From Dehalococcoidia bacterium (GTDB taxonomy: Bacteria; Chloroflexota; Dehalococcoidia; Tepidiformales; Tepidiformaceae): a stretch of DNA of 42,136 nt. The translations under genes and the position numbers were made by a program. Below are positions 1 to 42,136 of the stretch, piece after piece. Position 1 is the stretch's first letter, and each line of letters starts with the position of its first letter. The notes under the pieces are model-generated. The model made no database searches and had not been told where the DNA came from. It saw nothing but the letters and a program-made list of their open reading frames with translations. Location: positions 1-42,136 of the forward strand of contig JAGQHB010000098.1 in the NCBI GenBank assembly GCA_020432045.1, given 5' to 3'.

Positions 1-1
1 C

Positions 2-169
2 GGAAGCCTCGGCGATGGGTTCGCTGTAGCGGCCGGCGAGTCCGATGAATGGGTCACCGTGACAACGAGCGGCAGCTACCCGTTCATCATCCCCTGGCTG
101 GGCAGCCAGACGATCTCCATCGAGGCCGCGGCGGAGATGCGGAAGGAGGGCTTCCGCAGTGGTCCGTAG
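2..169 (+). CDS. TadE-like pseudopilin, C-terminal fragment
   Basis: This open frame enters from the left edge and ends at TAG 167-169. The 55 visible residues include alternating hydrophobic strands (VTVTTSGSYPFIIPWLG), then a segment with ISIEAAAEMRKEG. This resembles the C-terminal end of TadE-like proteins, where a VTVxVxYPF...P strand precedes an 'ASA.MR.E' tail. TadE-like proteins are inner-membrane pseudopilins that work with Tad/Flp pilus or transfer machinery. The next gene starts at GTG 159 inside this frame, so the two are probably translationally coupled. The N-terminal transmembrane helix lies outside the window, so the call rests on the tail and on the neighbours. Confidence 0.6.
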   Translation, partial: GSLGDGFAVAAGESDEWVTVTTSGSYPFIIPWLGSQTISIEAAAEMRKEGFRSGP

Positions 170-608
170 GCTCCGCACCGTCACACAGAAGGCAGGTGGT
201 GAGTCCGGGCAGGCACTCGTAGAGGCGGCGCTCGCGATCCCGGTCCTGCTCATGTTGGTCTTCGGCGTGGTCGCCGCGGGTCGCATCGTCGAGGCCAAGA
301 TCGCAGTGCAGGCAGCAGCGCGAGAGTCGAGCCGGGCGCTGGCGGTGGCGCCGTCGGAAGACCAGGGCGTCTCCGATGCGTTGACCGCCGGAGAGAACGT
401 CGCCGCCGGCTATGGACTCGACGACGACCGGCTCACCATCGAGGTTGACTCGGGCGGCTTCAACCGTGGCGGCACCGTGACCTCCGAGGTCCGCTACAGC
501 GTCTCGCTCTCCGACCTGCCGCTGCTGAGCTTCATGGACGTGGACGTGGGCGCCAGCCACTCGGAGCGCATCGACATCTACCGGAGCCGGGAGGTAGCAG
601 CGCGATGA
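159..608 (+). CDS. TadE-like pseudopilin
   Basis: The protein has 149 residues. After a short basic N-terminus comes the TadE hallmark, ESGQALVEAALAIPVLLMLV, which is one acidic/glycine-rich prepilin-like stretch followed by a single transmembrane helix. The remaining part has the usual AxxAARESSRALAVAP segment and a strand-rich C-terminus. TadE-family proteins are minor pseudopilins anchored in the cytoplasmic membrane and facing outward. The start is GTG 159, overlapping the preceding TadE-like gene. The stop at 608 overlaps the ATG of the next gene (605). Coupling to a TadG-like gene and a lipoprotein suggests a single surface-apparatus operon. Confidence 0.8.
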   Translation: MVRRLRTVTQKAGGESGQALVEAALAIPVLLMLVFGVVAAGRIVEAKIAVQAAARESSRALAVAPSEDQGVSDALTAGENVAAGYGLDDDRLTIEVDSGGFNRGGTVTSEVRYSVSLSDLPLLSFMDVDVGASHSERIDIYRSREVAAR

Positions 609-1036
609 ACGTTGTCCGCCGGCTGCATGGTGACGAAGGCCAGGTGCTCGTGATGGTCGCGCTGATGATGGTGGGCGTCGTCAGCGTCGTCGGGCTCGTC
701 TCCGATGGCGGGCTGGTCTTCGCCCAGCGGCGCGACCTCCAGAACGTAGCCGACGCTGCCGCCGCGGCGGGAGCGATGCAGATAGACGAGGCCGTCTACC
801 GCTCGACGGGTGAGGTAGTCCTCGACGAACAACTGGCACGTGATGCCGCGGCCCTCTACCTGGATACCGAAGGCGGTCTCGACTACCTGGTCAACGTCCT
901 GCCGGACCGCGTGGAGGTTGCGGTGTCGAGGCAGGCAACAACCGGCTTCCTGCGGGTCATCGGCATCGACGGCGTCGAAGTGAGTGCCAGCGCGTCCGCT
1001 GAGCCGCGCTACGGCGTCGAGAGCGCGGGGCCGTAG
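605..1036 (+). CDS. TadG-like pilus assembly protein
   Basis: The protein has 143 residues. It opens with DEGQVLVMVALMMVGVVSVV, the 'GQ' plus single-helix signature of TadG/TadE-like proteins. This is followed by DGGLVFAQRRDLQNVADAAA, the strongly conserved 'D.g......lQ.aaDaAAlAga' segment of the putative Flp pilus-assembly TadG-like N-terminal family. The short form lacks the von Willebrand A domain found in long TadG proteins. Such short forms are common in Gram-positive and Chloroflexota Tad loci. ATG 605 overlaps the upstream stop by four bases. The protein is likely anchored in the cytoplasmic membrane with its C-terminus outside. Confidence 0.82.
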   Translation: MNVVRRLHGDEGQVLVMVALMMVGVVSVVGLVSDGGLVFAQRRDLQNVADAAAAAGAMQIDEAVYRSTGEVVLDEQLARDAAALYLDTEGGLDYLVNVLPDRVEVAVSRQATTGFLRVIGIDGVEVSASASAEPRYGVESAGP

Positions 1037-1047
1037 GAGGCGTGCAG

Positions 1048-1584
1048 ATGGACTGGAGAGCCGTCACGACGGGCATAGCGAGCAGCCTCCTGGTAGTGGC
1101 GGTGGCTGCGGCGTGCGGTGATGACGATGCGGACCCGACGCCGACCGCGACAGTCGCCGCAAATCCCAGCCCGTCGCCGACGGCCCCACAGCCAACCGCT
1201 ACCCCCGATGCCGAGGCTGAGGTGATCACGGCCTATCTCCGCTACTGGGACCTCTACGCCGAGGCCGTTCTCAATCTCGACCACAGCGGCCTCATCGGGG
1301 CGGCATCAGACGAGGAACTGCAGCAGGTACAGGAGGAAATAGAGACTCTTCGCGCGCAGGGCGTTGCGCTTCGCGTCGTGATTGAGCACCGACCCACCGT
1401 GATCGAACTCACCACCACGACCGCCACGGTGTTCGACGAGATGACGAACAACAGCTTCTTCGTCGATCCCGAAACGCATGAGCCCCCTGAGGGTGAAGGC
1501 AGCGGCGAAACCCTGGTCGACACGTTCTTTCTCGAGAAAGTAGATGGACAATGGATAGTCGTTCGCAGCATCAGGCAGAACTAG
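1048..1584 (+). CDS. Predicted lipoprotein with NTF2-like fold possible
   Basis: The protein has 178 residues from ATG 1048, which sits seven bases after a GGAGG at 1036-1040. An in-frame GTG at 1042 is too close to that site. The N-terminus is a lipoprotein signal peptide with lipobox VAAACG. A Thr/Pro-rich linker (DPTPTATVAANPSPSP) follows. The rest, with AYLRYWDLYAEAVLNLD, a Glu/Gln-rich helix, a strand-rich middle and a final DGQWIVVRSIR, looks like the Ala/Tyr-rich helices plus sheet of NTF2-like proteins, but this is inference. It probably sits on the outer face of the membrane next to the Tad-like proteins. Its last 34 bases overlap the next gene. Confidence 0.7.
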   Translation: MDWRAVTTGIASSLLVVAVAAACGDDDADPTPTATVAANPSPSPTAPQPTATPDAEAEVITAYLRYWDLYAEAVLNLDHSGLIGAASDEELQQVQEEIETLRAQGVALRVVIEHRPTVIELTTTTATVFDEMTNNSFFVDPETHEPPEGEGSGETLVDTFFLEKVDGQWIVVRSIRQN

Positions 1585-2492
1585 CCCAGAGCATTCGTAG
1601 GTGGTTAGCGTGCCTGGCGGCCGCCGCTTTGGCCCTTGTCGTTCCCCTGGCGGCGCTCGCTGACGATCCGACTCCCGGTGGAGCAGGAACGCCTCGCAGC
1701 AATTCGCGAACGGCCAGCGCGACCGTGAAATCGGGCCCGAATGGGGTCACCGTTTACATACGAGTGACGCAGGAGTCTCCGGGAAGTGCAACGGGCTCAG
1801 CGTCCAGTACTACCGTAAGCACCGGCAACTCGCGGATCTGCCGCATCAGCGCCCAGAACATCGGAATCGTGCTCTCAAACTCGTCCTGGTATCAGGCTGA
1901 ACAGGCTGCTCACCCCGATAGCGTCTTCGGCAGCGTGAGCTGCGACGACGGCTTCTTCGCTTTCATTTGGATTCCCGTGGGCACGCCGGCTGGTGGAAAC
2001 GTGCAGGTGGTGTTCGTCGACGACGACGGTGTCGACCCGGTCGCGATCGCCCTCGAACTCCTCAACCACCTCCCGATCCCGGACATCGCCATCGACGCCA
2101 ACCCGGCGACCGGTCTTGTCGCACTGCCCTCCTGGTTCTGGCTAGACGGCTACGACGGCTCGCCCATCAGCTCCTCGGACGCGCTGCCGGGCGTCGCCGT
2201 TGACGTGGAGGTTGAGCCGCTGGTCTACCGCTGGTCTTTCGGCGATGGGACGACCGCGGAGACCACCTCGCTCGGACAGCGCTATCCCGCCGAGAGCGAC
2301 ATCCGCCATGTCTACGAACAGTCCTCGCTGGCGGCCGGCGGCGCCTACTCCGTCACGGTGGAGGTCACGTTCGCGGCACGGTATCGCGTCAACGGCGGGG
2401 CGTGGGAAACGCTCGACCCGATCACCCGATCATTCAGCAATGACTACGCGGTCCAGCAGCTCCAGTCCGTCCTGGTGGGGCAGCAGCCGTGA
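1551..2492 (+). CDS. Secreted PKD-domain protein
   Basis: The protein has 313 residues. A Sec-type signal peptide (basic start, then LACLAAAALALVVPLAALAD) suggests export. The central part carries a Ser/Thr-rich strand region. From about residue 220 there is a PKD-like fold with YRWSFGDGTTAETTS and YSVTVEVTFAARYRV, the usual 'W.FGDG......' and 'Y.Vtv.v' strands. PKD domains are extracellular Ig-like modules in surface proteins. ATG 1551 lies inside the lipoprotein gene, and the stop overlaps GTG 2489 of the next gene, so this is one coupled operon. No enzymatic motif was seen. A role as an outer component of the pilus or transfer apparatus is inferred from context. Confidence 0.75.
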   Translation: MDSRSQHQAELAQSIRRWLACLAAAALALVVPLAALADDPTPGGAGTPRSNSRTASATVKSGPNGVTVYIRVTQESPGSATGSASSTTVSTGNSRICRISAQNIGIVLSNSSWYQAEQAAHPDSVFGSVSCDDGFFAFIWIPVGTPAGGNVQVVFVDDDGVDPVAIALELLNHLPIPDIAIDANPATGLVALPSWFWLDGYDGSPISSSDALPGVAVDVEVEPLVYRWSFGDGTTAETTSLGQRYPAESDIRHVYEQSSLAAGGAYSVTVEVTFAARYRVNGGAWETLDPITRSFSNDYAVQQLQSVLVGQQP

Positions 2493-5400
2493 GCACGAGG
2501 GATCTCGCGGCAGAGCGAGACGCAGCGTCCGGCGGTGGCTGGCTCGGCCCGGCAGCGATGATCGCTGCTTGTGCCACGGTCGCAGTCGGCCTCTGGTCGC
2601 TGACGGGACCGCCGACGATGCTCACTTCGCCGCCCGACTGGAGCCACATCCGGGACGTGCTGACCGGCTCCCGGCTCAGCGATCAGGACGTCATCACCGT
2701 CACGATCGGCATCGGGTGGGTCGTCGTCGCGTACCTGTTGCTTTCGATCGTCGTACGGCTCGCGCTCGGCCTCGCCGGCCTGCTCACCGGGCAGGCAGCC
2801 TGGGTGAGGAGCGGGCTTCGCATCACCGCTCCGCTGACGCTCCCCATCGTGCGCCGGGTGGTCGACGGTGCCCTTACCGGAACGATTCTGTTCAGCGCCA
2901 CGTTCCACACGCCGTCGGCGGCGTTCGCATCCTCGGCGGCAGCGACTGCGAGCGTAGAGGCTTCCCTCCAAGGGGAGATGGCTTCGTTTGCCGGACCGGC
3001 GACCAGCCCTCCAAGCGCTCCAGACCTTTCGGCGGCGACCGTTCCTGCTACCTACACCGTGATGCGAGGCGACCACCTCTGGGGCATCGCGGAGCGCTTC
3101 CTTGGGGACGGCTTCCGTTGGGTCGATATCTGGAAGCTCAACTCACAGCGCGCGATGACGGACGGACGGGCCTTCGTGGACCCGAATCTCATCTATCCCG
3201 GCTGGCAACTGGAGCTTCGGCAGGACGTTAGCACCGCTGAGCCCGAACGGCTCGATGAGGAAGAAGACCTCGGTGCAACGCCGGACCCGGAACCGACGCC
3301 AGAACCGTCCCCGGTGCCACCGACTCCCGACCCGACAGCGGTCGCCCCCATACCAACACCAACGGTGATCCCGGGTGGACCGGTCGCCCCCGCTGACGAT
3401 GCGGGAGGCGGGCCGGACCTTTGGCCCTCCCTGCCGGCAGTGCCGGCGCCTGACGCTGGCGTCGTGGCCACGGCCGCGGCGATCACGGTCGGTGGTGCCG
3501 CGATGCTGCTGGTGTTTCGCCGCACCCGGCAGCGGTCATGGCAATCCAACGGCCGACGCGAACGCCGGCCAGCCGGGTCAGGCGACGCGGCTCGCGTGCT
3601 GGCCACAGGTACAGCGCTCTTGTCGGCGCTGTCGGAGCTCGATTTCGCGTCTACGAGCATCGTCCTCGTGCGCGAGTCGGACCGGTACCTGGAGTTCACG
3701 CTCGACTGCCCGCCGGGCGATGCCGAGGCGCTGGTCGAATCCCGCTATACAATCGCCCGCCAGCTCGGATGCGCCGTCGATGGCGAAGTCCTTGGGGCGA
3801 CGACCGTCCGGCTGAAGCTCTCGCGGATGAGTCAGCTCGCAGCGGCGCTGCTCGCCGACGCCGACGGCCGTGAGCAGCCACTTCTCGTACCGGTCGGCGC
3901 TTCGGATTCCGCCATCCACTACCTCAACCTTGCCGCCGTTGGGAGCGTCCTGGTCGTCGGTGGACGGCTGGAGGGACGTGATCTCCTCGCAGGCTGGTTC
4001 ACCACCCTCGACTCGCTCCACCCGGATGGGACCGTAGCAGTCGTCGCCGACGAGGCTGCCTCGGATCCCCTTGGCGAGTGCCTGGAGTTGCTGCCCGGTC
4101 CAGCCGATGACGCCGATCCGCCCGCCGATTCGCCCTCGGCCTTTGCCCGGTGGCTGGAGGATAAGCTGATTGCGCGGGACGAGGAGCCCGACAACCCGGT
4201 GCTCCTGGCGCTTCTGGGGCCGAGCCCCGAGCCAGCCAGCGCCGTGGCCGAGATGGAAGGCGTCCTTCGGCAAGGTCCAGCGCGAGGTATCTTCGTGATT
4301 GCGTTCGCTGAGACGGCCGATGGCATCGACACGCGGCAGTCGTTCGGAGCCAGTGTCATCTTCGGCGCGGACCAGGATCCCGGTGGCTCCAGTGCGATCA
4401 CCCTGACCCTACCGCACGTGCCTCCGCTCCATCTCGAGCCGGTCGTGGTACGGCGACAGGTTGCGCACCGCCCTCGCAGTGATGCCGCAACACCAGTGCC
4501 GGCGCCGACCGAATCCACAACACCCTCAGCACCTCACAACGGCCGCACCCCATTGGCAACCCGGTCGGAGGACGACGAGGAACTCGCCGCCGACGATGAC
4601 GAGCCCCGTGCGCCAGAGCTGATAGCCCCGCCGTCGGAAAACGGGAGGCATCCGGTAGACGCCGCGACGGCTCCTGCGGTGTCGGGCGCCACACCACTCG
4701 GGGCCATGGACAGGCAGGCCTCGCTCCCGCTCGCTGGACCCGATGGGGAGTCGGCTGCCGAGGATGGCCCCGTGTTCCGCGCCAGGCTGTTCGGGACATT
4801 CCGTGTCGAGACAGGCGCCGGCGAGGTCGATGGCTGGTCGATCCAAAAGGCGCGGGAGCTGCTCGCCTATCTTCTCGCCCACGGCGGTTCGTCGGTCCTG
4901 CGCGACACCGCGGCGGAGGCGCTCGGCCTAAGCGGGGACAACCAGGGAGGACATCCGCTTCCCAACGCCGCCTACTACGCCCGGCGCACGCTCAGCCGAG
5001 CGGTACCGGATTTTGAGGGCGACATCCTCATCACGGCGCGCCAGCGGTACGCGCTGCGGGCGGGCCTCTTCCGGACGGACGTGGACGCCTTCGACGCACA
5101 CCTCGCCCGGGCCGAGCGTCTGCAGGGCTACGAGGCCCTGGTCGAGTACCAGCGGGCGCTGGAACTCTGCACGGCCGATTTCCTCGCGGACGAGGACTAT
5201 GAGTGGGCGGACGCCTATAGGCGCGACTACCAGACGCGGTTCATCACGGCCGCCCACCGCGCAGCGAAGTTGGCGTGCGAGTTGCGTGACCCGAAGCTCG
5301 CGCTTCGCGTCTACGACGCCATCTTGCAGAGAGACCCCATCGACGAGGAAGCGGTGCGCGAGGCGATGCGCTCCTACGCCGCGATGGGAGACAAGAACTC

Positions 5401-5530
5401 CGCGAAGCGCATGTACAAGAAGCTCGTCGAGGACCTGCGCGAGGCGCTTGATGACGATCAAGCGGAACCGATGCCAGAGACGACAAAGCTGGTTGTTAGT
5501 CTCCAGGCATCATCGATTCGTGGTGGCTAA
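2489..5530 (+). CDS. LysM - pseudo-FtsK - SARP/BTAD membrane regulator
   Basis: The protein has 1013 residues. Hydrophobic segments lie near residues 18-40 and 68-98, with a possible one near 125-150. A LysM domain starts at Y189 (YTVMRGDHLWGIAERFLGDG). A Pro/Thr linker and a further helix near 325-345 follow, ending in basic RRTRQRS. The segment of about 470-630 resembles an FtsK/SpoIIIE ATPase in outline: LVVGG where Walker A would be (478-495) and VLRQGPARGIFVIAFAE (592-608) aligned with the 'GRAaGIHLilATQ' segment. However, it has no GKS/T. The C-terminus, from V762, is an OmpR-type winged helix (RLFGTFRVE, SIQKARELLAYLLAHGG) followed by a BTAD helical repeat (about 866-1005), the layout of AfsR/SARP activators. 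LysM probably binds cell wall outside, and the regulator lies inside. Start GTG 2489 overlaps the upstream stop. Confidence 0.82.
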   Translation: MSTRDLAAERDAASGGGWLGPAAMIAACATVAVGLWSLTGPPTMLTSPPDWSHIRDVLTGSRLSDQDVITVTIGIGWVVVAYLLLSIVVRLALGLAGLLTGQAAWVRSGLRITAPLTLPIVRRVVDGALTGTILFSATFHTPSAAFASSAAATASVEASLQGEMASFAGPATSPPSAPDLSAATVPATYTVMRGDHLWGIAERFLGDGFRWVDIWKLNSQRAMTDGRAFVDPNLIYPGWQLELRQDVSTAEPERLDEEEDLGATPDPEPTPEPSPVPPTPDPTAVAPIPTPTVIPGGPVAPADDAGGGPDLWPSLPAVPAPDAGVVATAAAITVGGAAMLLVFRRTRQRSWQSNGRRERRPAGSGDAARVLATGTALLSALSELDFASTSIVLVRESDRYLEFTLDCPPGDAEALVESRYTIARQLGCAVDGEVLGATTVRLKLSRMSQLAAALLADADGREQPLLVPVGASDSAIHYLNLAAVGSVLVVGGRLEGRDLLAGWFTTLDSLHPDGTVAVVADEAASDPLGECLELLPGPADDADPPADSPSAFARWLEDKLIARDEEPDNPVLLALLGPSPEPASAVAEMEGVLRQGPARGIFVIAFAETADGIDTRQSFGASVIFGADQDPGGSSAITLTLPHVPPLHLEPVVVRRQVAHRPRSDAATPVPAPTESTTPSAPHNGRTPLATRSEDDEELAADDDEPRAPELIAPPSENGRHPVDAATAPAVSGATPLGAMDRQASLPLAGPDGESAAEDGPVFRARLFGTFRVETGAGEVDGWSIQKARELLAYLLAHGGSSVLRDTAAEALGLSGDNQGGHPLPNAAYYARRTLSRAVPDFEGDILITARQRYALRAGLFRTDVDAFDAHLARAERLQGYEALVEYQRALELCTADFLADEDYEWADAYRRDYQTRFITAAHRAAKLACELRDPKLALRVYDAILQRDPIDEEAVREAMRSYAAMGDKNSAKRMYKKLVEDLREALDDDQAEPMPETTKLVVSLQASSIRGG

Positions 5531-5571
5531 GTGCCTTCAACCCGTGCGTCGAACGAAGCTCACTCTCGTCC

Positions 5572-6195
5572 TCATCCAGGCCGGAGAACGCGTGCACCGA
5601 CTCCTCGGCGCCGGAATGGATTGGGGTAAAGAGAATCCTCGATCCTACGCCATCCGCCATTGGGCAAGCTGCCCTCGCGCGCAAAGCCCAGGCGCATCGT
5701 CCGCTTCGCCAGTCCGCTGTAGCTGAGGGTGGTTTGCGTCCGATGCTTAAGATGGACGAGGTGCTCGGCGGTGCAATTTGGCGGCACGACGCCTAGTGAT
5801 TCCAGTTGCTGTCGAAACGCACTCTCCGAGAACAAGAGCTCGGCGGCGAACACTTCGGCTCCGATTTCCACCATTGCGCTCTCGTTAGAAGCGTCGCAGT
5901 AGGACAGGATGCTCCCGGCGTCCACGAGATGATGCTTTAGCTCGTGGCCAAGCGTGAAGATGTATGGGTCGTCTGGCAAAGCGGCGTTAACCATGATGGT
6001 CGGACCGAGGTCGTCATTGAAGTAGGCCCCGCGCAGTCGCTTCAATGGTCCCCGCCAGCGGTCTAGTCGGACGCCCTCGGCCCGGAAGATGCGGGCGAAG
6101 TCGCGTTTTGTGACGCGTTCCGGCGAGAGGCCGAACCTGTCCCGGACCTCGCCTGCGAGGAACTCCATGCGCGAGTAGTACTCAGTCCGCGTCAC
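5572..6195 (-). CDS. ImmA/IrrE-family metallopeptidase
   Basis: The protein has 207 residues from GTG 6195, which overlaps the end of the upstream XRE gene and has a GGAAG seven bases before it. A later ATG at 6168 gives 198 residues. The zinc-protease signature FTLGHELKHHLVD (HExxH at residues 84-88) is followed by EIGAEVFAAELLFSES, the second, Glu-bearing helix of the family. ImmA/IrrE proteases cleave XRE-type repressors in mobile elements (as in ICEBs1) or stress regulators. The upstream XRE partner fits that role. The frame stays open far upstream of the start, but that part only shadows the XRE gene. It converges on the LysM-SARP gene. Confidence 0.85.
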   Translation of the reverse strand: MTRTEYYSRMEFLAGEVRDRFGLSPERVTKRDFARIFRAEGVRLDRWRGPLKRLRGAYFNDDLGPTIMVNAALPDDPYIFTLGHELKHHLVDAGSILSYCDASNESAMVEIGAEVFAAELLFSESAFRQQLESLGVVPPNCTAEHLVHLKHRTQTTLSYSGLAKRTMRLGFAREGSLPNGGWRRIEDSLYPNPFRRRGVGARVLRPG

Positions 6196-6592
6196 CCTGT
6201 GTCTTCCGTTTCCGACCCGGCCCGGGCCGACCGCCGCCGGCGTAAAGGCTGCGTGCCTTCCTGAACTCCGCATATCGGCTGAGTTCCTCGAGATCAGCAG
6301 CATCCAGCTGTCGAGCAGTCCGCAAGAGAGCCGCGACTCTATCGTCCTCATCCGAATTGTCACGTGGGAAGAAGCCGAGGATCGATACGCCGAAGAACCG
6401 AGCGAGTTGGTCCAGATCATCGAGCGTGGGCTTGTAGGTCCCGGTCTCCCAGCGGGAGATCGTGTTCCCAGTCTTCCCGAGCGCTTTCGCCAGGGCCTCT
6501 TGAGAGAGGCCCTCACCGCTGGCGTACCCAACCCGCAAATCTCGAATGCGCTGGCCGACGAACTCGGTCAACGGAGTGGAGCGAGAAGTCAT
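6182..6592 (-). CDS. XRE-family transcriptional regulator
   Basis: The protein has 136 residues from ATG 6592, preceded by GAGG at seven bases. Earlier in-frame starts lack such a site. Residues of about 11-67 form a classic HTH_3 domain: QRIRDLRVGYASGEGLSQEA, then LGKTGNTISRWETGTYKPT and a helix LDDLDQLARFFGV. The tail is charged and has no known domain. It overlaps the ImmA/IrrE gene, and such pairs act as a repressor and its antirepressor protease in integrative elements. The divergent region (6593-6754) separates it from the DUF2188 gene, so it could control itself, that gene and the defence operon beyond. This is inference. Confidence 0.85.
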   Translation of the reverse strand: MTSRSTPLTEFVGQRIRDLRVGYASGEGLSQEALAKALGKTGNTISRWETGTYKPTLDDLDQLARFFGVSILGFFPRDNSDEDDRVAALLRTARQLDAADLEELSRYAEFRKARSLYAGGGRPGPGRKRKTQGDAD

Positions 6593-6639
6593 CGCCTGAC
6601 CTCGATTCCCTGTTTCAGGATGACATTCTCCCACTGGCG

Positions 6640-6670
6640 TTGACAGCACGCAAAGCTTCGATCAATCCTA
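6640..6670 (+). promoter_or_regulatory. Candidate promoter for the DUF2188 gene
   Basis: A perfect TTGACA lies at 6640-6645. The best -10 match at a 17-19 base spacing is poor (CAATCC/AATCCT/ATCCTA). It lies in the divergent region between the XRE gene and the DUF2188 gene, so it may be a regulated promoter. The weak -10 makes this a low-confidence call. Confidence 0.28.
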
Positions 6671-6754
6671 TCGCAGGAGGGCATTTCCACTCTGAAAGGA
6701 CGCCGCAAACCACCGGCGGGCCCGAGTGAAGTTTCGATGCCCCGGAGGCTTCCG

Positions 6755-6997
6755 ATGGCGAGGAACCAGAGGCACGTAGTTCCAACCGGCGACGGTTGGG
6801 CGGTGAAAGCACCCAGCGCGAAGCGCGCGAGTTCGACGCACACCACTCAAGCCGGTGCCGAACGACGGGCGAAGCAAATTCTCGGCAACGCTGGCGGCGG
6901 TGAGGCGGTCATCCACGGGCGTGACGGTCGCATCCGCGACAGCGACACGGTCCCGCCAGCCAACGATCCGAATCCGCCCACCGACACCAAACACTAG
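6755..6997 (+). CDS. DUF2188-family small protein
   Basis: The protein has 80 residues. ATG 6755 is chosen over ATG 6737 because GGAGG lies six bases before it. The sequence HVVPTGDGWAVKAPSAKRAS, followed by AGAERRAKQILGNAGGGEAV and IHGRDGRIRDSDTV, matches the DUF2188 pattern of 'V.p.g.gW.V......A.....tq.eAi..a..i....gg.v.vhg.dGrir...t'. The fold is a small sheet/helix unit of unknown function, often found beside mobile and defence genes. It is followed 28 bases later by the zinc-ribbon-like gene, on the same strand as the defence operon. Confidence 0.75.
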   Translation: MARNQRHVVPTGDGWAVKAPSAKRASSTHTTQAGAERRAKQILGNAGGGEAVIHGRDGRIRDSDTVPPANDPNPPTDTKH

Positions 6998-7025
6998 GTA
7001 GCCGCAAGACTGGAGGGGCGTCGCC

Positions 7026-7250
7026 GTGTCTTTCATCCTCGATAGCAAGGTCAACGTCGATTGTCCGGAGTGCCGGAGCCGACTGACTGTCACCCTCCGC
7101 GACATCCAGCAGCGCCGGCTCGTCCGCTGCTCGCGAGGCCACTCGATTCAGCTCAAGGAACAGGGCGATGGCATCCGCAAGGTCGATCGCGCAACCGAAG
7201 ACCTTGAGCGTTCGATTCGCCGGCTCGGCGGCACTATCAGGCTCAAGTAG
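7026..7250 (+). CDS. Small zinc-ribbon-like protein
   Basis: The protein has 74 residues. The GTG start at 7026 is nine bases after GGAGG. The first half carries a CPEC pair and, 18 residues on, CSRGH, giving a CxxC...CxxxH set able to bind one zinc ion (DCPECRSRLTVTLRDIQQRR then LVRCSRGHSIQL). The second half is a charged helix ending in SIRRLGGTIRLK. No specific family is recognised, but it resembles small conserved proteins of unknown role in Gram-positive mobile DNA. It probably shares a transcript with the DUF2188 gene. It might bind nucleic acid, but that is inferred only from the ribbon. Confidence 0.6.
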   Translation: MSFILDSKVNVDCPECRSRLTVTLRDIQQRRLVRCSRGHSIQLKEQGDGIRKVDRATEDLERSIRRLGGTIRLK

Positions 7251-7540
7251 CCGCCCCTGGGCCAGCCGACAGAACGCCAAGCAACTCCGAAGGCGAAGGC
7301 GGGGCCCGCCGCCATGTTCCTGGCCATCTCGTAATCGCTGCCCGTTCCATGGATTGCCGCGCGCTCGGCCATCACGGTCGACCGCGCCATGCTCGGCCCG
7401 GAGTAACGAGGCGCTGTCTCGTCGCGTCGTGTCACGCGCTCTCGGCCCCTTCCGGTCTGGAGCCGTTAGAATCGCATCGTCGCCAGGCCTGAGTAGCTTC
7501 GAGGCCCCGAGCCCTCTGAATCCCAACTGACCGGACATCC
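7251..7540 (+). other. Leader region of the defence operon
   Basis: These 290 bases separate the zinc-ribbon-like gene from hsdM. No supported gene was found. TAGAAT at 7467-7472 could be a -10 box, but no good -35 lies at the right distance. No convincing intrinsic terminator or ribosome binding site was seen. Transcription of the seven-gene operon most likely starts here or reads through from 6640. Confidence 0.35.
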
Positions 7541-9519
<1,979 letters not shown>

Positions 9520-9523
<4 letters not shown>

Positions 9524-10956
9524 AGCTAGAGAATCTGGGCCAGCACCTGGACGCAGGCGGTCAGATTCTCAAGACCCGAGACGACCATGTTCCCGTGCCC
9601 CTGAGCCGCTGCACAGAGCCCGTAGACCCCAGTAAACCATTCACCGTGCCGAAAGAGGTGGACTGCTCGTGGGCGATAACGGAGGAGCCCTTCGGTCCGG
9701 AGAGGATACGGCCTCGGATCGAGCCGTGGTTGACGGCCCTTGTCCAGTCCGAGCACCTGTCTTTGCTGGTCGGCTCCGGTCTCACACACGGGGTTCATGG
9801 GCTCGCAACGCCGCAGTCGCTCCCTGGGATGGGAGGCATCTCGTTCGACGTCCTAGACGACGAGATTCAGGAGGAAGCGCGGCGTACTGCCAAGCTAGCC
9901 GGACGTGACCCAGGGAACTTCGAGGACCAGATCCGTGCTGCCAACGAGTTGCTGCGCGGTCTGGAGATCATCGGCGCGACTAAGGGCGAGAGTGCCGGGG
10001 AGCGGAAAGACGCCGAGGCTCTACGGAAGTGCCTCACGGCCGCTCTTGAGTCCTTCGCGGGCTCGATCCTTGATGGGGAGCGTGACCTGGTAGCGGCCCC
10101 AGTCGAAATGCGCACCGAAGCGTTCAATTACCTCGTCAGCTTCCTGATGAGCTTCGCGAGCCGAACTGGCACCCGTGAACGGTTGAATCTGTTCACCACG
10201 AACTACGACCGCTACATCGAAGCTGGCGCTGATGTTGCGGGGCTTCGACTCATCGATCGATTTGTCGGCACTCTGTCGCCGGTGTTCCGCGCATCTCGCC
10301 TCGATATCGACCTGCACTACAACCCACCTGGCATCCGCGGTGAGCCACGCTACTTGGAAGGCGTCGCTCGTTTCACAAAGCTGCACGGATCCATCGACTG
10401 GGTGGACTCGGGCGATGCGATTCGCCGCGTCGGTCTGCCGTTCGGTGCCCCAGAGGCCATGCCGTACTTTCCCGAGGGAGGGTTTGAAGGTGATCGCGCG
10501 ATGCGGCTGATGGTCTACCCCAATGCCGCTAAGGACCGGGAGACCGCCTCCCACCCCTATGTGGAGCTGTTCCGCGACTTCGCTGCGACGATCTGCCGGC
10601 CCAACAGCACTCTTGTTTGCTACGGCTATAGCTTCGGCGATGAGCACATCAACCGCGTGATCGAGGACATGTTAACGATCCCGTCCGCGCACTTGGTGGT
10701 TATCGCCTACAGCGACTCCCTTAGCCGCGTCCTGAGCACGTACGAGAGGCTCGGGCGACATGCACAGGTTACGCTCATGCTCGGTGACCACTTGGGCGAC
10801 CTCCGAGCACTTGTGGACCATTACCTTCCGAAGCCGGCGATTGACCGCACTACGTTCCGCATGGCGGAACTGCTCAAGGCACGCTGGGCTAGTGGGGAGA
10901 GCGCCCGCACCACCGACGAAACCTCGCGGGCCGAGGCGGATGGATCAGAGTCATGA
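9520..10956 (+). CDS. SIR2-family NAD-consuming defence effector
   Basis: The protein has 478 residues from GTG 9520, overlapping the hsdM stop by four bases. The longer frame that begins at 9322 only shadows hsdM. SIR2-like motifs are LVGSGL (G85, the nucleotide-binding loop), LFTTNYDRYIE (226-234, the conserved T-N-Y/D), KLHGSIDW (K287, H289) and YGYSFGDEHIN (368-378). These are typical of the SIR2_2 family of antiviral NAD hydrolases, as in Thoeris ThsA, DSR and SIR2-HerA. About 75 residues precede the core. The family depletes NAD when activated by phage. The next gene, a HerA ATPase, overlaps by four bases, giving the standard SIR2-HerA pair. Its location between hsdM and hsdS is unusual. 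Confidence 0.87.
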
Positions 10957-13058
10957 GCCAGACACCATTCGAACACGCGGGGAGCTTACAGGTCGGCACG
11001 GTGGACTTTGTATCTCCTGATGAGATCAAGGTTGCGCTCGACATCGACGCCCCGGAGTCCGTCGCCCTCAACACGGGGACGCCCCGGCCATTCCCACGAG
11101 TAAACGGATATGTGCTGGTTCCCGTCGATGAGGGATTCCTGGTTGGCCAGGTTGTGTGGTTAACCGTGGAGCGATCGCCGTTCCCGAAACGGCGCGGCAT
11201 GCAGGACTTCGGCCTCGTGGACCTGCCGTACCCGCAGAGGAAGCTAAGCATGCACCCGCTCGGAATGCTGCGATCCGCGGGAGCGGGTTACGCGTTCAGT
11301 CGGGGTGCGGACGTTCTGCCGTCGGTCGGGGCGGCAGCTGTACTGCCCACCGATGCCCAACTTCGCTCGATCGTGGAATCGGGCGAGCGGCGGCGCGTCA
11401 AGATCGGCACAAGCCCTCTCGCAGGCGACGCTGACGTATGCATCGACCCGGATCGGATCTTCGGACGCCATCTCGCGATCCTTGGCAACACGGGCAGCGG
11501 CAAGTCGTGCTCAGTCGCGGGACTCATCCGCTGGAGTCTCGAACAGGCTCATGACGTGCAGGCTGCGAAGGCCGGCGACGGAGACTGCCCGAAGTATCCC
11601 AACGCCCGGTTCATCGTGTTAGACCCCAACGGCGAGTACTCGCGCGCCTTCGGTGACGATGACATGGCGAAGGCTCGCATCTTCAGGGTGGATCCCGGAG
11701 TGGCCGGAGCGGCGTTAAAGGTCCCCCTTTGGTTCTGGAACAGCGCTGAGTGGTCCTCATTCACGATGGCGACCGCAAGAACACAGCGACCGTTGCTCAG
11801 GCGCGCTCTCCGCGAAGTCAAAGCAGGCCGATTGGGCGTGGCTGGCGCTTCCGCCGAGGAGAGGAAACTGGCACTGCGAAGGTATTTGTCATCGCGGCTG
11901 ATCGCTGTTCGTGAAGAGCTTCGCTCGGGAACTATTCAATCCGACGAAAGCAGGTTCGGATTCCGTCTGAGAGCCATCGGCGCGGACTTGCTACCTAAGA
12001 TGGTGGAATTTCCGGATAACGGCCTTGATTCAGTGCAATCTGCGATCCGGGCTGCGCTCGCAGCAACGCACAACAGCTTCGACAAGAACGGTGAAACTAT
12101 CGAATATTACCGAGCGTTCTCCGAGGAACAGATTGAAGCGGTCATTGATGCCTTGCAAACTGCCGTCGAGTCTGTCGGCGGTATTGTTTACCAGGATGGA
12201 CCAGACGAGGACGTTCCGCTCCAATTCCGTGGGGCTGACCTCGTCGATCACCTGGAAAGCCTCGCTCAGCAGGAAAACGTTAGTCAGTACCTTGACTTTC
12301 TTATCAGCCGCATGCGGACCTTTCTCTCCGATCGCAAGATGAGGTCGATCATCGCCGATACCGAGGAGACCACCATCGAGTCCTGGTTGAACGACTACGT
12401 TGGCTCAAACAATGCTGCGGACGGCTGTGTGTCTGTAATAGACTTGTCGCTGGTTCCTTCCGAGGTCGTCCATGTCGTAACAGCCGTGATCGCCCGGATG
12501 ATCTTCGAGGCGCTTCAACGCTACCTGAAGCTCAACGGTGTGACGCTACCGACAGTGCTCGTCATGGAAGAGGCACACACATTTGTCGGACGCTACAGGC
12601 AGGACATGGACGAGCAAGACTCCGCGACGGTGTGTTGCCAGGTTTTCGAGAGGATCGCCCGCGAGGGTCGGAAGTTCGGGCTAGGTCTTGTCCTGTCGTC
12701 CCAGCGGCCTTCGGAACTGTCTCCGACTGTTCTCTCCCAATGCAACACGTTTCTGCTCCATCGGATCACTAACGACCGCGACCAGGAGCTTGTGAATCGA
12801 CTCGTCCCCGACAACCTGCGGGGACTGCTGCGGGATCTGCCGTCTCTGCCGTCTCAGACAGCCATCCTGCTTGGCTGGGCTTCCGAGCTACCAGTGCTCG
12901 TGCGGATGAACGATTTGCCAACGACGCAACAGCCCCGGTCCGACGACCCCAAGTTCTGGGACGTCTGGGTTGGCAAGGCTGCTCGCACAGCAGACTGGGG
13001 ATCCGTTGGAGCAGATTGGCAGGCGGGATCGGCACCGGTGCCGGACGGCGGCGTATGA
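10953..13058 (+). CDS. herA: HerA/FtsK-type ATPase (DUF87)
   Basis: The protein has 701 residues. Residues 10-90 look like the HAS-barrel start of HerA (VGTVDFVSPDEIKVALDIDA...VNGYVLVPVDEGF). Walker A is GNTGSGKS at 178-185, and Walker B is VLVMEEAHTFVG with E539-E540. Arg-rich REGRKFGLGLVLSSQRPSEL, the usual sensor/arginine segment, follows near 570-590. DUF87/HerA proteins form hexameric rings that move DNA or act as the regulatory scaffold for SIR2. The start ATG 10953 overlaps the SIR2 stop (ATGA), and the stop overlaps ATG 13055 of hsdS. So one operon seems to make both the SIR2-HerA machine and the R-M subunits. Confidence 0.9.
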   Translation: MSQTPFEHAGSLQVGTVDFVSPDEIKVALDIDAPESVALNTGTPRPFPRVNGYVLVPVDEGFLVGQVVWLTVERSPFPKRRGMQDFGLVDLPYPQRKLSMHPLGMLRSAGAGYAFSRGADVLPSVGAAAVLPTDAQLRSIVESGERRRVKIGTSPLAGDADVCIDPDRIFGRHLAILGNTGSGKSCSVAGLIRWSLEQAHDVQAAKAGDGDCPKYPNARFIVLDPNGEYSRAFGDDDMAKARIFRVDPGVAGAALKVPLWFWNSAEWSSFTMATARTQRPLLRRALREVKAGRLGVAGASAEERKLALRRYLSSRLIAVREELRSGTIQSDESRFGFRLRAIGADLLPKMVEFPDNGLDSVQSAIRAALAATHNSFDKNGETIEYYRAFSEEQIEAVIDALQTAVESVGGIVYQDGPDEDVPLQFRGADLVDHLESLAQQENVSQYLDFLISRMRTFLSDRKMRSIIADTEETTIESWLNDYVGSNNAADGCVSVIDLSLVPSEVVHVVTAVIARMIFEALQRYLKLNGVTLPTVLVMEEAHTFVGRYRQDMDEQDSATVCCQVFERIAREGRKFGLGLVLSSQRPSELSPTVLSQCNTFLLHRITNDRDQELVNRLVPDNLRGLLRDLPSLPSQTAILLGWASELPVLVRMNDLPTTQQPRSDDPKFWDVWVGKAARTADWGSVGADWQAGSAPVPDGGV

Positions 13059-14515
13059 TCCCCGCGCTGAAGCCCTACCCCGGTTACAAGGACTCCAGCG
13101 TGCAGTGGCTTGGGGCAGTTCCTGAGCACTGGGAAGTGCGGCGAATGCGGAATGTCGCGGAGCTGCGGGTTAGCACCATCGACAAGCACGTCCGAGAGGA
13201 CGAATTGCCGGTCCGGCTTTGCAACTACGTGGATGTGTACAAGAACGATCGCATCCGACCGGGCATGTCGTTCATGTCTGCCACCGCCCGCGCTGAAGAC
13301 ATCTCCCGCTTTCGTCTGGAGGACGGCGATGTGCTCATTACGAAGGACTCTGAAGTTTGGACTGACATCGGAGTCCCAGCTCTCGTGGAGGGGCGCGCCG
13401 ACGACCTCGTGAGCGGCTACCACTTGGCCCTGCTGCGCCCGCGTGCTCAGACATGCGTAGGCGCCTTTCTCCTCCGTGCTTTGCAGAGCCGCCCAGTCGC
13501 ATACCAGCTCCACGTCGAGGCAACCGGGGTTACCCGCTATGGGCTGTCTCATGATGCCATCAAGTCAGTTTGGCTCCCGGCCCCACCCCTTCCCGAGCAG
13601 CATTCGATCGTCCGGTATCTCGACTACATGGACCGGCGCATCCGGCGATACATTCGCACGAAGCAGAAGGTCATCAAGCTCCTGGAGGAGGAGAAGCAGG
13701 GCATCATCCATCGCGCCGTCACGGGCCAGGTCGACGTCCGCACGGGCCAGCCCTACCCCACCTACAAGCCGTCGGGCGTCGAGTGGCTCGGCGATGTGCC
13801 GGCGGAGTGGGAGGTGGTTCCGCTCAAGCGGGCATTTGTCTCGCTTGACTATGGGGTATCTGAATCGGCAACAGATCATGGGAACATCCGGTTGCTGACT
13901 ATGGCACACATTCGGGCGGGCGAGGTCAACGTGCCAGAGTCAGGTGGACTGTCTAAGGTCGACCGGGAACTGACGCTCCAACCCGGTGATCTCCTCTTCA
14001 ATCGGACCAATAGTCTTGAATTAGTCGCGAAGGTCGGGCTGTTCAAAGGCTGGGAAACGCCCGTTAGTTTTGCTTCCTACCTCGTTCGCATGCGACCCCG
14101 TGCACCGCACCGCGCGGAGTACTTAAACATGCTTCTGAATGACATCGCGTTCCTCCGGGCTGCTCGCCGGGAGGCAATCCCGAGCCTCCATCAGGCGAAT
14201 CTAAACCCGACACGGTATGGACGCCTCCCCATTCCACTTCCAGGCGAAGCTGAACAGTCTACAATCGTCGAGCACTTGGAAGACGAGGCGGCACGGGTGA
14301 ATCGCGCGGTTGAGCGTGAGGCTCGGCTTATCGAGTTCGTACGGAAGTATCGCACCCGCCTCATCGCCGACGTGGTGACCGGCAAGCTCGACGTGCGCGA
14401 AGCGGCCGCCCTCCTCCCGCACGAGATAGAAGAACCCTTGCAGGACGCCGAGCTCCCGGGGGATGAATCGCTGGAGGGGGAAGACCTGCTGGAGCCCGAG
14501 GATGCCGACGCTTGA
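13055..14515 (+). CDS. hsdS: Type I restriction-modification specificity subunit
   Basis: The protein has 486 residues from ATG 13055, overlapping the HerA stop. The frame open from 13016 adds no credible N-terminus. It has two target-recognition halves, each opening with a signature: GYKDSSVQWLGAVPEHWEV near residue 8 and TYKPSGVEWLGDVPAEWEVV near 238. Each half ends in a conserved coiled region: LPEQHSIVRYLDYMDRRI... then EEEKQGIIHRAVTGQVDV, and EAEQSTIVEHLEDEAARVN... then IADVVTGKLDV. HsdS picks the bipartite target, binds two HsdM and anchors HsdR. The two halves are of ordinary length, so it looks functional. The C-terminal tail is acidic. Its last 14 bases overlap the next gene. Confidence 0.92.
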   Translation: MIPALKPYPGYKDSSVQWLGAVPEHWEVRRMRNVAELRVSTIDKHVREDELPVRLCNYVDVYKNDRIRPGMSFMSATARAEDISRFRLEDGDVLITKDSEVWTDIGVPALVEGRADDLVSGYHLALLRPRAQTCVGAFLLRALQSRPVAYQLHVEATGVTRYGLSHDAIKSVWLPAPPLPEQHSIVRYLDYMDRRIRRYIRTKQKVIKLLEEEKQGIIHRAVTGQVDVRTGQPYPTYKPSGVEWLGDVPAEWEVVPLKRAFVSLDYGVSESATDHGNIRLLTMAHIRAGEVNVPESGGLSKVDRELTLQPGDLLFNRTNSLELVAKVGLFKGWETPVSFASYLVRMRPRAPHRAEYLNMLLNDIAFLRAARREAIPSLHQANLNPTRYGRLPIPLPGEAEQSTIVEHLEDEAARVNRAVEREARLIEFVRKYRTRLIADVVTGKLDVREAAALLPHEIEEPLQDAELPGDESLEGEDLLEPEDADA

Positions 14516-15452
14516 GGTAGAGGGAGTCGCCTGGTCCGGCGCGCACTCGGGGTTGCTGGGCAGGCACACGCTTACAGTCACGGGGCTTCAGATCACCGCG
14601 GCAGCCCTGAGCGTTGGGGCGCCCCTGCTGCACATCCCACTTTCGTTCCATGCGGTGAGCATGGCGCTCTACAAGGCGCTGGGACTTGTGTGCGCTGTGG
14701 ATTCCAGCGGGCCCATGCTCGCTCGACCAGCGGGATATGCCCAACTCGACCCCACGGAGAAGGCGAACATCTCGTTCTGGACCGGGATGACGTTCGCTGC
14801 CCTGGTTGCCGAGTATTGCCTCGGAGTGCCATCGGTTTGGCATGTGTCCAGCATGATCCGGAGTGGCCGGGCCACCCTGACCCCCGGAACGCACGTGATC
14901 GCGGACTTGCTAGGGCAAGACCACCATGGTGGTTGGCACGTCATCGAGGCCAAAGCACGCCAGGGCAATGTCTCGGCCGACGACCGCGCGAACTGGAAGG
15001 CTCAGACCGGGACGATTGCCTCGGTGGCCGGCGCTTCGCCGGCGACGCGCAGCTACTGCCTCACGCGGGTAGGAGACCCGTACACAGTCGAACTCGTGGA
15101 TCCGCCCGAATCTGAGGTGGTCAAGGGAGGAGAGCTCGTCCTCTCTCAAGGCGCCGTAGTCGACTTCTACTATGGGCCTTTTCGAGACTGGCTTACCACA
15201 TCCGTCGCGGACAACGCGGCGCCCCGTCTCCAAATCGACCGGGGGGCGCCACTGACGGTCAGGCACGCGGCGTTCGATCCCAACACGCAGCTCTATTGGT
15301 TCGCGGGCTTGCGCTCCGACGTGCTCGACGCTGTGCAGGCCGGGCGCACGCCAGAGCAGTCGCTTCGCGGCGAATCGTTCAGCATCGCCGATGGCTACGT
15401 AAGATCAGACGGGATTGCTATCGTTAGTTCACCGGAGCCGACGCTGGAATGA
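14502..15452 (+). CDS. PD-(D/E)XK-like nuclease candidate
   Basis: The protein has 316 residues from ATG 14502, inside the 3' end of hsdS. No family is recognised with confidence. Residues of about 122-155 (HVIADLLGQ, then GWHVIEAKAR) contain an Asp (D135), then E149-A-K151. This arrangement fits a PD-(D/E)XK nuclease core: an acidic residue, a short strand, then ExK on the next strand. The N-terminal half is hydrophobic with PLLHIPLSFHAVSMALYKAL, and the C-terminal half is unassigned. It overlaps the methylase-HEPN gene by four bases (ATGA), so the two are probably a functional pair. An inactive or structural role is also possible. No signal peptide is seen. Confidence 0.6.
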   Translation: MPTLEVEGVAWSGAHSGLLGRHTLTVTGLQITAAALSVGAPLLHIPLSFHAVSMALYKALGLVCAVDSSGPMLARPAGYAQLDPTEKANISFWTGMTFAALVAEYCLGVPSVWHVSSMIRSGRATLTPGTHVIADLLGQDHHGGWHVIEAKARQGNVSADDRANWKAQTGTIASVAGASPATRSYCLTRVGDPYTVELVDPPESEVVKGGELVLSQGAVVDFYYGPFRDWLTTSVADNAAPRLQIDRGAPLTVRHAAFDPNTQLYWFAGLRSDVLDAVQAGRTPEQSLRGESFSIADGYVRSDGIAIVSSPEPTLE

Positions 15453-17785
15453 ACACTGACGACCTCATGACGGAGCTTTGGGCCTACCTCGACCAACGTA
15501 GAGGGCTTCAACCGTCGGCCACGCTGGTTGACCGTTGGCTTAGAGAGCGCATCGACACGAACGGGGGCCGGGGAGTCACTCCTGAGTTGCTCTACGCCCT
15601 GAGCAGAGCAAAGGTGCAGTGGTGGGACGGCGAGATGCTCACGGCGGAGCCACTGGCACGTTTCATCGCAAGGGTGGCCGCGATCTACTCGCCGAAAAGC
15701 GTTCTGGATCCGACTTGCGGCGTCGGCGCACTACTACACACGGTCGCTACCACTGTTGGTGCCGCGGTGGTCCACGGTATCGAGATCAACGGTGATCGAG
15801 CGAGGCTGGCTCGGTCCGTGTTGGGGGCGGGCGCTACAGTCGTCGACGGAGACGCCCTGGCGGAGCCTCCGGAGATCCTCGACCGATACGATCTGATAGC
15901 GGCCGATCCCCCACTGGGAGTGCGCGTGCCGGACGGTGTGGATGTGCCCGGGATTGGTTCCGGGTTCCGAGGAGAGTTCGGGCACGCGCTGACCCTTTTG
16001 GCTTGTGAGCGTCTCTCTGATGAGGGGGCAGCCCTCGTTGTCGTGACGCCGGCCTTCTTGTGGGGCAGTGGTGCCGCGAGAATCCATCAGGCTATTCACG
16101 CGTTAGGCTGTCGCATTCGCGCTCTGATCCACCTGCCAGGAGGATCAGTGCCTGAGACGAGCATCGCCAGCTACCTCGTGGTGTTGGAACGTGGCCGACA
16201 GTCGGACGTCTTCGTGGGGCAGTACGATCCGGACGAAGGCCATCAGGAACAGCTGGTCGCGAACTTCAGAAGAAGCCGGTCAGGGCCACAGCCGGCGCTT
16301 GGCCGCCTCTGCCCTCTGGAGGACTTCAAGGGATTCGAGTCCTTCGCCGCCTTGGAGCGCCTGAAGCGACTTGCCAGGAATGCCGGTTGGAAGGGCGCCC
16401 CGGCCGCGGAGGTGATCACGGGGCACTCCGTTCTGGGCCACCGCCGATCCGAACCGCTGGCGCACGGTCCGAACAGCTGCTACCTGCGCCTAATCGGTCG
16501 GCCGCTGGCCGTGCTGGACCCGGATCAGCTGCCCGGATCCGGGCAGCACCGGGAAGTGTTGCATCTGCACCTCAACCCGACGCATGCGGACCCGCGGTAC
16601 ATGGTTCACTGGTTCAACGCGAGTCAGATCGGCCAGGCCACTCTGGCGATGGTCACACGGGGTGCAGTGATACCTCGGGTCGACCGCACGAGCCTGCTCC
16701 ATGCCACGCTCTATTTGCCGTCGATCGCCGAGCAGTCGCACGCGATCGAGGGGGCATCCCGCCTTACCCAAATCAGGGCGGCGGCCGATGAGCTCGAGGC
16801 GGCCCTGTGGGAGGGTGGCAATGACGTTGCGAACATCGTCCGGGAGATCGCGACGATCAATCAGGAGGACCGCTTCGAAGACTGGATCGAGACGTTGCCG
16901 TTTCCTCTAGCTTCTATCCTCTGGCGGCATCACGCGGGAGGTGATTCGGCTCGTGAGCGCTACGAAGTGCTGCTTCACTTCTTCGAAGCCACGGCAGCGT
17001 TTCTCGCCACCGTCCACCTCAGTGCTTTCATGAGTGCTGATGATCTCTGGAGAGAACATGGGCGGGAGCTGAATCTCAAGCTCACCAGCCAGCGCCTGTC
17101 ACTCGATCGGGCCACCTTCGGTTCGTGGAAGCTCGCTGCAGAGTATCTCTCAAGCGCATCCGCCGCATTGGTTCAGGAGCCGGAACAGGCCGAACGCTGG
17201 CAGCGCCTGTACGGAACATCCAACCGACAAGTGTTGACCATGCTTGGCCGGCCCGAGCTGCGCGCCGCAGTGCAGCGCGCGAACCGCATCCGCAACGACT
17301 GGAGCGGTCACGCCGGCGCCGTCGGAACGGAGACTGCCAAGCAAATCCACGACGAACTCGTCGAGCTCGTCCACACCCTACGCGGAGTGTTCGGCCGCGC
17401 ATGGCTCGGCTATGAGCTCGTCCAGCCCGGCGAGGGACGCTACAGAGGCGGTGTCCATCACTACCGGGCGCGGCGCCTAATGGGTACCCGTAGCGCCCCT
17501 TTTGAGGAAGTGCAGCTGGAATCGGTTCAGCCACTCGAGGCCGATGCCCTGTACCTCTTCGACAGCGCCAATCGCACCGGCCTGCGCCTCCAGCCGTTCG
17601 TCCGTGTCATGCCATCGCCAGAGAAGCGCGCTAACGCGTGCTTCATCTTCAATCGGCGAGAGGCGGACAGGTTTCGCTTCGTTTCTTATCACTTCGAAGA
17701 AGAGTCCGAGATGCAGGACACGTCCTCCGACATTGAGCAGGCGCTGGGTCGCCTGCACATGTTCGATGCGGAGTCTTCCGAATGA
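15449..17785 (+). CDS. N6-methylase-like / specificity / HEPN fusion protein
   Basis: The protein has 778 residues. The N-terminal third is an AdoMet methylase fold. Motif I is VLDPTCGVGALL (85-96), and an acidic 'GIEINGDR' follows. Motif IV is AADPPL with D153-P154-P155-L156. The usual aromatic after PP is replaced by Leu, so catalysis is uncertain. Residues of about 300-455 look like an HsdS-type module (HWFNASQIGQATLAMVTRGA, PSIAEQSHAIEGASRLTQI). The C-terminal third is helical and carries RNDWSGH at 615-621, the R-N-x4-H motif of HEPN RNases. About 90 residues then follow, with LFDSANRTGLRLQPFVRVMP. ATG 15449 overlaps the upstream stop and the stop overlaps hsdR. It is not a standard HsdM. 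Confidence 0.75.
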   Translation: MNTDDLMTELWAYLDQRRGLQPSATLVDRWLRERIDTNGGRGVTPELLYALSRAKVQWWDGEMLTAEPLARFIARVAAIYSPKSVLDPTCGVGALLHTVATTVGAAVVHGIEINGDRARLARSVLGAGATVVDGDALAEPPEILDRYDLIAADPPLGVRVPDGVDVPGIGSGFRGEFGHALTLLACERLSDEGAALVVVTPAFLWGSGAARIHQAIHALGCRIRALIHLPGGSVPETSIASYLVVLERGRQSDVFVGQYDPDEGHQEQLVANFRRSRSGPQPALGRLCPLEDFKGFESFAALERLKRLARNAGWKGAPAAEVITGHSVLGHRRSEPLAHGPNSCYLRLIGRPLAVLDPDQLPGSGQHREVLHLHLNPTHADPRYMVHWFNASQIGQATLAMVTRGAVIPRVDRTSLLHATLYLPSIAEQSHAIEGASRLTQIRAAADELEAALWEGGNDVANIVREIATINQEDRFEDWIETLPFPLASILWRHHAGGDSARERYEVLLHFFEATAAFLATVHLSAFMSADDLWREHGRELNLKLTSQRLSLDRATFGSWKLAAEYLSSASAALVQEPEQAERWQRLYGTSNRQVLTMLGRPELRAAVQRANRIRNDWSGHAGAVGTETAKQIHDELVELVHTLRGVFGRAWLGYELVQPGEGRYRGGVHHYRARRLMGTRSAPFEEVQLESVQPLEADALYLFDSANRTGLRLQPFVRVMPSPEKRANACFIFNRREADRFRFVSYHFEEESEMQDTSSDIEQALGRLHMFDAESSE

Positions 17786-20781
17786 CTACCGACACCTCTG
17801 AGGCTGGACTCGAAGCCCTCATCGTCGCAGCGATGACAGCTATTGCCGCTGGTGCTCGAGACGGGCAGCTGTGCGAAGAGCCCGTCGCCTACGACGCCGG
17901 CTGGATCCAGGGCGACCCCACGGAGTACGACCGCGAGCACTGCGTCGACCTGGTGCAGCTGACGTCGTTCCTCGACAGGACGCAGCCCGAACAAGCAGCG
18001 GCGCTGAACCTGGTCGAGGACGGCCCGACGCGCCGGCAGTTCCTGGCGCGGCTCCAGGGCGAAATCACGAAGCGCGGCACGATCGACGTGCTGCGCAACG
18101 GCATCAAACATGGTCCCCACACGGTTGATCTGTTCTATGGCTGGCCATCGCCGGGGAACGCACGGGCGATCGAGCGCTACCAGGCAAACCGTTTCAGCGT
18201 CACGCGCCAGCTCCGCTACAGCCGCGACGACACCCGGCTCGCCCTCGACCTGGCGCTGTTCATCAACGGCCTGCCAGTCGCTACGTTCGAGCTGAAGAAC
18301 AACCTGACCAAGCAGACCGTCGATGACGCTATCCAGCAGTACAAGCGCGACCGCGACCCTCGGGAGAAGCTCTTCGAGTTCGGCCGCTGCCTCGTCCACT
18401 TCGCCGTCGACGACCAGCGGGTGGCGTTCTGCACAGAGCTGAAGGGCAAGGCGTCGTGGTTCCTTCCTTTCGATAGGGGGTGGAATGATGGCGCGGGCAA
18501 CCCGCCAAACCCGAACGGGCTGAAGACCGACTACCTGTGGAAACAGGTCCTGCACCCGCCCAGCCTGACGAACATCATCGAGAACTATGCCCAGATCATC
18601 GAGTTCAAGGACGAGAAGACCGGCCGCAAACGCAAGGTCCAGATCTGGCCCCGGTACCACCAGCTCGATGTCGTCCGAAAGCTACTGACCGACGCAGAGC
18701 GGGCCGGGGTGGGCGAGCGTTACCTGGTCCAGCACTCGGCCGGCAGCGGCAAGTCGAACTCGATCGCCTGGCTCGCACACCAGATGATCGGGCTGGTGAA
18801 GGACGGCCGCCCAGTCTTTGACTCCGTAGTCGTCGTCACGGACCGCCGCATCCTGGACCAGCAGATCCGCGACACCATCCGCCAGTTCGCCCAGGTCCGC
18901 TCGACCGTCGAGCATGCCGAGCGGTCCGGCGACCTGCGCCGCTACATCGCACAAGGCAAGAAGATCATCATCTCTACGGTCCAGAAATTCCCATTCATCC
19001 TGGACGAAATCGGGGACGAGCATCGCGGGCGGAGCTTCGCCATCGTGATTGACGAGGCACACTCCAGCCAGGGCGGGCGCACCTCCGGCTCGATCTCGAT
19101 GGTGCTCGGCGATGCCGACGCGGAGGATGACGACGACACGTTCGAGGACAAGATCAATCGGCTGATCGAGTCCAAGAAGCTGCTGCCGAACGCCAGCTAC
19201 TTCGCCTTCACGGCCACTCCGAAGAACAAGACCCTCGAGATCTTCGGCGACGCTGAGCCGCAGGCGGATGGCAAAGTGCGCCACCGGCCGTTCCACAGCT
19301 ACACGATGAAGCAGGCGATCCAGGAGGGGTTCATCCTGGACGTGCTCCAGCACTACACGCCGGTCAACAGCTACTACAAGCTCATCAAGACCGTCGAGGC
19401 CGACCCCGAGTTCGATACCAAGCGGGCGCGTAAGAAGCTCCGCCGGTATGTCGAGAGCAACGACCACGCCATCCGGCTGAAGGGCGAGATCATCGTCGAT
19501 CACTTCCACGAGCAGGTCATTGCCCTGAACAAGGTCGGCGGCCAGGCCCGGGCGATGGTTGTCACGAGCGGTATCGAGCGCGCCATCCAGTACTACCACG
19601 CCATCTCCGCCTACCTGTCCGAGCGGAAGAGCCCTTATCGGGCGATCGTGGCGTTTTCGGGCGAGCACGAGTACCAGGGAGAGAAGGTCACCGAAGCGTC
19701 GTTGAACGGCTTCCCGTCGAGTCGCATCGCCGACGAATTCCGGAACGACCCTTACCGCTTTCTCGTCTGCGCCGACAAGTTCCAGACCGGCTACGACGAG
19801 CCGCTGCTCCACACGATGTACGTGGACAAGGTCCTCTCTGGCATCAAAGCGGTCCAGACCCTCTCGCGGCTGAACCGGGCGCACGAAAAGAAGCACGACG
19901 TCTTCGTGCTCGACTTCATGAACGACTCGGACACGATCGAGGCGGCTTTCGCCGACTATTACCGAACGACATTCCTGGCGGAGGAGACGGACCCCAACAA
20001 GCTCCACGACCTCAAAGCCGCTCTCGATGAATACCAGGTGTACTCGGACGCGGACGTCGATGAGCTGGTAAGCCTCTACCTCGGTGGGGCAGAGCGCGAC
20101 AGGCTCGATCCGATCCTCGATGCCTCCAGGGCCGTCTACGACACGGATCTTGACGAAGACGGCCAGGTCGACTTCAAGGGCAAAGCCAAGGCATTCACGC
20201 GAACGTACGGATTCCTTGCCCAGATCCTGCCTTACACAAGTGCCGACTGGGAGAAGCTCTCGATCTTCCTCAACTTCCTGATCCCGAAGCTGCCTGCGCC
20301 GGTTGAAGAAGACTTGTCAAAGGGGATCCTCGAGGCGATCGACATGGACAGCTACCGAGTCGAGAAGCAGCAGGCGATGAGGATCCAGCTGCCTGACGCG
20401 GACTCCGAGATTGAGCCCGTGCCCACGAGTGGCGGCGGCCGTGCGAGCGAACCGGAATTGGAGCGGCTGTCGAATATCCTCCGGTCGTTCAACGACCAGT
20501 TCGGCAATATCGAGTGGACCGATGCCGACCGCATTCAGAAGCTCATCTCGGAGGAGATCCCTGCCCGGGTGGCAGCTGACACCGCCTATCAGAATGCCAT
20601 TAGGAACTCAGACAGGCAGAACGCGCGAATCGAACATGACAAAGCCCTCCGCCGCGTGATGACGGCTCTCCTCAAGGACGATACGGAGCTGTTTAAGCAG
20701 TTCTCGGACAACGATTCGTTTCGCCGCTGGCTGACCGAGATGGTGTTCGGCCTAACGTACGACGAGGGCGACGCGGCGTAG
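17782..20781 (+). CDS. hsdR: Type I restriction endonuclease subunit
   Basis: The protein has 999 residues, a standard length. The N-terminal nuclease domain contains FINGLPVATFELKNN, with E170 and K172 forming the PD-(D/E)XK ExK pair. The motor domain carries Walker A HSAGSGKSNS (318-327), DEAH at 424-427 (IVIDEAHSSQGG), motif III FAFTATP and helicase C-terminal motifs (FQTGYDEPLLHTMYVDK, VQTLSRLNRAH). The C-terminal part is the helical domain that docks on HsdM/HsdS. The role is ATP-driven DNA translocation and cleavage at unmethylated DNA. ATG 17782 overlaps the fusion-gene stop (ATGA). The gene ends 91 bases before the convergent VirB2-like gene. It is intact and looks active. Confidence 0.94.
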   Translation: MTTDTSEAGLEALIVAAMTAIAAGARDGQLCEEPVAYDAGWIQGDPTEYDREHCVDLVQLTSFLDRTQPEQAAALNLVEDGPTRRQFLARLQGEITKRGTIDVLRNGIKHGPHTVDLFYGWPSPGNARAIERYQANRFSVTRQLRYSRDDTRLALDLALFINGLPVATFELKNNLTKQTVDDAIQQYKRDRDPREKLFEFGRCLVHFAVDDQRVAFCTELKGKASWFLPFDRGWNDGAGNPPNPNGLKTDYLWKQVLHPPSLTNIIENYAQIIEFKDEKTGRKRKVQIWPRYHQLDVVRKLLTDAERAGVGERYLVQHSAGSGKSNSIAWLAHQMIGLVKDGRPVFDSVVVVTDRRILDQQIRDTIRQFAQVRSTVEHAERSGDLRRYIAQGKKIIISTVQKFPFILDEIGDEHRGRSFAIVIDEAHSSQGGRTSGSISMVLGDADAEDDDDTFEDKINRLIESKKLLPNASYFAFTATPKNKTLEIFGDAEPQADGKVRHRPFHSYTMKQAIQEGFILDVLQHYTPVNSYYKLIKTVEADPEFDTKRARKKLRRYVESNDHAIRLKGEIIVDHFHEQVIALNKVGGQARAMVVTSGIERAIQYYHAISAYLSERKSPYRAIVAFSGEHEYQGEKVTEASLNGFPSSRIADEFRNDPYRFLVCADKFQTGYDEPLLHTMYVDKVLSGIKAVQTLSRLNRAHEKKHDVFVLDFMNDSDTIEAAFADYYRTTFLAEETDPNKLHDLKAALDEYQVYSDADVDELVSLYLGGAERDRLDPILDASRAVYDTDLDEDGQVDFKGKAKAFTRTYGFLAQILPYTSADWEKLSIFLNFLIPKLPAPVEEDLSKGILEAIDMDSYRVEKQQAMRIQLPDADSEIEPVPTSGGGRASEPELERLSNILRSFNDQFGNIEWTDADRIQKLISEEIPARVAADTAYQNAIRNSDRQNARIEHDKALRRVMTALLKDDTELFKQFSDNDSFRRWLTEMVFGLTYDEGDAA

Positions 20782-20871
20782 CTGGACACAGCAGCAGCAC
20801 GGTCGGACTCCACCCCTACGTCGGCATCAAGGCAACCGGAAGCCATGTCAACGAATCGGTTGCGCAAGGCA

Positions 20872-21105
20872 TCATGCCCCAATCGAGTCCTGGATCATTC
20901 CAGCGATAACCCTGGCCAGGAGCACGATCGAGAAGCCGATCAGCGCGTTCACGATGGCGGACTTGCCGCGCTCCATCTGGTGGGGGCTGCCGGCGGCGGA
21001 CATGTAGAGGAAGGCGCCCCACATCACGAAGAAGGCGGCCACGGCCGCGCCGACGCCCATACCGATGTTGAGCAGGTTTTCGAAGAGGGTGTTGATCTGT
21101 TCCAT
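20872..21105 (-). CDS. VirB2/TrbC-like pilin protein
   Basis: The protein has 77 residues from ATG 21105, eight bases after AGGAGG. A GTG at 21108 is in frame and nearer the site. It has two hydrophobic helices, IGMGVGAAVAAFFVMWGAFL and SAIVNALIGFSIVLLARVIA, joined by a short loop with SAAGSPHQMERGK. This hairpin layout with a charged turn matches VirB2/TrbC pilins and the Gram-positive T4SS counterparts. There is no obvious long signal peptide. It is the last gene of the minus-strand transfer operon, after the small membrane protein (9-base gap). It faces the convergent hsdR gene. It would be the major membrane-embedded pilin or channel subunit. Confidence 0.72.
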   Translation of the reverse strand: MEQINTLFENLLNIGMGVGAAVAAFFVMWGAFLYMSAAGSPHQMERGKSAIVNALIGFSIVLLARVIAGMIQDSIGA

Positions 21106-21117
21106 CACGTCGGCCTC

Positions 21118-21636
21118 CTATCTGCCGGTGTTCTGAATGGGTTCTTCCGACCGCAGCCGGAACTCCGCCACGAGCCAGCGGCCCTCGACGCGGACGAGCC
21201 GGCAGGTGACGTGCTGCTGGAGCCGTTGCTCACGGAGCTGACCAGTTGTGGCGTCGACAGCACGGCGGGTCTGTTCGGTGGTCGCTGACACCGTCGCTTC
21301 GGTGTCGCTGTAGGCGGTGACCTGGACCGAGACGGCGCCGGTCGTCATCGTTTGCTGCTGACCGAGCGCCGACGGGTCGACCTGTGAGGTGGCGACCGCG
21401 GCGTGCACGTCGCCGGTGCTCAGGCCCAACAGCCGCTCCCGGTAAGCATTCGCCTCGCGGAAGTCGAAGGTGCCGTACGCCTCGACGAAGAGGCGAGCCG
21501 CTTCCTCCACCTCGCCCATGCCTTCGCCCTGGCCACGCAGCCGGTTGGCTCCCTGCCAGCCGCTGACCATCGCTATTGCGAGCAGCGTCGCGGCGAGGCC
21601 GCCGAGGATGAGCATCACGCCACGTCCGCCGGTCAC
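21118..21636 (-). CDS. Small membrane-anchored transfer protein (NTF2/VirB8-like possible)
   Basis: The protein has 172 residues. GTG 21636 overlaps the upstream stop (GTGA). A further open stretch upstream shadows the NlpC gene. It has one N-terminal transmembrane helix, MLILGGLAATLLAIAMVSGW, followed by an outside domain with EEAARLFVEAYGTFDFREAN. This is the acidic/aromatic helix typical of NTF2-like proteins such as VirB8 and TcpC. The strand-rich half ends in VTCRLVRVEGRWLVAEF, consistent with a small sheet. TcpC/VirB8 proteins link the T4SS channel in the membrane to outer parts. Family identity is inferred from topology and from its position between the cell-wall hydrolase and the pilin, not from strong motif matches. 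Confidence 0.6.
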   Translation of the reverse strand: MTGGRGVMLILGGLAATLLAIAMVSGWQGANRLRGQGEGMGEVEEAARLFVEAYGTFDFREANAYRERLLGLSTGDVHAAVATSQVDPSALGQQQTMTTGAVSVQVTAYSDTEATVSATTEQTRRAVDATTGQLREQRLQQHVTCRLVRVEGRWLVAEFRLRSEEPIQNTGR

Positions 21637-22568
21637 GCGACGGGTCCTTTCACCGGGCGCCCGGCGCTGGCGAAGTGCCTGGCCCAGTAGGGGTCGGAAA
21701 GCGGCACCTCTTTCACGAACTCGCCGGGTTGGGTGGCCATGATCACGACACCGTTGCCGGCGTAGATGCCGACGTGGGTGATGCGTTCGTGGGACGGGTA
21801 GGTGTTCTCGTAGAAGAGGAGGTCGCCGGGCTGGAGGAACTCCAGCGCCACGGGCATCGTGGCGTTGAACTGCGCCTGCGACGTGCGGGGGAGGGCGACG
21901 CCAAGCTGGGCGTAGACCCACTGCGTGAGGCCCGAGCAGTCGAATGAGTCCGGCCCCGCCGCGCCCCACACGTAGGGCAGCCCGAGCCGGGACCGCGCCA
22001 GCGCGACCGCCTGGGCTGGGATGCCCGCCGGGTCGAGGTAGCCGTAACTGGTGGCGATGCTGAGGACATGATCCACGTAGGACCAGGAGTGGTTGTACGC
22101 ATAGAGCGCCTGGCGGAGGTCACCGGGCGCTCCGCTGCCGAGCAGGAGCTGGGCAGCCGCAGGCAGGCAGTCGTGGTAGTTGAACGGGTCGGCCACACCG
22201 TCGCCGTCGCCATCGACGCCGTAGTGGGCCCAGGTCGCGGGCATGAACTGGCAGTAGCCCAGGGCGCCGGCCGAGCTTGGGCCCATGTTCGCGCCGAAGC
22301 CCGACTCGACCTTGGCGATGGCCGCCAGCACCTGCCAGGGGACGCCCGTCGCAGCAGCCACCTGTTGCATGACAGCCAGGTGCTCCGCAGGAATCTCGGC
22401 GAGCGCCGCGGCTGAAGCTGGGGACTGGGCGATGCCCGGGCTGTCGCCAAGCGCGGCCATGACGAAGAGCATCGGTGCGAGCAAGACGACGCCGACGATG
22501 CCCGCAACCTTGAGGCCCTCGCTCCCGACGCTGCCGAAGATGTCGCCGCTGGGTGGGTTCGTGTTCAC
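21633..22568 (-). CDS. Lytic transglycosylase / NlpC-P60 cell-wall hydrolase
   Basis: The protein has 311 residues from GTG 22568 with AGGAGG five bases before. One transmembrane helix lies at about 21-40. A goose-lysozyme/SLT-type domain follows: IAKVESGF with catalytic Glu 88, then SSAGALGYCQFMPATW and ALYAYNHS. The C-terminal NlpC/P60 domain has DSFDCSGLTQWVYAQLG (Cys 211), LQPGDLLFY and HVGIYAGNGVVI (His 265). This two-enzyme layout matches the TcpG/CwlT/Orf14-type hydrolase of Gram-positive conjugative elements. It opens peptidoglycan for the transfer channel. The last four bases overlap the next gene. It starts ten bases after the end of the VirB6-like gene. Confidence 0.9.
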   Translation of the reverse strand: MNTNPPSGDIFGSVGSEGLKVAGIVGVVLLAPMLFVMAALGDSPGIAQSPASAAALAEIPAEHLAVMQQVAAATGVPWQVLAAIAKVESGFGANMGPSSAGALGYCQFMPATWAHYGVDGDGDGVADPFNYHDCLPAAAQLLLGSGAPGDLRQALYAYNHSWSYVDHVLSIATSYGYLDPAGIPAQAVALARSRLGLPYVWGAAGPDSFDCSGLTQWVYAQLGVALPRTSQAQFNATMPVALEFLQPGDLLFYENTYPSHERITHVGIYAGNGVVIMATQPGEFVKEVPLSDPYWARHFASAGRPVKGPVA

Positions 22569-22577
22569 GGCGTCCTC

Positions 22578-23810
22578 CTAGGCCCTTCCCGCTGCAGCCC
22601 GCGAAGCGGCCCCGCCAGCACCGGCGCTACCGGCCCCTGCGCCGCCGGCGGCAGCACCGGCACGAGCGGCTCCCGCCATCGCGCCAAGCGCGTGGGTGGC
22701 CATCGCGAAGGTGATGACGTTGGTGATGCCGGCCTGGCTGCGGGCCGAGCGCAGGAGCGCGGGGACCTTGAGGGTCAGCCAGCACACCGCGAGACCGAGG
22801 AGCATCGTCAGAAGGGCATTGGAGACACTGCCCGGGGTCAGCTCGACCATGAGCGCGGTGCCGAGCGCCAGGACCATGACCTGGACGGCCTGCTGAAAGA
22901 CGGTGATCACGAAGAGGTCGGTCCACCAGCGCGTCCACTGCTGGGTCTGCGGCAGCACCCAGAGCAGTGCGGCAATTGGCCCGAGGACGATGAGCATCGC
23001 CAGCAGGGCGAGGCGCATCAGCATCTGGAAGACCAGGAGGATCGCCACGATGCCGTAGGCGACGGCGGTGAAGATCAGCGCCAGGCCTTCCTGCGAGGGC
23101 GTTGCCTGGTCGTACCCGGGGAGGCCGACGTCGCCGACTCCGGCGGCGAGGGCGTTGTTGATGTCGATCAGCATCCGCGCGAACTCGAGCGTCAGGTTGG
23201 CGGCGAGCGCTGCGAGGATGACGCGCGGGAGGAGCTCCATCGCTTCGTGGTAGGGCGACCTGGTGTGCTCCTTGATGATGACGTTGAAGCCACCCCACAT
23301 GACGACGACCGCAAGCGCGGCGTTCACTATGGCGCGGGAGAAGTCGTAGAGGCTGCGGACGGTCGGGCTGTCGTAGGTGCCTTCCGCCGGCGTGCGCGTA
23401 ACGAAGTTGAGCGACGAGCCGCCCATGCCCAGCGCCCAGTCGACGAACCCGCGGATCGCCTCGAGCATCGCCTGTCCGATGAGCGTGAACACCGCGTTGA
23501 CGATGTCCTTCGCCCAGTTCACGGGGTTGAGGCCGCCGGGCAGCCAGTCCAGGGGGTTGGGGATCAAGTCGGTCGGGTCGGGGATCGGGAGGTCGACCAG
23601 CGTGTCCGGTGGCGGCTGACCTTCCGGGCCAGGCTGGCCAGGTGGGACCTGCTGCGCGGCTGGCGCAGGCGGACTGTTGAGGAGCGGGATACCGGCTGAC
23701 GACAGCTGGTCCAGCGTGTCGTCGGCCTCCTGCGCCGTGGCGGAGGCTGCTCCAACCAACAGCGCGCCGGCCAATCCCAGTGCAAAGGCGGCGAGGGCGA
23801 GGATGCGCAT
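22578..23810 (-). CDS. VirB6/TrbL-like polytopic transfer protein
   Basis: The protein has 410 residues from ATG 23810, with GGAG six bases before it. A cleaved signal peptide is likely (LGLAGALLVGAASATAQ). A Pro-rich segment (residues of about 45-75) follows, then at least six hydrophobic helices: AIVNAALAVVVMWGGFNVII, then RVILAALAANLTLEFAR, AVAYGIVAILLVFQMLMRL, ALLAMLIVLGPIAALLWVLP and others. LxxLxPxAxLLWVLP-like text plus an aromatic FN.W WxDLF segment is typical of VirB6/TrbL-like proteins. The C-terminus is Ala/Gly-rich (AMAGAARAGAAAGGAGAGSA). It heads the minus-strand operon and would form the membrane part of the secretion channel. The promoter region upstream carries heptamer repeats. 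Confidence 0.78.
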   Translation of the reverse strand: MRILALAAFALGLAGALLVGAASATAQEADDTLDQLSSAGIPLLNSPPAPAAQQVPPGQPGPEGQPPPDTLVDLPIPDPTDLIPNPLDWLPGGLNPVNWAKDIVNAVFTLIGQAMLEAIRGFVDWALGMGGSSLNFVTRTPAEGTYDSPTVRSLYDFSRAIVNAALAVVVMWGGFNVIIKEHTRSPYHEAMELLPRVILAALAANLTLEFARMLIDINNALAAGVGDVGLPGYDQATPSQEGLALIFTAVAYGIVAILLVFQMLMRLALLAMLIVLGPIAALLWVLPQTQQWTRWWTDLFVITVFQQAVQVMVLALGTALMVELTPGSVSNALLTMLLGLAVCWLTLKVPALLRSARSQAGITNVITFAMATHALGAMAGAARAGAAAGGAGAGSAGAGGAASRAAAGRA

Positions 23811-24127
23811 ATCTGACTCCAGCGGCCAGGAGGCCGTGACGAGTCAGGTTGCGGATCGGCGTTCCATCAGCGTTCCAGGATTCCGCTCCACCCGTTCCAA
23901 TCTCGGGGTGCCCGCTCCAATTTCACTCTCATTTCGTTCCAACGGGCTGTTACGCCGGACCTCGGCAGCCCCGCCACTGGCACAACCACAAACGTCGGCA
24001 CATCATTCTTCCCGAAGCCGGCCCGGGATCGATCGAGCACGAGGCATACAGCAATCAGCAAAGGCCGGACCCGTGTGCCTTTTTGCCATCTTTACCATCG
24101 GCCAGTGCGAGACGAATTGGAGTCCCC
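23811..24127. other. Promoter region of the transfer operon
   Basis: No gene is supported here. The stretch nearest the VirB6-like gene (23811-23941) holds six copies of a CGYTCCA heptamer. The part at 23942-24127 has no recognised structure, although it must also carry any signals of the LuxR-type pseudogene that begins at 24128. Confidence 0.5.
23860..23941 (-). repeat. Six CGYTCCA heptamers, mostly helically phased
   Basis: Copies of CGYTCCA start at 23860, 23871, 23884, 23893, 23913 and 23935 (TGGARCG on the minus strand). The distances are 11, 13, 9, 20 and 22 bases. Leaving out the copy at 23884, the others fall at steps of 11, 22, 20 and 22, about one or two DNA turns. They precede the minus-strand operon start at 23810 by about 50-130 bases. 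AfsR/SARP activators are known to bind heptamer direct repeats spaced 11 or 22 bases. The TCGAGCG-type site known for that family differs by one base from TGGAGCG. That the LysM-SARP protein at 2489 uses these sites is inference. Confidence 0.65.
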
Positions 24128-24533
24128 GTGTACGCTGCGCGACATGGACGTTCGCTCCCGACGGGGCGGTCGCGGCGTCGTGTGCGCGGGACGATTAGTC
24201 GTCGTCAGATGACATCGTTGCACTTATCGCTCGGGGTCGCACAAATGCGGAAATTGCGGAACACTTTGGGGATCTCATTGTCCCGAGTCGAGTACCACGT
24301 CAGCGAGATTTTAAGCACGCTAGAAGTAGAGGCTCGAGAAGAGGCAGCAGACTGGTGGCGTCGGGAGAACGGGCTGGCGTACCGGCGTCGCCGAATGAGC
24401 GCTGGCCTGACGGGCAGCGGTGTCGCTCGCTGGGTTGTGGCCGCCGGCGTTGTCGGTGCTGTGGGATGTTGCCGTCCTCGTGCTCGCTACGGTATTCGCC
24501 CCTATGTCAATCGCCGAGGGCTTTGAGCACTGA
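24128..24533 (+). pseudogene. LuxR-type HTH membrane regulator, frameshifted remnant
   Basis: Read with three indels, this region gives a short LuxR-type regulator. RGTISRRQ (frame from GTG 24128) shifts at about 24206-24208 to DDIVALIARGRTNAEIAEHFG. It returns at the GGGG of 24268-24271 to SRVEYHVSEILSTLEVEA, REEAADWW and a hydrophobic VARWVVAAGVVGAV. A third shift at the GGG near 24463 restores VAVLVLATVF and the stop at 24531. Corrected length is 134 residues. The TNAEIA..., YHVSEIL and EEAADWW elements are those of a family of single-domain LuxR proteins with a C-terminal membrane helix. The first two shifts compensate one another, so the outer frame reads through with a wrong HTH inside. 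This is either a decayed gene or an assembly error. Confidence 0.6.
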
Positions 24534-24987
24534 TCGCCACGGGCATTGAGCCACCCTCTGGCGACGAGGTGGTATGCCTTTTGTGCGCCTCCCGAGCAGT
24601 TCCACGACCCGCTCGGATTCTTGTAGCGGCGAAGCCTCTCGCCTCTCCGGATTCCGCCTCAAGTGCTTCCACAGACCGGGCAGACGAGACGGGACAGACA
24701 AAACGACGCAGGTCGGCCTAGATCGCTTCTGCGTCGGCTCGTCCGCGATGTACGCGAAAGGGGAAGGTGTCGCCGGCGTGACTGCGTGGGCCGCGCACTT
24801 GCGAAGCCCGGACGTACCGGGGACGAAACGACGCGTGGCCGCGACGACAGACTGGATGCGGTCGACTCGATACGGGCGGTGCTTATCGCTGTCGGCGCTG
24901 TGGCCGCTCCTGCTCGGTGCCTTGCCGACCAATCCCCGGCCCGGCAAACTGTCGCCAACTTGGTCAGGAACAGCGAGCCTTAACCAC
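24534..24987. other. 454-base region without a recognised gene
   Basis: Long open frames exist on both strands, but none has a domain, signature or good ribosome binding site. A minus-strand frame carries CPVCG, with a different frame holding NPERREASPLQESERVVELL. These may be a decayed zinc-ribbon coding sequence, but no family could be named. No hairpin terminator or tRNA was seen. Confidence 0.35.
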
Positions 24988-25749
24988 ATGACGACGCCTT
25001 CTGTTACCGGTATATCAGCGCTCGAGGAAACAGTGCACATTCCGCTCCGCCAGGGGAGCATACGCGCCCTTCTCATGAAGCCGGCGACCTCCTCCCCGGC
25101 GCCCGGGGTCCTCCTTTTCCACGAGATCTTCGGCCTCAATGACGACATGGCGGAGAAGGCTCGCCGCTTCGCCGCCTTGGGTTACGTTGCCCTTGCACCC
25201 GACCTGTTCGCTGGACGCGGCCGCAAACCCCTCTGCATCATGCGCACGATGCGGGAGCTCGGGCGCGGCTCGGGCGCGGCGTTCGACCGCATTGAATCGG
25301 CGCGCTCGTGGCTCGCCGAGCAGCCCTTTGTCGATGCTTCGCGTCTAGGCGTTTGCGGATTCTGCATGGGCGGGGGCTTTGCGTTGCTCGTCGCGGCTCG
25401 GGCGCCAATAGGTGCGGCTGCCGTTTTCTATGGCCAGGTGCCGAAGAAGGCAGACGAGCTCGACGGCATCTGTCCCGTCGTAGCGGGATACGGCGGTCGC
25501 GATCGCAGTCTCCGGGGCGCGCCCGAGAGGCTTCGCGCCGCGCTCGAGCAGCGTGCAGTCCCGCACGACATCACTGTTTACCCGGACGCCGGCCACGGCT
25601 ATCTCAGTTCGCACACTGGAGCCTTTGCGAAATTCGGCGCCGTCGGACCCATTAAGCTCGGCTTCAACGGCTCGGCCGCGGAGGACAGCTGGAAAAGGGT
25701 CGAGCGTTTCTTCCGGCGGCACCTCGCCGGGGAGGAGCCGGTCGATTGA
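24988..25749 (+). CDS. Dienelactone hydrolase family protein
   Basis: The protein has 253 residues from ATG 24988. The frame is open from 24574, but the upstream part has no homology pattern. It is an alpha/beta hydrolase of the DLH kind. The nucleophile is Cys 126 in GFCMGGGFAL, the acid is Asp 172 in GGRDRSL and the base is His 203 in DAGHGY. The start, GVLLFHEIFGLNDDMAEKAR and YVALAPDLFAGRG, matches the family's HEIFGLN and DLF blocks. Such enzymes hydrolyse the lactone ring of dienelactone in chloroaromatic breakdown or act on related esters. In this context the substrate is unknown. No operon partner is evident, since the next gene is convergent. Confidence 0.88.
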   Translation: MTTPSVTGISALEETVHIPLRQGSIRALLMKPATSSPAPGVLLFHEIFGLNDDMAEKARRFAALGYVALAPDLFAGRGRKPLCIMRTMRELGRGSGAAFDRIESARSWLAEQPFVDASRLGVCGFCMGGGFALLVAARAPIGAAAVFYGQVPKKADELDGICPVVAGYGGRDRSLRGAPERLRAALEQRAVPHDITVYPDAGHGYLSSHTGAFAKFGAVGPIKLGFNGSAAEDSWKRVERFFRRHLAGEEPVD

Positions 25750-26118
25750 GGCCCCGTTGCGAGCCTGAAACTCTCGGGCCATGCGGGCTCCACCGGGTTC
25801 GAGGGCCCTTCCGCTGCACGGATGCGATGGGTCCGTCGAGATTTGCGCTTCCGACTCCACTCAGGGCAGCGTGGGGCTGCTCCCCCGCGGTAGGTCGTCA
25901 TCGCCCTCCCTGCGGGGGCAGGCTTGCCCGAACCTCTGCGCCGACCGTGAAGGCCGAGGAGCTTCGCGTGGATGGACTGACCTCGACAAGTCGCCCGTGG
26001 CCCGGCTGTCCCGCACAGTTGTGGGAGCCGCTGAGCGCCTCGTAGCGCACCGCCCGCGTGGCATACAGCCCCAGGCACGGCCTCCAGAGTATAGGGATCA
26101 GCCGACGGGGGTATGCAC
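25750..26118. other. Convergent gap without a gene
   Basis: These 369 bases lie between the end of the dienelactone hydrolase gene and the end of the cytidylate-kinase-like pseudogene. No supported gene, tRNA or terminator was seen. A GGTTCGA at 25797 is not part of a tRNA fold. Frames here have biased Arg/Pro composition and no motifs. Confidence 0.4.
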
Positions 26119-26755
26119 TTAGCGCTGGCGAGCCGCCTCGCAAACCAGGTGCGACGCCTCAGCTGGTTTGAGGTGGTCTGTGGTGAGGCAGAGGTCGTAA
26201 AGCTTCGGTGAGAGCCAGTGCCTGTGGTAGGTCTGCTCAAAGTATGCTTTTTGTTCAGCGTCAAAGCGGTGCATGGCCTCCTTGGCCTCCGCTTCAGGAA
26301 CCGAAAGCGCCTCGTGAATGCGCAGAATCCGGACCCGGTCGGACGCAACCGTCAACACGCGCAGGGGTGTCCCAGCGATCACGAAGCGACATCTGGCCGG
26401 CGTGCCCCATTACGACAGCACTCCCTTCTCTCGCCAGGTTGTGCAGCACTTCCTCGATGATCTTCCGGTAGCGCTCCGGGGTGTAAGCGGGGTTGAGCGG
26501 CGGCGCGGCGCCAAGATACCAGGCGAGGGCATTCCAGCCCGGAGTATTGCCAATCGCTGCCAGCGCTCGTTCTCGGAGCGGCTGCATCCGCTCCGCGTCG
26601 CGCACGAGCTTAGAAGACACACCCGCGGAGCGTGCCGCCCTCTCGATCACTTCTTGATCCAGGCAGCGAAAGCCGAGTTCCTGAGCGACGAGGCTTGCTA
26701 TCTGCTCGCCGTTTGAACCGAGTTGGCTGGCGACCGTAATGACCCGCGTGTTCAT
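26119..26755 (-). pseudogene. Cytidylate-kinase-like family protein, frameshifted
   Basis: Two minus-strand frames join to one protein. The first (from 26755) has TVASQLGSNGEQIASLVAQE, the P-loop-like start of the cytidylate-kinase-like family (AAA_26, usually 'iSRqlGSgG..ia'). It goes on with GFRCLDQEVIERAA and GSAVVMGHAGQMSLRDR. The second frame continues with LRVLTVASDRVRILRI, the helix AEAKEAMHRFDAEQKAYFEQ and ends at 26119. The switch falls at the CCCC near 26370, where one extra C explains it. The corrected length is 211 residues, usual for the family. These proteins are membrane- or transport-associated kinases of uncertain role. It lies 66 bases downstream of the MFS gene on the same strand. 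Confidence 0.65.
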
Positions 26756-26821
26756 GGAAACGCTCGTGGCCGTCTGGTGCTCACCGGGATTCGGGGCGTC
26801 GGGGACGGGCTGGCGGCGGAG

Positions 26822-28314
26822 CTAGCTGAGCTCATGGGGTTCCTCTCGCTGTGCTGGTGCTGGATGGGACTCGGACGGGCTCGTGATCCCGTTCCTGTTG
26901 CGAGGCTCGTGCGGGATTTGGGGCGGAGGCACGAGCCTCAACGGGGTGCTCCTGTCCGGGATCCCGACCACCAGCAACGATGTCAGCACCGTGAGGACCG
27001 AGAGTCCGACGAAAGCCATGGCGAGGCCGTGCTGGACACTAGAGGCCGTTGAGGTGATGAGGACGATGAGCGCGACGCCGATCGCGCCACCGAGCGAACG
27101 GAACATTCCGCGCATTCCCGTGATCGCCGCGACGCGGTCAGGCGCGAGCTCGATCGCGGCGTTGTTGGCGGCGGGGCCGGCGAGCCCAAGACCAAGACCG
27201 GCGAACGCGACGATCGCAGCCAGGACAGTGAACTCGGAGAACGTTAGCCCGAGTACCTCCACCTCGTGTATTTCGAGAGAGAGCAGGACCATACCGGCTG
27301 CCATCAAGAGGAGTCCCCCAATAATGGGCTTGCGATAGCCGGTCCGCGGTAGTGCCACGCTCGCCGCGCTCGACACTACCATCATCACCACTGCACGCGG
27401 GGTGAGAAGACGTCCAGTCTCGCCCGAGCCCATGCCATAGGCGGAGCTCGCAAACAGCGGAATGAACGAAAAGACCCCAAACACGGCAACTCATAGAAGA
27501 AGTTGAGCGTGTTCACGAACGCGAACTCGCGTCGGCGAAGCAGTGCCAAATCGATGATTGGCGAACTGCACCTCTGTTCGTATCGCAGAAGCGAGATCGT
27601 TCCAACCGCCGCGACGACGAAGCCCGCAGTAACCAGGAAGACGTTTGGATCACGGGTTTGGATTCCCATCTCGGTAAGCGCATATACCAGCGACGTGACC
27701 GAAACCGCCATGAGGCCGGCTCCGACGAAATCGATTCGGCTGGTTTCGCGGCGGACGCTTGGACTCATCAGGAAAAGCGCGATGACCACCACCAGGACGG
27801 CGAGTGGCACGTTCAGTGCGAACGTCCAGCGCCAGCCCACTGAGTCGACGATCACGCCTCCAAGGTTTGGCCCGAGGATGGACCCGATCGGAAAGATGGA
27901 CGAAATCAACCCCAGCGCCTGGGCGCGACTGTCGGGAAAAGCCTCTGCGACGATGCCATACGCAGAGGGCAAAAGGCTTCCGCCGGCTAAGCCCTGGATG
28001 GCCCGCCCAGATATCAGTACCCAAACGTTCGGTGCCAGGGCACAGACGAGAGAGGCGGCAGCAAACGCCGCTAGTCCGCCGACGAAGACGACCCGGCGTC
28101 CCAGTTCGTCGCTGAGCTTGCCAGAGATGGGCATCGAGACGGCCTGCATCAGTGTGTACATGGTGACCACCCAGCCCACCCACGCCAGGGGCGCATCCAG
28201 GTCTTCGATAAGGTCCGGGATAGCGACGGACACCATCGAGAACTGCATGGAGGACGTCAGGAGGGCCAGCGAAACGACGCCGAAGAGCAGGTGCCTGTTG
28301 GACAGCCGGATCAC
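26822..28314 (-). pseudogene. MFS drug transporter (DHA2-like), frameshifted
   Basis: GTG 28314 overlaps the MerR-type gene's stop. The first frame (309 codons) has the N-terminal helices of a 14-helix-type MFS pump: VSVAIPDLIEDLDAPLAWVG, GKLSDELGRRVVFVGG (motif A) and GRAIQGLAGGSLLPSAYGIV. At NFFYE, near 27485-27490, the sense leaves that frame. It continues as VFGVFSFIPLFASSAYGMG, then MFRSLGGAIGVALIVLIT to 26822. The corrected length is 497 residues after one missing base. A single deletion is enough, so a sequencing error is possible. The family exports drugs by proton antiport. The MerR-type gene just upstream is the likely regulator, and the cytidylate-kinase-like gene follows. Confidence 0.72.
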
Positions 28315-28754
28315 CTTGCGCCCGGCCTCGGTCGCTCGTAATGACTGAGGCGGGCCGCAATCTGCTCACGCAGGCGGGCCATGCCGGCCATCTTTTGGTC
28401 GATGAGCTCGAGTTGACGCTGCAACCCGTCCCGAGCTGTGTCCGAGCGCCAATCGTATTCGGCGGCGGCCGCACCTCGTCCGGCGGACCCTTCTGCCAAC
28501 TCCTCAGCGTCGAGCATCTCCCCGATCTCCGAGAGCGAGAACCCGAGCAGCTCCTTCAACTGCTTGATGCGCTCAATCCGCTCGATGTCGGCGGGAGAGT
28601 AGAGGCGAAAGCCTCCCTGCATCCGTTCCGGCGGGTGCAGCAAACCGCGTTCTTCGTAGAACCGGAGCGTCCGTTGCGTCAGATCGGTGAGGCTGGCCGC
28701 CTCACCGATCTGCACGAAAGCGTCTCGGGTTTCGCGCTCGGACACGTCTGTCAT
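28311..28754 (-). CDS. MerR-family transcriptional regulator
   Basis: The protein has 147 residues from ATG 28754. An earlier in-frame GTG at 28769 is possible, and neither start has a clear ribosome binding site. The MerR HTH is VQIGEAASLTDLTQRTLRFY followed by EERGLLHPPERMQGGFRLYS, then the second helix pair RIERIKQLKELLGFSLSEIG. The long C-terminal helix (QRQLELIDQKMAGMARLREQ) would make the dimer coiled coil. No Cys cluster is seen, so it is not a metal-type member. Effector binding is more likely. The last four bases overlap the MFS gene, so it probably controls its own operon. It is divergent from the MarR gene. Confidence 0.85.
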   Translation of the reverse strand: MTDVSERETRDAFVQIGEAASLTDLTQRTLRFYEERGLLHPPERMQGGFRLYSPADIERIERIKQLKELLGFSLSEIGEMLDAEELAEGSAGRGAAAAEYDWRSDTARDGLQRQLELIDQKMAGMARLREQIAARLSHYERPRPGAR

Positions 28755-28830
28755 CGATTCGCCCGTCACATGCGTCGCCTCGACTGCGAAAAGTAGCGTA
28801 GCCCTCGCATCAGCACATTCTCAGGTCTTC

Positions 28831-28851
28831 AGTTGCTTGTTGCAAGCAACT
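28831..28851 (+). promoter_or_regulatory. Perfect inverted repeat, probable MarR operator
   Basis: AGTTGCTTG (28831-28839) and CAAGCAACT (28843-28851) are perfect inverse complements with a 3-base TTG centre. The repeat lies 19 bases before ATG 28870 of the MarR-type gene. The TTGC...GCAA shape is the usual MarR-family operator form. It would let the MarR protein repress itself and the DHA2 pump that follows. Confidence 0.65.
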
Positions 28852-28869
28852 GTTGCACCATTGGCAGCC

Positions 28870-29355
28870 ATGGCCGACGAATCGTTGGTGACACTGCAAA
28901 GGGCCTGGCAGATGAGCACCCGGCAGGCCCATCTCCCGGCGGTTGAGCAACGCCTGCAAGCGGCGGCGGGCCTCGCCCTGACCAGGCCTGCCAGAACCGC
29001 CCTGCTTCATCTCAGCGAGGGGGGGCCGCTCCACGTCTCAGACCTCGCCGCGGCTGCCGGCGTCGACGTCTCGACCATGAGCCGGACGCTTCGCCAGTTG
29101 GGCGCCTCCGGGTTCATCGCCCGCGAGCCGGGAGAAGACCTGCGAGCTGTCCGCATTTCCATCACCCCGCCGGGGCATGACGCTGGCGCCCGGTTGTGGG
29201 CGGCTGGGCAACAGATCCTCAGCGACGTGCTCTGTGGCTGGTCCGAGGCCGACCGGGATGCGCTGTCGCGGCTGTTAATGCGCTTCGCGGACGACTTTGC
29301 GAGCTACCTGCGACAGAGTTCGAAGCAGAGTGGGTGCACAGGAGCAGAACGATGA
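28870..29355 (+). CDS. MarR-family transcriptional regulator
   Basis: The protein has 161 residues from ATG 28870, just downstream of the inverted repeat. The upstream frame from 28687 is not supported. The winged-helix core is [20 protein letters not shown] then [20 protein letters not shown], and the wing [20 protein letters not shown], the typical 'R..d.RD.R...v.lT..G' form. The N- and C-terminal helices would form the dimer interface. MarR proteins repress nearby efflux genes until a ligand binds. The DHA2 pump starts 58 bases downstream of its stop, so both are probably co-transcribed and co-repressed. Confidence 0.87.
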
Positions 29356-29413
29356 TGTTGACCTATTGCGAGGCCAGACACTGGCGAAGATCATCGACAC
29401 CGGAGCGAGCACT

Positions 29414-31069
29414 GTGACAGTTACCCAACAACAACCGCGAGCGGAACGCGCAGTGCATGTGCCGCTTGTCTTTGCTGGCCTCATGCTCGGCATGCTGGTC
29501 GCCTCGCTGAGCCAGACGATCGTCTCGCCCGCGATGCCGCGGATCGTGGCGGACCTCGGCGGTATCGAACACTACAGTTGGGTTGCTGTGGCAGCCCTGC
29601 TCTCCGCCGCGGTGGCTGCCCCGATCGCCGGCAAGCTGTCAGACCTTTTCGGACGAAAGCCTTTTTTCGCGGGCGGCATAATCGTGTTCGGTGTGGGTTC
29701 CGTTGTCGCAGGACTCACGCCAAACTTCAACACACTCGTCCTCGCCCGCGCCATCCAGGGCCTTGGGATGGGGACGATGATGGCCCTTTCACAGGCGATC
29801 GTCGGCGACCTCATACCTCCTCGTGACCGGGGCAAGTACCAGGGCCTTCTTGGTGCAACCTTTGGCGTCGCGTCAGTCGCGGGGCCGCTTATCGGTGGCT
29901 TTGTTACCGATCACTACAGCTGGCGATGGCTCTTTTTTCTTAACCTTCCAATCGGGGCCGCGGCCCTCGCCATCGTTATCCCCTTCATGCACCTGCCACG
30001 GGTCCGACGTCCCCACGCCATCGACTACCTCGGCTTCACGACCTTAACCGGGGTGCTGGTGGCGGCCTTGCTCGCGACCACCTGGGGCGGAGTCCAATAC
30101 CCGTGGGCGTCGACACAGATAGTGGGCCTGTACACACTGGCGGCCGTGTTCCTGGGCGCGTTCCTCGTTGCTGAGGTCCGCGCTAAGGAGCCGGTCATTC
30201 CCCTGAGGCTCTGGAAAAGCGGCATCTTCACCTTTGCGAACCTCGCGAATCTCTTCGTCGCCATGGCCATGTTTGGCGCGATTTTCTACATCCCCATCTT
30301 CGTCCAGGGCGTACTGGGGAAGAACGCCACGAATTCCGGCGGAATCTTGATCCCGATGAGCCTTGGAATGATTGTGACGAGCATTGTCACCGGCATGCTG
30401 ATTACGCGGACGGGCCGCTACAAGATATTTGTCCTGATAGGCCCGATTCTGATGGCGCTCGGCTTCTGGCTCTTTTCCCAGATGGATACCGGCACAACGA
30501 ACCTTGAGCTCATCCGAAACATGGTCATCACCGGCGTGGGCCTTGGCCTCTGCATGCAGACGTTCACGCTGATCGTGCAAAACGATGCGCGCCAGGAGGA
30601 TCTCGGGGTGGCGACAGCCACATCGCAGCTCTCACGCTCGATTGGATCAACCGCAGGCGTCGCAATCCTCGGGACGATCCTTACGCAGTCGTCTGCGTCC
30701 GAGATACCAAAACGGCTTCCCCCGGACCAGGTGGCGGAGTTTGGATCGGTGTCCGCGAGCTCCGTGCTGAACCCGGCGGCGCTCGCTCAACTCCCGCCTG
30801 ACGTCCTGTTTGCGGTGCGGGAGGGATTGGCTGCCTCCCTGCATAACGTGTTCCTGGTCGGCGTGCCGTTCATCGTCGCAGCGCTGGTAGTCACGGTCCT
30901 GATTCGGGAGATCCCGCTGCGCCGCACCATCACGATCGCTCAGACTCCGCCTGCGCCCTCGACTCCCGGGGCTGCTGACGCCACGGGGTCGGCCACTGCG
31001 GGGGCCAGGCAGCTGACTACGACCGGGGCGACCGCTCAGCTCGCGTCACAGGAAGACTCGGGGGGCTGA
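29414..31069 (+). CDS. DHA2-type MFS drug efflux protein (EmrB/QacA)
   Basis: The protein has 551 residues from GTG 29414. An earlier frame from 29297 only extends the cytoplasmic end and overlaps the MarR gene. It has fourteen expected transmembrane segments. Motif A-like [16 protein letters not shown], motif C-like [20 protein letters not shown] and [17 protein letters not shown] are all in the usual places. The C-terminal tail is long, Pro/Thr/Ala-rich and probably cytoplasmic. The family exports multiple drugs or dyes by proton exchange. It follows the MarR gene on the same strand. Substrate cannot be told from sequence. Confidence 0.88.
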
Positions 31070-31216
31070 CGTTCGCGCGGCTCTCTCGGAGGCCTATGCC
31101 CGGTGGCGAGCCGCCAGAGAGTTGCCGAGCCTGCGGAGGTCCATCGCGAGGAGTGGCGTGTCTCCATGGAAGCGTCCGGCCGGCACAGACCGGCTGGGGC
31201 GCCATTGGGGCGATCT

Positions 31217-31250
31217 GAAAGCCGGGGGGTGATCCCACCCTGCCCCCGGC
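31217..31250 (-). terminator. Candidate terminator of the peroxiredoxin gene
   Basis: GCCGGGGG (31221-31228) and CCCCCGGC (31243-31250) form a perfect 8-base stem with a 14-base loop. On the minus strand the stem is followed by TTTC. It lies just after the stop of the peroxiredoxin frame at 31258, between two convergent genes. The T-run is short. Confidence 0.45.
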
Positions 31251-31257
31251 CGTCCGA

Positions 31258-31724
31258 TCAGGATGCTTCCGCGGGGGCGATCTCCTGGAGCGTACGGATT
31301 GCGTCCTCGATGTGGTCCCCGATGCCCCTCACTTCGTGCCGGAACGCGCCCCGGATGATGCCCTGCTTGTCGATCACGTACGTGATGCGGGCGTCAGGCC
31401 GAAGAGCCCGCGCGCACCGTACAGCTTGCTCAACTGCTTATCGGTGTCGGGGATCAGGGGGAAGGGGAGGCTGTGTTTCTCCCGGAACTGCTGATGACTG
31501 TCCGCGGAATCGGCGCTCACGCCGACGATGATCGCGTCCAGCGCGGTGATCGGCTCATAGTTGTCGCGGAAGGCGCATGCCTCCCGTGTGCATCCACGGG
31601 TGTCGTCCTTCGGGTAGAAGTAAAGGACGACGTGCTTGCGGCCGCGCCACTCCCCGAGGTTGAAAGTCTCGCCGCTGTCCAGCGTGGCAGTGAATTGCGG
31701 CGCCACGGTCCCGGCTTCAAGCAT
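31258..31724 (-). pseudogene. Bcp-type peroxiredoxin, frameshifted
   Basis: ATG 31724 has GGAGA eight bases before it. Residues 1-110 are a thioredoxin-fold peroxiredoxin with FYPKDDTRGCTREACAFRD, where Cys 45 is the peroxidatic cysteine and Cys 50 is the likely resolving one. The frame stops after GLFGLTPASRT. The next frame continues as RITYVIDKQGIIRGAFRHEV and ends at 31258. One missing C in the CCC near 31400 explains it. The corrected length is 155 residues, the family norm. If the frameshift is a sequencing error the enzyme is a normal thiol peroxidase that reduces peroxides. If real, the catalytic cysteines remain but the C-terminus is lost. Confidence 0.68.
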
Positions 31725-31755
31725 TACTGATGTCTCCTTCTCGGCCGTACTGGAT

Positions 31756-32175
31756 TCAGTCCCGTGTCATTTCGCCGCGGCCGAATGGCTCATGCACTCG
31801 CTCAACCTCGATGACGACAGCAATCCCCTTGCGCTCCGGGTCATAGTCAAGCTCCGGCTTCACCACGCGCTCCATCACCTGCTCCCTCAGCGGACCGTCC
31901 TCATGGAGCTCGGCACGCCCGAAGAAGCGGATGTACCTCCCGTGCTCCAGGTCGAGGAACAGGACGGCGACGTGGGGTGATCGCCTGAGGTTTTCGAGGT
32001 GCCCACCGCGGGTCCTTTCCCAGTAGGCCAACCGTTGCTCGTCGAGCACGAGCATGCTGCCCTTCGGCCCGATGTCGGGGTGGCCGTCCTCGCCCACGGT
32101 AGCGAGCACGCACGGGCGCCCCTGGGCCAGGGCCGCCCCAACCGCATCGGTAAGTTCAGTGAGATCAAAAGCCAT
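31756..32175 (-). CDS. Pyridoxamine-phosphate-oxidase-like (PPOX) protein
   Basis: The protein has 139 residues from ATG 32175, with GGAGAG six bases before it. The split-barrel start RPCVLATVGEDGHPDIGPKG and the middle HLENLRRSPHVAVLFLDLEH match the PPOX family pattern, 'a.LaTv..dG.P...p......d......s....k..Nl...p.vsl'. The family binds FMN, F420 or heme. No residue seen here fixes which. It is upstream of the peroxiredoxin gene (31-base gap) and next to DoxX, so it may belong to a redox-stress group. The C-terminus ends MTRD. Confidence 0.8.
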   Translation of the reverse strand: MAFDLTELTDAVGAALAQGRPCVLATVGEDGHPDIGPKGSMLVLDEQRLAYWERTRGGHLENLRRSPHVAVLFLDLEHGRYIRFFGRAELHEDGPLREQVMERVVKPELDYDPERKGIAVVIEVERVHEPFGRGEMTRD

Positions 32176-32225
32176 GAGATACTCTCCCTGTATGATTCTG
32201 TCTGATTAGATGCGGCCGGGCCGCC

Positions 32226-32573
32226 TCATTCGGCAACCCGGAGTATCACGACAGCCGCGCAGAGACCGAACAGCACCACCGGCGCGATGACCGTCGCGAG
32301 CGCGGATTTCCGCAGGTCGGTGTAGGCGGCTCCAATCATGGTCACCGCCAGCACGAAAGCAGCCGTAATAGCCACCTCCTCGGCAAACAGCCCCACGACC
32401 ATGCCGGCGGCGCCCGCCAGTTCAACGATGCCCGTAAAGACCCGGAACCACTGCGGGTAGCCGTAGCGGTTGAAGTTGTCGATCTGCATGCGCATCCCGG
32501 CAACCTTGCTGCCGCCAGAAAAGGCGAACAACAAACCCAGGAGGACCTGGACGATTCCAGCGGCGATCTCCAT
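32226..32573 (-). CDS. DoxX-family membrane protein
   Basis: The protein has 115 residues from ATG 32573, with a GGGAGGA ribosome binding site. It has four hydrophobic segments: IVQVLLGLLFAFSGGSKVAG (the usual 'l...f...G..Kl'), VFTGIVELAGAAGMVVGLFA, ITAAFVLAVTMIGAAYTDLR and ATVIAPVVLFGLCAAVVILR. This is the DoxX-like family of small four-helix proteins. They are linked to thiol-redox and sulfur oxidation in various organisms. The HxlR-type regulator is divergent, with a pair of inverted repeats between them, so control by that regulator is likely. The order suggests a transcript with PPOX and the peroxiredoxin. Confidence 0.8.
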   Translation of the reverse strand: MEIAAGIVQVLLGLLFAFSGGSKVAGMRMQIDNFNRYGYPQWFRVFTGIVELAGAAGMVVGLFAEEVAITAAFVLAVTMIGAAYTDLRKSALATVIAPVVLFGLCAAVVILRVAE

Positions 32574-32705
32574 TCGGCTTCCTCCCGCTGACTGGCAACT
32601 TGGTACCGCTTGCCTGTTGTGAGGCGACGGCTGCCGTCGCTATCCAGCACTCGGCGATGTCCATCGTGCAGCCGCCGCAGGGAAGGCTCAGCGATGACCG
32701 CCTCG

Positions 32706-32737
32706 GTTACGAACCGTAACACGTTACACATCGTAAC
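32706..32737. promoter_or_regulatory. Two tandem GTTAC-N5-GTAAC sites, probable HxlR operators
   Basis: GTTAC (32706-32710) with GTAAC (32716-32720), and again GTTAC (32723-32727) with GTAAC (32733-32737). Each pair is a perfect inverted repeat with a 5-base spacer, and the two units are 17 bases apart start to start. They sit between divergent genes, 26 bases before ATG 32763 of the HxlR-type gene and 133 bases before the DoxX gene start. Confidence 0.65.
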
Positions 32738-32762
32738 TGCAAGACGCGGCATACTTGGATCC

Positions 32763-33104
32763 ATGGAGGATCATCCACCCGGACGCGAGCTGAGATACTG
32801 CCCTTACTTCCAGGCCACGCTCGAATTGATCGGCCGGCGCTGGACAGGTTCGATCCTGCGCGCGCTCTGTATGCGGGCCATGCGTTTCAGTGAAATCAGC
32901 CGCGAAATCCCGGGCCTCTCGCACCGGCTGCTGGCAGAACGCCTCAAGGAGCTCGAGGGGGCGGGGTTGGTGGAACGTTCCCACGATATTCAAGACCTTG
33001 TCTATCGGCTGACCTCTCCCGGTTACGACCTGGAAAGCCTGTTCCGGGAGGTGGACCGGTGGAACGAGCGATGGGTCGGAGCCGAAGGCGCAGAGGGGCG
33101 CTGA
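32763..33104 (+). CDS. HxlR-family transcriptional regulator
   Basis: The protein has 113 residues from ATG 32763. An upstream frame from 32610 overlaps the operators and is not used. It is a complete HxlR winged helix: RYCPYFQATLELIGRRWTGS with Cys 13 at the place where redox-type members (YodB/HypR-like) keep a reactive Cys, then ILRALCMRAMRFSEISREIP, LSHRLLAERLKELEGAGLVE and a wing ending in YRLTSPGYDLESL. HxlR proteins sense disulfide or aldehyde stress and control divergent genes. The DoxX gene and its tandem sites fit that. The role of Cys 13 is inferred from the family. Confidence 0.86.
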   Translation: MEDHPPGRELRYCPYFQATLELIGRRWTGSILRALCMRAMRFSEISREIPGLSHRLLAERLKELEGAGLVERSHDIQDLVYRLTSPGYDLESLFREVDRWNERWVGAEGAEGR

Positions 33105-33380
33105 GCGATGGCCCGTTCGCGGCGGTTGCATCGAGCTTGGAACGAGTCGCTCTCCACGTTGTGAACGGGTCGAGAGTTGGCTTGATGGTGGAGATTCCGC
33201 ATGGTGTTGTCACGGGCCAAGACGGCGGCCCGCCGAAGTCACGGCTCGGTGAGCCGCGTCGCGTACCAGATGCTGAGGCACTGGACACAAGCTGCGTTGT
33301 AGCCCGCCGGGCAACCTACAGGGGATCAGGCAGATGGACTTGCCCTAGAAGCGTTCTTCGTGCGGGCCCTCTCCCCCATC

Positions 33381-33698
33381 CTAATAATTGGAGCTCCCAT
33401 TGAACCCGCGGCGGTCCGCTCCACGTTGACCATCGAGATCGTCGAACCCAGGAAAGAGGGCCGCTACCGCCTCCGAGTAACCGAGCCCATAGGCTTCTGT
33501 GGCGAGCCCAGCCAGAACTCTTGGGACTTGTTCGCCCTCCTCGATGCTACTGGACGCCTCGCGAGTGGGCCGTTCAGCGACGTGAGCCATCCTGTTCGCG
33601 TTCTCGATAAGGAAGTAGGCTGCCTGCTTCCGCTCGATCTCGCTGAACTGCTCCTTGATGATGGACCGCATGCGACGCACGATCGCTGGATCTTCCAT
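33381..33698 (-). CDS. Hypothetical protein after the MBL gene
   Basis: The protein has 105 residues from ATG 33698. A GGAG lies about 9 bases before it. It has a helical N-terminal half with RMRSIIKEQFSEIERKQAAY and FLIENANRMAHVAERPTREA, and an acidic tail with Gly/Asp. No family is recognised. It starts 32 bases after the stop of the MBL-fold gene on the same strand, so it is probably the last gene of the RND operon. An opposite-strand frame at 33360-33749 is of similar size but has no start site or motifs. Confidence is limited because no conserved motif supports it. Confidence 0.45.
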   Translation of the reverse strand: MEDPAIVRRMRSIIKEQFSEIERKQAAYFLIENANRMAHVAERPTREASSSIEEGEQVPRVLAGLATEAYGLGYSEAVAALFPGFDDLDGQRGADRRGFNGSSNY

Positions 33699-33730
33699 GA
33701 CGAACGCTCCGTTCCGTTCTGGTTAAAGTT

Positions 33731-34684
33731 TCACGCCTGCAACTCATAGGACGGCTCAGCCGCCTCATCATCCTGCACGCGTACGAGGAGCCCTTCATCA
33801 ACGAGCGCCTCCAGGTGGGCTTCGGTCTCTGACAACGCGAGCATCTGGTGCATCCCGCCTTTACGGCCGTGGAAGACGTCCTTCGCAATCTGCGGCGCCG
33901 TCTTCGGCTGTGCCCGGACCTCGGCGAGGATTTGTTGTCGGCGCGATTGGTGGTGCGCAGCGATCTCACGGCACCGGGCGCCCACATCTTCCACCGGTCC
34001 CTCATGCGCCGGCAGCGCCCGGCGGGGCGCCATGCGCTCGACCAGCGCAAGAGAGTTTTCGAAGTCGTGCAGCGGATTCCTGCCTGCGGCATGAACCCGC
34101 CCCACGTGCGGGGTGATGCGCGCGAGCAGGTGGTCTCCTGTGAACAGTACTCCGGTTCGTCGATCGAACACACAAAGGTGGCCCTCGGTGTGTCCGGGTG
34201 TCCACACGAGATCAAGGTCACGACCGCCGATGGAGAACGTCTCGCCGCCAACGACGATCGTTGGCGAGGTGACCGGGACATTCACTTCTTGGAACAGCTC
34301 CCGCAGATCGCCGGAGCTGAGGCCGGCCCCTTTCGCGATGGGCCGGAAGAACTCTCCCGCCATATCGAGCGTGTTCATTCGTTGAAGCAGCGGCCAGTCG
34401 GCCTCGTGGATCACGACTGGGCAGCCGGAGCCCTGTTGCATCCAGCCGGCGAGGCCGGAGTGGTCCGGGTGGAAATGAGTCAGGATGATCAGGGCGATCC
34501 GCGAAAGACCGCCGATCGCTTGCTGGAGTTCAGCGCTGAGTTGGGCGCGAGCCGCTTCGGAGGGAAACCCGGAATCGATCAACACCCATCCTGTACTGGT
34601 TTCGAGGGCATAGACATGGACTTCGCGGAGCGCGAACGGCATTGGGACCGTGAACTGAAGCACTCCGTCGTCGGCAATCTTCAC
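33731..34684 (-). CDS. MBL-fold metallo-hydrolase with winged-helix tail
   Basis: The protein has 317 residues. GTG 34684 has AAGGA eight bases before. The frame runs on to 34798, but that part overlaps the UspA gene. Zinc motifs are ILTHFHPDHSG (H70, H72, D74, H75), TPGHTEGHLCVF and VLFTGDHLL. The C-terminal 80 residues, PKTAPQIAKDVFHGRKGG..., look like a small winged-helix domain, as in a known subset of MBL hydrolases (LACTB2-like). Substrate is unknown. It follows the UspA gene by 44 bases and probably shares its transcript. No signal peptide is seen. Confidence 0.87.
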   Translation of the reverse strand: MKIADDGVLQFTVPMPFALREVHVYALETSTGWVLIDSGFPSEAARAQLSAELQQAIGGLSRIALIILTHFHPDHSGLAGWMQQGSGCPVVIHEADWPLLQRMNTLDMAGEFFRPIAKGAGLSSGDLRELFQEVNVPVTSPTIVVGGETFSIGGRDLDLVWTPGHTEGHLCVFDRRTGVLFTGDHLLARITPHVGRVHAAGRNPLHDFENSLALVERMAPRRALPAHEGPVEDVGARCREIAAHHQSRRQQILAEVRAQPKTAPQIAKDVFHGRKGGMHQMLALSETEAHLEALVDEGLLVRVQDDEAAEPSYELQA

Positions 34685-34728
34685 AGGAGAAGTCCTTTCA
34701 GCCTTTTTGGGAGCCCAACCACGACCCG

Positions 34729-35538
34729 TTAGCCGCCGGGCGCCGCAGGCCCTTCGGGGACAACCAGGAGCGGACGGTCGGCATTGTGACTGAGCCACTG
34801 CGCCGTACCGCCGAGGTGCCGGCCCCCGAGCCCTGTCGTCCCGTGGCCGCCGACCACGATCAGGCCCGCGTCCATCGTGCGCGCCGCGGAAAGGATCGCA
34901 ATCCCGGCGCGCCCACGCATCCGGATGGTGCTTTCGGAGAACTGCGGAACGAATGCGAGATACTCGTCTGCCGGCACAGAACCGGGCTCAAGGACCTCGA
35001 CTTCGACGATTGAAATCCCGGGCGACAGCGCACGCGCGACTGAGCTCGCCTGGTTCGCGAGGGCGGACCCGTCCATCCCCACTACGGCCCGCTCAACCCG
35101 CGCCGGTGCCCCAATGCGCGGTGGCAACAGGATAAAGGGCGATTGCAGGTGGTGAATAACGTTTTCCCGGCCGCGGCGGAGCAGGGAACGTGCAAACGCA
35201 CCGTGCTCGCCGGCTGCTAGCAGGAGTAAGGCGCCGTGGGCCTCACCCGCGACCTCGGGGACCACTGTTTCCGGCATGCCAGTTTCCACACGAGTGCGGA
35301 GGTCGAGGCCGCTCACTGACTTGCTCGCGGCAAGCAACGAAAGCATGTCTTTCGCCATGGCCGTGGCGTTCTCCGCCAGCTCCGTGGTGTTCACGGGGTC
35401 GATCACATGCAGCAGCGTGAGCGAGACGCCGGCCTGCCGCGCGAGCGCAACGGACCATGGGAAGCCAACCCCGACCTCCTCCGGATGACCGAGGACGGCC
35501 ACAATGCCGGTCACTTCTCGTTCGGGTGCGGGAGACAT
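34729..35538 (-). CDS. Tandem universal stress protein (UspA)
   Basis: The protein has 269 residues with two UspA-type halves. The first (1-140) has VALARQAGVSLTLLHVIDPV and a segment ending in SPFILLPPRI. The second (150-265) has ERAVVGMDGSALANQ, where MDGSALA fits the ATP-type start, and VVGGHGTTGLGGRHLGGTAQ, close to the G-2x-G-9x-G-S/T nucleotide pattern but with G-rich changes. UspA proteins support stress survival, often with ATP binding. ATG 35538 directly follows the TAA of the RND gene, and an AGGAGG inside the RND end serves as its ribosome site. This operon order suggests a response to the same toxic agent as the pump. Confidence 0.86.
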   Translation of the reverse strand: MSPAPEREVTGIVAVLGHPEEVGVGFPWSVALARQAGVSLTLLHVIDPVNTTELAENATAMAKDMLSLLAASKSVSGLDLRTRVETGMPETVVPEVAGEAHGALLLLAAGEHGAFARSLLRRGRENVIHHLQSPFILLPPRIGAPARVERAVVGMDGSALANQASSVARALSPGISIVEVEVLEPGSVPADEYLAFVPQFSESTIRMRGRAGIAILSAARTMDAGLIVVGGHGTTGLGGRHLGGTAQWLSHNADRPLLVVPEGPAAPGG

Positions 35539-38500
35539 TTACTGGGCCTCCTGAGCGGCGCGTGTGCCGGCGTCTGAGACGGGCGCGGTGGGGTGCGCCC
35601 CCGGACCAATAGGACGGCGACTGCGCGCGAAACGTCGCTTGAGGTCGTCCACCAGGCTATAGACCACGGGGACGACAACCAGGGTAAGGATGGTCGAAGA
35701 GAAGAGGCCGCCGATCACCACGCGGCCGAGGTCTGCCGCGATCAGGGCGCCCTCGGTCAGACCGAGCGACAGCGGGATGAGGGCCAGCATCGCGGCGATC
35801 GCTGTCATGAGGATCGGCCGTAGCCGCGTCTGGGCGCCTTCCACGATCGCGTCGTAAGTGGAGTAGCCGCGCTCGTTCCTGAGCATAATGACGAACTCGA
35901 GCATCACGATAGCGTTCGTCACCACGATGCCGACGAGCATCAGCAATCCGATGAGCGCGCTCACGCTCAGGGCCGAGCCGGTCACGACGAGCGCGATGAT
36001 TGCGCCGATGACGGCCAGCGGAAGACTGAACAGGATCACGAACGGGTCGAGCCAACTTCGGAAGAGCAGCACCATAAGAACGTAGACGAGAATAATCGAG
36101 GCAATAATCGCGTAGAACAGGTTGCTGAAGCTTTCCTCGATGTCGCTCGCAATGCCGCCCTGTTCGACGGAAATCCCCTCCGGAATGTCGAGGCGGTTCA
36201 CGGCTGAGAGAGCGTCTGCCGCAATGCCCGCCGTGTCTTCACCCGTCACGTCTGCGCTAATCGTCGCGCCGGGCCGACCATCGACGCGAGTGAGACGCTC
36301 TTGCCGCTGGATGACCTCGATGCTCGCGATATCGCTAATCCGGACGCCAGGGGCGAGTTCGAGCGCGGCGAGCTGCTGGAGATCCTGCGTGCCTCCCGAG
36401 ACGAGCACGCGTAGATTCAGGGGCCCTTCGCCGAAGTCGACGGTCGTGACCGTGGTGTTCGACGAGAGGCTGCTCACAAGCTCCGAGACGCCCTGCGGGG
36501 ATATCCCCGCTTCGAAGGCCCGCCGCGGATCGACGATGATCTGGAGCGTCTGGATCGCGCTTCCCACGTCGGATTTCACGTTCGCCGTGTCTTCGGTACC
36601 GCGGACCGCATCCGCAACCTGGGCCGCGACACCGGCGATCAGCGGCGCATCGGCCTCTGTCTCGGCGGAGACGGTGAAGGCGATCCCACCCGGTGGTCCA
36701 AGCCCGCCGCCGGTCGCACTGACGGCAACGTTGTCGGCGGCCGGGAGTTCTTGCGCGAGCCGTTTCCGGAGGTCGTCGGCGATGTCGTCCTTGTTCCCGG
36801 AGGCAAATTCCACGGTGATCGTGGCGCTGTTGGCGCCCTGCCCGGAGAGAATGTTGCCAATAGCTCCGATGTCCGACCCGGCGCCAGTAATGATGGTCTG
36901 CATCGCCTCGACGTCGTAGGCGCCGAGCAACTCCTCGACTGCGGTTGCCTGCGCGAGGACAGCCTCCTGAGTTTGGCCGGGCTCCGCGTTCACCGTGACG
37001 GTGATGATGTTCTCGCCGGCCGGGGGAAGGAAGACGACGGGGAGAAGGGGCACCAGCGCGAGGCTTGCCACGAACGCGGCGCCCGCGATACCGAGGGTCT
37101 TCCAGCGGTTTCTAAGCGACCAGCGGAGGATTGGCGAGTACGCGCGGGCGAGTCTCGTGTCGGCTGCCCTCTTCTCAGGCTCGACTTTGACGCGACCCGC
37201 AATCGTCAGCTTGGTGAGCACCGGGATCACCGTCACCGCGACGACGAGCGAGGCGACAAGAGCGAAGACGACCGCGAGCGAGAACGAGAGGAAGAGCTCG
37301 CCGACGAGCCCTCCGACCAGCCCGAGTGGCAGAAAGACCGCACATGTCGTTGCCGTGGCGCCAACGATAGCGATCGTGACCTCGCGGGCGCCGGTGATGA
37401 TCGCGGGGAAAGGCTCTTCCCCCTCGGCCATATGCCGATAGACGTTCTCGAGCACCACGATGGAGTCGTCGATGACGCGTCCGATCGCGATGGTTAGACC
37501 GCCGAGGGTCATGATGTTCAACGAGTACCCAAGCCTATCGAGGAGCACAACCGCGATGACGATGGAGAGCGGGATCGAGACAGCGGTGACGAGGGTCGTC
37601 CGCCAATTCGCGAGGAAGAGGAAGACGATGACGATCGCCAGGACGCCGCCGATAATCCCCTCCTCGACCACGCCGTTAATCGATTCGGTGATGAACTCGG
37701 CCTGGTCCTGGAACACTGTCAGGGAAGCTCCAGCTGGGAGGTTCGCCTCGGCCTCTTTGAGCGCGTCGGTGACCGCGTGGGATGTCTCCACGGTGTTGGC
37801 GCTCTTCTCTTTCGTTACGCGGATTGCGACTGCGGACTGCCCGTCCGCGCGAGTCACGCCCGTGGATGATGCCTGTCCCTCGTCGATCGTGGCGATGTCG
37901 CCGAGCACGACCGTGGAACCGTCGGGAGCGCGAAGTTGCAGCCCCCGGATGTCATCGAGCGATTGGTACGTCACCACCGTCTCGATCGGCAGGCGCGTCC
38001 CGTTGGCGGTGATCTCGCCCGATGGGATCAGTACGTTGTTATCCGCGAGCGCCTGGGTTATCTGGTTGTACGTCAAGCCGGACGCAACGAACGCCGCCGC
38101 GTCGAGCGACACGAGGACCTCTCGAGCGGCGCCGCCGACGATGCTCACGGAGGCGACACCATCGATGCTCTCGAGCTCGGGTACGACGTCGCGCTGGGCG
38201 ATGGTGAGAAGTTCGGCGGTCGAGAGGTCGCCCTGGAGGCTGAAGTCAACAATCGGCAGCAAGGTGGGGTCGAACGTGAGGATCGTAGAGGCGCTCGCCG
38301 CCGGGAGGCGCGTGCTGTCGACGACCGCCTGGATATCATTCTCAGCGGCGTCAAGGTCCGACCCAAAGTCGTATTCCAGCGAAATCAGCGCCAGACCCGC
38401 AACCGTCGTGGATTCCATGCTCTTGACGCCGTCGAGAGCCTTGAGGCGCTCCTCGAGCGGCACCGTCACGGACTGTGAGATATCGTTCGCCTGCGAATCC

Positions 38501-38670
38501 GGGACCTGCACGATTACGGTGACTAGCGGGAACTCGATATCCGGGATGAGTTCCTGGCGGACATTGAAGACCGTGTACAAGCCATAACCTGCCACGGCCA
38601 GGACCACGACGACGACAAGCCAGGCTTTCCGGTAGCTGTATTCGGTGATCCAGGAAACGAGCCGACTCAA
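35539..38670 (-). CDS. RND-family efflux transporter (SwrC/HAE1-like)
   Basis: The protein has 1043 residues from TTG 38670, which has GGAG seven bases before and gives the normal RND length. The frame is open to 38967 but that part is not conserved. Helix 1 is AWLVVVVVLAVAGYGLYTVF. The first outside loop has QELIPDIEFPLVTVIVQVPD. Helices 2-6 follow with NIMTLGGLTIAIGRVIDDSIVVLENVYRH (motif A with the acidic pair in GRVIDD) and REVTIAIVGATATTCAVFLP. The second half repeats the plan, with ALSVSALIGLLMLVGIVVTN. It is closest to pumps of monoderm bacteria such as SwrC. No adaptor or outer-membrane gene is near. A TetR gene is divergent, and UspA follows. Confidence 0.9.
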   Translation of the reverse strand: MSRLVSWITEYSYRKAWLVVVVVLAVAGYGLYTVFNVRQELIPDIEFPLVTVIVQVPDSQANDISQSVTVPLEERLKALDGVKSMESTTVAGLALISLEYDFGSDLDAAENDIQAVVDSTRLPAASASTILTFDPTLLPIVDFSLQGDLSTAELLTIAQRDVVPELESIDGVASVSIVGGAAREVLVSLDAAAFVASGLTYNQITQALADNNVLIPSGEITANGTRLPIETVVTYQSLDDIRGLQLRAPDGSTVVLGDIATIDEGQASSTGVTRADGQSAVAIRVTKEKSANTVETSHAVTDALKEAEANLPAGASLTVFQDQAEFITESINGVVEEGIIGGVLAIVIVFLFLANWRTTLVTAVSIPLSIVIAVVLLDRLGYSLNIMTLGGLTIAIGRVIDDSIVVLENVYRHMAEGEEPFPAIITGAREVTIAIVGATATTCAVFLPLGLVGGLVGELFLSFSLAVVFALVASLVVAVTVIPVLTKLTIAGRVKVEPEKRAADTRLARAYSPILRWSLRNRWKTLGIAGAAFVASLALVPLLPVVFLPPAGENIITVTVNAEPGQTQEAVLAQATAVEELLGAYDVEAMQTIITGAGSDIGAIGNILSGQGANSATITVEFASGNKDDIADDLRKRLAQELPAADNVAVSATGGGLGPPGGIAFTVSAETEADAPLIAGVAAQVADAVRGTEDTANVKSDVGSAIQTLQIIVDPRRAFEAGISPQGVSELVSSLSSNTTVTTVDFGEGPLNLRVLVSGGTQDLQQLAALELAPGVRISDIASIEVIQRQERLTRVDGRPGATISADVTGEDTAGIAADALSAVNRLDIPEGISVEQGGIASDIEESFSNLFYAIIASIILVYVLMVLLFRSWLDPFVILFSLPLAVIGAIIALVVTGSALSVSALIGLLMLVGIVVTNAIVMLEFVIMLRNERGYSTYDAIVEGAQTRLRPILMTAIAAMLALIPLSLGLTEGALIAADLGRVVIGGLFSSTILTLVVVPVVYSLVDDLKRRFARSRRPIGPGAHPTAPVSDAGTRAAQEAQ

Positions 38671-38697
38671 ACATGCGCTCCGATGGGGGTTCGTGAT

Positions 38698-38727
38698 ACT
38701 ATGAAAAGGAATTCCGCTTCTGGTCAA
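38698..38727 (-). promoter_or_regulatory. RND promoter with a palindrome in the spacer
   Basis: On the minus strand TTGACC (38722-38727, -35) is 18 bases from CATAGT (38698-38703, -10). GGAATTCC (38708-38715) lies in the spacer, flanked by AA and TT. A palindrome in the spacer is a common place for a TetR operator. It precedes the RND start at 38670 by 28 bases. This is a prediction from the bases only. Confidence 0.5.
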
Positions 38728-38866
38728 TGGCGATCGGTGGGAAACTCGGAAAAGGAAACGGAAAGGTGACGTACGTCCGGGTGTGGGCTTGGGGAACGGC
38801 GAGCGGCCCGGGAGCGAGCTCGCGGAGGGCGGTTGGCCCGTGCCAGGGCTACAGGTCTTGGAACTG

Positions 38867-39460
38867 ATGACGCAGTCCCGCCGCTCCGACGCGGTCGCGA
38901 ACCGGACGAGGTTGCTCGATGCTGCGCGTGACGCGTTTGCCGACCTCGGACCGGCCGCCGAGGTCACCTACATCGCCGAGAGGGCGGGCGTTGGGGTCGG
39001 CACGATCTACCGGCACTTCGGCAGCAAGGAGGGTCTGCTGCACGAGGTCGTGCTCGAGGCCGTGGCGGAGTTCGAGCGCGAGCTCGGGGATTCCGAGCAG
39101 AGCGCTGAGCCGGTGGCCGCCTTGCGGGTCTTCCTGATTGCATTGCTCCACGCAACCGACAGCTACGGCTGGCTGTTTGACGCGATGCTCAGCGGCCAGC
39201 TGCCCGAGGAGGCGAGCCACGGTATCGAAGGGGTGGAGGCCGGCCGGCGCCTATCGGCGGTCCTCGAGCGTGGAGTAACCTCAGGCGCGTTTCGTGGCGA
39301 CCTTGACGTCGACGTGGCGTCCAACCTGCTGCTCGGCCTCCCGCTCACGTGGAAGTATGGTCAACTGCGGGAGTCCATGCCGAATGCGGACGCGGTCGAT
39401 CGGACGATCGAGGTGTTTCTTGCCGGTGCGATGGGCGACGAATCGCCCAGGAGTACGTAG
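38867..39460 (+). CDS. TetR-family transcriptional regulator
   Basis: The protein has 197 residues from ATG 38867. GTG 38840, in the same frame, has a GGAGGG site ten bases before it and is an alternative. The HTH is complete: NRTRLLDAARDAFADLGPAA then VTYIAERAGVGVGTIYRHFG and SKEGLLHEVV. The rest is the all-helical ligand domain, with FLIALLHATDSYGWLFDAML and LLLGLPLTWKYGQL, typical of the AcrR/TetR C-terminal (SbtR-type). It is divergent from the RND gene by about 200 bases, so it is probably its repressor. Ligand unknown. Confidence 0.88.
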   Translation: MTQSRRSDAVANRTRLLDAARDAFADLGPAAEVTYIAERAGVGVGTIYRHFGSKEGLLHEVVLEAVAEFERELGDSEQSAEPVAALRVFLIALLHATDSYGWLFDAMLSGQLPEEASHGIEGVEAGRRLSAVLERGVTSGAFRGDLDVDVASNLLLGLPLTWKYGQLRESMPNADAVDRTIEVFLAGAMGDESPRST

Positions 39461-39564
39461 CACCCTCGCGGCGTTCGGGTGAAGCAATAGTGCATCGAAG
39501 CAGTCGAAGAGCGTAGCAACGGAGACGAACTGATCGTTGCAGAGGCATCTCCCGGACCGGCGGA

Positions 39565-40419
39565 TCAGGCCGGCGAAGCGCCCTCAAGCTCTTCAAGCGC
39601 CAGCATCACCAGGGACACAACGAATTCCGGGTACTGGAGTGGGAGAAAATGGCCACTTCCGGGGATAACGAACTCCATGCAGGAAGGGATACGTCGAGCA
39701 ACCGATGGTGCGCACGTTGTGCGCATCCCAAGACTCCCGGTGGCGCGGCAAAGCCATACGGGGCACCGGAGTAAAGGGAGGTAGTCGGCCACGCGTGAGC
39801 CGCCGGTCGTCTCGAAGATATCCGCCTCCACCGACGGCGGACAACTGAGACCCCACTCGCCGTCCCGGGGGATGATCCCCGTCTCGACCCAACTCTCGAA
39901 TACGGGGCGGGCCCATAAGGAATAGGGCGCTCGCCCCGCCAGGTACTCAACTGCCTCATCTCGCGTCGCCCACACTGCACGCCGCTGACGCGTTCGTTCA
40001 AGCAAGGGCGAACCGTTGGCGCCGCCGCCGGTTGTACGGTCGGGCTCGATGACCACCGGTTCTACGAGGACTACGCCCGCCACCGATGCGCCGATTCGGC
40101 CGGCGATCTCGACCGCCGTAGCGCCGCCAACCGAATGACCGACAAGGAGGGCATTCTCCCAGCCCTGCTCCTGAATGAGGGAGCCGACACTGTCAGCCAG
40201 TGCCCCCCAGCTCACCGGCGTAGCCGGGCCGGACGATCCGCCGTGACCGGGAAGGTCGACCAGGATCGGTCGACACCGCTCAGCTAGCGCGGCGGCCATG
40301 GGACGCCAGCACCCGCGAGAGAAACCCGTCGCGTGGAGAAAGATCACCGGCCGCCCATCGCCTTCCCAATCGTCGAAACAGATATCGATATCGGGGAGGT
40401 GGTGGGTCTTCGTTCTCAT
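39565..40419 (-). CDS. Alpha/beta hydrolase
   Basis: The protein has 284 residues from ATG 40419, nine bases after a GGA. The fold begins with RPVIFLHATGFSRGCWRPMA (oxyanion HATG) and ILVDLPGHGGSSGPA. The nucleophile is Ser in LVGHSVGGATAVEIA. The catalytic His lies in GSGHFLPLQYPEFV. The acid was not placed with certainty. Esterases, haloperoxidases and epoxide-type hydrolases share this plan, so the substrate cannot be told. It converges on the TetR gene and has no clear operon partner. Confidence 0.85.
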   Translation of the reverse strand: MRTKTHHLPDIDICFDDWEGDGRPVIFLHATGFSRGCWRPMAAALAERCRPILVDLPGHGGSSGPATPVSWGALADSVGSLIQEQGWENALLVGHSVGGATAVEIAGRIGASVAGVVLVEPVVIEPDRTTGGGANGSPLLERTRQRRAVWATRDEAVEYLAGRAPYSLWARPVFESWVETGIIPRDGEWGLSCPPSVEADIFETTGGSRVADYLPLLRCPVWLCRATGSLGMRTTCAPSVARRIPSCMEFVIPGSGHFLPLQYPEFVVSLVMLALEELEGASPA

Positions 40420-40636
40420 CGGCGGCGATCCATTCTCGCTGTTGTTCGTTGGTCTCTGGGGGCCCGGGGGCGCTGCAGTCGAGGTCCCGACGGCATGGGG
40501 CGCCCGAGCGACAGTTCCTTATCCTAACCCTTGTTCAGCTCTGATGTGCCAGGCGGGCGCCGGTTGCCGTGCGGGCGCCAGGACCTTGGAGCAGCGTGTG
40601 GGACACGAGGTCGAGCATTATCACGCACGGGCGAGA

Positions 40637-41095
40637 TCACGCCCCGGGCCGTGTGGCCATCAGGTAGATGAACAGCAGCAGTAATACGTCGAGGGCGACG
40701 ACGGCGATCGTGGTGACGCGATCAACGTGTCCTGTAGGCGGCCCTCCAGCGGCGTCGGCTTGCGCCGCAAGCTGTTCCAGGAGCCGCGCCCGGGGCGATA
40801 CCACGCCGGTGGCAATACCCAGAAAGGCGACCCATAGAAGGTACGAAATGCTGATCCAGGCACCTCCGAAGCTGTATTCGAGCTCGCTCGCCAGCCAGGA
40901 GCCGAACGCTACTGCCACCAGCGATCCGGGGACGATGGCCGCGAGAACGCTAAGTCGCTGCAGCTTGGCGCTGAACCGCAAAGCGAAGCGATCAGTCGCC
41001 CGCCCGCCTGCGAAGGTGATCAATGTCAACGTGCCGGCGCCGGCGGCCATCCAGAGCGCCCCGGCGAGATGCGCGATAGTCAGCGCGTCCACCAT
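40637..41095 (-). CDS. DUF2269-like four-helix membrane protein
   Basis: The protein has 152 residues from ATG 41095. TTG 41101 is in frame and has a better-placed GGAG (7 bases), so it could be the true start. Four hydrophobic helices are seen: LTIAHLAGALWMAAGAGTLT, then LSVLAAIVPGSLVAVAFGSW, WISISYLLWVAFLGIATGVV and TTIAVVALDVLLLLFIYLMA. The first helix has the 'H..ga..w.G' form of DUF2269/CopD-like proteins, but the His is not at a proven metal site. Role unknown. Neighbours are the alpha/beta hydrolase and a UspA gene on the same strand. Confidence 0.7.
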   Translation of the reverse strand: MVDALTIAHLAGALWMAAGAGTLTLITFAGGRATDRFALRFSAKLQRLSVLAAIVPGSLVAVAFGSWLASELEYSFGGAWISISYLLWVAFLGIATGVVSPRARLLEQLAAQADAAGGPPTGHVDRVTTIAVVALDVLLLLFIYLMATRPGA

Positions 41096-41377
41096 GTTCA
41101 ATCTCAGACTCCTCTCCGTTTATCGGCCTCGCAGGAATTCGTGGTGGTCCTGGATGCGCCTGCTGGCGATGCCGTTAGCTTTCGCAGGAGAGTACCACCG
41201 TGGGCGTATTGATCGGTGACGTCCCATTTCCATCGCGACGACAGCGCGGACAAGGAGGAATCCGGGGCCGTCTGGCGCCCGCGAGCGTCGCTTTGGGGAT
41301 GGCGACGACGTTCGGACATTGCGGCCACGTCCGCGGGCTATCGTCTTCACTGTGGTTTCCAAGCGTCTCCACGCCAT

Positions 41378-41830
41378 TCACGGTCGCACAAGCAACACTG
41401 CGGCACCCGCGACGTGACTGATCACGTAGTCGGCCACCGACCCCAGTAGGGCTCGCCGGATGCCCGTTCGTCCGTGCGTCGCGAGCACGACGATGTCGCA
41501 AGACTCCTCTGCCGCGACTGCCACGATCTGCTGCCCGGCCTTCCCGTGGCGCACGAGTTGCGTAACGGGCCCACTCCAGCCACGGACATCGAGCTCCTCC
41601 CGCGCATCGCGCAGATGGCGCCTGAGTTCCAGCACCTCGCGCGCTTCGACCTGCTTCGCTATGTCAGCCGGGATGTCGGCGACGACTCCGGTCTGGCGGC
41701 GCATCGCCGCCGCAACCGATTCCATCACGGCGACGAGGACGACCTCGCGGGGCCCAAGCCGGGGGATGTGCTGTAGAGCGTGCCGAGCGAAGTCCGACCC
41801 GTCGATTGCCACCAGTGCTTTTGCGTACAC
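41378..41830 (-). CDS. Universal stress protein (UspA)
   Basis: The protein has 150 residues from GTG 41830, seven bases after AGGAGG. It has a single UspA domain: KALVAIDGSDFARHALQHIP at the start, an acidic loop, then VLATHGRTGIRRALLGSVAD and a closing VISHVAGAAVLLVRP. The THGRTGIRRALLGSVAD stretch matches the ATP-binding G-2x-G-9x-G-S/T pattern, so ATP binding is likely. This is unlike the tandem UspA at 34729, whose pattern is altered. The gap to the DUF2269-like gene is about 280 bases, so it is probably transcribed alone. Confidence 0.88.
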   Translation of the reverse strand: MYAKALVAIDGSDFARHALQHIPRLGPREVVLVAVMESVAAAMRRQTGVVADIPADIAKQVEAREVLELRRHLRDAREELDVRGWSGPVTQLVRHGKAGQQIVAVAAEESCDIVVLATHGRTGIRRALLGSVADYVISHVAGAAVLLVRP

Positions 41831-42136
41831 GGACGCCTCCTATATCGGTATCTGGTCCGAGCCCTCGCTGCACACGTTGGCGGCGGCGCAATGGCCGTGG
41901 GACCGCTCTCGCCGTTGTCGTGCTCGCGACCCGGCCGTCTCGTCGCGCCTAGGGGAGCGGATTCGTTCATCCTCTTCGCCTGCACACTCGGCAACATGCG
42001 CTCTGTATCGCGACGCGTCCATCGCGTGGACGTGGATACCGTGGATGCGGACAGCAGACAAGTCTCGTAGTGAGCCAGAACGTCAGAAGGTGCGGCAATG
42101 ATTCGAGGAATGCTGTGTCAGTCGCCTGTGCGAGGC
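41831..42136. other. Right-end region, possible start of a plus-strand gene
   Basis: No gene is firmly supported in these 306 bases. ATG 42098 has AGAAGG seven bases before it and opens a frame of 13 codons to the window end, so a gene may start here. Other frames are high-Arg shadows. No promoter or hairpin was recognised. Confidence 0.3.

Follow-up and report, generated by a model that had tools for sequence, protein, structure and literature searches.

Gene organisation and architecture of the protein

The window, by which we mean the whole stretch of 42,136 bp analysed here, is an entire contig (C53, JAGQHB010000098.1) of a 3.48-Mb draft genome of a Dehalococcoidia bacterium and starts inside a tadE cluster. 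Five consecutive genes on the forward strand lie at its beginning.

159..608 (+), TadE-like minor pilin of the same operon (PF07811, 5e-12)
605..1036 (+), TadG-like protein (PF13400, 4e-9)
1042..1584 (+), putative lipoprotein, conserved in the tad operons of the family (homologue in most loci; no Pfam match)
1551..2492 (+), PKD-domain exported protein directly upstream of the 1013-aa protein gene (PF18911/PF00801; homologue in most loci)
2489..5530 (+), 1013-aa LysM / degenerate FtsK / SARP membrane protein (ORF, Pfam, end-to-end homologues)

The gene ends overlap or nearly touch (605/608, 1036/1042, 1551/1584 and 2489/2492, the last being a 4-bp overlap), which suggests that the five genes from the TadE-like pilin to the 1013-aa protein may form one transcript. 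The last gene is a single ORF with a GTG start and was divided into the following parts.

2489..2920 (+), N-terminal membrane part, residues 1-144, with three predicted TM helices at about 20-40, 67-100 and 117-141 (hydropathy, positive-inside pattern, 31 homologues)
3053..3211 (+), LysM, residues 189-241, predicted outside the membrane (Pfam PF01476; PDB sequence match to TsaP)
3212..3451 (+), Pro/Thr/acidic low-complexity linker, residues 242-321 (sequence)
3452..3520 (+), TM helix 4, residues 322-344, then an Arg-rich stretch (hydropathy; homologues)
3563..3832 (+), FtsK alpha-like domain, residues 359-448 (AF2 model; Z 9.4 to FtsK 2iut)
3857..4471 (+), degenerate FtsK beta (RecA-like) domain, about residues 457-661 (Foldseek, PF01580 in homologues, profile alignments, Walker A scan)
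4472..4783 (+), poorly conserved linker, residues 662-765 (alignment)
4784..5074 (+), SARP-type winged helix, about residues 766-862 (PF00486 in relatives; Foldseek to AfsR)
5075..5491 (+), BTAD (TPR-like), residues 863-1001 (Pfam PF03704; confident helical model)

An earlier note on this DNA had proposed that LysM, FtsK-like and SARP parts are united in one membrane protein, and the ORF, Pfam, Foldseek and the end-to-end homologues agree with this proposal. The family comparison set consisted of 31 members, and the distant Chloroflexota homologues were L112-L120. In profile alignments, the window family was aligned end to end with these distant homologues over 999 columns (E 1.7e-74) and with actinobacterial homologues over 932 columns (E 4.4e-46). 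Because these alignments span the whole protein, its architecture is, as judged from sequence, not a product of chance. A large AAA-type regulator without LysM (L034) and other BTAD-only matches were excluded as different proteins.

Predicted membrane topology and the LysM domain

Clear hydrophobic segments were found by hydropathy at about residues 20-40, 67-100 and 322-344, and a third N-terminal helix (about 117-141) was weak in the window copy and clear in its relatives. The usual order in the 31 homologues is three N-terminal helices, LysM and one helix, with 4-8 K/R residues directly after the fourth helix in most of them. Given this positive-inside charge and the number of helices across the family, LysM is predicted to lie outside and everything after residue 345, that is, the FtsK and SARP parts, inside. 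The earlier suggestion of an external LysM joined across the membrane to a cytoplasmic regulator is in line with this prediction.

The LysM match in the window copy was slightly under the Pfam cut-off (18.2 bits against 20.9, E 0.0024). At the same position the domain was above the cut-off in the relatives L027, L028 and L031, and it scored 22-46 bits at the equivalent position in most homologues, so we count the domain as present. The LysM protein TsaP, a secretin-associated periplasmic protein of type IVa pili, was matched in the PDB sequence search.

A degenerate FtsK core

The middle part was modelled by AF2 for residues 340-665 with seven sequences in the alignment. The overall pLDDT was 45 and reached about 70-82 for roughly residues 370-450, and the model of the RecA-like core was of low confidence. 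Evidence independent of the model matters for the FtsK core because its RecA-like half is badly modelled. In Foldseek, the ten best matches to the middle domain were all FtsK or TcpA motor chains, with FtsK first (best E 9.7e-6). Residues 359-448 superposed on the FtsK alpha domain (2iut) with Z 9.4 and an rmsd of 2.4 A over 88 residues (VIA-align). The PF01580 cut-off was passed at the middle domain of four end-to-end homologues (L112, L115, L118 and L120), and the profile of the nine distant homologues matched that of 26 FtsK proteins with P 97.5% and E 7e-12 over 231 columns. A direct profile comparison of the window subfamily alone with FtsK was not significant (P 0.2%), nor was that of the actinobacterial set, and the FtsK identity is thus based on structure and on the intermediate homologues. 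When PDB sequences were searched with the profile of the middle domain, no match was obtained. The earlier note had likened the domain to an FtsK-type motor and had proposed structure prediction as a check; the Foldseek, PF01580 and profile results and the superposition of the alpha domain bear this assignment out, with the RecA-like half remaining at low confidence.

The motifs of an active ATPase are lost or altered in this core. When the distant homologues were aligned with FtsK, GATGSGKSV of FtsK faced GLPGGGTEV and its Walker B IDE faced IGE. In the window family, Walker A is replaced by VVGGRLEGRD and Walker B by LLALLGP (LLGP in the alignment). The ARGIFVIAFAE and LVVGG segments pointed out earlier are present in the protein sequence, and no GK[ST] P-loop occurs anywhere in the 1013 residues. 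A scan found the Walker A GK[ST] in the FtsK-like domain of none of the 31 family members; the sole match to the pattern, in L114, is situated in a linker. The domain thus has the alpha-beta fold of FtsK, SpoIIIE and TcpA and lacks the Walker A and B motifs of an active ATPase. Since Walker A is absent throughout and Walker B is changed, the middle domain reads as a degenerate homologue of the FtsK alpha-beta domain, not a motor. The description 'dead' ATPase, which the earlier note had offered as likely, is well supported at the level of sequence by the absence of the Walker A lysine in 31/31 members.

A SARP-type C-terminal module

BTAD was detected at residues 863-1001 above the Pfam cut-off (E 3.8e-12). 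The winged helix of the window copy gave no Pfam match; at its position in relatives, Trans_reg_C (PF00486) was mostly slightly under the cut-off and was above it in L112, L113 and L115. Typical winged-helix residues are altered in the closest relatives of the window copy, for example WPDGD to LSGDN. In the AF2 model of the C-terminus, the BTAD helices were confident and the beta-beta-beta-helix-helix-helix part was of low confidence (low pLDDT). The best Foldseek match of this model was AfsR in the transcription initiation complex 8k60 (266 columns), and 8hvr and EmbR were also matched. The PDB sequence search with the C-terminal profile gave mainly TPR-like or designed repeat proteins, and generic TPR proteins also filled the VIA-align results, which were uninformative on the winged helix. 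The actinobacterial C-termini have strongly diverged, and their BTAD is often missed by Pfam. BTAD itself, PF00486 in relatives and the structural match to AfsR together give the order of an OmpR-like winged helix followed by BTAD that characterises SARPs, and the SARP-type C-terminus named in the earlier note was recovered with AfsR as the top structural match and EmbR among the others.

Position at the end of Tad operons

The full gene order is available for the relative L028: CpaB/RcpC, TadZ-like, TadA, TadB, TadC, TadE, TadE, TadG, lipoprotein and PKD protein, then the LysM/FtsK/SARP gene. Within the limits of the fetched DNA, Tad genes precede the LysM/FtsK/SARP gene in conserved order in 20 of 21 loci; the exception is L115, for which the sequence extends only 334 bases in front of the gene. 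Relatives stand at the ends of Tad operons in Dehalococcoidia, in other Chloroflexota and on many actinobacterial plasmids. The named neighbours include Thermoflexaceae and Dehalococcoidia MAGs, the protein of Candidatus Chlorohelix is likewise encoded at a Tad operon end, and the plasmids with the gene ending a Tad operon are those of Nonomuraea, Kineococcus, Streptomyces, Micrococcus luteus, Curtobacterium and Kitasatospora. By this conserved position the gene is a component of the Tad operon, and the apparatus concerned is the Tad pilus, which is type IV-like, not a conjugation system. The front of the window operon is missing, and no close relative of TadC for it was found elsewhere in the assembly. 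A prepilin peptidase is often encoded by the next gene after the LysM/FtsK/SARP gene. The Tad context was absent from the earlier note.

A candidate operator upstream of related tad operons

We compared the sequences in front of cpaB among nine related operons. They had little in common beyond some near-start positions and a box situated 176-194 bp before the start codon. In eight of the promoters, four 11-bp units precede the hexamer TAAAWT, which reads CAAAAT in one of them. The hexamer lies 44 bp from the box start in every case, so that this -10-like element stands at a fixed distance from the direct repeats. When compared with column-shuffled controls (1000 shuffles, lags 3 to 24), the self-similarity of the box had z 4.4 at lag 11, which was reached by 0/1000 shuffles, and z 2.7 at lag 22, and was above z 1 at no other lag. 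No 11-bp periodicity was detectable in single promoters or in the promoters of the distant Chloroflexota homologues.

A 23-bp pattern derived from the box was matched exactly six times across ten genomes, each time at a tad promoter. The match in G014 did not belong to the set that defined the pattern; it lies upstream of cpaB on a contig carrying cpaB to tadE. When up to two mismatches were allowed, ten matches were obtained in the ten genomes, eight of them at tad promoters, and the reversed pattern gave two. At this threshold, G017 and G007 each had as many box copies as operons. The box was absent or weak in the promoters of G015 and G022, which fitted poorly. The box scan of the window gave no good match (best, 4 mismatches), as expected because the front of its operon is missing from the assembly.

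In published SARP operators, direct repeats recur every 11 or 22 bp and adjoin the -10 element, from which the last repeat is about 8 bp away (PMC10936776, PMC5930380). The box at related tad promoters, a candidate binding site, has this layout; the window's own promoter lies outside the assembly. From this likeness in sequence, the tad promoter is the likely target of the SARP module. A conserved promoter of this kind could also serve another regulator.

A model of tad regulation and its alternatives

We propose that the 1013-aa protein is probably a membrane-tethered, wall-bound one-component activator of its own tad operon, encoded by the terminal, co-transcribed gene. LysM would bind peptidoglycan outside and hold the protein in the wall, and the inactive FtsK alpha-beta core would lie next to the Tad motor in the cytoplasm, as a platform for oligomerisation or docking. 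The SARP module, being tethered, would bind the 11-bp direct repeats of the tad promoter and, once bound, would recruit RNA polymerase and activate tad. The state of the wall or of the pilus machine may alter the activity of the regulator, whereby pilus-gene expression would be coupled to the wall or to pilus-machine assembly. If this model holds, the operon would contain a dedicated regulator and have a probable operator for it, and a dead DNA motor would have been reused for signalling. More tentatively, the family might constitute an undescribed, widespread class of transmembrane activators at Tad operon ends in Chloroflexota and Actinomycetota, in which a dead FtsK ring is the scaffold that transduces a signal from the wall-bound LysM to the SARP module; in such a class, tad transcription would be tied directly to contact with the cell wall or to assembly of the pilus machine.

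The main rival to a regulator is a purely structural, TsaP-like anchor. LysM would then fasten the Tad apparatus to the wall, a part that TsaP plays in type IVa pili, a dead FtsK ring would dock or coordinate TadA, and the SARP/BTAD module would be a TPR-type protein-binding platform without gene regulation. The gene does sit among tad structural genes wherever the flank is readable, LysM does match TsaP in sequence, and both the divergence of the actinobacterial C-termini, so great that Pfam often misses BTAD, and the winged helix of the window copy, weaker than that of its relatives, would suit such a role. However, many members have kept a recognisable Trans_reg_C/AfsR-like winged-helix half, and SARP-like 11-bp repeats are found at the operon promoter, and we consider this explanation rather unlikely.

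Alternatively, the tethered protein could act on genes outside tad, and an unrelated factor could be the one that recognises the tad promoter box. The connection between protein and box is putative, and in two members with an available promoter the box is weak or missing, but exact boxes occurred only at tad promoters among the ten genomes, box and operon numbers agree in G017 and G007 (up to two mismatches), and the geometry of the box is that expected for the SARP class, which makes this reading improbable. Less credible still is that an atypical P-loop lets the FtsK-like core work as a DNA-handling motor, so that the protein moves or holds DNA, for example DNA taken up via the pilus. The FtsK alpha-beta order is retained overall and the Tad pili of Micrococcus luteus serve DNA uptake (PMC4322843), but the Walker A lysine and Ser/Thr and the acidic pair of Walker B are lost or altered, and the window family has GGRLEGRD at the motif. 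The steps of the activator model are open to test in cultivable actinobacteria, such as M. luteus, whose Tad pili are required for DNA uptake.

Relation to known systems

The protein resembles AfsR and EmbR in its winged helix followed by BTAD and in the 11-bp repeat geometry of the candidate operator at related tad promoters. AfsR is a soluble large SARP with additional NOD and TPR domains after its SARP part, whereas here LysM and the dead FtsK core come first and a membrane-tethered SARP module forms the C-terminus. FtsK/SpoIIIE and TcpA share with it the alpha domain (Z 9.4) and the order of the beta domain, but the 1013-aa protein lacks the Walker A lysine and has an altered Walker B and is by sequence not a translocase. 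TsaP is alike in the sequence of its LysM domain and differs in having no FtsK or SARP parts. ToxR and CadC are membrane one-component regulators with a tethered winged-helix DNA-binding domain and an external sensor part; compared by description, they share the membrane-tethered winged helix and the external part and differ in their other domains.

We found no paper in the open-licence literature on the FtsK domain, topology, operator or functional role of the protein, on Tad pilus regulation in Chloroflexota, or discussing the conserved LysM/FtsK/SARP protein. The Tad locus of the Cutibacterium acnes plasmid pIMPLE includes PAGK_2369, listed with Pfam LysM and BTAD and placed next after the TadE genes (PMC3666418 Table 2). 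The passages covered here name it a TadB-like/Flp pilus assembly protein and mention neither an FtsK domain nor topology, an operator or a part in regulation (PMC3666418). The pairing of LysM with BTAD, tabulated once as 'TadB', was thus already known; for a SARP module built into a transmembrane protein with an FtsK core, we found no earlier description in the open-licence literature. Family members are usually annotated only as 'LysM protein', 'BTAD regulator' or 'hypothetical protein'. The homologue L139, encoded on a different C. acnes plasmid, aligned with the LysM/FtsK/SARP family.

Tad promoters and genes flanking the LysM-FtsK-SARP gene

A conserved box of 11-bp direct repeats was found at the tad promoters of the related loci L124–L132, 176–194 bp upstream of cpaB, and tad operons were the sole sites of exact box matches in the ten genomes scanned. 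In nearly all Chloroflexota loci, a PKD-domain protein gene immediately precedes the LysM-FtsK-SARP gene, and its product may be an external partner for the LysM domain; the copy in the window is:

1551–2492 (+), PKD-domain protein, directly 5′ of the LysM-FtsK-SARP gene

In several actinobacterial loci carrying homologues (L137, L138, L141 and L048), the next gene after the LysM-BTAD one encodes an A24 prepilin peptidase.

Other genes of the window

Convergent with the tad operon is a regulator–metallopeptidase pair, which the CapH/CapP and RmrA models match weakly:

5572–6649 (−), HTH (Xre-like) regulator and IrrE/ImmA-type metallopeptidase, overlapping genes

A defence island (7541–20781, +) adjoins the far side of the operon, its HsdM and HsdS genes being separated by a SIR2-like and HerA pair:

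7541–9523 (+), HsdM, type I restriction-modification
9322–13058 (+), SIR2-like and HerA pair
13016–14515 (+), HsdS, type I specificity subunit
15449–17785 (+), second methylase-like gene
17782–20781 (+), HsdR, type I restriction-modification

At 34729–38967 (−), a transporter gene is followed just downstream by a stress protein gene:

35539–38967 (−), AcrB-type RND transporter
34729–35538 (−), universal stress protein
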